This document shows, one piece after another, positions 1-64,000 of a DNA stretch of 64,000 nucleotides (position 1 is its first letter; the number at the start of each line of letters is the position of its first letter). Origin of the DNA: Sthenelais limicola (lineage: Eukaryota; Annelida; Polychaeta; Phyllodocida; Sigalionidae); NCBI GenBank assembly GCA_942159475.1, contig OW804096.1, forward strand, positions 135,035,506 through 135,099,505. Reading direction: 5' to 3'. Below the pieces are notes generated by a model. It was not told where the DNA came from. It ran no database searches and worked only from the letters and a program-made list of their open reading frames with translations. The position numbers and the translations under genes were made by a program.

Positions 1-280
1 TACACTCTGGCTGAGACCTACTTAGAGTAAACATCAAAGCCACCCAATGGTACCACTCCAAGTAGATATAAATAAGAGTGTACACTAGGTGTTGAGCCAC
101 CGTGTCACACTGTGTGGGTGTGGGATGTGAACCCAGCACCCTGCACCTGTGCCTTCCCTGGATTACCATTGCTACCATTGCTACTGGCTTGTGCTTGTTG
201 TGTGTGATACTGAGATACAGATATCTGTACCCCACCTGCAGGGATTTGTTGTTACACTTATCTCCAAGACAACCGTGTAT

Positions 281-303
281 ATGACGTCACTATGACGTCA
301 TAA
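281..303. promoter_or_regulatory. Two CRE sites upstream of G-alpha exon 1
   Basis: TGACGTCA occurs twice, at 282-289 and 293-300, three bases apart and about 80 bp before the start codon. Full palindromic CREs are bound by CREB/ATF factors; a promoter or 5' UTR role is inferred from position. Confidence 0.6.
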
Positions 304-378
304 TGACGCTGGTCATTATCCACTGGTAGAGGAGGAGTGTGAGTGGGCGTGGTTATGTAGTGGGAGGGGCTACATGTG

Positions 379-502
379 ATGGGGGCGTGTTTAACGTTGG
401 ACCATGATGAGAGGAAGGCGCGGGCGTACAGTGAGGAGATCGATAGACGCCTGCAGCGCCTGTCACGGGAGGAGTCGACCATGATCAAGATACTGCTGCT
501 GG
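379..502 (+). CDS. gnav1: G-alpha exon 1
   Basis: Encodes residues 1-41 and the first base of Gly42: lipid-modified N-terminus and the charged N-helix that contacts G-beta-gamma, ending in KILLL just before the P-loop. Donor is GG|GTGAGT. A repeat (526-852) begins only 23 bp past the exon. Confidence 0.88.
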
Positions 503-3500
503 GTGAGTGGTTTACTATTGCTTTATTACACCCCTGTGCTGTTGCTTCCTATACCTTCAGCATTGTATGTCACACTTGGTCAAAGTGGGTGCATAACATG
601 TGAGTTATGTCACCCTGGGGACATACAACAAGTAGGTCCGCCCAAAACGTAAATTACTTCTTTTATTTTTAATCATTTATATTTTTTATTTATTAATGGG
701 GTGTAAAAATATGGAACAAAGCTCGGGTGAAGTCTGTACACTTGTTAGTGACCTCGGGAGCACAGAAGATCTCGGGCTAACGCCCTCTAACTTCCTGCGC
801 TCCCTCGGTCAATAACAAGTGTACAGACTTCCCCCTTGCTAGGTTCCATCTATTTATTTATTGTTTAAATTGTTTTATTATGTATTCATACCAATACTAC
901 ATTATGAACCCTCTCTATGGAAGTAGGCCTATGATAGTTTGGCACTGTATTCCTTAACAGGAAAGGGGGAAGGGGGAAGAGGGAAGGTGGGAAAAGACCC
1001 AATGTTTTGATACTTTAAGTGTCGTAAACGTCGGCTACGTGATATTTAAGTGTCAGCTACTTGATATTGAGGGGAGAGGATTAAAGCCAAGACAGGAGGA
1101 ACTATACCCCAAATTGGGGTGAGGGAGGCGAGCCGACCCCATGGTCCAGCTGGTTTTTAGATTGATGTTATCATCAATCTAATTGAATTGGGGTGAGATC
1201 TGTCAATCATTGATAGCATCTTGGCTCCTCCCATCCTGGATATCAGTGTGAAGAATCTGTTGATTCTGATATCAGTAGATGGGATCAGAATCATGCTGGT
1301 AATTGCTGGGAGGGGGAGGGGATGGCGTTTAGGTGTGAATTAAAGGGTAGACCATGTGTGAATTAAAGTGGCAAGCTGAGAAATAAGATGCCTCATATGC
1401 AAAGTGTTAAAGGGACCAACAGAATTACATCGACTGACCAGTCATATATGGGATAAGGATTTCATGTGTTCTGTCTCCCCTTCCACTCCCTCCTACTATA
1501 CCTCCCTCTCAAAATTTTATATTCAACTGACATCAATCGTTGTTTCCCTTGGAAACGCAATCTTCTACATGAACCGGAAATAAATATATAAATGTAAACT
1601 GATCACTGTTAACTATTTCTTGTTTTATGAGGATGTTAACTGATGAACAGGAACTAATGGTATTCCTTCTTCCACACATTGAGATCAGAGAGAAATCACT
1701 GTTGTTTAATTATCCTGTCATAAACTATAGGAACAACAACAATATGCTCCTACAACTAACTTCTATCAATCAGGTGCCCCCAAGCCTGGTGTCCATCACA
1801 TTATTTGCTTTATAGTTTATCTCTAGTTGTTTGTAAATGATTAGAAGCATTTGTATCCATATTGGTCTAGATAAGGTGTGTGTCTACTGGGCGGGGTAAG
1901 GGGGGAGGGTTATCTCTGTATTAAGGTGATACACAGAGACAGAAGGTAGGACTAGTACCTGCTTCAGAGTGGATTGTCAGATAACAGCTGATTACAGTGG
2001 ACGTGATAAGGGCAGAACCTGTAGTACAGACTGGTTCTGGGGACGAAGGAGCACTTTCCCAGCAGTTTTGTACCTACAGCTATCTACCCTAGCACAGGTG
2101 TGGGTTAGAACCCTGTACCTACAGCTCTCTACCCTAGCACAGGTGTGGGTTAGACCCCAGTACCTGCAGCTTTCTACCCTAGCACAGGTGTGGGTTAGAA
2201 CCCAGTACCTACAGCTCTCTACCCTAGCACAGGTGTGGGTTAGAACCCTGTACCTACAGCTCTCTACCCTAGCACAGGAGTGGTTTATAACCCTGTACCT
2301 ACAGCTCTCTACCCTAGCACAGGTGTAGGTTAGAACCCTGTACCTACAGCTCTCTACCCTAGCACAGGTGTGGGTTAGAACCCTGTACCTACAGCTCTCT
2401 ACCCTAGCACAGGTGTGGGTTAGAACCCTGTACCTACAGCTCTCTACCCTAGCACAGGTGTGGGTTAGAACCCTGTACCTACAGCTCTCTACCCTAGCAC
2501 AGGTGTGGGTTAGACCCCAGTACCTGCAGCTTTCTACCCTAGCACAGGTGTGGGTTAGAACCCTGTACCTACAGCTCTCTACCCTAGCACAGGTGTGGGT
2601 TAGAACCCTGTACCTACAGCTCTCTACCCTAGCACAGGTGTGGGTTAGAACCCTGTACCTACAGCTCTCTACCCTAGCACAGGTGTAGGTTAGAACCCTG
2701 TACCTACAGCTCTCTACCCTAGCACAGGTGTGGGTTAGAACCCTGTACCTACAGCTCTCTACCCTAGCACAGGTGTAGGTTAGAACCCTGTACCTGCAGC
2801 TTTCTACCCTAGCACAGGTGTGGGTTAGAACCCTGTACCTACAGCTCTCTACCCTAGCACAGGTGTGGGTTAGAACCCTGTACCTGCAGCTTTCTACCCT
2901 AGCACAGGTGCGGGTTAGAACCCTGTACCTGCAGCTCTCTACCCTAGCACAGGTGTGGGTTAGAACCCTGTACCTACAGCTTTCTACCCTAGCACAGGTG
3001 TGGGTTAGAACCCTGTACCTGCAGCTTTCAACCCTAGCACAGGTGTGGGTTAGAACCCTGTACCTACAGCTCTCTACCCTAGCACAGGTGTGGGTTAGAA
3101 CCCTGTACCTACAGCTCTCTACCCTAGCACAGGTGTGGGTTAGAACCCTGTACCTACAGCTCTCTACCCTAGCACAGGTGTGGGTTAGACCCCAGTACCT
3201 ACAGCTCTCTACCCTAGCACAGGTGTGGGTTAGAACCCTGTACCTACAGCTTTCTACCCTAGCACAGGTGTGGGTTAGAACCCTGTACCTGCAGCTCTCT
3301 ACCCTAGCACAGGTGTGGGTTAGAACCCAGTACCTGCAGCTATCTACCCTAGGACAGGTGTGGGTTAGAACCCTGTACCTACAGCTTTCTACCCTAGCAC
3401 AGGTGTGGGTTAGAACCCAGTACCTGCAGCTTTCTATCCTAGCACAGGTGTGGGTTAGAACCCTGTACCTACAGCTTTCTACCCTAGCACAGGTGTGGGT

Positions 3501-6500
3501 TAGAACCCTGTACCTACAGCTCTCTACCCTAGCACAGGTGTGGGTTAGAACCCTGTACCTACAGCTTTCTACCCTAGCACAGGTGTGGGTTAGAACCCTG
3601 TACCTACGGCTCTCTACCCTAGCACAGGTGTGGGTTAGAACCCTGTACCTACAGCTCTCTACCCTAGCACAGGTGTGGGTTAGAACCCTGTACCTACGGC
3701 TCTCTACCCTAGCACAGGTGTGGGTTAGAACCCTGTACCTACAGCTCTCTACCCTAGCACAGGTGTGGGTTAGAACCCTGTACCTATAGCTCTCTACCCT
3801 AGCACAGGTGTGGGTTAGAACCCTGTACCTATAGCTCTCTACCCTAGCACAGGTGTGGGTTAGAACCCTGTACCTATAGCTTTCTACCCTAGCACCTTTT
3901 TTACATAAATTCTTCGCATATAGTTTGGCGCTGTATTCCTTAACAGGAAAGGGGGAAGGGGGAAGAGGGAAGGGGGGGGGGGGGGGGACAGACCCAATGT
4001 TTTGGCAATTTATGTGTCATAAACGTTGGCTATGTGATATTTAAGTGTCATAAAACGCCAGCTATCGAGGGGAGTGGATTAAAGCCAAGACAGGAGGAAC
4101 TTTCCCCAAAATTGTAGTGAGCCGAGGCTATGGCGCAGCAGGTTTTTTATGAGGATGTTAGCTGATGAACAGGAACTAATGGTATTTCTTCTTCCACACA
4201 TCGACATCAGAGAGAAATCACCGTTGTTTAATTATCCTGTCATAAACTATAGTAAAAATCAGATGCAGCATTGCTTAGAGAAGGGGAACCAGAAGTTTAT
4301 AAACAGGAAACTTTACAATGTGGCCTCCTCGGGGGAAATCTTGTCAACTTTAAGAGATTACACGAGCATATGGGTAAGATCTTCAGAAAATGTACAATTC
4401 GCATTCACCAATTTTCTCAAATAACCCACATTTAAGACAAAAATGAGCTTCAAAATGCAGTTTAACATAACAGAACAGATACTATAAATCAATGCTATAC
4501 CAAATATACTCAGATATACCCGGTATTTATCATATTTCGGCCTAATTTAGAAGAATTACCTAAATGTGTAGAGCTGCCAATTGTACATTTTCTGAAAATC
4601 TGACCCATATACCAACATACATCATGGATGGAATCATAAATGAAATAGGAAAAGTTGTTTCACTCAAATTGACTGAGAATGCAACAATTGTGGGGCGAGG
4701 GGTGCAGTGGTAGGAGGGTGTAGGGGGTGCAGTGGCAGTGGTAGGAGGGTGTAGGGGGTGTTGTGGTAGACCACAGGTGTGCTCAGGTATGTACAGTCAG
4801 GTGTATGTAGTGCGTCTAATGCAGTTAATGTACCTGTGAGTCATGTAATTACGCTACATTAACTTTATAGTCTGGGCTTATTCCGTCAATGTGTGTCTAT
4901 TTTCTCTCTTCAATTACCTTTCCCTCCTCCCTCTCTCTCTATCTCTCTCTATCTCCCACTCCTCCCACTCTCTCTAGCTCTCCCTCCTCCCTCTCCTTTC
5001 ATTCCTCTCAGTCTCGCTTCTCTTCTAAAAAAGTTGTTTTTATTGGTCATTATATTTACAAACAGTTACAAAAAGGCGCAGAATCACAAAGGGATTGTGT
5101 TCGTGTGTTGCCAAAATCATGAGTCAATATTAACGTTACGTAGATTACTCTATTCAACGCATCCTGTAATAGGGAGATTTAGCAGCCACAGCGCACCAAC
5201 ACAAGACTAACGCATCCTGTAATAGGGAGATTTAGCAGCCACAACGCACCAACACAAGACTAACGCATCCTGTAATAGGGAGATTTAGCAGCCACAACGC
5301 ACCAACACAAGACTAACGCATCCTGTAATAGGGAGATTTAGCAGCCACAGCGCACCAACACAAGACTAACGCACCCTGTAATAGGGAGATTTAGCAGCCA
5401 CAGCGCACCAACACAAGACTAACGCATCCTGTAATAGGGAGATTTAGCAGCCACAACGCACCAACACAAGACTAACGCATCCTGTAATAGGGAGATTTAG
5501 CAGCCACAACGCACCAACACAAGACTAACGCATCCAGTAATAGGGAGATTTAGCAGCCACAACGCACCAACACAAGACTAACGCATCCAGTAATAGGGAG
5601 ATTTAGCAGCCACAACGCACCAACACAACACTAACGCATCCTGTAATAGTTATTACCGTTTAGTTGAGGCTGATGCCCTCGGCCTAGCGCCTCTTGGACT
5701 ATTCCCAAAGCGGTAAAAATGTATAAATAGTTAGTGGACGCGTTAGTGCTGTGTTGGTGCGTTGTGGTTGCTAAATCTCCCTATTGCCACTGCTATACGC
5801 ATGCATAGATTATACATTTTCCACTAGCTATATGAACAATTTATTTATTGTATTTCATCACATCTTATAATATTCACAAGAATACAATTCTTGGTGGTGT
5901 CGTTCTACCGCGGTCCCATTTAAAAACTGTCAGATAAAGGAGAGCCAGTGAACTAATTAATTAATTAATTAATTATTTAATCAAATTAATTACTTGATCA
6001 TACCTCACGCCATTCCTGCACATTCCTCTCCCTCTCTCCTCTCCTCTCTCCCTCTCTCTTCTCGCCTCTCTCTCCTCTCCTCTCTCCCTCTCTCTCTTCT
6101 CTCTCCTCTCTCTCCTTCTCTCTCCTCTCTCCTTCTCTCTCCTCTCTTTCCTCTCTCTCTTCTCTCTCCTCTCTTTCCTCTCTTTCCTCTCTCTCTTCTC
6201 TCTCTCCTCTCTCTCCCCCTCTCCCCTCTCTTTACCTCCCCCTCTCCTCCCTCCCCCTTTCTCCTCTCTCTCCTCTCTCCCTCTCTCTCCTCTCTTTCTC
6301 TCGCTCTCTCCCCTCCTCTATCTTTATTTTCCCTAGCTCCTCGCTACCTACTGATGACTCCTATCTATATATTTCTCCAATCTATCTCTATCCTTTTCCC
6401 TTCCCTCCAATCTGCCTCCCCCTTGTCCCCTCTCCCTTTCCCTTAGTCTGCCTTTCTTCTGTCTTTCCTTCCCTGTTCCCCACCCCTTTCTCTCTCTCTC

Positions 6501-9500
6501 CTCTCCTGTCCTTCCTTCTTTCCCTCTCCCCTTTCAGTCTCCTCTTCCTTCCCCCGCCCCTTTCCCCCGCCTCTTTCCCCCGCCCCTTTCCCTCTCCACT
6601 TTCCCTCTCCCCTTTTCCTCTCCCCTTTCCCTCTCCCCTTTCCCTCTCCCCTTTCCTTCCCCCCTTTCCCTCTCCCCTTTCCTTCCCCCCTTCCCTTTCC
6701 CTCTCCCCTCTTCCCTCTCCCCCGTTCCTCCCCCCTTTCTCTCTCCCCCCCCGACACACCTCCTCACGTCAATCTCTCCACCCTCCTCCATCCTCCCAAT
6801 AAGGCCGACATGTAATGCTGGCGGTACTACACACACCCTGCTGCTGGTGCACGCACATGTACGTGCGTGCTGCGTGCGTTACACGTGCGTGCATGATGAT
6901 GTTATCATGCAGCACCTTGTGGGTCAGATTTTCAGAAAACGTACAATTGGCAGTTGTACACATTGAGTAAATTAGGCTAAATTAGGCTGCAAGTTGGTCA
7001 ATACTAGGTAAATTCGAGTATATTTAGCATTGCATTGATTCTAGCAATCTGTTTGGTTAGGTTGAACTGTATTTTGAACTTTATTTTCGTCTAAAATTTG
7101 GGTTATTTGAGAGGATTGGCGAAGATGAATTGTACATTTTCTGAAAATCTGACCCTTGTGCTAACGTTAGGGCGGCCACTGAATTAAACATTAAGACACA
7201 GCAGGTGTTGTTATTACCTGGTAATGACGCCACAGTTGGGTAATACCCAGGCTGGTGTAGCTCACCAAGCAATCCTGTCTTTGGCTCTAATCAAGGTCTA
7301 ATATGTGATGTGTTTCAGGAAAATGAGTCATAAGTCGCAAATTTATATTTTTCAAAGTGTTTTTTTCACAAGATCATATTATTGGAATGTTCTGATTTTT
7401 GGAGGGTTCATGACTTATACCTATATCAATCGATGTATCAAATTTCAGGACAATCTATGTAGTATATCCTTTAGTTTTAAAGGTCCTCATATGGACTAAA
7501 TTTAGTTACTTTACTGTTTATTGACCCCCAGAAATATTGAAAACTTTTTTTTTTCAAAAACGAAAATATCAAACTTAAAACCTGGAAATACTTATGAGAT
7601 TATTAGACTGTTTACTATCATTGGAATCAGCTTGATCTCATCTGTTCAAATATAATGGTATCTCAAAATCTTTTTTTTGCGACTTATGACTTGTTTTCCT
7701 GAAAACCATCACATATGGGTCAGATTTTCAGAAAATGTACAATTGGCAGCTGTACACATTTAGGAAATTCTATTAAATTAGGCTGAAAAATGAAGAATAC
7801 CAGGTATATCTGAGTCTGAGTATATTTGGTATCGCATTGATTCAATTTATCAGTTCTGTTATGTTAAACTGCATTTTGAAGCTCATTTTTGTTTGTTTTA
7901 AATGTGGGTTATTTGAGAGAATTGGTGAAGGTGAATTTTGCATTTTCTGAAAATCTGACCCATATAAGGATTAAATACTGCACTGGCGCTCAATTATCAG
8001 TAAAACAATTAACAAGTTTGTAAAGTTACTGTTACTGTACAGAATTACCTGAAGCTAACATAATGACCTTGGGCAACGCCTGAACACGTCCTTGGAGGAC
8101 ACTGCGTTTGTTTGTATGGATTCCTAAATATTATCATATTGGCCTTTCATCCTGTTTAGTGAATAAAACACAATTGAGCTAAACACAGTCCCACATTATG
8201 CCCTATATGGGTCCCACACTGTGCCCTATATGGGTAAGATTTTCAGAAAATGTACAATTCAACTTCGCCAATCTTCTCAAATAACTGAAAGTTTAGACAA
8301 AAATAAAGTTCAAAATACAGTTCAACCTAACCAAACCGATTGCTAGAATCAATACAATGCCAAATATACTGGAATGTACCTAGTATTGACCAATTTAGCA
8401 GGATTTACTAAATGTGTACAGCTGACAATTGTACATTTTCTTAAAATCTGACCCATATGAGTCCCACAATGTACATATATGGGTCCCACACTGTGCCCTA
8501 TATGGGTCCCACACTGTGCCCTATATGGGTCCCATACTGTGCCCTATATGGGTCCCACACTGTGCCCTGTATGGGTCCCACACTGTGCCCTATATGGGTC
8601 CCATACTGTGCCCTATATGAGTCCCACATTGTGTCCTATATGGGTCCCATACTGTCCCCTATATGAGTCCCATATTGTGCCCTTATGGGTCCCACACTGT
8701 GCCCTATATGAGTCCCACAAGGTACATATATGGGTCCCACACTGTGCCCTATATGGGTCCCATATTGTGCCCTTATGGGTCCCACACTGTGCCCTATATG
8801 GGTCCCATATTGTGCCCTATATGGGTCCCACACTGTGCCCTATATGGGTCCCATATTGTGCCCTATATGGGTCCCACACTGTGCCCTATATGGGTCCCAT
8901 ATTGTGCCCTTATGGGTCCCACACTGTGCCCTATATGGGTCCCACACTGTGCCCTGTATGGCTCCTACATTGTGCCCATATGGGTCCCACATTGTGCCCT
9001 TGTGGGGCTCACTTTCCCCGGCTATGTGGGATTAAGGCGTAATTAGCCCGTGTCAAATTATCCTCAGATTAACTTAGATGTGGGGCCAAGGTTGGGCAGG
9101 GTTTAAAGGTCATCAGGGAACATGGTGACGTGGTTACACTAGTTTACACGTTACCATCACGTCATGTGACGTCATGCATGACGTCATGGACGTGCGTTCA
9201 GTGCTAACATGTATATATACATCTATCTTAAGCAACCATCACTCCCTCCCCTCCCTCCCTCCCTCTCTCCTTGTCACTTTCCTCTTTCTGTCCCTCTTTC
9301 TCTCCTTCTTTCTTTCCCTCTCTCCTCCCCATCCCATTCTTCTCCTTCCCTCTCTCCTCCGTTTCCCCTCGCTCTTCCCTCCCTCCTCTCTCCCTCTTCC
9401 TCCTCCCCCTTTCCTCTCTCTCCTCTACCTATAGCTCCCTCTCTCCTCCTTCTTCCCCTCCCTCTCTCCTCTCTCTCCCTCTTTCTTTCCCCCCCTTTCC

Positions 9501-12500
9501 GCCTCTCTCTCCTCTCTCTCCTCTCCCTCTCCGCCTGCCTCCCCTCTCCTCTTTCTCTCTCTCCTCTCTCTCCCCCTCCCTCCCCCTCCCTCCCCCTCCC
9601 TCCCCCTCCCTCCCCCTCCGCCTCTCCCTCTTTATGCTCACTGTACAGGAGTATGTTCCCCGTAGGTATCCGTTGCCTGTCCCTCCGCCTGGCCACCATA
9701 GTACAGTAATTCCCCCCTCACATACACTCTGACTGCCCCTCACCATGTAGCGCTCCTTGACTGCCAGATCACTTACCTGGCCACCAGGGGGCAGTATTGT
9801 ACTGGCGAGTGGTCACTTACCCCCCGCCCCCCTCCCCCCCCCCCCCGCCCCCCTCCCCCCCCCCTCCGCCCCCCGCCCCCCTGCCCATATCCTGGTCAGT
9901 AACCACGGGTGTAGGTGTTGATCCTGTAGTAGTAGTTCTCCTTATTGCCAAACTCTCTCCTTTCTCTCTCTCACTTGAGCCCTCTAGCGCTCTCCTTGGA
10001 GTAATAGGGTCAGATTTTCAGAAAATGTACAATTAGCCTTCACAAATCCTCTCAAATAACCCACATTTGAGACAAAAATGAGCTTCAAAATGCAGTTTAA
10101 CATAACAGAACTGATACTTTAAATCAATGTGATACCAAATATACTCAGATATACCGGGTATTCATCATTTTTCAGCCTAATTTAGGAGAATTTCCTAAAT
10201 TTGTAGATCTGCCAATTGTACATTTTCTGAAAATCTGACCCAATAACTCAAAAGTTAAATGAGGCTTCCTTTACTCTCACTTGAGCTCTCTTACTCTCCT
10301 TTCTCTCCTTAAGCTCGTTATATTCACCTCCTTATGGCCGCCCACACTTACATGTGGGTCAGATTTTCAGAAAATGTACAATTGGCAGCTGTACACATTT
10401 AGTAAATTCTGCTAAATTAGGCTGGAAAACGATGAATACCGGGTATATCTGAGTATATTTAGTATCACATTGATTTAAAGTATCAGTTCTGTTATGTTAA
10501 ACTACATTTTGAAGCTCATTTTTGTCTTAAATGTGGGTTATTCAAGAGGATTGGTGAAGGCGAATTGTACATTTTCTGAAAATCTGACCCATGTATGCGC
10601 CACCTATTGGTGGGTGGGTGTATCATGTGTGATATTATTACATAACACTACATAATGATGCGCTAATCATCTTTATGGCAATAGTTCATATATGGGTCAG
10701 ATTTTCAGAAAATGTACAATTCAACTTCGCCAATCTTCTCAAATAACTCAAATTTCAGACGAAAATAGAGTTCAAAATACAGTTCAACCTAACCAAACAG
10801 ATTGCTAGAATCAATGCAATGCCAAATATACTCGAATTTACCTAGTATTGACCAAATTGCAGCCTAATTTAACAGAATTTACTAAATGTGTACAGCTGCC
10901 AATTGTACATTTTCTGTAAATCTGACCCATATGTTGAATCTTTGGTCCCTTCGTCTCAACCTCAACTTTTATTCCATATATACATTTATAAGTAAATAAA
11001 GTATATATAGTATATACCACGCATTTATGTATACCCTTATACTCATTAGCATAAGAGTAAGTATTAAAAATACTAGCGGTAGCATTAGTAAATAGCTAGA
11101 CACAGCAGTGGGCAGAATAACCATGGCAATTCTTATATGAATTAAACCCGTGAGCCTATGTCACAGTTATGTTTCACTGTATTGTTTGACTTGCTGTATA
11201 AACATCCTAAATAAAAAAAATAAGTTTGAAACTAATTCAGAAAATTTGAAACTAATTCAGAAGCTCTTTTTACCTATTTGAGGTTTGAATTCCTGGGATC
11301 TATTTGTATATTTAATCATTTATGCCCAGATATCTCCAGTTGACTGGTCATTTCATTTTTTCCAGTTATTTCTCTCTTTACGCTGAGACGCAATTGCGAC
11401 CATTCCCCTATTATAACGATAACATTTCTCGCTGTTATTTAAGCAAGAATTAAACCCATTTCATTCCCACCATATTCTCCGTTATTTGATTAAACTTGTC
11501 TTTTATTACCAGCTTTTAAAATGGAATACTGTCAAACCAATGCTATAAATAGGAGTGGGTGTGTTCAAAGCCTGCCCATTATCCCCCAATAAACCACGCC
11601 TTCACCTTGGATTAATACCTGGGGGACATTACCGAATGCACCCGGTGTCAATCACAGGTGTTTGGACACGCCCCTTTCACTGATGGATACCCTGATAAAG
11701 CGATCCATTGTTAACGTCATCAGCCCCTGGACGTCACGTGGTGCGACGTCAGACGCTACAGACGTCCAGGTAGACGTCATGGCGCCAGACGTCATCAGTA
11801 ATCAACAAATTACCCTGATGCCTACTGACCAGACGGCGTGCATTCATTACCATATTCCCAAGTGGCTATATTTAGCGCCTTTAGTTCCTCCCTGGGCCGC
11901 TAGGTGAGGCTAGGTGAGGTGCGGGTACATTTCCTTACTATAAATAGATTATTAAACTAAAATGTTCAAAAAAATTCAAGATAATTTGATTAAGTTCGTT
12001 GAAAACAACATTTAAAGAGTGTATTTTCAAACATTCCCCGGAAACCCTCTGTGGGTTGGTTCTCTCTTCCTCACCAGATGTTTGCCATAACCTCCTCCTC
12101 CACTTTCATTCCTGCATATAACCCACTGACATCTTGAGGGGTTGGAAATATTATGTTTTAAAGTCACAAAATAAAATACTTACAAATAATAATAAATTAA
12201 CCGGTAATAGATTTTCATTTCCATGACACACATACAATAATATATTACACTGTAGCAGTATATAATATGGAAATAGGAGTATTCTCTGTAATGAGTACAG
12301 GTCAAATTCCCTTTTTTCCCTTTTCACTAACTCAGAGGAAACACACGTTAATGTGTGTTTCCGATTTATCTGGCTGAGAACTAGGCAGGGGGGTGGTAAC
12401 TTTTTTTTTTAATTTCTTTTTTTAGAAAACCACCTCCCAGGAACTGAAAAAAGTGTCTAATTTGTACCAATAGTTGTTTTACACAATTAGGGAAATGTGC

Positions 12501-15500
12501 TTTTTGACAGTTAGGAAAACCTGTTTTCCTGTATTTATTAGCTTTTTTAGCTTTTTTAAAAAATCAGCTAAATTGTCAACAAATTGTTTAGGTAGGGGAA
12601 CATTTTCTAGGTAGGGGAGGGTGAGGGTGAGGGTGAGGGGGGGGGGCTAAATCGGAAACACACCTATTTGTGTTTGGCCTTAGGACAACCATAAAAGGTT
12701 ATATTGAGAACTTAATGTGCTTTATAATGTCCAAAGTGTGTAGGTCTAATGTGCTTCAATCGTTTAATGCAGAATCTAAAATGTTCCTCTTAATCTTGAT
12801 CTGAGAAGGTTTCTTCCCAAGGCGAGGTGTGTGAGATGGCCACCCTGACCCCGGGTCAGAGGTCAAAGGTCAGATCTTGTGAATTAATTATCTAGGGGTC
12901 ATGGGGAGGCTGGAGTATTTGTATAAATGTTTGACAAACGTTTTACCTCCCTGCCCCGGGGAAAGCGGACTCAAGGTTATCATCGAGGTTTGAGACTGTT
13001 TGAGACCTACTTAGTTTTGGTCCTGAGTAATATATATATAAAAACTTTTATTCAATATCAAGTTAATACAATTTACAATTTACATAGTACTGAAGCATTA
13101 TCTGAATAGGTATTAGCCCTCTGCTCAATTGCAGGTTTTCCTGGCTGGCCGGTTGATAACACTTCAGTTTGATCATAAAGATCATAAAGTGCCTTTCTGT
13201 CTCTCTCCCCCTCCTTCTCTATCTCTATTTCCTGGGTAAGATCATAAAGTGCCTTTCTGTCTCTCTCCCCCTCCTTCTCTATCTCTATTTCCTGGGTAAG
13301 ATCATAAAGTGCCTTTCTGTCTCTCTCCCCCTCCTTCTCTATCTCTTTTTCCTGGGTAAGATCATAAAGTGCCTTTCTGTCTCTCTCCCCCTCCTTCTCT
13401 ATCTCTATTTCCTGGGTAAGATCATAAAGTGCCTTTCTGTCTCTCTCCCCCTCCTTCTCTATCTCTATTCCTGGGTAAGATCATAAAGTGCCTTTCTGTC
13501 TCTCTCCCCCTCCTTCTCTATCTCTATTTACTGGGTAAGTGGGGTGGAGGGGGTGGAGGGTCACATTTCTCCTGTCACTGGTCAATGATATTGAATTGTA
13601 AAATACGTTATTTGCCAATAAGTTACATATAAAACAGTTGGCAAATGGATATAAGCTTCTTTCTGGATAGCATCCAGTTGGTCCAGCCGTTACCTTTAAT
13701 CAACACATCTTCCAGCTGTTACCTTTAAATAAATAGCTTGTTAGACTATGAGAGTAACTGTCTATAAAAGTGCACAATATGACATGAAATAAGACATGAA
13801 AGAAGTTATAAAACAGATAATATAAAACTCACTAATATAATTTTTGATTATATGGGTCAAATTTTCAGAAAAAGTACAATTCGCCTTCACCATTCCTCTC
13901 AAATAGCCCACATTTAAGACAAAAATGAGCTTCAAACTACAGTTTAACGTAACAGAACTGATACTTTAAATCAATGTGATACCAAATATACTCAGATATA
14001 CCCGGTATTCTTCATTTTTTAAGCTGATTTAGGAGAATTTTCTAAATGTGTAGAGCTGCTAATTGTACATTTTCTGAAAATCTGACCCATATGCGCATTC
14101 CATATGAGAGGTGCAATAAGTGGAGTGCTATAAAAATATTCATATAGTATGCATACAATAAAAATTCGACTTCGTCAAAAGTAGCAGTCCAAGTGGGCCC
14201 CAAATGAGGATATGAAAGCGATTTTCATTTAATATTTGGTAGCATTGTAAGGGCATATGGGTCAGATTTTCAGAAAATGTACAATTGGCAGGTCTACACA
14301 TTTAGGACATTCTGTTAAATTAGGCTAAAAAATGAAGAATAACAGGTACATTTGAGTATATTTGGTATTGCATTGATTTAAAGCATCAGTTCTGATATGT
14401 TAAACTGCATTTTGAAGCTCATTTTTGTCTTAAATGTGGGTTATTTGAGAGGATTGGTGAAGGCGAATTGTACATTTTCTGAAAATCTGACCCATATAAT
14501 AAATGTAGAATGGAACTCGCAGCACATAATCAAAAAATTTATTGGACTTACGTCACCGTGCTCCTGCGGAGGAATCTGGTCCAATAAATATTTGATTATG
14601 CACCGCTCGTTCCATTCTCTCTATATATGATAACATATCAGATCATTCTAGGTATAAGATCCCAACTCTTATAAACATAGCACCTTCGGTTAAAGCTGCA
14701 TTCCCTAGTAATAATATTGAATGGTTCTGTTGAAATTACATTCAAATTAGTTTCCAAACTCACTATTATCGATCTGTTACTTAATGAAAAGTTCAATAAA
14801 TGTCTGTATTCCATGATTTTACCATCACGGACATACAAGAATAAGTGCGGCTGAGTTAGCAATAGTAATATAGGTGCGTTCAGTAGACACCAGGGGTAGA
14901 CACTATCTAGAGGTGAGGTCAGGATCTCAGCCTGGGACACACTAAGTGCGCCTGCGTGAGATCACTTACCCATGCGCAGAACGTTTAGACTGCCATCTAC
15001 CAGGTCTCTTGGGAATCAGTATCTCCATTGGTGGACACCACAGCCCTCCGAATACAGATTCGTCACATTTAAACTCAAATATCTATCTTCAACATTAAGA
15101 CAGAGACCCAAATTCTTGGGACAAGGTGGGGCAGGGTATTGATCTTCTAAACAAGTGAGATCTGCGATTTGTTTAGAAATTAGCAGGGAGGGCAGCTTTA
15201 ACTAGAGGCTACATATGTATGGGAACTACATTTATCAAATGAAAGCTAAGTGTACATGTTGTTAGATCTAGCAAATATTTAGTTTTTCGTGAGGTTAAAT
15301 ATTGCTACCTGGCTGAAAACCTTATTTTTAAGATACTTGGTGATGCTCTAGAAATGTCGTATTAACACTTAGAGTGTATCTCCAAGTGTTGTCGATTCAT
15401 GTAAGGGTAAAGCTGCCACCCGACTAAAGTCCTGATTTAATTTATTAATAATTGGAAATTGATTTTAAAAAATCAGATAATCAGAGTAGAAGAGTGATAT

Positions 15501-18500
15501 TGATATCAAAAGTAATATGTTTTTATGCTCTACAAGTGTCTTATTGACACTCAAGTTTTGTTAAGTTATGACCCAAAAACTGAAAATAAAACCATAAAAA
15601 TGGCGGCCATCTTAGATTTTGGGACCGATTAAGTTGGATCTGCCTCTGACATTAATTCATACATAATTACCTGAGATATCTTTAGATTTGAAAAGATGAG
15701 ATCAAGGGGATTCCAATGATAGTAAACAGTCTTATAATCTTATAAGTATTTCTAGATTTTAAGTTTGATATTTTCGTTTTAAAAATTTTTTTTTCAATAT
15801 TTCTTGGGGTCGATAAACAGTAAAGTAACTAAATATAGTCCATATAAGGACCTTTAAAACGAAAGGATATATTACATAGATTGTCCTGATATTTGATACA
15901 TCGATTGATATAGCTATAAGTGATGAACTGCCTAAAAATCAGAACATTCCAATGATGTGATCTTGTGAAATAAACACTTTGAAAAATATCAATTTTGCGA
16001 CTTATGACTCATTTTCTTAAAACCCATCACATATTTCATGCTGTTATCAGCTTACCAGCTGGACCACTGGTATATATAGGCACAATACTATCACATGTGT
16101 AATCTATATTATAAAATACCCAACACAAATATTTATATATTTCTTCTCTCTGTCGTTTAAATATATTGACCTCAACAAATAATTCTAATTGTGCAATATT
16201 TCCTGATTAAAATGACCTATGCTTTTACTGTCACTGATTTAAAGTTGGTAAATATCTCTTTTGTAATAAAGTAACCTATAATTACTTTTAATTCTGACCC
16301 GACACCCTGTAGTTACGGAACATACTGGTAGACCAGGATTCATATTCACATGTATAGCTCCTATTGGTATAACGCCCTTTATATACAAATACAAAATGTT
16401 TTGAATGGAATTGAATTCAAGTAATAGCAATTATTTATGTCAGAATGAACCAAGAAAGCATTTGGATCTGATGTTAGCCTACAACTGAATACACAAATTG
16501 AAATCAGGATTCAAAAGGCTGATATATAGGGGCAGATCGGGCATCAAGTCCTCATATACTGCTACTTATATCGGGCTCAGATTTTTAGAAAATACACAAT
16601 CTACAGTTCTGCACATCTCCCAAATTCTGCTAAACTAGTGTGAAAAATGATAAATACTGACAATATCTGAGTGTATTCTGTATTGTATTCATTCAATAGA
16701 TCTGTCTGGTTTATGTTGAACTGTATTTTGAAGCGCATTTTCATCTGAAATGTGAGTTATTTGAGAGGATTGGTGAAGGCCAATTGTACATTTTCTGATG
16801 ATCTGACCCATATATAGCATAATGGGGTTCACTGGTGCGTGACGTCACCGTTACACCCTCCTGCCCTCCTGCACCTGATCACCCCCCAGCCACCATTTTA
16901 CCCTCTAGCTGTGTGTGCAGGGTGGGGGTTATAACCCTATGTTTGTATGCGTGTACAGGGTGGGGGTGTGGGGGTAGCAGGTACGTGTATACGTATTTAT
17001 TAGGCAGTTAGAGGATGAGGTTCTGCAGAGGATTCTTTCTGTAAATATGATAAATAATGTTACATCGTAACGTGTTGGACAGGCTAATAGTTTATTAATG
17101 AGACTCTAATTAGCTATTATATTGCTGTCAGGCTGGCTCAGTGCCAATAGCTCTTCTTTTGATGTATTGGAATATTTTCATCGGCAAAATGGCAAAATTA
17201 CACATTATTATTTATATATCATTCAAGGTCCCATCTGAAGAACTGTCTCTGATGAGAGACAGAGCCGAGAGTCCTATTTCCATGTAGACCTTATGTGCAG
17301 CAAAATGAAAATAAAGTTTCAATATAATATATTGTTGCGGGGACGACTCATAGGGAGTCCAAAAGGACCGGGCTCTAGATAAGGAAGGGGCTCGTCTTCT
17401 GCCCATAGATGGTCAAGCGAGGGAGAATAGCTCATGATGTCTTATGGTGGTCTCGTGGATGTGAGTAGATTACCAGTTAAGCGCAGACGATTCTGATATA
17501 TAGTTAGGCGATTCTGAGAGGTGTTTTACAGCTTAAGTCTCTGATTAAAGATAGTGACACGGCGTATCGATAATTCTCGTCTTCTACTGTATCAATCTTC
17601 TTCGAGCAAGGAACAAACAAGGTGCTTCACAGACAGCCAGGTTTATTATGAACCAAATCACATAATCACTCATATTTATACATAAAACGCGGACCTAAAG
17701 CAGGCCAGAGTCTTAGACAACAAAAGCGAATCACTACAGAGTCTCATGCGACTCAGAACGAATCGTGAGGCGATTCGTTAACAAAGCAATAATTATGTTT
17801 GATGAAACCCGACTCTGAAAACGAGTCGCTCCCGAATCGCAAAAGGCGATTCGCTAGATGACTAAACTCTTATAATTGGAAGCAAGTTATGTAGAATTAA
17901 TTTCCCCAGATAACCCCCCATTACGATTCTGCAGCAATATATATATTTACGAATATCGCTCTCGTCCTCCAAGGCACTAGTGGAAGAACAGCTAATGCTG
18001 AACTAGCCCTGGTAAAAATGTTTTTAAAAAAATATATATTAAAAAGGGTAGGACCAAGAACCGATCTCTGTGGGATCTGTGGGATATTGTGGGCAAATAC
18101 TGTGACACATATTATCCACCATTTTTCACTTTGTGCTGTCTTCCTATAATAAGTAGGTCTTGTAAGCTATTTTAGAAACTAATTTGGAAAGGACCACTAG
18201 GTTGTTTTGGGTCTCCTTTCACTTGTTTTGGTACCCTATAGAGAATATCTTTTGCCATAAAGTAGTTTTAGTAAGATTTCCCTTGATTCTTTCTTACCTT
18301 CTGGCAAAATATCAGCTTTGATATAATTTTCAAACCCTCAGAATCAGATTCATATGGTTGGGTCTCCTCCTTTTCTCTCGCTGCTCTTTCTGGTCTAGTA
18401 GGCTTTGCTTTTTATTGTATTTTTTTATTTTCATTTCGGGCCAATAAACATAATTAAACAATTGTTAACAAAAAAATGCACTATCCCTCAGGGAAGTTTT

Positions 18501-20178
18501 CATGCGGTGGCCATTTTTCAGTCTATTACTATCATGACTCGAAGACTTCACTCCGTCTCCATTCTATATCGATAAAAAAAACTACTATACTATTATTAGA
18601 ATCAGCTACAGACAGAATAATAAAGTAATAATTACTACTTAACTTCAGTCATATTAAGACTACATTCTCACAATGTCCCGGTGTAACAGTTCTAAATTAC
18701 CCCCCTCATCTAATATACCCCCCGGTAATTTAGACCTTAGGTTTAAATTACCCCCTCTAGGTTTAAATTACCCCCCTTTGTTTCATTGATAATCTTACAC
18801 CAACACTTCTAAAAGAACATAATTATTGGGAGAGAAGGTCATATCTAATGCTTATGGGAAAAAATTAAAGATCAATGTGCATGAGGGTCTAATAATGAAA
18901 TTTATTGTAATTCTGTATAATGATCCTTTTTTCTTTTTATTTATTTAAACTGAAAATATCATTGTAACTGAATGACCATGGGAGCTTATTGCAAATAAAA
19001 AAGCAAAACAATTAAAATCTATTCAGTTCTGTCTATCAGGCCTGTACTCTATTCATTTTTTACTTTATTCATTATTACTTTTCTTCTCATAATTAAAAGA
19101 ATTCATGTTTCAATGGGGGTACATCAGTACTAGATTGGTAACACATACTGGGGGTATATTAGACCTAGGTTTAGTTTCCCCTTTAGGGGTACTTTGAACC
19201 TAGTGGGGGTACATTTAACCTAGGTCTAATATACCCCCGGGGGTACATTGAAACTGGAGGGGGTATATCCAACCTAGGTCTAAAGTACCCCCGGGGGTAT
19301 ATTGGACCTAGGTCAAATGTACCCCCGGTACATTAGACCTAGGTTAGTTATACCAGGGGTACACCTGATGGGGGGTACATTAGACCTGCTACACCTGTAA
19401 CGTAGGTCATTTCAATAAGAAACAAATTTTAAAAAACCAGATATAAGTAACATGTTTAACTTTTTCACATTGAGTTCAGTAGCTTCACAGAGAGCTTTGA
19501 CTTTATCAAGTAGTAAAGGATGACTAACAGAATCAAACGCCTTTCAATAGTCAAAGAACATCAGTCAATGATATATACCTAGGCCTAGTAGAGACATAGT
19601 AGGTCCATATACTGGGCCTACATGTCCATATACTGGGCCTATATGCCTAACTCTGGATCTATGCTGCACACAAAGCCAAGGTCACTATCCTCTTTACCCA
19701 GGGAGAAGCGAACGTTCACGCACAGCGGATAAACGTTTGTTGATCAGTTGTTTGGCGTTTTGTGCGTTTGCGAATGTTCATGTAACGTTTGCCCCGTTTG
19801 TCTACCGTCTGTATTGGTAAAGGGAGAAGTGAACGTTCACGCACAATTAATAAACGTTCATTGAACAGTTGTTTAGCGTTTTGAATATTTGTAAATGAAA
19901 CCTGAGTCTGAGTCACATGACATAGCCGTTGGAGTACCATGCAGACTCAGCTAGGCACATTTATATTTAAGGTAAGATCTTGGTTTTGCATTGATTTTGT
20001 ATTCATGCAACTGTGCAGGAAGGAGTATGAATAGTTTGTGTATAACTAAGGTCAACTTCAATATATGTTTGATGCCTCTATGGAACAGAATTCTCCATTG
20101 TAGCATTCAAAATGCAAGGACGCATGCAGTTGAATGCAAAATGGCGGCAGATTAAAAATCTGCAGTGGAAGAGGGTAG

Positions 20179-20210
<32 letters not shown>

Positions 20211-23200
20211 CTGTCGTCGCCGCAATGTTGCCGCATTTTTCAAAGCTCACAGAACAAGAATGCCTGAAGTCAGAATCTTGTGGAATACCTCAAACGAACC
20301 GGGAGCATTATGGACAAGTGATATTATTAAAATCCATTAAGGACTTGCAATGCAGCGATCAATAATACAAGACCATGTTTATCCCCAGCCAGTCAGTGAG
20401 TATGCAACAATTTGCCCGGCCTCCCTTTTGCCTTGCAAATTTAAATTAGATAGGATATATGAAATACCTTCATATTTCTATGTGCAACTCCTGTCCTTAT
20501 TAGGGGTACATATGTCACCCAATGAGGTACAACAACATTTAAAAAGGAACTGTTTGTACAACGTTTTTTTGCTCGTTTGCACACCTCCTGATCGTTTGCA
20601 AACGTTTGTTCAGTGTTTGCATACAAACGATGATTGTCCTCACTTAATGTTCATGCATTGTGCGTTCACTGCTTGGGTACCGTTTGCAAACAGTTATATC
20701 CGAACGTTACACAAACGTTCAAAGAACGTTACATTTCTCCCTGGGTATTTAATGTTTTCCCTACAATGCTTCCATGAGTAGCTATGAGTCTAAGACCTAG
20801 AAACAAGGTCCAAGGCTATAAGGCAGTCTCTTCCCCCATTGTCGTGCTGACTCATAGCGCGTCCTTGTCATGACGTGACGTCGTCATGGTGAGGACGTGT
20901 GCGCCGTAAACCGTCTCGAGCATGTCGTGAAGCGGTGTGAGTTATTGAATATTGTATGCGCCGCTAGGTGACAAGACGCTATGACCTGGCGGGTTGCCAA
21001 GGTAACCAAACAAAAACAAGAAATATGTCATATGGGGCAGTCATGTGATCAGGTGACAAATTGCTGGCGGGCGGGGGGTGGGAGGGGGTTGGCGGGCCTG
21101 GGTGGGGGTGGGGGTGGGGGGGTACCTGGGTGGCGGGGGTGGGGGTGGGGGTGGGGGGGTGCGGGGGGGGGGGGGGCACTTAATCTCCGGCCTTTATGTC
21201 TGTGCGTCTGGGATGTCTCCTGCTGCATGGTCTCCTGGATCTACTGTAACTTTGATAAAAACATGGTCCTATATAAAAGAAGATTTTGTTATTAAATTGC
21301 TTCACCTGTAGGCCTATGCAGCGTGAAGGGCGGAGCAGTGAGGGTAGTAGGAGTGAGGGTGGAGGGGAGGCTCTCTCCCCCCTTCTCTCCTTTCTCCCTC
21401 TCTCAATTCCTCTCTACTCTCTAGTCTCTCTCCCTCGCACTATATCTCCTTCCGCGTCCCCTCTTTCCTCTCCCTCTCGATCTTTCTCCCACCCCTCAGT
21501 CTTCTCTCTCTCCCGCTCCCCCTCCCTGCATGCCCTCCGGGACGCCCTCTACCTTCTCCCATGTCCCCCTCACTCATCTCTCCCCCTCCTTCTCCCCCCT
21601 CCCCCTCCCCCTCCCCCCCCCCCCCCCCTCTATGCCACATCACGCAGCTCAATGTTTGTTGTCACATAAAAAGGCGACGGTAAACACGACCCAGTCCCGC
21701 TCTATTCAATTTGTCTCCACAATGTTTTCTCTTTTCTCTTCTTCTCCTTCCAACTCTCTGCTCTGTAGATGAAAACTCTCTCATCTATGTCTCAATAAAT
21801 CGTTGTTTCCTGACATTAAATCAAAGATGCAGTGGCCTGGTTGTGCCTTATTTGTACCCGGCTAGATCAGTATTTACATTTAAACTTCCTAAACTGGATT
21901 GTGATGGCAGCCAAATATTACATTTATAATGATTCCATAATAATGAAATTGTATTTGCAGCATTTTATAATGAAACCATCTTGAATATGAGGATGTTGGA
22001 GTATAATGTAACCATACAAGGGCTAGAAAAATCGTATACGAAGCAGTGGAGAAAACTTCTTGAAGAAGTCGAATATTTGTCATCTGTGTGATGTGTTAGA
22101 TCTCCTTTTGTTATAGAAGATGAGTTGGTCTTCAATGTTAAAGTTTGAATATCTGTTCTAATGATTGCGACAGTCCGCTGAGAGAAACGAAAATATAGAA
22201 AATAACAAAAAACTACAAAAATAAGGGACACAATGTTAACTATGTCTTAGAGTTGTATGAGCCACGACGGCAGGTTATGCTTGAAAAAACCTTTTTAAAA
22301 ACAAAAAAAAGTATTTACATTTATTTACATTATGTTCATTTTCAGAAGAAACTTTAGAAACACTCTACGCCCTAATTTAAGGCATTTAAATAAATGATAA
22401 TGATCACATTATGCAATAGTACACCACAATCCTGTTAGTGATTGTTGTACCCATGTCTTTCTTTCTCCTTGGAGTCCACTCCTAAAGCTAGAGGTTGACC
22501 TCCATCATTGATAACTAGATTCATATATTGATCAAATGTTTACTTTAATCATTCTCTACCTTGTTACACTTTGGGTCATACTGACAATCAAGTGGTTATC
22601 CCTAAAGAATTTTATTATTCTAACTTATTTTTTTTTAGAAAATAAACAAACCTACAACTCACCCCTTCGCCCCTGTCCTTATTCTGTTCTGGGTTAAATC
22701 CATACCTTGAGATTATTTTATTTTAAAAAACCAGTAAAACGTACTCAAATCGGCATAGGGTCCTCTTAACTACTGATCATACAACCGCAATATTTTCTAA
22801 AATAGTATAAAATAATGATATTTATTTCCAAAAATATCCGGCACGCACACGTGTGTCTGCTACTGGTAGTGGGTCCCGCCCACCTGCTGACATCTGGTGT
22901 CAATTTAGTCAACTACCCCCATGACTCCTGATGTAGTGTTGGCAATAATATGGTTTTAATAAAAACAAACAATACATGTCCCTCGTGCGCACACGTTGTT
23001 TGGTTTTGCTCCCTAATAGGGGATTTGCATGTCCCACTGCGCATGTCTGTCACAGTGCATTCTGGGATGGATTCTGTTCAAATCTTACATACAAACATCA
23101 GTTACTTTTTGTTGTTACTTTCATCTAAATCCCCTGATCTGACTTATGTATGATCCAAACCTTGAGGAAACATTCAGCAACAATTTTATCGAAAATTGCA

Positions 23201-26200
23201 AGAATGTATTCACCAATATCATACCTTTTATAAATGATCCATAAAAACCAATGCATGATGGGAAAGATGGAGGCTTGTGTTATGGAAATATGTAAAACAC
23301 ATGGATATTGACATTAGATAGATAAAGATAACTGACAATGTACAGTGCAAATAACTTATTGTAATATATGGGTCAGATTTTCAGAAAATGTACAATTGGC
23401 AAGTTTACACATTTAGGAAATTCTCCTAAATTAGGCTGAAAAATGTAGAATCCCAGGTATATCTGTGTATATTTGGTATCGCACTGATTTAAAGTATCAG
23501 TTCTGTTATGTTAGACTGCATTTTGAAGTTCATTTTTGTCTTAAAAGTGGGCTATTTGAGAGTATTGAAGAAGACGAATTGTACATTTTCTGAAAATCTG
23601 ACCCCTATGTGTGTTGTGTGATGATTGCTGCATAAACTTACTCAATAAAACAAGTACAACATGTGGTGGTGCATTAATGAGACGGGTCTATTGCAGGCGC
23701 AGGGGAGTCGGGCAAGAGCACGTTAGTGAAACAGATGAAGATCATCCACTGCCAGGGCTTCACCCAGACCGAACTGGACAGTTTCAGGGTACGTTACTAT
23801 TTATAGCATTCCCTCACTATAAATAACCTATCATGCTATTATTAGAGTTGGAGTTTAGAATTCTTTTTATTCTGGAAATACACCTCTTTTAGAAATTCAA
23901 AGAAACAGATTTTATTCTGTTGAAACAATCGAGTTCTATAAATGTAAAACTTGGCTTTCAAAATGATAAAATTCAACCTCCTGCGTTTCAATTCTTGAGA
24001 AGGGATCCCCAGTATTAAATGTGCTGAGTTAATATCTTCTATTATTTCGCAATCCAACCATTTATTTCTGCTTGCCCATTTCATACATTGTTATCATTAT
24101 TAATGATAATAAGCTAATAATAATCTGGACAACTCTCTATTTTCCGAAACGCCTAATTCCTAAGTGAGAAGATGAATGTACTGTCAACATATACTTGGGT
24201 TAGATTTTCAGAAAATGTACAATTGGCAGCTGTACACATTTAGTAAATTCTGCTAAATTCTGCTAAATTCTGCTAAATTCAAGTATATTCGGCATTGCAT
24301 AGATTCTAGCAACCTGTTTGGTTAGGTTGAACTGCATTCTGAACTTTATTTTCGTTTGAAATTTGGGTTATGTGAGACGATTGGTGAAGTTGAATTGTAC
24401 ATTTTCTGAAAATCTGACCCACTTGTACTTCACTGTTTTTCTGTTTGTGCAAAACAGTTTTCCAAAGAGTGGGGAAGAGTTAATGATGTTATCTCTGGCG
24501 ATGGGTAGTGGAAAAGTATGTTTATAATCAATTATCTTCAGGAAACGATACTGATTTAAAGACAACATCAGAGGTAATACTCAGCACCAAAATAAGTCAG
24601 AATTTTTCTTGAAGACACATGGAACATATGTTTTGTGTAATATAGTTCATGATAGTTGCCAACCCAGCAAAATGCGTCACAAGTCGCAAAATATAATTTT
24701 TGAGATATCACCATTATTTGGAAAGAGGAGATCAAGCCGATTCTAATGATAGTAAACACTAGGACACCTAATAAGTATTTCTGTATTTTAAGTTTGATAT
24801 CTTATTTTTGAAAAAAAAAGTTTGCAATGTTTCTGGATGGGTAAATTACCAGTAAAGTAACTAAATATACTCCATACAAAGGCCTTCAAAACGCAAGGAT
24901 ATATTTAATACAATGTCCCGAAATTTGATACATGGATTTATATGACTATAAGTGATAAACCGTCTAAAGATCAGAACATTTCAATAAAGAAATCTTGTAA
25001 AAAAAAAACACTTTAAAAAATATCAGTTTTGCTACTTGTGACTCATTTCCCTGTAACACATCACATATGTTTTGTGTAATATAGTTGCCAACCGGGCGGC
25101 AAGGATAACCTTGTTTGACAATGGTGAGAAATATGTGTAACACGTCTGTTGTACATTACACTGACAGACTTATTTATTTGATGAATTGCTTCCCTTAACT
25201 GGCGCAGTAATATGACAAGCGCACTACATTGTTCTCTTCTATTACTTGCATATGTTGCTCCGCTGTGGAAAAATAGTTCCCACATAATGGGATGTCACGT
25301 GTGATTAGTATTACTACGCGGTGACAATGGACAGGAGATTTTCATTTTATTCCTGCCAAGCATCAATTTCCTATGCTCTACTACCCTGTTATCTACTCTC
25401 TCTTATATAGCTTTCCTTACTTATTATACACACATTGCTCTGAAAACAATGTATCTAGAGTGATTTACGCATAGTGTGTATTTTACTAGTAATTTATGTT
25501 GGGTTGTCATGGCAACCAACCTGTTTCTTTTACTAAGATCACCGGTAAAATTCAAATTCATGACTCAATTTTTTTCTATTTTCATGATTGAAAGCATGTA
25601 TAATAAATCTGGTAACTAACTCATTGGTTTCACCAGTCACTTAGAATATTGCACTCGTTGCTACACAACTCGTGCAATATTCACGCTCCTTCAACCAACT
25701 TGTTAGTTAGCCTGTATATATTTTTCTACCCAGTTTGTTGATACTTTTATTGATTGGTAATTAATAGCATTCGTGGTTATAATACAATCCCCACCTTCTC
25801 TTAGCTTTCCTTACCTGCTACTAAACTTTTTGTAGCCTTAAAGTTGAATTTCAGTCTGAAACTTGGTAAAATATGCATTGGTTGCCATGACAACTCACAA
25901 GTGCAATACACACTGTGCACAACTCACTCTATAACCCTAAGACTTGTACCTTGCAGACAACCGTGATGGAGAACCTGCTGTCCTCCATGAATTATGTGCT
26001 CAATGGTATGGGGCTGTATATGGGTCAGATTTTCAGAAAATGTACAATTCGTCTTCTTCAATACTCTCAAATAGCCCACTTTTAAGACAAAAATGAACTT
26101 CAAAATGCAGTCTAACATAACAGAACTGATACTTTAAATCAGTGCGATACCAAATATACTCAGATATACCCGGGATTCTACATTTTTCAGCCTAATTTAG

Positions 26201-29200
26201 GAGAATTTCCTAAATGTGTAGAGTTGCCAATTGTACATTTTCTGAAAATCTGACCCATATACATTATAACCACTTGTACCTTACAGACCACAGTAATGGA
26301 GAATCTACTGTCCTCCATGAAGTATGTGCTCAATGGTATGGGGCTGTATATACATTATAACCACTTGTACCTTGCAGACCACAGTAATGGAGAATCTGCT
26401 GTCTTCCATGAAGTATGTGCTCAATGGCATGGGGCTGTATATATATACATTATAACCACTTGTACCTTACAGACCACAGTAATGGAGAATCTGCTGTCCT
26501 CCATGAAGTATGTGCTCAATGGCATGGGGCTGTATATACATTATAACCACTTGTACCTTGCAGACCACAGTAATGGAGAACCTGCTGTCTTCCATGAAGT
26601 ATGTGCTCAATGGCATGGGGCTGTATATACATTATAACCACTTGTACCTTACAGACCACAGTAATGGAGAACCTGCTGTCCTCCATGAAGTATGTGCTCA
26701 ATGGCATGGGGCTGTATATATATACATTATAACCACTTGTACCTTGCAGACCACAGTAATGGAGAACCTGCTGTCCTCCATGAAGTATGTGCTCAATGGC
26801 ATGGGGCTGTATATATATACATTATAACCACTTGTACCTTACAGATCACAGTAATGGAGAATCTACTGTCCTCCATGAAGTATGTGCTCAATGGTATGGG
26901 GCTGTATATACATTATAACCACTTGTACCTTGCAGACGACCGTGATGGAGAACCTGCTGTCCTCCATGAAGTATGTGCTCAATGGTATGGGGCTGTATAT
27001 ACATTATAACCACTTGTACCTTGCAGACCACAGTGATGGAGAATCTGCTGTCCTCCATGAAGTATGTGCTCAATGGTATGGGGCTGTATATACATTATAA
27101 CCACTTGTACCTTACAGACCACAGTAATGGAGAATCTACTGTCCTCCATGAAGTATGTGCTCAATGGTATGGGGCTGTATATATATACATTATAACCACT
27201 TGTACCTTACAGACCACAGTAATGGAGAACCTGCTGTCCTCCATGAAGTATGTGCTCAATGGCATGGGGCTGTATATACATTATAACCACTTGTACCTTA
27301 CAGACCACAGTAATGGAGAACCTGCTGTCCTCCATGAAGTATGTGCTCAATGGTATGGGGCTGTATATATATACATTATAACCACTTGTACCTTGCAGAC
27401 CACAGTGATGGAGAACCTGCTGTCCTCCATGAAGTATGTGCTCAATGGCATGGGGCTGTATATATATTATAACCACTTGTACCTTACAGACGACAGTAAT
27501 GGAGAACCTGCTGTCCTCCATGAAGTATGTGCTCAATGGTATGGGGCTGTATATACATTATAACCACTTGTACCTTACAGACCACAGTAATGGAGAATCT
27601 CCTGTCCTCCATGAAGTATGTGCTCAATGGCATGGGGCTGTATATACATTATAACCACTTGTACCTTACAGACGACCGTGATGGAGAATCTGCTGTCCTC
27701 CATGAAGTATGTGCTCAATGGCATGGGGCTGCTGCGCATCAACCTGGACAACCCCAAGAACAGGGTAAAGCACAATTAATACTTTATTATAATATATTTA
27801 GTATTTCCTCATTTTGTTTGTGTATGTTGGAGAATGTGAATGAGTGCACTTTGTCATCAATGAATTTGTGCACATGCAGCAGTTAAATGATATATGGGTC
27901 AGATTTTCAGAAAATGTACAATTGGCAGCTGTACACATTTAGTAAATTCTGCTAAATTAGATGAATACCGGGTATGTCTGAGTATATTTGGTATCGCATT
28001 GATTCTATCAATCTGTTTGGTTAGGTTAAACTGCATTTTGAACTTTATTTTCGTCTGCAATCTGGGTTATTTGAGAGGATTGGTGAAGGTGAATTGTACA
28101 TTTTCTGAAAATCTGACCCGTATCTGTAACTACAGATATGTGATGTGCTTCAGGTAAATAAGTCATATTAAAGTCACAAAAATTGGATTTTGAGGTATCA
28201 TCATATCTGAAAAGAGGAGAACAAGTCGATTCTAATGAGTGTAAACATTAAGGGTATCTAATAACTGTTAAATTTCTATCTTTTCGGTTTGATATTTATA
28301 TCATTTTAGAAAAAAGTTTCTGGGTGGGTAATTGCCAGTAAAGTAACTAAATGTACCAAATATACTCCATACGAAGGCCTTCAAAACGCAAAAAAAATTA
28401 TTTAATACAAGGTTCTGAAATTTGGCACATAGATTTATATGACTACAAGTGTTAAACTCTCCAAACATCAGAACATTCAAGTGAAGGGATCTTGTGAAAG
28501 AGAACACTTACACACAAAATATCAAGTTTGCAAATTGTGACTCATTTTCCTAAAACACATATTGAATTGAAAAATACTTTATTTGTCTGGGGTTATACAA
28601 ATGATCCAACAAATAGGTTTGTTTGTTTAAGATTTTTATTTTTAAGATTTTTATTTTTAAGATTTTTATTTTTAAGATTTTTATTTTTAAGATTTTTATT
28701 TTTAAGATTTTTATTTAGGTGACCAGGCTTCTGGATGATATCCAGGTTATCCAGTTACAGATATCTCTAATACAGTTATCAATATCTCTAATACAGTTAT
28801 CAATATCTCTGATACAATTATCAATATCTCTGATACAGTTATCAATATCTCTGATACAGTTATCAATATCTCTGATACAATTATCAATATCTCTGATACA
28901 GTTATCAATATCTCTGATACAGATATCAATATCTCTGATACAGTTATCAATATCTCTGATACAGTTATCAATATCTCTGATACAATAATCAATATCTCTG
29001 ATACAATTATCAATATCTCTGATACAATTATCAATATCTCTGATACAATTATCAACATCTCTATTACAATTATCAATATCTCTAATACAGTTATCGCCAA
29101 ATATTTACCAATACATGTATCTGCAAATAACTGCAGATATCTCTCAAGAGATTACAGATATTTCTAAATACTTGCAGATATCTCTAAATATTTAATTTAT

Positions 29201-32200
29201 TACCCTATGCCATGCTATTGACAATGTGATTGTCACAAAATTGTGCCCATATGTATACATCTGTTTGCCAACTTGGTCTTATACCTTAATTTCCTCATTT
29301 CTCAATAGATAGGGGTAACATTTGGTACTTTTAATGTCGTGCCTTAACTCTACTTTTGATATGCTACTTACACCTATTATAATTATGCTTACGCTAACCA
29401 AGGTTCATTACACATATGGGTCAGATTTTCAGAAAATGCACAATTTACATTCACCAATCCTCTCAAATAACCTAAATTTCAGACAAAAATAAAGTTCAAA
29501 ATACAGTTCAACCTAACCAAACAGATTGCTAGAATCAATGCAATGCCAAATATACTTGAATTTACCTAGTATTGACCAAATTGCAGCCTTATTTAGCAGA
29601 ATTTACTAAATGTGTAGAGCTGCCAATTGTACATTTTCTGAAAATCTGACCCATGCTTATCTAAAGTATCTTCCCCCCACAGCTGCATGCACAGACAGTG
29701 TTGTCATGCCACCGTTGCCATGACGAGTACCAGGTCATGCTGCCCTTCATCTGTAACGCTTTACGGTCGCTATGGAATGATGCCGGTGTACGGCTGGCAG
29801 TCAGCAGAGGCTATGAGTACGAGCTCAACGACTCAGCCATGTAGTGAGTACAAGAGATTACTATTATTATTATCGTTATTATTATTAATAGTTTATTTTA
29901 TTGCCTATAAAACCTTTTTTTTTTAAAAAAAATTGTATTGCCTAGTTTCACTGCAAGATATCGCTGGTTATGTCATAAGCTGGTTATGTGGGCCACAACT
30001 ATTAATTAATGATTTTGTGCTAGGAATCTGATCATGAACCCCAATATCATCAATATTTGAGTAAAAATGGTTTAGATTTAAGGGTAAATTTTTAAAACTT
30101 GATTTGAAAATTTAAATGGAATAGTTCTAGGTTTGCCTAACATTACAAAGAGTCTTTGTCTCATCTATTCTGATTGGTTGATGTGTGATCTTACATGATA
30201 TCTGATTGGTCCTATTGACACTAAGTCTGGTACTTTCTAGTTACTTTGACAACATGGAGAGGATCTGTGGGGAGAAGTACCAGCCGTCCCAGGCGGACGT
30301 GCTACGTGCACGTATACGTACCACAAGCATCATAGAGACATGCTTCAAGATTAACGGCCTTATATTCAGGTATTGTTGGACTTGTACAATAAGTGTAGTA
30401 TAGAGGACCAGAAAAGGACCGCACAAGGATAGAAGAGCGTTTTGCAGGGTTACTTTAGTAAGATTAAGTTTGTTATCACCCCTCCCCACTCCCCCTCCCC
30501 CACCCCCCGTTAGTGTCCCCGTACACACCACCGCATTGGCGTGGTGTGTACGGGGAGCTGATGCCTATGGCTGTGTGTAGTGTGGGGTGGTTGAAGCTAT
30601 GTAAACATGGCAGGACTGAGTGACAATAGGTAGAGGAACAATAGCATTTCTGTACCATGAACACAGTAGTTTTTCCAGCCCAAAGGGTAGCTAACTAAGT
30701 CAAGTTTCCCTCAGACGAATTACAGGTCGCCACTTACAGGGAAAACGTTAAAAAGAAGGCCATAAGTATGGGTCGTGTCTATATGGGGAGTGGATGCTGA
30801 TGGGTTGGGTGACGTCACAAATTGTTGATGTAGGCTTATCCGCCCACAGAGGGCGGGTCGGTCACATCTCGTCAAGACGTTGTACTCTTAGTGAATAGGA
30901 AATGTCCAAGATGAAGCCGCGGACATTTCCTATATACTAAGAGTACAATGCTGAGCTCCTTAATTCAAAATTATTTCCAAGAGATGCCTGAGCAGACTCT
31001 TTCATTAAAGAGTCCGCTCAGACTCAAAGAATGCACCTGGAATTCAGGACAGTATTCTTCAAGCATGGGAGTCTGCCCAAGCCAATGATATGGGGAATAA
31101 GGGCTCCACAGCAAGTGGAGGATAATGCGGAGAAGAATGTGTCACGGTAACACGTCCCATGGGGTAGTCATTCTGTTTTACCATCCAATCATATAGGACC
31201 TTGGAAATGACATTTCTGCTTCGCCAAAGGAAAACTTGGATTGAATAAATTGTCCACATATGCATCCCTAGTTTTCCTTATTTGATCTTATACATGCCCT
31301 CTTTTCCGCATAGATGGGGTTAATTATGCCACACTTCATTCTTTTAAAGAGCTACCTATTTATAATAAACTTTTATTTACATTTATAAATTATTTTTTAT
31401 TAATAACCCTGAGTGTCTCAATGACAAAATAACCAAGTATTACTCTAAATTCCTTTTAGAATGTTTGATGTTGGAGGTCAGAGATCTGAGAGGCGGAAGT
31501 GGATACAGTGCTTTGATGACGTCAGAGCGTTGTTGTACGTCACAGCTCTGAGTGGTTATGACATGACATTGTTTGAGGACCCGGATGTTGTAAGTTTTTT
31601 TATTTTTCCTTATTGGGGCAATTTATAAGTATTGGGGAAATTCATGATTTTAATTTGCAAAATAATTACATAGTGAGACGGGTATTCAAATTAATTAAAT
31701 ACATGAACAATTGTTAGGGCTTGCATATCACATAATCAAATACATGAATAATTGTTAGGGCCTATATAGAATAGAATAGAATATCTTTTATTTGTCTTAT
31801 GGCAGTTACAAAAATAAACGACAAATGGGTCGACATGCTTATGTGTCACTCGGGGTAACACATCTCTTCCAGCCGCTACCCTGGAATATACTTCTCTTGC
31901 TGAACAATGTAATATTTAGTAATAAATGAGAGAGGTAACTGTGGGTAACTGTGTATACTAACTCAAGATGACTGTACGTTATGTTGCAGAACCGGCTGGA
32001 TGAAAGCCTTAAGCTGTTTGCACAAGTCATCAACACACCCTTCTTCAGGAGCACATCCACGGTGAGTAGCTCCCCCTCTCCAATACCCCCACCCGCTCCC
32101 ACCCCTCTTTTCCTTCTCCCTCTTCTTTCCCTCCCCCCCCCCCCCCCCCCTCTCCTATTTCCCCATCCTGTCCCCCTGTCCTATTTCCCCATCCTCTCCC

Positions 32201-35092
32201 TCCCGTCCCCCTCTCCTATTTCCCCATCCTTTCCCACCCCTCTTCTTCAACCTGCCACTCCTTTGCATAGTGGCAAATGATGTAGTGTCTCACAGGGCTT
32301 TCCCAGGCTATAAAAAGAGTGTGGAGATTCCAATTTAAAAAAGGCTTCAAAATCACATTTTCGTCCCAGATACCTTCACAAACCGCATATAATGTCCTGC
32401 AGACAGGGTCAACGGACCTGTAGAGACCAACAAAACTGGTGGGGAGATCACAGATTCCCAGAACATGTGTGGCAAAAACCCTTCTTGAGCTTTATATATT
32501 AGATTTCATATGTACAGATGTATACTGGTACATGTACTTATATACTTATAGTGTGTTTCATATGTACAGATGTATACTGGTACATGTACCTATATACTTA
32601 TAGTGTGTTTCATATGTACAGATGTATACTGGTACATGTACTTATATACTTATAGTGTGTTTCATATGTACAGATGTATACTGGTACATGTACTTATATT
32701 GGGTCCCATATGTACAGATGTCTACTGGTACATGTACTTATATACTTATAGTGTGTTTCATATGTACAGATGTATACTGGTACATGTACTTATATACTTA
32801 TAGTGTGTTTCATATGTACAGATGTATACTGGTACATGTACTTATATTGGGTCCCATATGTACAGATGTCTACTGGTACATGTACTTATATACTTATAGT
32901 GTGTTTCATATGTACAGATGTCTACTGGTACATGTACTTATATACTTATAGTGTGTTTCATATGTACAGATGTATACTGGTACATGTACCTATATACTTA
33001 TAGTGTGTTTCATATGTACAGATGTATACTGGTACATGTACTTATATACTTGTAGTGTGTTTCATATGTACAGATGTATACTGGTACATGTACTTATAGT
33101 GTGTTTCATATGTACAGATGTATACTGGTGCATGTACTTATATACTTATAGTGTGTTTCATATGTACAGATGTATACTGGTACATGTACTTATATTGGGT
33201 CCCATATGTACAGATGTCTACTGGTACATGTACTTATATACTTATAGTATGTTTCATATGTACAGATGTATGCCTGCATGTCTATTGATACTAATATTGT
33301 GTTTTATATGCACAGATCCTCTTCCTCAACAAGCTGGACTTGTTCAGAGAGAAGGTGATGGGGTCAGGGCGCCACCTACGCTACTACTTCCCCAAGTACA
33401 CAGGTAGGTACCCACAGGGCGCAGCCTGTATATGGGTCAGAATTTCAGAAAATGTACAATTGGCAGTTGTACACATTTAGTAAATCCTGCTAAATCAGGC
33501 TGCAAGTTGGTCAATACTAGGTAAATTCGAGTATATTCGGCATTGCATTGATTCTAGCAATCTGTTTGGTTAGGTTGAACTGTATTTTGAACTTTATTTG
33601 GGTCTGAAATTCGGGTTATTTGAGTTGATTGGCGAAATTGAATTGTACATTTTCTGAAAACCTGACCCATATATGGCCATCAGGTCATCAACTCAATATT
33701 TATCTGCAAATATTTAGAGATATCTCAAAATATGTTGGTACATATTTGGAGATATTTATAAAGGGATTAGCAATGTCTACAAATATTTGCAGATATCTCA
33801 AACAGGATTAGAGATAGCTGTTACATAATATTATGTAAAGCGTTGGTCCCCCTATCGGACAGTGGACAAAGCAGCAGGGCACAGATGGTTATGCTAATTA
33901 GTGTGATGCGGTGGCCGTTGTCATGAATTAATAGTTAGGTTTGATCAGTCAAACAATCAAGGCACATTATATGCTCCTTAATTGTTATTGGTTTGATTGA
34001 TTAGCGTGTAAGGGTTAATTAGTCATTGATTAACAAATAAGTCTTAAGGATAATATAGTCTGTCTGAAAAGTAGTTGACACGTGATTCCTTAGTCCCTTT
34101 AAGGGGAGGGAAAAGTGGGAGATTTCTGATTTCTTTTTATGACAAGGACCTGTCCACTCTTTGCCCAGTGAGTTGCTTATTGCAATCAACCATGGGGAAA
34201 CAGGGCCTGTATAACCAGCTCTTCCTTCCTTTTAACCAAAACAACAGCTGCAGCACATGGAACAGAGACAGCACAATACAGTACAGCTGGACATTTGGCC
34301 ATGGTTGGTCGCAAACGACCATGGTTGGTCGCAAACGGCAATGGTCGGTCGCAAACGGTGATTCTGGGACAATTAGTTTGAAGTCAAAATTCTCCCACTT
34401 TTCCCTCCCCTTAAAGAGACTAAGGAATCACGTGTCAACTACTTTTTGGACAGACTATAGAGACGTATCACTGGTGGAGAACTGCAGACCGGAAAATTGA
34501 AATTTAGATAACTTTTGACAATACAGATATCATGTAATTGTATTCATCGATATCCATAATACATTAACAGATATCGATGATAGAATATATAAGAGATATC
34601 TCTAAATATTGAATTTATGACCCTATGGCTTAATTGCCCCCCGTCGGCAACTTATTTGGATGGGGTATATATTATATACATTTTTATTATAGATATCTCC
34701 CCAATATCTGTAGGCTATAACTACATAAAATTTGTGTTTATTTAAATTATTCATCCATCTTACGTATAGCCTATTTTCACACTTGTGATATAATTTAGGC
34801 CTATACTAACCAAAGCCTCCTTTTTCGTTTTACTCCCAACATTATAGTATTATGTATGGTATTAATCTCTAATCTCCACTGTTTCATCCATTCTCTGCCA
34901 GGTCCTGACTATGACGTGGAGTCAGCGGCAGTATTTATCCAGATGCTCTTCAACCGTAGCGTGTATTCCTCTGCCAAGGTCATCTACCCACACTTCACCA
35001 CTGCCACCGACACCTCCAACATCAAGGTCGTCTTCAGCGTCGTCATGCACACCATCATCAGAGAAAACCTGCAGGCAGCACAACTATTGTGA
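379..35092 (+). CDS. gnav1: G-protein alpha subunit, Gv-like class (9 exons, 359 aa)
   Basis: Heterotrimeric G-protein alpha subunit: a GTP-binding switch at the plasma membrane that couples seven-pass receptors to effectors. Coding exons: 379-502, 23697-23788, 27672-27764, 29683-29843, 30241-30369, 31460-31589, 31990-32061, 33316-33403, 34902-35092; phases are consistent and total 1,080 nt. Seen: MGACLT start (Gly2 for myristoylation, Cys4 for palmitoylation), P-loop GAGESGKST at 42-50, switch [10 protein letters not shown] from 181, DVGGQRSER at 203-211 with catalytic Gln207, NKLD at 272-275, TTAT at 329-332 (usual TCAT), C-terminus ENLQAAQLL. The C-terminus is unlike Gi (no pertussis-toxin Cys), Gq, Gs or G12. 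The core [12 protein letters not shown] and [12 protein letters not shown] match my memory of the Gv class; that class assignment is recall, not a search. Start is ATG 379 with good context (G at -3 and +4); an upstream in-frame GTG was not used. Odd: Ser186 in switch I, and a minisatellite made of exon 3 pieces. Confidence 0.88.
526..852. mobile_element. Nested inverted-repeat element, copy 1
   Basis: Starts TTACACCCC with the inverse GGGGTGTAA near 698-706. A hairpin follows whose arms begin GGAACAAAG/CTAGGTTCC and share GAAGTCTGTACACTTGTT with its inverse near 811-829. Nearly identical to 47630-47956. Lies 23 bp inside intron 1. Confidence 0.7.
934..1729. mobile_element. TATAGTTTGGCGCT family, copy 1 (enlarged)
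   Basis: Ends ATAGTTTGGC and inverse AAACTAT. Shares with the copy at 3919 the G/A-rich block, the AAGTGTCRTAAACG block, the GGAGGAACT block and the GAACAGGAACTAATGG block. About 460 bp of extra sequence lies inside (about 1157-1625), including an ATTGATGTTATCATCAAT hairpin. Confidence 0.6.
2070..3894 (+). repeat. 45-bp minisatellite, about 40 copies
   Basis: Unit starts TGGGTTAGAACCCTGTACCT and ends CTACCCTAGCACAGGTG. The period is a multiple of three and lacks stops in one frame, so it reads as a long [15 protein letters not shown] repeat, but it sits in intron 1 with no sign of being coding. A few units carry TAG stops. Confidence 0.95.
3919..4252. mobile_element. TATAGTTTGGCGCT family, copy 2
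   Basis: 334 bp, the simple form of the family. Contains a 16-base G run at about 3972. It starts directly after the 45-bp minisatellite. Confidence 0.65.
4372..4606 (+). mobile_element. 235-bp GGGTCAGATTTTC MITE, copy a
   Basis: Defines the family: non-coding, usually exactly 235 bp, terminal inverted repeats of about 28 bp beginning GGGTCAGATTTTCAGAAAA and running through TGTACAATT, flanked by 4-bp target duplications, most often ATAT. Two subfamilies differ inside: A has CAGAACTGATACTT, B has CAAACAGATTGCTAGAATC. Copy a: subfamily A, ATAT on both sides. Confidence 0.85.
4684..4780. repeat. G/T-rich short tandem repeat
   Basis: Imperfect repeats of GTAGGAGGGTGTAGGGGGTG with GCAGTGGCAGTGG between them. 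Confidence 0.7.
4911..5030. repeat. CT-rich tract
   Basis: Pyrimidine-rich low complexity, mostly CTCTCTATCT and CTCCCTCTC. Confidence 0.8.
5157..5785. repeat. 53-bp minisatellite (9 copies) with an inverted unit
   Basis: Tandem units of ACGCATCCTGTAATAGGGAG... through 5649, then a 100-bp spacer, then one unit in reverse (TGTTGGTGCGTTGTGG then TTGCTAAATCTCCCTATT, about 5745-5785). The layout suggests an inverted-repeat element whose left arm was amplified. Confidence 0.9.
5994..6745. repeat. 750-bp polypyrimidine tract
   Basis: Almost pure C/T on the plus strand, first CTCTCTCC type, then TTTCCCTCTCCCC type. Long open frames here are artefacts of composition. Such mirror-rich tracts can form triplex DNA. 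Confidence 0.95.
6921..7155 (-). mobile_element. 235-bp MITE, copy b
   Basis: Subfamily B, reverse. Flanked by TTGT on both sides, one of the diagnostic non-ATAT target duplications. Confidence 0.85.
7302..7716. mobile_element. 415-bp GTGATGTGTTTCAGG element, copy 1
   Basis: Terminal inverted repeats of about 40 bp: ATGTGATGTGTTTCAGG then AAAATGAGTCATAAGTCGC, inverse at the right end. Interior AT-rich, with ATTCTAATGATAGTAAAC and an oligo-T stretch; no coding capacity. Defines a family of five. Confidence 0.8.
7717..7961 (-). mobile_element. 235-bp MITE, copy c
   Basis: Subfamily A, reverse, 245 bp, ATAT both sides. Inserted exactly at the end of a second element (7302-7716). Confidence 0.85.
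8185..9010 (+). repeat. 23-bp minisatellite, interrupted by a MITE
   Basis: Units of TATGGGTCCCACACTGTGCCCTA and close variants, about 25 copies, split by MITE copy d at 8232-8454. Reads open in several frames; not coding. Confidence 0.93.
8232..8454 (+). mobile_element. 235-bp MITE, copy d
   Basis: Subfamily B, 223 bp, ATAT both sides. Inserted inside the 23-bp minisatellite, between TATATGGG units. Confidence 0.85.
9125..9192. promoter_or_regulatory. CRE cluster in G-alpha intron 1
   Basis: Two full TGACGTCA (9167-9174 and 9179-9186) plus TCACGTCA at 9157-9164. Enhancer function is inferred only from motif density. Confidence 0.35.
9238..9640. repeat. 400-bp polypyrimidine tract
   Basis: CT-rich on the plus strand, ending in CTCCCTCCCC repeats. 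Confidence 0.93.
9820..9893. repeat. C-rich tract
   Basis: CCCCCCGCCCCCCT-type low complexity. Confidence 0.9.
10007..10241 (+). mobile_element. 235-bp MITE, copy e
   Basis: Subfamily A, AATA on both sides. Confidence 0.88.
10356..10590 (-). mobile_element. 235-bp MITE, copy f
   Basis: Subfamily A, reverse, ATGT on both sides. 114 bp from copy e. Confidence 0.88.
10694..10928 (+). mobile_element. 235-bp MITE, copy g
   Basis: Subfamily B, ATAT both sides. Third member within 920 bp. Confidence 0.87.
10929..12336. other. Intron 1 stretch with no gene or clear repeat
   Basis: AT-rich single-copy-looking DNA apart from the ACGTC cluster at 11714-11794. No convincing exon or RNA was seen. Confidence 0.5.
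11714..11794. promoter_or_regulatory. Six ACGTC motifs within 81 bp, intron 1
   Basis: ACGTCA or GACGTC at 11714, 11730, 11745, 11761, 11773 and 11788, in DNA otherwise poor in CpG. Could be a CREB/ATF-type regulatory cluster or a degenerate repeat of GACGTC. Confidence 0.4.
12337..12676. mobile_element. 340-bp element with palindromic ends
   Basis: Each end carries GGAAACACAC. The left end is a perfect palindrome, GGAAACACAC-GTTAAT-GTGTGTTTCC. CGATTTA follows on the left and TAAATCG precedes on the right as inverted repeats. Interior has T-runs and a GTGAGG G-run. Single copy in the window. Confidence 0.55.
13183..13540 (+). repeat. 60-bp minisatellite, 6 copies
   Basis: Unit GATCATAAAGTGCCTTTCTG...TTTCCTGGGTAA, nearly identical copies. 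The unit is a piece of the dispersed repeat seen singly at 49082, 52625 and 58484. Confidence 0.95.
13854..14088 (+). mobile_element. 235-bp MITE, copy h
   Basis: Subfamily A with diverged ends (GGGTCAAATTTT), ATAT both sides. Confidence 0.85.
14094..14630 (-). mobile_element. 306-bp hairpin element, copy 1, split by MITE i
   Basis: Without MITE i it is about 302 bp: GCGCATTCCATATGAGAGG, GTGCAATAAGTGGAGTGCT, then an inverted repeat with arms GAATGGAACTCGC/GCTCGTTCCATTC. Homologous in reverse to 56181-56496. Confidence 0.8.
14259..14493 (-). mobile_element. 235-bp MITE, copy i (nested)
   Basis: Subfamily A, reverse, ATAT both sides. Sits inside a hairpin element (14094-14630) whose uninterrupted relative is at 56181-56496, giving an empty-site comparison. 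Confidence 0.88.
14640..15671. other. Intron 1 stretch, nothing recognised
   Basis: Unique-looking AT-rich DNA. Minus-strand open frames of up to 100 codons have no recognisable motif. Confidence 0.5.
15672..16034. mobile_element. GTGATGTGTTTCAGG element, copy 2 (5' truncated)
   Basis: Interior and right TIR (TTTTGCGACTTATGACTCA, then CCATCACATAT) are present; the left TIR is missing. Confidence 0.75.
16573..16809 (-). mobile_element. 235-bp MITE, copy j (old)
   Basis: 237 bp, the most diverged copy (ends GGGCTCAGATTTTTAG and TGATGATCTGACCC). Flanks TATC and ATAT no longer match. Confidence 0.75.
16810..18680. other. Intron 1 stretch with CGATTCG motifs
   Basis: No gene seen. 17690-17860 holds repeated and inverted GCGATTCG/CGAATCGC and GAGTCG-type motifs, probably a degenerate inverted-repeat element; related GGCGATTCTGAG occurs at about 17506. 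Confidence 0.4.
18681..19402. mobile_element. 720-bp element with CCTAGGT subterminal repeats
   Basis: Ends GTGTAACAG and CACCTGTAAC. Inside both ends are many short ACCTAGGTCTAA / TACCCCCGGGGGTA blocks in both directions (about ten on the right), flanking an AT-rich core. No coding capacity. Confidence 0.55.
19696..20746. mobile_element. 1.05-kb element with ACCCAGGGAGAA ends
   Basis: Terminal inverted repeat ACCCAGGGAGAA, with AACGTT/ACGTTC/CGTTTG motifs repeated densely near both ends (19711-19870 and 20555-20735). The centre holds a GTC triplet tract and open frames of up to 143 codons with no recognised domain. Confidence 0.6.
20179..20222 (+). repeat. GTC/GCC trinucleotide repeat
   Basis: CGTCGTCGC-type repeat of about 44 bp. 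Confidence 0.9.
21069..21176 (+). repeat. G-rich tract, likely G-quadruplex
   Basis: Runs of GGGGG spaced by T (GGTGGGGGTGGGGGTGGGGG) over about 105 bp on the sense strand of intron 1, ending in a 12-base G run. Confidence 0.85.
21371..21632. repeat. CT-rich tract
   Basis: Pyrimidine-rich low complexity on the plus strand, ending in CCCCTCCCCCC. Confidence 0.88.
21640..23013. other. Intron 1 stretch, nothing recognised
   Basis: AT-rich DNA with short open frames only; no exon or RNA gene seen. Confidence 0.5.
23014..23320 (-). mobile_element. AGGGGAGTTGCAT family, copy A (truncated)
   Basis: Reverse orientation: starts AATAGGGGATTTGCATGTCCC, ACTGCGCATGTCTG, and runs to TGTAAAACACATGGATATTGA; the far end is lost. 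The family has ends AATAGGGGAGTTGCAT, a CATTGCGCATGT-like subterminal block and a total of about 350 bp. Confidence 0.65.
23370..23604 (-). mobile_element. 235-bp MITE, copy k
   Basis: Subfamily A, reverse. Flanks ATAT and CTAT. Ends 92 bp before G-alpha exon 2. Confidence 0.85.
23697..23788 (+). CDS. gnav1: G-alpha exon 2 (P-loop)
   Basis: Acceptor TATTGCAG, donor CAGG|GTACGT. Encodes the end of Gly42 through Arg72, including [17 protein letters not shown], the phosphate-binding loop and helix 1. The intron before it is about 23.2 kb and almost all repeats. Confidence 0.93.
24197..24420 (-). mobile_element. 235-bp MITE, copy l
   Basis: Subfamily B, reverse, 224 bp, ACTT on both sides. Has three tandem TTCTGCTAAA pieces near 24248. 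Confidence 0.85.
24662..25069. mobile_element. GTGATGTGTTTCAGG element, copy 3
   Basis: Left TIR diverged (AATGCGTCACAAGTCGC), right TIR GCTACTTGTGACTCA to CATCACATAT. G-alpha intron 2. Confidence 0.75.
26022..26256 (+). mobile_element. 235-bp MITE, copy m (in exon 3 array)
   Basis: Subfamily A, ATAT both sides, inserted in the TATAT spacer between the first and second exon 3 units. Confidence 0.88.
27672..27764 (+). CDS. gnav1: G-alpha exon 3 (functional copy)
   Basis: Phase 0-0 exon, residues 73-103, start of the helical domain ([20 protein letters not shown] then [11 protein letters not shown]). Acceptor CTTACAG, donor CAGG|GTAAAG. It is the last of 17 tandem copies and the only one carrying the second half of the exon and its donor, so it is taken as the functional copy. 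Confidence 0.88.
27896..28119 (-). mobile_element. 235-bp MITE, copy n (mosaic)
   Basis: 224 bp, reverse. Mixes subfamily A (ATACCGGGTATGTCTGAG) and B (CAATCTGTTTGGTTAGG) markers. Flanks ATAT and GTAT. Confidence 0.82.
28136..28560. mobile_element. GTGATGTGTTTCAGG element, copy 4
   Basis: Starts ATATGTGATGTGCTTCAGG, 16 bp after MITE copy n; right end CTAAAACACAT. G-alpha intron 3. Confidence 0.75.
28629..28717 (+). repeat. 15-bp tandem repeat
   Basis: Six copies of TTTAAGATTTTTATT. Confidence 0.95.
28757..29095 (+). repeat. 21-bp minisatellite, about 16 copies
   Basis: Unit ATCTCTGATACAGTTATCAAT with single-base variants; in G-alpha intron 3. Confidence 0.95.
29418..29652 (+). mobile_element. 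235-bp MITE, copy o
   Basis: Subfamily B, flanks ATAT and ATGC. Ends 30 bp before exon 4, so it replaced the sequence where the branch point would be expected. Confidence 0.85.
29683..29843 (+). CDS. gnav1: G-alpha exon 4 (helical domain)
   Basis: Residues 104-156 plus two bases of Tyr157. Contains [16 protein letters not shown] and [11 protein letters not shown], matching the helical-domain signatures of all G-alphas (SLWND, YQLxDS). Donor TA|GTGAGT. A MITE ends 30 bp upstream of the acceptor. Confidence 0.93.
30241..30369 (+). CDS. gnav1: G-alpha exon 5 (switch I)
   Basis: Residues 157-200. Carries the linker and switch I: Arg181 (the cholera-toxin-type arginine), Thr184 (magnesium ligand), and Ser186 where most G-alphas have glycine. 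Acceptor TTTCTAG, donor TCAG|GTATTG. Confidence 0.93.
30515..30553. repeat. Hairpin in G-alpha intron 5
   Basis: CCCCGTACACACCAC and its exact inverse GTGGTGTGTACGGGG around a 9-base loop, next to a C-rich run. Confidence 0.8.
30850..31026. repeat. Pair of hairpins in G-alpha intron 5
   Basis: First: GTACTCTTAGTGAATAGG / CCTATATACTAAGAGTAC arms with AAATGTCC/GGACATTT inside. Second, close by: TGAGCAGACTCTTT-CATT-AAAGAGTCCGCTCA. Probably a foldback element. Confidence 0.7.
31460..31589 (+). CDS. gnav1: G-alpha exon 6 (switch II)
   Basis: Residues 201-243: [20 protein letters not shown], the canonical switch II with catalytic Gln207, then [15 protein letters not shown]. Acceptor CCTTTTAG, donor GTT|GTAAGT. 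Confidence 0.95.
31767..31890 (-). mobile_element. Non-LTR retroelement 3' tail (reverse)
   Basis: On the minus strand it reads TAGCGGCTGGAAGAG..., GCCATAAGACAAATAAAAG, then ATTCT repeats. Same family as the tails at 44640, 47598 and 58430. Confidence 0.55.
31990..32061 (+). CDS. gnav1: G-alpha exon 7
   Basis: 24 codons, phase 0-0, residues 244-267 ([10 protein letters not shown], then FFRSTST), the alpha-3 helix region. Acceptor GTTGCAG, donor CACG|GTGAGT, followed directly by a CT-rich tract. Confidence 0.92.
32072..32255. repeat. CT-rich tract after exon 7
   Basis: Pyrimidine-rich on the sense strand, with a run of 17-18 C and TCCTATTTCCCCATCC repeats. Confidence 0.88.
32515..33315 (+). 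repeat. 52-bp minisatellite ending at exon 8 acceptor
   Basis: About 14-15 units of TGTGTTTCATATGTACAGAT...CTTATATACTTATAG; some carry TTGGGTCCCATATGTACAG instead. The last, diverged unit (TGTGTTTTATATGCACAG) is the exon 8 splice acceptor, so every upstream unit has an acceptor-like TACAG. Confidence 0.92.
33316..33403 (+). CDS. gnav1: G-alpha exon 8 (NKxD)
   Basis: Residues 268-296: [14 protein letters not shown] carries the guanine-specificity motif NKLD, then [13 protein letters not shown]. Acceptor ATATGCACAG is itself a diverged unit of the 52-bp minisatellite that fills the intron upstream. Donor CAG|GTAGGT. Confidence 0.93.
33434..33668 (-). mobile_element. 235-bp MITE, copy p
   Basis: Subfamily B, reverse, ATAT both sides. 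Starts 31 bp after exon 8. Confidence 0.86.
34054..34459. mobile_element. 406-bp element with 69-bp inverted repeats
   Basis: Arms start TATAGTCTGTC and run through AGTAGTTGACACGTGATTCC to AGTGGGAGA with about three mismatches. TA at each edge fits the TA duplication of Tc1/mariner elements. The middle holds three copies of TGGTTGGTCGCAAACG-type repeats. Confidence 0.8.
34902..35092 (+). CDS. gnav1: G-alpha exon 9 (C-terminus)
   Basis: Residues 297-359 and TGA. Contains [11 protein letters not shown] (the TCAT guanine loop with Cys changed to Thr) and the receptor-contacting alpha-5 helix ending ENLQAAQLL. The TGA stop is the first three bases of a CRE, TGACGTCA, at 35090-35097. Confidence 0.93.
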
Positions 35093-35278
35093 CGTCACCA
35101 CCAATGTGATGTGTTGACGTCATGCAGGCCTCGTGACGTCGATATTTCCTGCGTTCTCTTATCATGACGTCATTAGCAAAGGAATATGACTTTAAAGCTC
35201 GAATATGTTGATCTCGTAGTCATGACATTATATCACTAGGACGTGATTAATCTATGACGTGATAGGACCATGACGTCG
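35090..35278. promoter_or_regulatory. CRE-like cluster at G-alpha stop and 3' UTR
   Basis: TGACGTCA at 35090, 35115 and 35165; TGACGTCG at 35134 and 35271; TGACGTGA at 35255. The first includes the stop codon. Whether this works in DNA or is sequence drift is unknown. Confidence 0.4.
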
Positions 35279-35567
35279 CTAAACTAAGAATGTAAAAACA
35301 AAAGTGAACGATGTATAAATGCCTATATCTAGCGGATCTGTTTAAAGGATGGACGATTTTTCACAGACTAACTCATGTTAAATTTGGTTAGGAACATAAT
35401 TTAACAGAAACCAAGCCTTGGAATGAGATTATTTTGTAGACTCTGTGATGGGACAATGACGTCTGGCAGCTCTGGACATGGTTGCCATAAGAATAGCTCA
35501 ATAGTGCACCAGTAGCCCCACAATGGCGGCAATTAATAATTTAAACAAGTGTGATGCATATAATAAT

Positions 35568-35991
35568 TGTGAGGTGTTTTAGGAAAATGAGTCATAAGTC
35601 GCAAAAAATGGATTTTGAGATATCATTATATTTGAAAAGATGAGATCAAGCCGATTCTAATGATAGTAAACAGTCTAATAATCTAATAAGTATTTCTAGA
35701 TTTTAAGTTTGATATTTTCCTTTTTGAATAAAAAAGTTTCCAATATTTCTGGGGCTCATTAAACAGTAAAGTAAATAAATGTAGTCCATATGAGGACATT
35801 TAAAATGAAAGGATATGTTACATAGGTTGTCTTCAAATTTGATACATCGATTGACATAACTACAAGTGACACACTCTCCAAAAATCAGAAGATTCCAATA
35901 ATGTGATCTTGTGAAAAAAAACGCTTTGAAAAATATCAATTTTGCGACTTATGACTCATTTTCCTGAAACCCATCACATATGTGTAATTGC
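35568..35991. mobile_element. GTGATGTGTTTCAGG element, copy 5
   Basis: Both ends present (GTGAGGTGTTTTAGG; CCATCACATAT). In the G-alpha 3' UTR or downstream flank. Confidence 0.78.
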
Positions 35992-36099
35992 CTGCCCTAA
36001 TAATGAGGCACTGTGGGTATACAAAAGGAGCATTAGTGCAGAGGCAGGCATAGCCGCACCACCAACCCTAGACCTATACTTTGCTACTGTGTACGCATA

Positions 36100-36448
36100 A
36101 ATAGGGGAGTTGAATGTCCGCTATTTTGAATCTGGATTCGCATGGAATTATGGGAGTAATGATACAATATAAAATCTATAGAAAACTTGTTATCTTTAGA
36201 TTGGAATATTCATCAGTGGTCCCATATCAATATCCATATGTTTTAGATATTTCTATAACACACGACCTCATCTTTCCCATCATGCATTTGCTTTCTATAA
36301 ACTATATACAAAAGCTATAATATTGTTGAACATTTTCTTGCAATTTTCCATAAAATTCTTGCTAAAGATTTGTTTTTCAGATTTGAACTGAATCTGTCCC
36401 AGCATGCACTATCATAGACATGCGCAGTGAGATATGCAATTCCCCTAG
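36100..36448 (+). mobile_element. AGGGGAGTTGCAT family, copy B
   Basis: 349 bp with both ends: AATAGGGGAGTTGAATGTCC and ATATGCAATTCCCCTAG. Non-coding. Confidence 0.72.
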
Positions 36449-36515
36449 TGTCAAGTGAATGGGTTGTATGCACCAGCCTCACTGCCGGGCGAGAAATGAG
36501 GAGTAGTGGTGCCAC

Positions 36516-36833
36516 CTATAGTTTATGGCAGGTTAATTATAGAGCGGGGATTTCTCTCTGATGTCGAGGTGTGGAAGAAGGCATATTCCATTAGTTCCTC
36601 TTAATCAGTTCACATCCCCATAAAAACAGCTGGGCTCGCCGAAGTTCCTCCTGTTTTAGATTTAATCCTCTCCCCTCTAAGCCAGGTCATGATAGCACAT
36701 ATCAAGTAGGCGACGTTTAATGGCACTTAAAATCATAAAATGATGCCTAAATGACCAATGGATATATGGCCTTCCCTCCCCTTCCATCTACTCCTTCCCA
36801 CTTCCCTCTAAAGGAAAGGAGCGCTAAACTATA
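36516..36833 (-). mobile_element. TATAGTTTGGCGCT family, copy 3 (inverted)
   Basis: Reverse orientation: begins CTATAGTTTATGG, ends GCGCTAAACTATA. Lies 68 bp after an AGGGGAGTTGCAT-family element. Confidence 0.6.
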
Positions 36834-36884
36834 CCATATATGCAGCCACAACAGGAGGTGTGCTTTGGACATTGGAAATTCAGT

Positions 36885-37105
36885 TATTCACTACCGCTCA
36901 TCTGGATCAGCCGTACACTACCGCTCATCTGGACCAGCTGTACACTACCGCTCATCTGGATCAGCCGTTCACTACCGCTCATCTGGATCAGCCGTACACT
37001 ACCGCTCATCTGGATCAGCCGTACACTACCGCTCATCTGGATCAGCCGTACACAACCGCTCATCTGGACCAGTTATTGACTATACTGCGCACCTGGATCA
37101 GTTAT
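36885..37105 (+). repeat. 27-bp minisatellite, about 8 copies
   Basis: Unit ACTACCGCTCATCTGGATC plus AGCCGTAC, with the last copies diverged. Confidence 0.93.
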
Positions 37106-37215
37106 TCACTACTGCTCCTCTTGATCAGTCAGACATTTATTTTATTCATGACTGAACAAACATTTCTCTTCACTTATGCTGGTTTACATGGCAGGCTTGT
37201 GTGTGATCACTTCAT

Positions 37216-37445
37216 GGGTCAGATTTTCAGAAAATGTACAATTCACCTTCACCAATCCTCTCAAATAACCCAAATTTCAGACGAAAATAAAGTTCAAAAT
37301 ACAGCCTAACCAAACAGATTGCTAGAATCAATGCTATGCTGAATATACTCGAATGTACCTAGTATTGACCAAATTGCAGCCTAATTTAGCAGAATTTAGT
37401 AAATGTGTACAGTTCCCAATTGTACATTTTCTGAAAATCTGACCC
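37216..37445 (+). mobile_element. 235-bp MITE, copy q
   Basis: Subfamily B with a small deletion, flanks TCAT and ATAT. The last copy before a 26.5-kb gap without any. Confidence 0.83.
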
Positions 37446-37477
37446 ATATATAGTGTTCTTTCTGAAAATCTGGCCCT

Positions 37478-37546
37478 CATGTGAGGCGGGGGTGGGGTGG
37501 GGGATCACTTCATGTGAGGCGGGGGTGGGGTGGGGGATCACTTCAT
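37478..37546 (+). repeat. 34-bp duplication, G-rich
   Basis: Two copies of TCATGTGAGGCGGGGGTGGG followed by GTGGGGGATCACT. Confidence 0.9.
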
Positions 37547-38299
37547 GTGCTTATTTCTGTATTGACTGAAGCAGCAGGTGGCAATATTGACCGTCAGATT
37601 GTGTGTAAGAACCATATTGTTGTAGGTACAGTAAATAGACATTATACCAGCCAGAGTAATGTGTGATGTTTCCACAACCTGCAGCATTCTATGTTGTGCG
37701 ACACTATATTATGGCTTTAGTCTGGCCTTCACAAGTTGTATTTTATAATGCAGGAGGCACTTATGTATAATAATAACCAGTTATTATTATCCCAGGAGGG
37801 ACTTGTACATGATGGTTTGTATATTAGTGAAATAACCAGTTAACAGAATACATGAGAACATATCTATAGGGACGGGGTGGACCCCCAAGTATATGTAGCT
37901 GTACCGACATTATGTGTGTATATATATGTAACTGTACCGACATTATATATTATTATGCACAGAATTAATGTATTTTATGTACAGAATGACTGTTGTACAC
38001 AGAATCAATTTAATTTATGTACAGAATGACTTTTATGGACAAAATTAAAGTATTTTACGTTTTGTACACAGAATTAATGCATTTATGTACAGAGTATGAC
38101 TTCTGATCACAGAATTGATGCAATAGATTTCTTAATTGCTTTTGGTTCAAACAAAGTTGCCTTTTGTAACAAAATCTAGCTTTTTAAAACAAGAGTGGAT
38201 GTTACAATCGGCGCCCCATAATTATGTGTCTGTACATATTGTATATACAGACTGCACGGTGCCATTGCTTATGTATAGACATTGTTTTGTCCTCAGCCA

Positions 38300-38305
38300 A
38301 ATAAA
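38300..38305 (+). terminator. Candidate poly(A) signal for G-alpha
   Basis: AATAAA 3.2 kb after the stop codon, in the first stretch after several repeat insertions. An earlier AATAAA at about 35728 lies inside a mobile element. Low confidence. Confidence 0.25.
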
Positions 38306-38410
38306 GATGATCAAATTTTGTAATCTTACAGCTTTGGGACACTTGCACTTTTCCGGCCCCCTCCCTCTCTGCCTCTACAACCCAGTAGTGACTCAGACAT
38401 AGTCTGAAAT

Positions 38411-38491
38411 CGCTCCTGGGTTGAAGCAGGATTCGACCCCATGATGGAATGGATATACTGTCTGAGAGTCAGACACTCTATCCATTATAGC
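38411..38491 (-). ncRNA. tRNA-like sequence, probably a SINE head or tRNA pseudogene
   Basis: Minus strand: TAATGGATAGAGTGTCTGAC resembles the A box and anticodon arm of tRNA-Arg, and GGGTCGAATCCTGC is a near-perfect B box. The acceptor stem does not pair and the anticodon loop is abnormal, so it is not a working tRNA. Lies directly beside the palindrome at 38504. Confidence 0.5.
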
Positions 38492-38503
38492 AATAGACAA
38501 CGA

Positions 38504-38601
38504 GGATTTTAGCGTGAGAACGGTCTGTATGCCCATAGACGTCCCAAGGCCGAAGGCCAAGGGACGTCTATGGGCGTACAGACCGTTCTCACGCTAAATC
38601 C
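38504..38601. repeat. 98-bp palindrome, intergenic
   Basis: Arms of about 47 bp (GGATTTTAGCGTGAGAACGG..., CATAGACGTCCC, AAGGCC) meet at GAA with only a few mismatches. Can form a long hairpin or cruciform between the convergent ends of G-alpha and ZNF598. Confidence 0.9.
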
Positions 38602-38609
38602 GAGTTGTA

Positions 38610-40540
38610 TATTGATTTTAGTCCGTGATGGAACACGGCAGGTGGCGCCATTAGACCAACGCGGTCTGTAGTATAATAAGTGCACGCGAAATCTTACCCA
38701 AAATGGACTAATCGGCCATGGAACCAACTAGGTATGATATAAGCTATTTATGGTGAATGAGTGTATGAGTCATCATGACCAAACAGGGGAGTGACGGGGA
38801 GGGAAAGGGGGTAGTAGTACTGGAGTGACCTGACACAGTTTAAAGTTGTAAATTAGATGGAAGTGAACTCATGGGTTGGTTTAGGCGCCAGATTTGAGTT
38901 TGGAATACTCCTGTAAGGATGTATAACTACGATTGTAATGGCACTAAGTAAGGGACCTAACTGGAAGAAACGAACCTTAACTGTGAGAGAAGCTCCTAAC
39001 AAAACATCAAAATTAATGGATTAAAATTGATTATTAAAGGTGATCGTGGCTACTTGGTATAATTTCTATATTTTATACTATAATTACTGAACGATAGTAC
39101 AATGAAGCCTCTATAGAATCTATCATTGGTCAATCAACTTATTCGCGTCAAAAAAAAGATTTTCTATTTTGTCCTCACCCATGCCAGTCACCACGATTCA
39201 TTCGGGCATTTCCAGGTGGCGCTATGATCGTGGGTGATGACAACAGCCGAGGCCCATTTAACCTAGGTTGAATATCCACCTCTGTCCACTACAGAGGTGG
39301 AGAGCTCATGTATCTATTCCAGTGTTAAAAGAGATCGCTGGTAATGAAAGTCCGATTCTTGACATACACAAATAAACGAACACTAAAAGTAGATTAAACT
39401 TAATCACTGATGTAAAAACTCACCCCTAGGATACTTTATATTGCATTGTAATCCACAAATACATAGGATGTTCAGTAATAATCTAGTTGAATCGAAAACC
39501 AGACCTCCATTTTAAAATAATTGGCATACTCTTGGCACTTCCTGTTCCAAAGGGAGCAGTCATTAAAGTACAAGCTCTCTTTGTTCCCGCTCAAATTTAG
39601 TTGCCATCTTGAATGTCTGTGAGGAGAGCTCAGAGAAGCTCACTAAATACTCCCTGATTCCCACTTCCTATCACATGATTTCTAGTCAAACATGGCGCCG
39701 TTTACATCTGCCATCCACATCGCCTAAAACATTCAAGTAGGACAAAACAATATGTATACCCTTTGGAGAATGCCCATATCACTTGGGAAGGAGTGTGCCG
39801 ACAAGATTTAAATGGTAAACAAGTTTATTCATGAGCCCTGCATTTACTTTGGATGCACACAACGATTAGGTGATCTCCCTCCCTGACAGGGGCCTTTGAT
39901 TCCCAGCTCTAGTGGGGACCATAGAGCTTGGCTGCTGGCTACATTCAACCCAATGTTAAAATACCTGTTTTACCTTTCAAACTGTTCATAAACCGTAAAA
40001 CGGGTCAAAATGCTATGATCTTACATGGATATGTCAAATATTATTCATAGATTGCAGTCACCTGTTCTACTATGTCAACAATTATTGTGTACAATTTAAG
40101 AAATCGAGGAGGAAAGTTAAGAGAATTTAACGTTGGTGACTCTGATCATTGACACTGTCGGGGGTTGTTGTCATCCAGGCCCGTAGGCTACGGCCGGCCC
40201 AGTGGGGCGTAAGTACACAATGGCACAAATCTCACCATTATCATAATTTTTAAATAAGACATGGGGCTGATTTACATGAAGAAAAGATTTCATGATATGA
40301 AATAATTGTCTTATGTGTTAATATTAATAAAATTGTGATAACATTTGCTCATTGCAAGACTTGTATTGTGGATGCGCTGTCACATGATGGGATAAGCGGA
40401 GGCCGATAACAAATTTTGGTCTGTTCCAACTTATTTAATGAGTGACTACCTGCACAGCTTCCAATTCCCATTTAAAGAGTGCCCTGTTCAGGGAATAAGT
40501 ATAAGTAAAAAACATGAACACTTAATATCTAATAAAGTTG
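38610..40540. other. Intergenic region between convergent genes
   Basis: Nothing recognised beyond a small hairpin at about 39274-39300 (CCACCTCTGT/ACAGAGGTGG). Confidence 0.5.
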
Positions 40541-40544
40541 ATAT

Positions 40545-40550
40545 TTTATT
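40545..40550 (-). terminator. Candidate poly(A) signal for ZNF598
   Basis: AATAAA on the minus strand about 140 bases past the ZNF598 stop codon, a usual 3' UTR distance. Confidence 0.5.
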
Positions 40551-40690
40551 AATACCATAATTCAATTCATAATTCATCTTATAGTAATTTCAATAACTGG
40601 CATAATTAAATAACAATACATCGCCCCCGGTGCATCAGCAGCGGGGAGATGTAGCATTCACCACTCACACATTGTATCACATTGTAAGCT

Positions 40691-43328
40691 TTAGCTGCTG
40701 GACTTGACCACCCATGCACTCATACCATACTTATTGCCGGGCGTCATGTCCAGTGCAGGGAAGTCAGTGTCCAGGTGGTGTTCCTTGCTGTGTGGGCTCA
40801 CGTCCCGCAGCGCCAGCACCTGTCCACACGTGGGGCAGGTAGTGAAGGTGGTGTCTATGTTGCCCCACGCCTTACGCTCGGCCTTGTCCCGCTTGGTGCT
40901 GGTGCCGCGCTGTGGCTGGCGGGCGGTGCGGTGAGCCTGCAGCAACTCCTGCTGCTTGTTGATGTCTGGCAGGAGCACAATGAGTTCAGTGAAGACGTCC
41001 AGGAAGCCTTCACTGCCCAGCAACTGCTTGCACTCAGTGTAATAGTCACTGCCACTCATCAGTGCTTGGCGGAACTTGCCCGACGCCTTCTTGAAGGTCT
41101 GGAACTTGTCGTTGTCGTCCAGGAGGTGGCGCTGAACACCAGCGATGAGGTTGTGGTTACGGTCCATGAAGTGCGGAGGCTCACAGTACTCCAGCACCTC
41201 CTCCTCCATTGGGGCTGGGGGCAGGGGGGCGGGGCAGAAACCTGGGGGAGGGGCGGGTGCAGGGAAGTCATTGGGGAGGCCAGAGAAGCCTGGCGGGGGT
41301 TTAGCAGGAACAGGGGCAGGGGCGGGGGCGGGGACAGGAGGAGGGACATAGGCCAGACCTGGGGGTGGGGCAGTGGCAGTAGACACACCTAACTCAGGGA
41401 AGTCATCTTCCTCTTCCTCCTCCTCCACCTCCACCTTCTCTACACTGGGTCCCTTCAGGTTGGCACATATGCCTGCTAGTGTCATGTTAGCACCAGGTGG
41501 TGGAGCCACTGGAGCGGGGACGGGGGCTGACACGCGCGGCACTGACTTGATGGCAGTAACCAGCTTGTCTGTCTCAGGCTTGAACAGGCTGGGAAAGTCA
41601 GTGTTGTTGTTGAGTTGTATTTCTCCCCAGGGAGCCTCCTTGTCCCTTGTCTTCTTATACACAAGTCCTGGCGGCTCCTTCACCTCCTTCTTGGGCTGCG
41701 GGGGTGGTACAAAGTCAGGGATGTAGCCCCACGTGGGCTCGGGCTCAGCCTCCTCCTTCTCTGCCTTCAGTTTGTTGCTCTCGTTCTTGTCCTTCTTATT
41801 TTTCTTTTTGGTTTTAATCTTAAGCATACTATCTGTGTGGTCCATGGCTTCCTGTGGTTTGGGTTTGTTGTCCCCCGAGCCCCAGTTGGTGATGGTGGCA
41901 AGGCTGGGGGCTGGGGCTCCTCCTAATGAAGGGAAATCGTCCTCAAACTTCTCCACTTTCTTGGCTCCTTTCTTCTTCTTCCTGGACTCAGTCTCAGTGA
42001 AGGAGTCGGTGGGTGTAGGTGCAGGGGCCGGTGCCTTCTCTATTTTATGGCTTAAAGCAGGCGAATTCCTATCCTCAGTTTTAGCGGGGTAATTGTTTCT
42101 AGCTTGGGTTTTACTTTTGGTCTCTGGTTTTGCTTTTTCCTGAGATGAAGATTTTACAGGTTTTTTCCTGTCCTCTCTGGCAGGTAGAGGTTGTGGTTGC
42201 TCTGGGGGCGGTGTGTCGGCCGGCGGGGCATCACGCAGGAGGAAAGCCTCGGCCTCCCGCTCCTTCTTCTGCTGACTCAGCAACTTCTTCATGGCTACAG
42301 ACTCTGGTTGTTGAGTCTTGCCACCACTAGGGGCCGCCACAGTAGGGGTGGGGGCAGGCATGGTGCGGCCCCCTAGTGAGGGAAATTCTTCATCAAACAT
42401 GACCTCTACAGATTTGGGTTTGGGCTGGGCTGGGCCCCGGGGGGCTTTAGGGCGGGTGCGTTTGGGGGAGGCTGGGGCAGGGGCTGGTGCCACCCTCCGT
42501 CCTCCACCCAATGTGGGGAAATCTCCATCATCATGGTACACTGAACCAGACTTGCTGGACTTAGGAGAAGAATTGAGTTCTTGTCTAGAAATAGTCCTTA
42601 TGTTAGGTTGAGCTGGAGGGGCAATACTGACACCCCCACCCAAAGTGGGATAGTCCTCTTCCTCATCTATAAAGTCTTGGTAAATTTGCCTGGAACGGGA
42701 GGGTCCATTGGTACTAGAGGGGTGTGATGAGCGTGAATGAGGTTGATTGGAAGGTTGAGCTTTGCCAGACAACAAGCCACTGCCTATACTACTGAGAGAG
42801 GGGAAGTCACTGCGGGAGTTCAATATGGGTTGAACGGGGGCAGGGGCAGGCCGGGGCTTGCTGGCCGGCCGCACCTGCTGCTTGGCCTGGCTGTGCTTGG
42901 CCTGGCTGTGCTTGACTTGGCTCTGCTGCTTGCTGCCCCAGCCCGGGGCAGCGCTGCCTACTGAAGCCCTGCTGGAGTTGCCCCCGAGGGCAGGGAAGTC
43001 CTTCTGATCAGCCTTGAATGCCCAGGCACTCTTGGCACTATATGCAGCAGGCTGGTCACCTGGACCCAGACTGGGGAACTGTTCATCACCCATGCTGCCC
43101 TCGGCCACACTGAAGTTCTGCGAGCGTGCCACGTGCATGGCCATGTTATCCCTGTTCACCTCCTTAGCACTGGCTGCTGCGGGTGCAGGTGCCTCCTCCA
43201 CATCACACACCCGCCTCACCACACTACCGTCCAGGGTCGGGAAGTCAGAGGACTGCGGCACTGGCATGACCGACATCTTAGTGTCAGATTCTGAAGTCAC
43301 CAAAGCTTTCTGTAACTCAGCGGCCTCT
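40691..43328 (-). CDS. ZNF598: ZNF598 exon 6 (tail, last finger)
   Basis: 878 codons in one exon, residues 349-1226. Low-complexity Pro/Ala/Lys/Glu sequence with about a dozen D/E-F/Y-P-x-L motifs, GYF-type PPPG motifs, a conserved C-terminal helical block and a final CPTC...H finger followed by DFPALD. Confidence 0.95.
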
Positions 43329-46300
43329 CTGTAACAAGGGAGAAAGGATAGCATCAATACAAGTTACTGTCTACATGGATCTGTTATACAGCAGGAACAG
43401 TACAACAATGGAAGTACAAGGGACAACCGGAATTTGTAGACAAACTTATCAAAAAAATAAAAAATTTTTTTATCAAGATTTAAATTATTTCATTAATTTG
43501 GAATAGTTTAAAGGTGACAGGCCAACAGCCTTACCGTTCTTGTTACTTTAGACCATGATATGATAGTGAGCATGTGTACATGTTGTACATAAGTTTAAAA
43601 GATTCCTGACAGTTTATATGGTACAGTAGAGTACCAATCAACACAAGAAATGAACGAGTGTTATGAACGAGGTTTCGATTATATAATTATAATTATCAAC
43701 CACCTACAGTAATACAAACTCTCTGAATCACCAAAAATGACAGATCCTGGATGGAAATACCTCAACAATACATAATCAACTAATATTCAACAATAATAAA
43801 CCTTGAAATCCATGATACCCCAGTCGTTGCAGTAAAATAATGAAGCGTAATGGCTTCTGGCCAGTGCCAAATCTCCATAGAGAAAATTTTCGACCAAATT
43901 TCAATTTTAAAATCGCTCATATCTCGTTAAAATAAAAATATTAAATAATATCTCAGAATAATCTATTTAAATACAACCTTTGTTCAACCTAAGGAAGCCA
44001 TTTTGAAAGTTATATGACCCCCGTTTGGCTGTAAAACCATAACAAAATTTATCGAAAATCGTCAAAATTCCAAATTTTCGTCTGTCATAGGATTTGCATT
44101 GGTATCATTATGATGGGTCTAAAATCGGTAAATATTGGAATAATTTAAAATTCTTTTCATCTATACGACGTAACTACATCCCTAGATGAAATAAACAGTG
44201 AAAGAATTTTGAAAATCGTTGAGGTTGAAGCGTTATTCGGCGCGGCGAATTCCAGATTTGACAAATCTCGCCAAGGTGGCCATCTTGAAAATCGCCAACG
44301 ATGTCAGCCATATCTTCTATGTTAAAACAAAATGATGCGGAATTTGGATAAAAATTACAATTTTGAATCGGTAGAAACCTAGAGTGATTTGAATCGGTAG
44401 AAACTCAAACATAACCTAGAGTGATATTACTGCCTTCGAAAAATAAATGTATATTTCCAGCGAAAACGACAGTAAGTTTCATTGAAGGATTTCAAGATAG
44501 TGAAGTGATTCGTCTTCAATCTTCCTGATTATGTTAATGTATCTTAATGACAGGTCACGTGACCCTTCTACATTTTAATTTTAAATGCCTTATTCCTCAC
44601 CACGGAAGAACTATCTAGGCAATTGTCTATTTAGAAAGATAAGATAAGATAATTCTTTATTTGCCATAAGGTGTTTTTGACAAAGAGGTTACGTTCTTCT
44701 CAAGAGGAGGTCTTCCCGAACATGCCTTTCTTCATTACCTTTTACTTGGTTACATTTGACTAAGCTACGTTCATAATTAAACACTACAACTATTAAAACT
44801 GTTAGAGTAAAAGTTGTTAATTAATCAATGAGAATCGGTTAATCACTCTATTTTCATGTGTCCATCTCATGGAGAAGTATAGTTACAAGAGTTGCATGCA
44901 CTAGTGCTACTAATAAGGGGTACAATCGTGTGACATCCACGATTATTGAACATGAAGAAAAAAGTTTGAAAAAGACGCAGAGGAATACAACTCTTACGTT
45001 GTCTCCTGGGGCTGTCATTTATAATCAATGGTACGATTAATATGTTTAATAAAGGCGAACCTGTCTTCAATTTTATGTGACTCCGTTTCTAGGTTGTTCC
45101 ATCCAAACTGACATTTGTATATAACTGAATTTTGTATTTTTGTTGTTCTGGGGGTAATCGTCTTTAAGTTTCTGCGAAAGTTGAATTACCGCATTGTAAT
45201 AAGACCAAATACAATGAAATAATCTATACCAAACCTATACTGCAAGAGCTCAGTTTCCACACTAACATAAAGACTCACCTGTCAGACATGGGTTTCTCTG
45301 CTTCAAACCCACCCATACCACGCCCTCGTCCACGACCACGCCCACCTCGGCCACGCCCCCCTCCACCACCACGCCCCTGTTTAGGCTCCTCCCCTCCTGC
45401 ATCCTCGTACTGGGCGGGTCGGCCACGTGGCGGTCGTCCTGTGGAAACAAAGTTTGGTGTCAGCTCACATCAAGTAATGAACAAAAGGCAGAGTATAAGA
45501 ACACAACTTTACCTGATTAATAGGGGAGTTGCATAGCCGCCGTTTTGAATTCTAATTCGCATTGAATTGTGGGACTAATGGTACAGTCTAAAATCTATAG
45601 AAAACACGTCATCTTCAGCATGGACTATTTATTAGTGCTCTTATGTCAATATCCATGTGTCATTCATGTTTCCATAACACAAGCCTCCACATTTCCCAAT
45701 TTATGCGTATGGTTTTCATAGATCATTCATAAAAGCGATGATATTGGTGAAAACATTCTTGCAATTTTTTATAAAAATGTTGCCAAATATTTGTATGTCA
45801 GATCTCATCAAAATTCATCCCATGATGCACTGTACCAGACATGCGCAGTGGCACATGCAAGTCCCCTATTAGCTATCAGTAGAAGTACAAGTTAAGCATG
45901 ATGTGATGGATAATGAAAGAATAATAAATAGTGAAAGGAAATTAATGACCCCCGTTATAGATAGAATAGAACTATCTTTTAAGTTTTATTGATCAAGGTT
46001 TACAATTTTTGACGAAATGACTAATGTCTTACACTTGTATAAGCATGGAAAAACTACTGCATGTAAAGACTCATACTCTCTATCCCTGTCCCTATCCCTG
46101 CACTCACCTCTGTCCCTGTCCCTGTCCCTGTCAGGCCTGGAGCCAGGCCGGGGTGCGTAGTTGATATCGATGTCGATCGTGCGCACCTGGCGGGCTACTG
46201 ACTTCTTGACTCGGCCGAGATGCTCAGCAGACATGTGACCTTTGAGGTCAATCTCTGACCTGAAGGCGTTGGTGAACTTGGCGTTGAGACAGTCGGCCTC

Positions 46301-49300
46301 TTCACACAGGTAATGGCTGTCCTTGAAGTGTTCCCGCAGCGACGAGTACTCGCTGTAACCAACAGTGTATAACATTAGTAGTAGGATCCAGGAACATATA
46401 TATATATATATAAAATTTGTATTCAATCTTGTCAGATACATGAAAAGGACAATAGTGTCTAATATTAGTTATACTAATATTAGTTCTTCCGACTGGCCCT
46501 AGACCTTCACGGACCAAATAAAGTACAATTATATAATAACAACATTCTCCTATTGATTTAGAGAGTACAATATTATACAATTTACATGAGTACAATATTA
46601 TACAATTTACATGTTATACAATAATTCCAGAAAATCTGTAACTGCACATTACCTATAGCTAGATGGTAGAAAATTACATGAATACTAAAATAGGGCAAAA
46701 TACTGAAATAGATCTGCCAAGGGGAAAAGGGGGGTTCAGATGGGGGTAATTGAGGTGATAATTTTAATCTTTGAAAGTTTAGACGAAATTTGGTAAATCA
46801 AATTTTGTGAAATGTTTCTGAAAATTTGAGGTTAAAAATGATGGCATTTTAGGGGAAACTCGAAGATATTTTCGTTTTCAAGAAAACTGATTTCAGTATA
46901 AATACGGAAGACTTTCATCCCCGAGTCTGTATCAATCGCCCAAAATGGTCACACTACCAAAACAGTTTCCTCTCTGAAGCCAAAATAGCATTGAACATGT
47001 ATACTATAGTTTAGCGCTCTTTTGCTTTATAGGGAAGGGGGAAGGGGAAAGACGAGATGCTTTGGTCATTTAAGTGTTGTTAAACGTCGCCTACTTGATA
47101 TGTGCTATTATGACCTGGCTTAGAGGGGAGAGGATTACATCTAAGACAGGAGGAACTTCTCCCCAAATTGGATCGAGGGAGGCAAGCCACGGCCATAAAC
47201 CAGTTTTTTTTTTATGGGGATGTGAACTGATTAACAGGGACTAATGGTATTCCTTCTTCCACACCTCAAATTCAGAGAGAAATCACCGCACTATAATTAC
47301 CCTATCTACAGAGGCTCACAACTTTGAAACAATAAAGAATTTCGATACTATTTAGAAAATAACTGTATTTAATAATCCTACCAACTTTAAATTGTTATAT
47401 ATACTGTGAAGGCATCTCTCAACATGATATTATAGTAGTGTTTTTTTATTTTGTACTTCGCATTTTGTCTCATATTTATATTATGTACCCGGTATTTTAT
47501 ATTTGTACTATTATATCATGTATCTCATGTAGTCACCCTCTGTAATAGCCTAGCAAACTTTCCCTTCACATGGTTGTTGTTGTTGTAACGTGTTATTGCT
47601 CTGGTAGCGGCTAGAAGAGTTGGATTTTATTACACCCCTGTGCTGTTGCTTCCTATACCTTCAGCATTGTATGTCACACTTGGTCAAAGTGGTGCATAAC
47701 ATGTGAGTTATGTCACCCTGGGGATATACAACAAGTAGGTCCGCCCAAAACGTAAATTACTTCTTTTATTTTTAATTATTCATATTTTTTATTTATTAAT
47801 GGGGTGTAATAAATATGGAACAAAGCTCGGGCGAAGTCTGTACACTTGTTAGTGACCTCGGGAGCACAGAAGATCTCGGGCTAACGCCCTCTAACTTCCC
47901 GCGGTCCCTCGGTCAATAACAAGTGTACAGACTTCCCCCTTGCTAGGTTCCATCTATATATCTAAAAACCTGTCTACCTATTTGTCACCCGCATACTTAT
48001 GTGCACTTTGACAAATAAAGTTTTCTAAAATATGAAATTAATGATTAACGTTTTGGTTACTAACAAGCGCAATAGGGGACTTGCATCTCCTCCATCTTGA
48101 TTCGCATGGAATTATGGGAGTTGTAGGTCAGTGTAATACTATAAAAAACATGCCATGTTTAGCATTTAATATTCATCGATGCTCCAATGTCAATATTTAT
48201 GTGTCATACATGTTTCCATTACACAAGCCTCCATCTTTCCCATCTTTCAGTAGTAGCTTACCTATAGAACTGGTTGTTGATACCGTCAGCATCACAGAAG
48301 TGACAGAAGTAGTGCTCCTTCCTAAGATGCCGTACGAGCTCATCGTTGTCCAGGAAACGTTCATCACAGAACTCACAGAGCGGATGTCCCTTGTGGCTCT
48401 TGTCATCCTCGTCCCCCATACGTCTATGTGTGCCCAGGCGCGCCCGGTCATAGTACCTGCGCTCGTGCGAGAAGATCTGTCAATAGGAAAACATTTAGTG
48501 TCATTTTGATACTTTAATATACTGTAAACGTATTAATGTTTGCGCAGTATTTATTTTCGCTATTTTAGCCCACCCACCCTTGTGCGCGAAAATAAATCCT
48601 GTGAGAAAGGTATAATTATTGTATAAACAAGGAGTCAGACTTCCTTGCTGCGCAAATTTAAATCCGCATGAAAAGGTGTCAAAGTACTTAGTGCGGGAAA
48701 ATTTATCTGCGCGAAAATAAATACATTTACAGTAAAGAAGATTACATTATTGTCAAACGACCAAGCTCAAAGTCTTGTACAAGATCACAAATATAACTTA
48801 GTGATAATGCTGTATTTTTGACTGATTGATCGATGCGTAGCGGATGATGTCTTAAACAATAGATTGGATGAGAAAATATCAGATCGTTGTGAAAGTAACT
48901 GAACTGACTTGAACTTCTATTGGTGTGTAATGAAGCTAACTTTAGGGCTTTTGTTATTCTAGGACAAATTGTGCATTGTTTTTATTCTGGGGCAAAATAT
49001 TTCTTCTATTGTTGTTTCCTCTGAAAAAATATTCTATGTTAACTACTTTTTATGTGAGAAAAACAGCTTTATTTTGTTCAACTTTTTCTGTCTCTCTCTC
49101 CCTTCCTCTCTATCTCTATTTCCTGAGTATGATCAAAAACTGCCTCCCTCTCAGCTCTCCCGCCCTTGATAGAACCTTCAATGTGTTGATCAAGTGTTGA
49201 TAAAGCAACCAATCTCACTCACTCCTCACTCACTCCTCTGATTCTCGTGATGAAATTCTCAGGAATAAAAACTTTTCTAAATAATAATAATGAAGTGTAC

Positions 49301-51085
49301 CTGGAGGTGGCTGACGCAGATTTCACAGTAGAAGAGGCTGTGTTCCTTCCTCATGTGGTCCCGCAACAGGTTGAATGTACGGAACGTGCGTTTCTCCTCA
49401 CACACGGAGCACGAGTGGTCGAGCAGGTCATAGAAGGCGTCTTGTACCGCGTCTGACTCAAAGTATATCTTCTCTTTGCGGAACACGTGGAAGTTGGTGG
49501 AGTCTATTTCTACATACTTGGCAGGATTCTTCCTGAAGATCACCTGTGGATAGATCATTATATATTTATTTAGATATAAATAGTATCAACTGTGAACATT
49601 GCTATAATCGTTATAATTTATCATTTTAAAAAACATCCAATAAAGGGTAAGAAGCACCGCTTGGAGGATATTATGCTAATGGCAGAAACTGATTTCCCAA
49701 TGGTCTTAGCGGCAATAAAAGATATCAATAATAATAATGTTGTGTTTAAATAATCTGTAGGTGGATCTTATCCAGAGGCCAGTCTACCAATGTTGTCATC
49801 CGCCTACATATGTAAACATTTGGCAAAATAAAGTATTATTCAATTTAACATAACGATTGTGAAAATCAGGCCATAAACAACCAGGTCCAGGATTCATTCG
49901 GCTGACAATATGCCTGGGACCACAATAGAAGTTGTCTAGGCGAAAAATCCATGGCAAATAAACAGTTAAATATTGGAAATTAAAGGACAGATTGGGAAGT
50001 ACCGGTAGTGATTTAGTATATTTCTGAAAATATAATTGTGATTGAACTGACATCCATTGTCTAAAACAAGACATTAAATTAACTGTTTATTGTAACCTAC
50101 TGTTGATTCATTTAAGGTGGTTTGTGGGCGGGGTCAGATACTACAATACAGGAATATAACTCTCCCAAATTCGAGAGCGACTCAATGAGGACGTTATTTT
50201 ATAATAATGATAATGAATTCTCTTATTTACAAGTACAGAACAATTTTATACATATTGTTACCCTCAATTTGAGGGTAACATATGTATAAAATTGTTCTGT
50301 ACTTGTAGTATAATAATAATATTGTTATAAATTGAGGCTCAATTTATAACAATATTATTATTATACTTATAGAGTCTTAGTCTATCGCTTAAATTCCTAC
50401 GATCTCAAGTTTTCTTTTCAATGTTGATATAGTTTTCATAATAATAGTAGTTTTTATTTTAGAATATTGGGCCTATAATACTTTTCTTTTTCAACCGGTA
50501 AGCACGATAGTACTAAAGACTTAAAGTAAAGAGTAAAGTACAAATTACTGCAATCTAAACTAAGTAAATCAATGCGTCTTGACTTGTCTAGACATAATTA
50601 GAATCATCGTAGATAACTTTAACAAATTTCGGTTGAATGTAATGTTCCTGATTTTCGATAACTTTCCGACAATACAGAAATATCAAATAAAACTCCGAAA
50701 ATTCCTGAGTGACTGAGCAGTGATCGTGTGACACCAGCACTGCCACTGTACTGTATGAAGGGCTGTCAGTCACGACATCAGCCTGTCAAGTTGTCAACAG
50801 AAAGGACAAATTCATTATTGACAGGACAAAATGATCCAGACCCGCCCCTCGTAATCGAACCCAAGAAACAACAAAAAGAAGGTCTCCTCTTCCTCCATGA
50901 CTCACCTTAGGGAGGTCGACCCGGCAGATTGCACACAGTGTATTCTCACAGAGAACTCGCATCCTTGTGCTACATCTATAGCAGACGGGATGGTCGCACA
51001 TGCCGATGGCATAGATAATGATAACCTCACTGCACACAGGGCATACGCCCTCTGCACTCTCCGATCTACGAGTTGTCCGAGGCAT
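40691..51085 (-). CDS. ZNF598: ZNF598 orthologue, ribosome-collision E3 ubiquitin ligase (6 exons, 1226 aa)
   Basis: Cytosolic RING ligase (yeast Hel2) that binds collided ribosomes and ubiquitinates 40S proteins to trigger quality control. Exons on the minus strand: 51085-50906, 49543-49301, 48476-48262, 46352-46108, 45438-45279, 43328-40691; 3,681 nt in phase. Seen: RING C15-x2-C18, C30, H32, C35, C38, C51, C54 with MCDHPVCYRCSTRMRVLC close to the human protein; C2H2-type fingers at C105/C108/H123/H128, C133/C136, C175/C178/H191/H196 and C199/C202; HYFCHFCDADG; an Arg-Asp repeat and an RG-rich stretch after the fingers; then a long proline-rich tail with repeated D-F-P-x-L-G-G motifs and PPPGF/PPPGL motifs of the kind bound by GYF domains (GIGYF2); a conserved helical block near RQALMSGSDYYTECKQLLG; and a last finger C1179/C1182/H1194. 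Longer than human ZNF598 (about 900 aa), mainly in the tail. Start has A at -3. Confidence 0.95.
43329..45278. other. ZNF598 intron 5
   Basis: AT-rich. No exon seen. 44640-44760 carries a reversed retroelement tail (AAGATAAGATAAGATAATTC TTTATTTGCCATAAGG). Confidence 0.5.
44640..44760 (-). mobile_element. Non-LTR retroelement 3' tail (reverse)
   Basis: Reads on the minus strand as CCTTATGGCAAATAAAG followed by TTATC repeats. Confidence 0.5.
45279..45438 (-). CDS. ZNF598: ZNF598 exon 5 (RG-rich)
   Basis: Residues 295-348. A glycine-arginine run ([12 protein letters not shown]) of the type found in RNA-binding proteins. Acceptor TTCCACAG, donor GACAG|GTGAGT; phases fit exons 4 and 6. Confidence 0.85.
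45518..45870 (+). mobile_element. AGGGGAGTTGCAT family, copy C
   Basis: 353 bp with both ends, in ZNF598 intron 4, about 80 bp from exon 5. Confidence 0.75.
46108..46352 (-). CDS. ZNF598: ZNF598 exon 4
   Basis: Residues 213-295. LREHFKDSHYLCEEADC and the FTNAFRSEIDLKGH block match human ZNF598, followed by a basic stretch and an Arg-Asp dipeptide repeat. The same codon repeat runs on past the donor GAG|GTGAGT into the intron. Confidence 0.92.
47004..47300 (+). mobile_element. TATAGTTTGGCGCT family, copy 4
   Basis: Begins CTATAGTTTAGCGCT; shares the AAACGTCGCCTACTTGATAT and GACAGGAGGAACT blocks. The right end is diverged or truncated. In ZNF598 intron 3. Confidence 0.55.
47598..48030 (+). 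mobile_element. Non-LTR retroelement tail, interrupted
   Basis: TGGTAGCGGCTAGAAGAG...TTTTAT is separated from CTGTCTACCTATTTGTCACC...GACAAATAAAG by the 47630-47956 insertion. Confidence 0.55.
47630..47956. mobile_element. Nested inverted-repeat element, copy 2
   Basis: Same 330-bp sequence and orientation as 526-852 with only a handful of differences. Here it interrupts a retroelement tail: TAGCGGCTAGAAGAG lies left of it and CTGTCTACCTATTTGTC right of it, which are joined in the related copy at 58430. Confidence 0.7.
48071..48250 (+). mobile_element. AGGGGAGTTGCAT family, copy D (half)
   Basis: Left half only, breaking at TTTCCCATCTTTC, 12 bp from the exon 3 donor of ZNF598. Confidence 0.7.
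48262..48476 (-). CDS. ZNF598: ZNF598 exon 3
   Basis: Residues 142-212 plus two bases. GHPLCEFCDERFLDNDELVRH is nearly identical to the human finger. Donor TATAG|GTAAGC; a truncated dispersed repeat (48071-48250) begins just inside the intron. Confidence 0.94.
49082..49260 (+). mobile_element. Dispersed CTCTATCTCTATTTCCTG repeat, copy
   Basis: Pyrimidine block, then ATGATCAAAAACTGCCTCCC, TCAGCTCTCCCGCCCTTGA and AAAGCAACCAATCTCACTC; shared with 52625 and 58484. Confidence 0.65.
49301..49543 (-). CDS. ZNF598: ZNF598 exon 2
   Basis: 81 codons, residues 61-141, phase 0-0. First C2H2 finger (SCSVCEEKRTF then HMRKEH) and the CEIC pair of the next. Acceptor CATCCACAG-like, donor CCAG|GTACAC. Confidence 0.94.
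50228..50307. repeat. 80-bp palindrome in ZNF598 intron 1
   Basis: Arms TACAAGTACAGAACAATTTT, ATACATATTGTTACCCTCAA and their inverse with at most a few mismatches and no loop. Confidence 0.92.
50309..50365. repeat. 57-bp perfect palindrome in ZNF598 intron 1
   Basis: Two exact 28-bp arms (TATAATAATAATATTGTTAT then AAATTGAG) around one G, starting one base after the 80-bp palindrome. Confidence 0.95.
50906..51085 (-). CDS. ZNF598: ZNF598 exon 1 (RING)
   Basis: Residues 1-60 with the whole RING domain; ends AAG|GTGAGT, phase 0. The most N-terminal methionine in frame is used. Confidence 0.94.
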
Positions 51086-51452
51086 GATTGTCTTCTCTAG
51101 AACTTAGTATACTCCTTATGCTGCTTGTTTGCAAATATAGCCACGTTGGCCGCCGTTTGGCCTTTTTATAAGATCTTGGCCAGCGACACACCTGCGAGTT
51201 GCAACGATCTCCTTCCTATGTTTCTCGCAGTTGTGTAAGTGCGTGACACGTCATCGGTTTCTGTGCACCGGATGGTGTAATACTTTACGGCATTTTAAAA
51301 TGGTCTTTTAATTAAAACATTATATACCCTTAGCATCATATTGTTGATACATGATTTAATCTAGGAGTTAAATTTGAAAACATCTTTATATAACATAAAC
51401 CAGCGTCTGCAGCATGACGTCATGCGTGATGTCATCACATCACAAAACCAAG
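51086..51452. promoter_or_regulatory. Shared ZNF598/SYNGR divergent promoter region
   Basis: The 367 bp between the two head-to-head start codons must contain both 5' UTRs and both core promoters. A full CRE TGACGTCA lies at 51415-51422, 31 bp before the synaptogyrin ATG. No TATA box in a usual position was recognised. Transcription start sites cannot be placed. Confidence 0.65.
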
Positions 51453-51557
51453 ATGGAGGGCGGAGGTACTGCGTACGGCGCTGGCAAAGCTGGAGGTCCT
51501 TTTGATCCTTTTGCTTACATCCGTAAGCCTCAAGTAATACTAAGAGCAGTCAGCTGG
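51453..51557 (+). CDS. SYNGR: Synaptogyrin exon 1
   Basis: 35 codons: the conserved N-terminal motif and the start of TM1 (ending RAVSW). Start context CCAAGATGG is strong. Donor TGG|GTAAGT. An in-frame upstream ATG (51414) is not conserved and was not used. Confidence 0.95.
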
Positions 51558-54500
51558 GTAAGTTTTCTACCACGACGAAACGTTTCATTGCGAAGTTTTG
51601 CCGAAATTGATTCAAAAACGAACAAAAATATCGATGACAGCTATACGAGGTTGACAGCTGCGGAACTGACTGCTGCCTGTTTGTGTTTCCTGAGCCGGTG
51701 AAGCCAGGGCCGGAGTTTACTTCTTCATTTACATATTTCTATCTGGTAAAATTCCATCAAATTCATCTGAGGACACCTTCATTTAACAAGTGAAACTATA
51801 GGAATGTCTGTAATTTGGTGGGACCGTGTCCACATGAAATATTCATGCCTTTGAACTTGACCCAGAAAGGAGGACTGTGGTTGGCTAGATCATTTTCATT
51901 TTCACCAGGAGCTCTGCTGGGATCAATAAATGGTTGGGCTAGCAGGCACTGGCCTATTCCTCCTCTCTCATTCCTCTAATTATCCACCTCTTTCACCTCC
52001 ACTCTCATCCCACCCAGCCACATCTCAGATATATTAACTCTTCCTTTGTCTCATGTGGGATGGGTGTTGTGTGTGGGAGGCGGATGAAGGGGGTGTGTCA
52101 GTTAGACTAGTACAAGTACGAGGCATCAATACATCCTTGTGTCGTGGTGCAGCATCTAACACCGTCACCATGCCTACTCCCAATTAATCGGCTTACCACT
52201 CTACTAATAGACCCTCCAATCTCCTTCTCTTTCCTTCCTCTAGCCACTCTTGACCTTCCTACCCAATAAGCCAATCTATCCTCCACTACTCGACTGTCTC
52301 TAATTCTCTCTCTATCACTACGGATTCTACCGTTCTCTAATACGGTACTTACTTTCACACTCTCTCAATCATTGACATTGGTCTTTCTTTATCATATCAG
52401 GCTCTGACCGATATCTCCAAACCAAACCCAGCTTTTAACACTTGTCCTTTCTTCTTCCGTCTCCTAATATTTTTCCCCAGAAATTTTGCACGAACATTGA
52501 GTGAATTAATGTATGGCCGCATAAATAAATCTCTTTCCCCTTTCACCTCGTTTACTCTCTTTTCTCCCCTACAACTCTGCTTTCTGTTTAACCCGTCTCT
52601 TCATCACACTCGGTCCTGGTTAAGACCTTAAAGTGCCTGGTCCTGGGTAAGACCTTAAAGGGCCTTTCTGTCTCTTTTCTCTGTCTCTCTCTCCCTTCTT
52701 CTCTATCTCTATTTCCTGGGTATGATCATAAACTGCCTCCCTCTCAGCTCTCCCGCCCTTGAATGCTTGATATAACACTTCAAAGTGTTGATAAGGGCGT
52801 AAAGCCATCAATCTCACTCCCTCACTCTTCATCACACTGACTTACTCCCCTCCCCCCTCCTCCCCTGATTTTGTTGACTCTCTCGTTGTTTGTATGCCTC
52901 AAATAAATTTCCTTTGTTAATTATTATTATTATTATTATGCAACTTTTATTCAGAGAACATATACATTAATATAAATCAAGAAGAGGACAAACTCCCTCT
53001 CCACCGGAGATCTTTCAACTAAACATTTGTTGAACGTAATGATTGAAAACGTACGACAGGTACAAACTGTTTGTTCAATTTCCTTTGTTCTCAGCCAGAG
53101 GTACAACTACATACACTTGAAGTCCATATATTTATATGTTATTGGACCTCACTCACGTGGCAGTGTACAACTGCATGGTGTACATATACAAATATTAATC
53201 AAACATTAATCCCCCCTCCCCCCCCCACACACACACCTCCCGCCTCCCTTCTTCGATGTTCATCTAACCACACTTCACCGGTGAAATCCAGTTCACTTGG
53301 TATCCTTCATAACTCTATTAAGACTATATTACCAAGACATAACGCTGTAGGATAATTCATAACATGTATGTGCTATGTATACAAATACATGTCTTTATAC
53401 CGAAGCTAACATTTTTACATTGTTACCATATTGACGTATGACGTGTCTGTGAAATGGAACGTGACACAGTTTGGTCCCCGAACCTACTGTTATCATATAA
53501 ACCTTTACCTTTGCTTATCACCTGAGACCCACTTCCCAAGAGGACATTGTTTGTCTGTCTCTACGATAACATATACTTACATCCACTTAGCATTCTACTG
53601 GCCTTCACACAACTGGTATATATCCCCCCATCCCCGCCCCCCCCCCCCATCCCCGCCCCCCCGATCCATATTAAGTGTACAGGTGTTATCAACACAACTA
53701 TATACATACACGCTATACTATACACGCTACTACCGCTGGCATTAGCCTCCTCTGTATTCCCTTTCTCATTTTCTCATATATTTCTTCCCGGACCCCCGTC
53801 CCCCGTGATTATATTGCCATAGTTTAAAATATACATATAATAACCTTTCCTCAGACCCCCCCGCAGCCCCCCCCCCCCGCGCCCCCGTGATTATATATTA
53901 ACACATACAATTATTCAGCTTATTACGTTCATGCTTGCTGCATATTGGATCTTATTGATTATTTTTTAAACCACTCTAAAAGAAAAATCGTGACCAGAGC
54001 GAGGTCATACGGTTTGTGTTTTATTCCACACAGACTTTATGCCATACAGACATCTATCACACACAGACAGACCCTTCCCCCCCTCCCCCCCCCCCCCCCC
54101 CCCCACACACACACATGTACATAGGTCTGCCCACCCCCCACCCCCCCCCCCACACCCCCCCTCAGGCCCCTCTACTCTCTCAACTTGTAACGCTGTATAC
54201 TTCCCTGATTGGATTTAGTGATGCACGTCTGAGGGAACATTATGATTATAACTTGTGGTGTTCTCAGGGTACATTATAACCTGTGGCCTGCAGTCATCTA
54301 CACAGTGCCCTCAAGTGGTATAACTTGTTCCTACCAGCATACAGTCTTCTCCTATACACCATTGTACCACGGCTCAATGCCTCCAAGCCATGCAACTCAT
54401 ATGTCAAACTCTAATATTCGTGGAGAAAAGATTCTGCGTTTTCAGAAATTATTTCGCGGAATTTGCAGTACTTTAGCAAGCGAAAGCTTTTAGCTGCACA

Positions 54501-57500
54501 GTAAATGACAAGATTCTCTGCTCAATGTTTAGGTCTCAAATCTATTAATTTTGTTTCCTCTAATTTAATGAATAGTCATTGTATCCCCTAATGAACCTCA
54601 CTACAACTGTGCAGTTTAACCCATTGTAGTAATTACAATATGTTGATCACATTATTTTAAACAGTTAGAAGGAGGTTGTAAGTATGGCTTTAATGCAGTA
54701 CTTAATGCTTTGGGATGGTACAGTATATGGTAACTTATAGCCACTCAAAGGCTTGTTCAAGGAAAAATAGTACACACAAATATTTTGAACATTAATATTC
54801 ATAGGTTACAAATGAAAGGCGATGGTAACCATCGACACGTATCTACAGATTTGAAATTAAAAAACGTTACAACAATATCAAATGAACTTGATGCTTTATT
54901 AATACGATAATTATTCAGTTTCATATTTAGAACTCATGCCATGTTCTAACCTTATTTTGAATAAAGAACCACTATTAGTTAGAGATTGTATTTTTTGTTA
55001 TGCTCAGTTTTGTTCATCAGGGTCAAAGATTGAGTTTCATAGATAGCAAATAACAAAAGCTTTGGAAATGAAACAATTTTATCTCCTTTGTGCTCAAGAC
55101 TTAAGATAGCTATAAAAAAAAAGGAAAAAAAGAAAGAAGTCTTGGTAGACTGTCTGCTATGCATATTTCAGAAGGTGAGCGTGCCTCTGTCTGAGGGTGA
55201 GGGATAAACTGTCCGTTTGATAGGCCACAAGTAATGGAGGTTTTCCACTAGAAGAGTCCACTAGAAAAGTCTCTGACTTTGTACAAGTAAAATCTAGTCT
55301 GCGAGTATCAGACATTTCTGGAAGAGCAACAGAACATTATTGGCAAAGTGCTCCCCAATTAGCCCTTGACTACTCAATTTAGTCACAAGAAAAATCCCCT
55401 TATCTCTTAACTGGTTCTATTATTTACTGTTACCAACATGTAAACACTGTCTAGTGGAAGAGCCCCATGTAAACACTGTCTAGTGGAAGAGCCCCATAGT
55501 CTAACATTTTTGTGTGTAAGAATGCAGCTGAAAGCCTTATTCCTTTTCTACTTGCAGCTTTTCTCTGTCATCGTGTTTGGCTGCATATCGTCACAGGAGC
55601 AGGATGGCCACTGTATGTTCAACGATGACCCCAACGCGTGTGGGTTTGGCATCGCTGTGGGAGTGATTGCCTTCCTGGGCTGCATTGCCTTCCTCGTGCT
55701 GGACGCCTTGTTTGAGAACATCAGCAGCATCAAACAGCGCAAGCATGTGGTGCTCGCTGACATCGGCTTCTCAGGTGAGCTGTAAACTTCCGGCTCTTAC
55801 ATTTATAAAATGCAGTCAATTTTTTTAAAAAAAAATGCAGTTGAGCAAGATGTCACCCCTCAAACTGTCTAGCAGTAGTCACAGTAAAACATCACCCCCA
55901 GTGAAACAACCTGGTAAAACAAAATGCAGAAACTTTGCCATGTAAAGGGTAGGGGAGTCTCTAGTGAAGTGGGATTTTGTCATCTTCAGTCCATTTAGGA
56001 TAGGAAGATTATGGTTCTTACCACGGACCTCATCAATCATGTTCTATTGCATTGTATTCCCAAGTTTAGTGTTTAATAGTTTCTTGTCACACTTTAGTTC
56101 TGGTAACTTGGGCTTAAGAAGTTTTATAAGTAATAAGAGCTCACTCAAAAACCTACGTAGTTCAATAAAGTGATATATATAATAAAATTCAATATAGAGA
56201 GAATGGAACTCACCTGCAATAATGAAAAATTTATTGTGTGTAAGAATTACTTGATTCGTCCGCATAAGCACTCTGCCTACGGCATGGTGCTTATGCGGAC
56301 CAATCTCTTCCAATAAATTTTTCATTATTGCAGGTGAGTTCCATTCTATATTTATTATACGGGCATAAAACTTGGATGTGTAAAATCTGGAAAAAAGTAG
56401 CTGACTTGGTTACGAAGTAGTTCATATAGTACACACATATGAATATTTTTATAGCACCCCACTTATTGCACCTCATATGGAATGCGCATATAATAAATAT
56501 ATATATAAGTGTACTTTTGAATGATTTGTCACTGTTGACTATAGCTCCTTCAGATATTATATAACTCAATGAGATATTGTGTAAAATATTGCTCATGATC
56601 TACATTTGTGTTGTCATTTTATATGCTTTTGGTGAAGTTATGTGTGGGTTTGCCAGAGGTGTTCTGCTGCTTCTATTTTAAAAATGGTTATACTAAAGTT
56701 ACTTTTATGTTTTGCAGGTTTTTGGTCGTTCATGTGGTTTGTCTGCTTCTGCTACCTGGCCAATGCGTGGGCTCGCACAGACATGACCAAAATGCCAGAG
56801 CTCCGACACGGCGCCTCAGGTGTGGAAGCAGCCATCGCTTTTAGCTTCTTCTCCATTGCATCATTTGTAAGTTCTGCTCCTTTTGTATTTGATACACTAT
56901 ACATAGGGAGGCAAAGTGGGATGGCGGCAGTGAGTGAATTGACTTAATCAAGGCGAGCACCTGCACCAATCTGTTGACTGGAAATAAACAATCGCCATAG
57001 ACTTAGCATATTGGTGATAAATATTCACTCTATAAAAAATGTGGAAATAAAGTTCATATATATATATATGTAAGTTACATCCAGCCATAAAATGAATCTA
57101 GTTTTTTAAATTCTGACTTTTCTAATTGCAATAACTGTGTTGATACATTATGCAGCTTTCTCATTTTTCAAATTTTCCATATTCAAATAATATCAACTAT
57201 CATTCGGTATATTGTGAGAATATGGCCACAAACTGACTTTAATGTATATGCAACTTGTGCATGCAGAGGATAATTGTTGAGGGAGGGTGGGTGGAGGTCT
57301 GGAAGACAAAAAGAATTCTTGAAAGCATTGATGAATAAAGAGTAAATCTAGTATAAACACACTGGGAAGTAATAGAGAGTTTAAGTCTTGTATAAACACA
57401 GTGAGAAGTAATAGAGAGTTTCAGTCTTGTATAAACACAGTGAGAAGTAATAGAGAGTTTAAGTCTAGTATAAACACAGTGAGAAGTAACAGAGAGTTTA

Positions 57501-58965
57501 AGTCTTGTATAAACACAGTGAGAAGTAATAGAGAGTTTAAGTCTTGTATAAACACAGTGAGAAGTAATAGATTAAGTCTTGTATAAACACAGTGAGAAGT
57601 AATAGATTAAGTCTTGTATAAACACAGTGAGAAGTAATAGATTAAGTCTTGTATAAACACAGTGAGAAGTAATAGAGAGTTTAAGTCTTGCATAAACACA
57701 GTGAGAAGTAATAGAGAGTTTCAGTCTTGTATAAACACAGTGAGAAGTAATAGAGAGTTTAAGTCTTGCATAAACACTGGGAAGTAATAGAGAGTATAAG
57801 TCTTGTATAAACACAGTGAGAAGTAATAGAGAGTTTAAGTCTAGTATAAACACAGTGAGAAGTAATAGAGAGTTTAAGTCTAGTATAAACACACTGGGAA
57901 GTAATAGAGAGTTTAAGTCTTGTATAAACACAGTGGGAAGTAATAGAGAGTTTCAGTCTTGTATAAACACAGTGAGAAGTAATAGAGAGTTTAAGTCTTG
58001 CATAAACACTGGGAAGTAATAGAGAGTTTCAGTCTTGTATAAACACAGTGAGAAGTATATATATATATATATAATAGAGAGTTTAAGTCTTGTATAAACA
58101 CAGTGAGAAGTAATAGATTAAGTCATGTATAAACACAGTGAGAAGTAATAGAGAGTTTCAGTCTTGTATAAACACAGTGGGAAGTAATAGAGAGTTTAAG
58201 TCTTGTATAAACACAGTGAGAAGTAATAGAGAGTTTAAGTCTTGTATAAACACTGGAAAGTAATATGGGAGTATAATCTGTTATTCATGCACAAATGACA
58301 GCTTTCTCTCCTGCTTCATTTTGTATTTTGTATTTTGAAGTAATTATACTTATTATACTCGAATTACACCTGCTGAATCTTATACGATCTGATCGATTCA
58401 TTTCTAAATTTATATACTCTGTACTGAGTTATGGTAGCGGCTGGGAGAGCTGGATTTTATCTAGATATCTGCCTACCTAAGACATTAAAGTGCGTTTCTG
58501 TCTCTTTTCTCTGTCTCTCTCCCTTCTTCTCTATCTCTATTTCCTGGGTATGATCATAAACTGCCTCCCTCTCACCTCTCCCGCCCTTGATATAACACTT
58601 CAACGTGTTGATAAGGGCGTAAAGCAACCAATCTCACTCACTCACTCATTGCCTACCTGTTTGTCGGTTTTGTCTGTTCTATTTGCCCTGTCTGTTTTAT
58701 TGTGTACTCTGTGAATTTTCGATAAATAAAGTAGTATCTTATCTTATCTTAGGCTGGACTTACAGTACTTGCGGTGCTGCGTTTCCGCCAAGGTGCATCA
58801 GAAGCCTTTGCCTCATCATATGAACCTGAAGGTACAGTACAGCCTACGCCCTCGCCCTACTCCACCTACCCCAGCGGTGAGACCGGCGATCCCTACCAAC
58901 AGCCTCCCTTTGGCAGCCAGGAAAACAAGGTTCCTCCCGGAGACTTCAACCCGCCCACATACTAG
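51453..58965 (+). CDS. SYNGR: Synaptogyrin (4 exons, 227 aa)
   Basis: Four-pass MARVEL-domain membrane protein of synaptic and secretory vesicles, involved in vesicle formation and release. Exons: 51453-51557, 55558-55774, 56718-56866, 58753-58965; 684 nt in phase. Seen: N-terminus MEGGGTAYGAGKAGGPFDP nearly identical to vertebrate synaptogyrin-1; TM1 around residues 29-46 (ILRAVSW then LFSVIVFGCI); luminal loop with Cys in CMFNDDPNACGFG; TM2 about 64-86; cytosolic loop SSIKQRKHVVLADIG; TM3 about 108-124 (FWSFMWFVCFCYLANAW); TM4 about 144-168 (AIAFSFFSIASF then AGLTVLAV); a Pro/Tyr-rich cytosolic tail ending NPPTY. Length fits the family (about 220-235). Which vertebrate paralogue (SYNGR1-4) it corresponds to cannot be told; it is probably co-orthologous to all. 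Confidence 0.96.
52625..52925 (+). mobile_element. Dispersed CTCTATCTCTATTTCCTG repeat, copy
   Basis: Same blocks as 49082, with a short duplicated start (CTGGGTAAGACCTTAAAG) and an AAATAAATTTCC then TTATTATTA tail. Synaptogyrin intron 1. Confidence 0.65.
54077..54165. repeat. Poly-C and CA low-complexity tract
   Basis: A run of more than 20 C with ACACACAC, then more C runs. Confidence 0.9.
55438..55495 (+). repeat. 29-bp direct duplication
   Basis: ATGTAAACACTGTCTAGTGG plus AAGAGCCCC twice, 60 bp before exon 2; a partial CACTAGAAGAGTCCACTAGA relative lies at about 55245. Confidence 0.9.
55558..55774 (+). CDS. SYNGR: Synaptogyrin exon 2
   Basis: Residues 36-107: rest of TM1, the luminal loop, TM2 and part of the cytosolic loop. 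Acceptor CTTGCAG, donor TCAG|GTGAGC. Confidence 0.96.
56181..56496 (+). mobile_element. 306-bp hairpin element, copy 2 (intact)
   Basis: Perfect 37-bp inverted arms at 56200-56347 starting AGAATGGAACTCACCTGCAA, with an inner hairpin GTCCGCATAAGCAC/GTGCTTATGCGGAC. The tail ATGAATATTTTTATAGCACC to GGAATGCGC is shared in reverse with 14094. Synaptogyrin intron 2. Confidence 0.85.
56718..56866 (+). CDS. SYNGR: Synaptogyrin exon 3
   Basis: Residues 108-157: TM3, the second luminal loop and the start of TM4. Acceptor TTTTGCAG, donor TTT|GTAAGT. Confidence 0.96.
57352..58265 (+). repeat. 39-bp minisatellite, about 23 copies
   Basis: Unit GTATAAACACAGTGAGAAGT then AATAGAGAGTTTAAGTCTT, some units lacking GAGAGT; one AT dinucleotide run at 58056. 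Synaptogyrin intron 3. Confidence 0.95.
58430..58752 (+). mobile_element. Retroelement tail abutting synaptogyrin exon 4
   Basis: GGTAGCGGCTGGGAGAGCTGG, the shared pyrimidine and CCCGCCCTTGA blocks, CTGTTTGTCGG, GATAAATAAAGTAG and terminal CTTAT repeats that end at the exon 4 AG. Confidence 0.7.
58753..58965 (+). CDS. SYNGR: Synaptogyrin exon 4
   Basis: Residues 158-227 and TAG: end of TM4 and the cytosolic tail. The acceptor lies directly after a retroelement tail of CTTAT repeats, which supplies its upstream sequence. Confidence 0.94.
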   Translation, partial: AGLTVLAVLRFRQGASEAFASSYEPEGTVQPTPSPYSTYPSGETGDPYQQPPFGSQENKVPPGDFNPPTY

Positions 58966-60130
58966 AGTGGGGCAGCAAGCATGATTCAGCACACGACCAA
59001 ACCGGGGAATCTCCCACCGACACAAGGACCAGTTGAGCACAGGCGGGGGTGGGCTGGGGGGTGGAGGGCACAACCCTCCCCCTCCTCCCCCCTGCTGTGT
59101 GCCATAGAGACGCTTCATATGGGGCAGAGGTAGTGCATAGATGGCAGGGCCCCCTCCCTCCCCCTCAGTGTGTGTGTGTATGACTGGGTGTTGTGTATGG
59201 GTGGGTGTTGTGTATGTAAGTGTTCTGTAGAAGAATGTGTGTGTGTGTGTGTGTGAATGCTAAGGCCCCCATCACCAAGGCCTTATCCCCCGTTGTCTTA
59301 TTTATTTACTGAGTAGCAAAACTCAAGTTGAACATTCCTGTAAGCGGTTGGCTGCCCGTGATGGTAAGGTTGTGTATTAGGCCACGCGAGGGCGCTGGCC
59401 ATAACTTACATTTAACATTGGTCCCTGTGTGTGATATACAATATGGTTCATGAATATTCATAAAGATGCATTTGCCTGGAGTAATCTGTATATGTAAAGA
59501 ATGGTGGAAGGTATATAGTTGTTTTGTCACCCTAATATAAAAGAGGGTTAAGTTTTGCCCCTCAATAGGCAATATAGAGCCAAAGTTAAAACTAAGTGGA
59601 ATAATAGAGAAACACGTCACCTGCATTGCATCCTGGGTACTATGAGTTGTCCAGAGGGACTCCAGGTGAAGGATTGACAATCAGAAGAAGAATAATAATA
59701 ATAACAATAATAATAATCTTCAGAATAATGTTATTTTCATGTTGGTTGTTGGGAACAGTTTGAAGTTTATATGAACAGTTTGTGTCTGAATATTGCTCGT
59801 GTGAAAATAGGTTTAGGGTTCAGACTGGTAGCAAATGGTAAACAAAGGCATATAATAAGAATCTTTGATGAGTATAAGGAAGTTTGAAAATGAATCTAAG
59901 AAAGTTTTACCTAATAAAGAAATGTATCCAAATATTGCTAAAGAGTTGTTGTAAGAACCATGTTGACTACCAGCTGTTATGATGTCAACATAAATAACCC
60001 AAAGCCTGACAATAGATCAAAGCTTCTTCAACAGGCCTCCATTCTAGCAGCTTTCTTGCCTCCTGTCTGGGAGAGTTAGTGTGTATAACGTATGTATACA
60101 GGCAATGCCCTGTTTGTGTACAATCTGAGT
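58966..60130. other. Synaptogyrin 3' UTR and flank
   Basis: G/C-rich runs, a GT repeat at 59239 and AT-rich DNA; candidate poly(A) signal at 59913. No further gene seen. Confidence 0.5.
59913..59918 (+). terminator. Candidate poly(A) signal for synaptogyrin
   Basis: AATAAA about 950 bp after the stop codon, before the 60.1-kb minisatellite. Other AATAAA-like sites follow, so this is one option only. Confidence 0.3.
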
Positions 60131-60134
60131 GGGA

Positions 60135-60475
60135 CGGGGAGGAGGCGATGCCCTGTTATGACCAGAGTGAATGGGGATAAGGGGCAATGCCCTTTTAGTG
60201 TATGGGGGGAGGGGGCAATGCCCTGTTAGTGTATGGGGGGAGGGGGCAAAGACCTGTTAGTGTATGGGGGGATGGGGCAATGCCCTTTTAGTGTATGGGG
60301 GAGGGGGCAAAGACCTGTTAGTGTATGGGGGGATGGGGCAATGCCCTTTTAGTGTATGGGGAGGGGGCAAAGACCTGTTAGTGTATGGGGGGAGGGGGCA
60401 AAGACCTGTTAGTGTATGGGGAGGGGGCAAAGACCTGTTAGTGTATGGGGGGATGGGGCAATGCCCTGTTAGTTG
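60135..60475 (+). repeat. About 30-33-bp minisatellite, 10 copies
   Basis: Units of GGGCAATGCCCTGTTAGTG plus TATGGGGGGAGG, alternating with GGGCAAAGACCTG. Confidence 0.93.
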
Positions 60476-60944
60476 CAAAGCCATTATGCAGGGGTGAGGG
60501 TGTGATAGAGGCCTGGTATCACCCTGCCATGAACAGGCTGCGGGCGAGCAATCAGCCGAGGTGAGGGGCTGACGACGTGTACATATTGCTGTAGATTATG
60601 TGTATATTCTCAGGCTGGAGGAATGTAGAAATAATTGTTATAATTATCATTATGAGAAAAAGTTGTTGATTTGATATTTGCAGCTCAATATCAATGTGGT
60701 GGGGTACGGGCAGTGGAGGCTGGTTGGGTGCCTTGCTGGCTCCCTGGTCTGCAGGCCCGCTGTGGTGGCTTCCCGCTGTGGTGCCCCATGTGGCTTCTCT
60801 ATTACCTCTAATGAACCTAAGTTCCTCAACCTCCCACAGCTCTCCCTACTCATCCACCCTCCTATGTCCTCCTCCTATTTCTACACCTTCTCTATTCTCT
60901 TATATCCCCTCACTCACCCCCTTACCCTAAGCTTCCCCTCACCC

Positions 60945-61035
60945 CACCACCTCCTCCTCACCCCACACCCCCACCACCTCCTCCTCACCCCAAACCCCCA
61001 CCACCTCCTCCTCACCCCACACCCCCACCACCAAC
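60945..61035 (+). repeat. 27-bp repeat, 3 copies
   Basis: CACCACCTCCTCCTCACCCC plus ACACCCC. Confidence 0.9.
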
Positions 61036-61039
61036 ACTG

Positions 61040-62038
61040 AGGTAGAGATAGCATGTAGCTGGTATAGCTCAAGTTGTTCTAGTCCTTCAAGCAGAGAGAG
61101 TTTACCATTCCCACATTCTCCTCTCTCTCTCTCTCTCACTACGCCAAGCAGAGGAGGCCAAATCTAGCAGACATATATTGTGTATAGTGCTGTACATATG
61201 GTCTATCTTGTGTAACCTTTTCTCTGCTGCCGCCGCACCAAGCTTGTCGTCCCATCGCCACCCGTATGGTGCATTGTGCCCCAAATGTCGCAAGTCATCG
61301 CCAAGTATTAATGATTCACAAAACAATAACAATAATCTTGAGTGAACTTGTGGGAAAATTGTGAACACATTGAGGAATTTGTATTGTGAATGGTCTTTTA
61401 TTTACCCAGGGAGAACACACAGGGAGGCCGCAGAGTCTTACGTCTTCATCTTGGCTTTGCCAACTTCACTCCACAAATCAGCTCTAGTAGACACAATAGT
61501 CTTTGTTCTGACACAAATTGTTTAAACATTATGAACTAAACATTTTTATATAAAAACCAATAATAAATGCTAACGAATAATACATTGGGAATATGCTTTG
61601 TATCGAGAGTGAGGCGCACGTTATAACATTGGGTGAATGGTCTGATGCCACCGCCGCTCCCTGTGTGTACCTTCCTGGTTAGAGCATAGTGTTATAGCGG
61701 GCATGTGTGAGGGTGAAAAAGGTGCTGTGGACACCGTATATTGCAACTGTAGGTCAATGAGAGGGAACTGTGTATATAGTGTTATATATATGTGTATGTA
61801 TATATGTATACATGTGAGTACTATATCTATGTACATATGCATATGTATGAGTATATATGTGCATAATGTATGTATGTATTATGTATGATATGCATATACA
61901 CTGTTTATATATATACATATATATATGTAATGTTATTGATGTGGTTGTATGTTGTTATAACTCTCCAGCTCTACTTTTGTTGCCATGGTAACTGATAAGT
62001 GTGTATAGTGTAGGAGACATTACTGGGTACATGTGTAC
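61040..62038. other. Intergenic, nothing recognised
   Basis: AT-rich with TATATG-type low complexity at 61780-61930. ACCCAGGGAGAAC at 61406 resembles the end of the 19696 element, but no partner end was found. Confidence 0.4.
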
Positions 62039-62713
62039 TTAACGTCGATTGTAGAATAAATCAGGAGCTCGATATATATGCATTCTGTTCTCAGCCTCTT
62101 CTTCCACCGCGCTCTCCGAGTCACATCCCGGTGCTCTTTTCCACCTCTTCTCCCGCCTCTTTTTACTTGCTAAATCTTGTTTATTTGATCTAAAATATAC
62201 AGTTCTTACTAGAAGCCTCCTATCATGGTAGAGTTCCCCCCTCTGCATTAATTTGAACATTTGGGATATAAACAAAAAGGCACACAAAGCGATTATTATA
62301 TGAATGTTTTGAAATTTTATAAATATCTTGATAAAGAGATAATAAATGATAAAGTTTGTGTGTTTTAAATCACTAGTTTCTGCCCACCAAATTTTCATAG
62401 CATGTTTCATCAAATGTTTATCCAAAAGTGAAAGATTTTGTGTAGTCGGCAGATTAACACAACTCAACAATTTGCGCTTATATTGCCAAGTTCTCTTATT
62501 CTGACTTAGTTCATCTGTCCTGCATCTCTTACATCTCCATGACAACATCCTTAAATTTGTTGGACAAATATCACAGCAGTGAATGAATGGCTGCCATCTG
62601 ATTGGCTTGTAACAAAATTCTATTGAAGAATTTTGTGATCTTTGAAGACCAATAACTTTATACTCCATTATTAATTGTGATGAAATGTGAGCCAATGTTA
62701 CATTGCAATACAT
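62039..62713 (-). CDS. Unrecognised 224-codon open frame
   Basis: Longest non-repeat open frame outside the three genes. It has a Cys cluster (CCDICP and CKRCRT), a hydrophobic stretch IHIIIALCAFLFISQMF and a Lys/Arg-rich then acidic C-terminus. No family recognised, no splice context, AT-rich codon use unlike the known exons. It may be chance or a decayed mobile-element protein. Confidence 0.15.
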   Translation of the reverse strand: MYCNVTLAHISSQLIMEYKVIGLQRSQNSSIEFCYKPIRWQPFIHCCDICPTNLRMLSWRCKRCRTDELSQNKRTWQYKRKLLSCVNLPTTQNLSLLDKHLMKHAMKIWWAETSDLKHTNFIIYYLFIKIFIKFQNIHIIIALCAFLFISQMFKLMQRGELYHDRRLLVRTVYFRSNKQDLASKKRREKRWKRAPGCDSESAVEEEAENRMHIYRAPDLFYNRR

Positions 62714-63104
62714 TTTTATAGCTGCAATACTGGAAACATCAAAGCTTCCCCTTGTGTATTATATATCCCGGGTTCTGTATCATCCTACAACCTCGTAACC
62801 ACAAGTTTAAGTGTGGGACACCGTGGACCAAAGGTTAGCCCTGAGTCTTGTTGTGCATGAGGTGTCCTCAGTGTTGTCAGAGTAAGGGGACACCATTACA
62901 GCATCAATGGCTGACATTGAGGACGACATGGAGAGCATTGTTTGTTGGTAATGGCTGAGGCTAAGGGTATTATCAACAACAGGGGCTGATTCCTGTCTGA
63001 AATGGAGGTTATTAATCTGTTTAGTCTATTTGGGGACGATTTCAAACCTCTCTTACCAGTAAACCAGGTGTATTGGTGAGGAAAATGTCCTCCCAGGACA
63101 ATTA
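62714..63104. other. Intergenic, nothing recognised
   Basis: Contains GAGGTGTCCTCAGTG, seen again in similar form at 63749. Confidence 0.4.
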
Positions 63105-63690
63105 TAGCTCTCTCAGGGCATTATGTACTCATAATATCCTTCCAGGGCAGTTATAGCTCTATAATGTCCTCCCAGGGCAGTTATAGTTCTCTCAGGATAT
63201 TATAGCTCTATAATGTCCATCCAGGGCAGTTATAGCTCTCAGGATATTATAGCTCTATAATGTCCATCCAGGGCAGTTATAGCTCTCAGGATATTATAGC
63301 TCAATAATGTCCATCCAGGGCAGTTATAGTTCTCAGGATATTATAGCTCTATAATGTTCATCCAGGGCAGTTATAGCTCTCAGGATATTATAGCTCTATA
63401 ATGTTCATCCAGGGCAGTTATAGCTCTCAGGATATTATAGCTCTATAATGTTCATCCAGGGCAGTTATAGCTCTCAGGATATTATAGCTCTATAATGTTC
63501 ATCCAGGGCAGTTATAGTTCTCAGGATATTATAGCTCAATAATGTCCATCCAGGGCAGTTATAGCTCTCAGGATATTATAGCTCAATAATGTCCATCCAG
63601 GGCAGTTATAGCTCTCAGGGTATTATAGCTCTATAATGTCCACCCAGGGCAGTTATAGCTCTATAATGTCCAGCTTTAGCAGGCAGTTAT
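63105..63690 (+). repeat. 47-bp minisatellite, about 12 copies
   Basis: Unit TATAGCTCTCAGGATATTAT then AGCTCTATAATGTCCATCC and AGGGCAGT. Confidence 0.95.
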
Positions 63691-63953
63691 AGCCCTAAAT
63701 CGTCCCTAAGATAGACTAAGGCCCTGGCTGGGTGATGTTGTGCCTCAGGTGTCCTCAGTGCAATATGTTGTGGTAGTGGGAGGTGGAGGGAGCAGTTCCA
63801 GGGCTCAACTTGCCGCAGGTACAGTGTGTCAAATGTTGCCTATTTACCTGTATTTTCTTGCTTTCTCTGTACCAGTATTTCAGCCCATTTTTTTATTCAA
63901 TATATATCATGCAAATAACATTTCTTTAAAAAATAATTACAGACAATACCTAT

Positions 63954-64000
63954 GAGAGTCAAATTTTCAGAAAATGTACAATTCAACTTCGCCAATCTTC
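63954..64000 (+). mobile_element. 235-bp MITE, copy r (cut by window end)
   Basis: First 47 bases, beginning GAGAGTCAAATTTTCAG and continuing with the subfamily B start TTCAACTTCGCCAATC. Confidence 0.75.

Follow-up and report, generated by a model that had tools for sequence, protein, structure and literature searches.

Why do the idle copies of an exon's start, repeated in front of the working exon, differ almost only at silent sites? The question is raised by a G-alpha gene in a window of 64,000 nucleotides, the whole stretch of DNA that was analysed. A preliminary description of this window reported 17 tandem copies of the start of exon 3, only the last of which is complete, and proposed that the array and the real exon evolve together with selection acting through whichever copy is last. 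The first statement was borne out when the units were compared one by one. The second is examined below using the coding differences, neighbouring arrays and simulations.

The G-alpha gene and its exon 3 array

The G-alpha gene is intact, with nine exons in one open frame (359 codons plus stop), and the predicted protein matches Pfam PF00503 (G-alpha, E=6e-112). All of its exons lie on the plus strand, as do the array features. Exon 1 (379-502) extends from the likely coding start to a GTGAGT donor and its translation ends in KILLLG. Exon 2 (23697-23788) encodes the P-loop GAGESGKST and ends in phase 0. Exon 3 (27672-27764), which was aligned with 120 homologs, has 31 codons, the first 20 of which are those of unit 17, and is continuous in frame with exons 2 and 4. 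Exons 4-7 (29683-29843, 30241-30369, 31460-31589 and 31990-32061) were placed by frame, donors and acceptors, exon 8 (33316-33403) by frame and splice sites, and exon 9 (34902-35092) runs up to the stop. Among the best 120 of 7709 matches to the protein, the top named ones are invertebrate and labelled 'G(o) alpha-like', fish proteins named 'alpha v1' rank next (59-64% identity), and a B. lanceolatum match is 70% identical, so that by its G-alpha the animal is no Branchiostoma.

The array occupies 25943-27764 and consists of 17 tandem units, 16 partial ones plus the real exon 3. Each unit joins the 3' end of intron 2 (~30 bp, including the acceptor) to the opening 20 codons of exon 3. The acceptor reads CTTGTACCTT[A/G]CAG in the array units (starts 25943, 26273, 26364 ... 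27658). Both the [A/G]CAG at the exon start and the 20-codon stretch are present in 17/17 units, and the other 11 codons and the donor (27765) are found in unit 17 alone. Ordinary intron lies directly upstream of unit 1 (25943-26016), which has the acceptor and 20 codons, with ACA as codon 1 and the change K12N. Units 2-16 (26273-27640) are 15 idle copies, each with a branch-point-like TATAAC, the acceptor and the 20 codons. The 91-bp period given in the preliminary description holds for part of the spacings; others are 95 bp, the difference being a TA-repeat, and units 1 and 2 are 330 bp apart due to an inserted repeat. This insert (26018-26262, borders approximate) is an interspersed MITE-like repeat of ~245 bp with 34-bp terminal inverted repeats. 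Among 40 candidates scored, a 98% identical copy lies at ~23365-23608 on the minus strand, and further copies are 92-97% identical.

The acceptor of unit 17 (27658-27671) was assigned as the functional acceptor of exon 3 because only this unit's exon copy runs on to the rest of the exon and its donor. Since only unit 17 leads to a proper exon end, exon 2 is probably spliced to it, and the 16 upstream acceptors would be decoys. Read-through in the frame of exon 2 meets a stop from units 1-15, and from unit 16 it enters unit 17 out of frame. A multi-unit protein was rejected on these grounds, in keeping with the earlier view that a simple one was unlikely. Donors were scored with approximate weights, which gave 1.2-6.2 for the gene's eight donors (1.8 for that of exon 3) versus -3.9 for the unit's own end. 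By the same weights an internal GAA/GTATGT in units 2-17 scored 1.8 and an internal ATG/GTATGG in 8 units scored 2.6. The exon-definition step is uncertain because the idle units hold donor-like sites with scores no lower than that of the exon 3 donor. Micro-exon or recursive splicing via a GTAATG just past the acceptor was set aside as a weak match (-1.4, with the same approximate weights).

Silent and altering differences among the units

Codons T1, T2, V3, N6, L7, S9 and G17 vary across the 17 units, which carry 9 distinct silent and 2 altering coding changes. The count confirms what had been read by inspection, namely that seven codons (two Thr, Val, Asn, Leu, Ser, Gly) vary silently and that only two changes, each in a single unit, alter an amino acid. 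Seven changes occur in at least two units and all are silent (7/7). The common silent states include ACC ACA GTA, CTA and GGT. Altering changes make up 2/4 of the singletons: K12N, carried by unit 1, and T1I, carried by unit 8. If single bases change at random, transitions being weighted 1, 2 or 4, the probability of at least 9/11 silent changes is 1e-4 to 4e-4; this is the comparison with a neutral model that the preliminary description had suggested. CpG mutation bias was set aside as an explanation, judged by eye only.

A chance effect, or misassembly of collapsed or chimeric reads, is a very improbable source of this bias. The distinct changes number just 11, long arrays are hard to assemble, and one array nearby reaches a run of N that may be a gap or withheld sequence. 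However, the probabilities given above speak against this explanation, read errors have no preference for third codon positions, and the same bias appears in an independent array at a cactin donor, where shared variants are 7 silent to 0 altering (P=7e-5) with one altering singleton.

The four-gamete test was failed by 6/10 pairs of two-state shared sites. For the pairs 6/18 and 6/51 it is unit 17 that supplies the extra combination, and unit 17 is a site mosaic with interior units. Barring repeated mutation, sequence has passed among the units, unit 17 included. Unit 1 is distinct from the interior units, which resemble each other. The unit's intron portion is almost invariant, with 2 substitutions in 29 bp among units 2-17. 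This near-uniformity had no weight in the argument of the preliminary description.

Silent variation without intron variation would be accounted for by import from a diverged second gene, if exon-limited conversion tracts brought in silent differences from a paralog with an unrelated intron. Such a paralog might have been lost or left unassembled. Against it, a whole-genome search of the assembly found the unit in this array alone, other G-alpha matches had at most 60% protein identity (14/23 matches), and cactin, which has the same pattern, matched in one place only (3/3). A paralog source was rejected, since the protein search gave one close gene and the unit search returned only the array, and we give the idea very little credence.

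Neighbouring arrays and models of turnover

Eight further exon-edge arrays lie within 284 kb, for a total of at least nine; nine is a lower bound, ends having been read for ~18 arrays and the flank repeat census (units of at least 30 bp, at least 5 copies) comprising 44 rows. A second array in the G-alpha gene (32509-33306) lies directly upstream of the real exon 8 acceptor. Its 16 copies have an acceptor-like end (TATGTACAG followed by AT) and are spaced 52 or 44 bp apart, with a last spacing of 50 bp. The real exon 8 acceptor region aligned to the unit with a score of 41, whereas 500 shuffles reached 25 at most, and beyond the AT there is no exon sequence in common. In a DEG/ENaC-like gene an array of 128 units contains 13 altering changes (11 in 132 units with other anchors). 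None of the 13 is in more than two units, so mutation is free in the idle copies.

When seven arrays were pooled, the ratio of silent to altering changes was 16:1 for common variants and 9:14 for rare ones (P=6.5e-4), with the cut for 'common' set at 10% after the data were seen. Without the exon 3 array the ratios were 9:1 and 7:12 (P=0.008). Two arrays contribute 14/16 of the common silent variants, and the single common altering variant is N to T in 9/27 units. Common variants per site in the pooled arrays were 0.33 (silent), 0.006 (altering) and 0.039 (intron), so that silent sites had ~8 times as many as the adjoining intron (P=1.8e-7, sites taken as independent). Units were anchored on splice-site letters, and change within the anchors is thus undercounted. 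Units below 80% of consensus were dropped: in the L026 acceptor array 2/15 coding units, in L029 1/6 intron units, and in the L027/28 donor array 2/29 coding and 4/29 intron units. Unit 1 of the exon 3 intron set and the last 2/20 cactin anchor matches were also dropped, and two arrays did not enter the counts, one with 11 exon bases (L027:8179-9383) and one with 4 (L028:5929-6344). Eight control arrays with no known exon part were tried, of which two gave no usable unit. The six usable ones had 2-3 common variants each in the fullest frame, and for 3/6 one or more of the six frames showed 2 silent to 0 altering, which makes this a weak control. A 40-copy array at 2069-3895 had 8 shared variants, of which no frame made more than 3 silent.

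Free mutation and mixing within the array, with selection only on a variant that reaches the last position, would leave silent-only sharing, and rare variants that look unselected in the 128-unit array agree with this. Population models gave the observed pattern (P>=0.1) in 8/28 parameter cells, all with fast copying, and 7/8 of these cells draw donors from the whole population. Nevertheless, we regard such a filter as unlikely. In single-lineage simulations the pattern appeared in 0/563 and 0/629 accepted runs, which kept a mean of 4.8-4.9 shared altering changes. With half of the copies sourced from the last unit P was 0.0065 (308 runs), and a first population grid had six cells with enough runs, of which five gave P=0 and the sixth 0.04. 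The filter also predicts an intron flank as variable as the silent sites, which the per-site values above contradict. The earlier proposal of joint evolution thus stands as to exchange, given the four-gamete result, the mosaic nature of unit 17 and the same silent bias elsewhere. Its other part, selection through the last copy alone, is not supported as put: such selection is too weak in a simple model, although it can work when copying is fast and crosses between chromosomes, and it leaves the low variation of the adjoining intron unexplained.

If several acceptors were used, or if the units were translated, altering changes would be purged everywhere. A model with selection on all units does yield the pattern (P=0.15, 825 accepted runs), every unit conserves its acceptor and branch-point-like part, and the donor-like sites within units are as strong as that of exon 3 by the approximate weights. 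Yet the exon 2 frame is blocked as described above, the unit ends in a very poor donor by the same weights, and the 13 altering changes persist in the DEG/ENaC-like array. We felt that constraint on all units was quite improbable.

The explanation that we consider moderately probable is that the exon 3 array is a boundary-spanning minisatellite of the 'mirage' kind, whose units are overwritten from alleles of the working exon. It is favoured because the shared variants are all silent, unit 17 is a mosaic, and cactin and the pooled common and rare variants show the same bias. Unequal exchange and gene conversion, largely between chromosomes, would repeatedly rewrite the units with working copies of this exon as the source. 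Variants in many units would then be the working exon's standing silent variation, which selection has already let through, and those in single units would be recent, unfiltered mutations in idle copies, altering ones among them. The near-uniform intron part would fit a young array. It could instead reflect the splice signals it carries, which counts against overwriting. In a simple calculation that assumes imports to be silent, 7 shared silent changes at ~15 silent sites require a silent diversity of ~0.1 or more, which is extreme for an animal and counts against import. The unit's lone occurrence in the genome and the lack of a close second gene of the same type, as found in the searches above, sit well with overwriting.

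Together, the almost exclusively silent differences and the similar arrays at nearby exon edges suggest a continuing exchange of sequence between working exons and their idle copies. More tentatively, and with considerable doubt, amplified exon edges may be a genome-wide minisatellite class here that serves as two-way reservoirs, in which silent alleles are stored and handed back by conversion, so that the terminal codons of many exons would evolve by copying rather than point mutation.

Relation to known boundary minisatellites

Hypervariable minisatellites such as human MS32 are mosaic arrays that undergo interallelic conversion. Conversion between alleles is likewise the turnover mode to be expected of the exon 3 array, but a working exon lies at one end of it, whereas MS32-type arrays are non-coding.

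Boundary duplications are already known from a few lancelet genes and from recent human gene copies, and the exon 3 array belongs to a known kind, the 'mirage', rather than being a one-off. A mirage repeats an intron-exon boundary and its splice signal in tandem, in the manner of a minisatellite, on the acceptor or donor side (PMC3087553). Examples are the lancelet globins BflGb6 and BflGb9 (PMC3087553), Adh3 (Canestro 2002, as cited in PMC3087553) and troponin C (as cited in PMC3902484). In lancelets the authentic boundary is kept and the cluster evolves in concert (PMC3087553). Similarly, the exon 3 array spans the boundary, carries splice signals, has the real boundary at the cluster edge and leaves the gene intact. 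BflGb6 haplotypes have 6 and 3 units of 150-160 bp that are 81-100% identical (PMC3087553), compared with 17 units at 91 or 95 bp here. The shared coding differences are all silent here; no silent-site analysis was noted in PMC3087553. Lancelet PGBD5 has tandem repeats of 60 and 108 bp across its 5' and 3' splice sites; these are imperfect and, unlike the exon 3 array, few in copy number, the 108-bp repeat being a triplication (PMC3902484).

In human genes within segmental duplications, exon-intron boundary minisatellites alter gene structure, with 27 intron modifications (PMC2812944). Those repeats have ~30-bp units and a mean of 4 copies, occur in recent gene copies and often give alternative transcripts; the word 'synonymous' is absent from the text of that paper. 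Beyond lancelets, this was the one relevant paper that turned up among open-licence papers, and a silent-only pattern among boundary copies was not found in print in that literature.

Variants in the nine arrays provide an internal test of neutral (rare) versus selected (common) change on one chromosome. The arrays also allow measurement of how idle copies exchange with the working exon and how splicing ignores many decoy sites, and could show whether boundary duplications seed new introns, an idea put forward in PMC3087553. Other G-alpha exons had no long array at the exon among 7/14 matches outside this gene, those with loci. At one other G-alpha locus (L043) a 2.1-copy repeat of 62 bp overlaps the end of the exon and a GTAAGT.

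The G-alpha gene and its repeated exon start

The G-alpha gene is intact and lies on the + strand of the window (135035506-135099505 in a genome of 1.13 Gb). It comprises 359 codons plus a stop over nine exons, located at 379-502, 23697-23788, 27672-27764, 29683-29843, 30241-30369, 31460-31589, 31990-32061, 33316-33403 and 34902-35092. The product matched Pfam G-alpha with E=6e-112. Among the best 120 of 7709 matches the top homolog was 74% identical, the named homologs included those of an onychophoran (71%), Branchiostoma (70%) and Limulus (70%), and fish 'alpha v1' proteins ranked lower (59-64%). The neighbouring gene at 40694-51103 (minus) may encode a ubiquitin ligase of the ZNF598 type, and the one at about 55444-58962 (plus) a membrane protein of the synaptogyrin type.

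The preliminary description counted seventeen tandem copies of the exon 3 start, and the count holds: 16 partial copies precede exon 3, which is itself the 17th. A whole-genome search found 16 matches to the last unit plus exon 3, every one inside this array. Each unit consists of TATAAC, which we take to be branch-point-like, an acceptor and 20 codons, joined to the next unit. The period, described as 91 bp, is either 91 or 95 bp. Units 1 and 2 are separated by an insert of ~245 bp whose inverted ends measure 34 bp. It belongs to a repeat with many genomic relatives, copies of which lie at 26018-26262, 23365-23608 and 27882-28123. The copy that splits the array (26018-26262) shares 98% identity with that at 23365-23608, which lies 2.6 kb upstream.

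In lancelet globins, intron-exon boundaries duplicated in the manner of minisatellites were named mirages, Adh3 and other genes being cited as further cases, and RT-PCR and Adh3 data are reported to suggest normal splicing (PMC3087553). Lancelet PGBD5 has splice-site repeats (PMC3902484, where troponin C is also cited), and human genes in segmental duplications carry minisatellites at exon-intron boundaries (PMC2812944). As mirages are described in excerpts of PMC3087553, the exon 3 array has their structural features. Silent-only sharing of variants and a local density of arrays were not found in the excerpts of these three papers.

A simple multi-unit protein had been considered unlikely, and the reading frames agree. 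In the frame of exon 2, reading from units 1-15 runs into a stop, and entry at unit 16 leaves unit 17 out of frame. The donor-like site closing each unit scores -3.9, compared with 1.2-6.2 for the gene's eight donors, using donor weights not derived in this analysis. Unit 17 alone is probably used in splicing, because only this unit runs into the true exon end. Against this, internal donor-like sites of the idle units match or exceed exon 3's own donor, which scores 1.8 on the same weights: GAA|GTATGT (1.8) occurs in units 2-17, including the working unit, and ATG|GTATGG (2.6) in 8/17 units. A silent GGC/GGT difference at codon 17 creates or abolishes the latter site (25957-27731); the working unit has GGC.

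Arrays at other exon boundaries

A tandem-repeat census covered 220 kb of flanks, where the ends of ~18 arrays were inspected, and eight more arrays carry an exon edge. Positions are given within sequence pieces (L numbers) outside the window. A cactin exon (Pfam Cactin_mid, E=1e-8) has a donor-side array of 95-bp units at L019:6740-8551. A DEG/ENaC-like exon (Pfam ASC, E=1e-10) has a donor-side array on the minus strand at L022:4612-10000 and L023:1-596, with about 137 copies of 41/47-bp units, 128 of them regular. An exon at L026:~7230 has an acceptor-side array, and one at L027:~9395 has arrays on both sides, an acceptor array to the left (L027:8179-9383) and a donor array to the right (L027:9562-L028:1419) that extends into N. 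We take both exons to belong to a DEAH-helicase gene, although none of the three pieces searched matched a Pfam family. The remaining donor-side arrays lie in L017, L029 and L028, the last with just 4 exon bases. They were recognized by open frame and splice letters only, and their exons had no Pfam match.

Within the G-alpha gene, 16 acceptor-like units at 32509-33306 lie directly upstream of exon 8 and adjoin its acceptor; the intron end is common to both, the exon sequence is not. Boundary arrays are not present at every exon, as 0/7 other G-alpha exon loci had a long array at the exon. A 62-bp unit ending TACAG|CTGGGTGAGGAGAAG is repeated about 77 times across L026:8102-9999 and L027:1-2895. 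No complete exon was seen at either end of this array, which may be the remnant of a former boundary array.

Silent variation among units

Over their 20 codons the 17 units differ by 11 distinct changes, of which 9 are silent and 2 altering (P = 1e-4 to 4e-4 for at least 9/11 silent), which bears out the near-exclusively silent differences described earlier. All 7 changes shared by at least two units are silent. The four singletons include 2 silent and 2 altering changes, the latter confined to one unit each as described: T1I in unit 8 and K12N in unit 1. K12 is conserved in 95% and T1 in 3% of 120 homologs. Rare altering changes in the arrays show that idle copies mutate freely, which argues against every unit being read. 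The intron part of units 2-17 is near-invariant, with 2 changes in 29 bp plus TA-length differences. Exchange between units, also proposed earlier, is supported by 6/10 pairs of two-state shared sites failing the four-gamete test, barring sites changed twice. Unit 17 supplies the extra combination in two pairs (6/18 and 6/51), and hence either the working exon joins the exchange or these sites mutated twice.

In the cactin array, which begins with the real exon as its first unit, shared variants were 7 silent : 0 altering (P=7e-5), plus one altering singleton. The DEG/ENaC-like array was near neutral overall (6 silent : 13 altering); both variants reaching at least three units were silent. This array is a favourable site for comparing rare and common variants. 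Seven arrays with at least 15 exon bases counted were pooled, common meaning present in at least 10% of units, a cut chosen after the first counts. Common variants were 16 silent : 1 altering, 14 of the 16 silent ones coming from two arrays, and rarer variants 9 : 14 (P=6.5e-4). Leaving out the exon 3 array gave 9:1 and 7:12 (P=0.008). The sole common altering variant is N>T in 9/27 units of the L027/28 donor array. Control arrays were a weak comparison, 3/6 usable ones giving 2:0 in some frame. Silent-only sharing suggests that variants that spread among units have been working sequence.

How working sequence could reach idle units

The preliminary description had selection act through the last unit. 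This fails in single-lineage models: 0/563 and 0/629 accepted runs gave the observed pattern, with means of 4.9 and 4.8 shared altering changes, and when copying preferentially started from the last unit the fraction was 0.0065 of 308 accepted runs. It survives in some population models. A first grid had six cells with enough runs, and in these P ranged from 0 to 0.04; in a wider grid P was at least 0.1 in 8/28 cells. In all these simulations, accepted runs inside one simulation are not independent. All 8 successful cells had at least two copies per chromosome and generation, and 7/8 drew donors from the whole population. Selection through the last unit also predicts that intron flanks vary as much as silent sites, against observed common variants per site of 0.039 and 0.33.

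Alternatively, a young array may have been overwritten by alleles of the working exon. Overwriting requires silent diversity of ~0.1 or more, and the uniformity of the intron flanks could partly reflect splice constraint; we therefore give it only slightly better than even chances. It does predict the observed rates of common variants, which are 0.33 per silent site, 0.039 per intron site and 0.006 per altering site.
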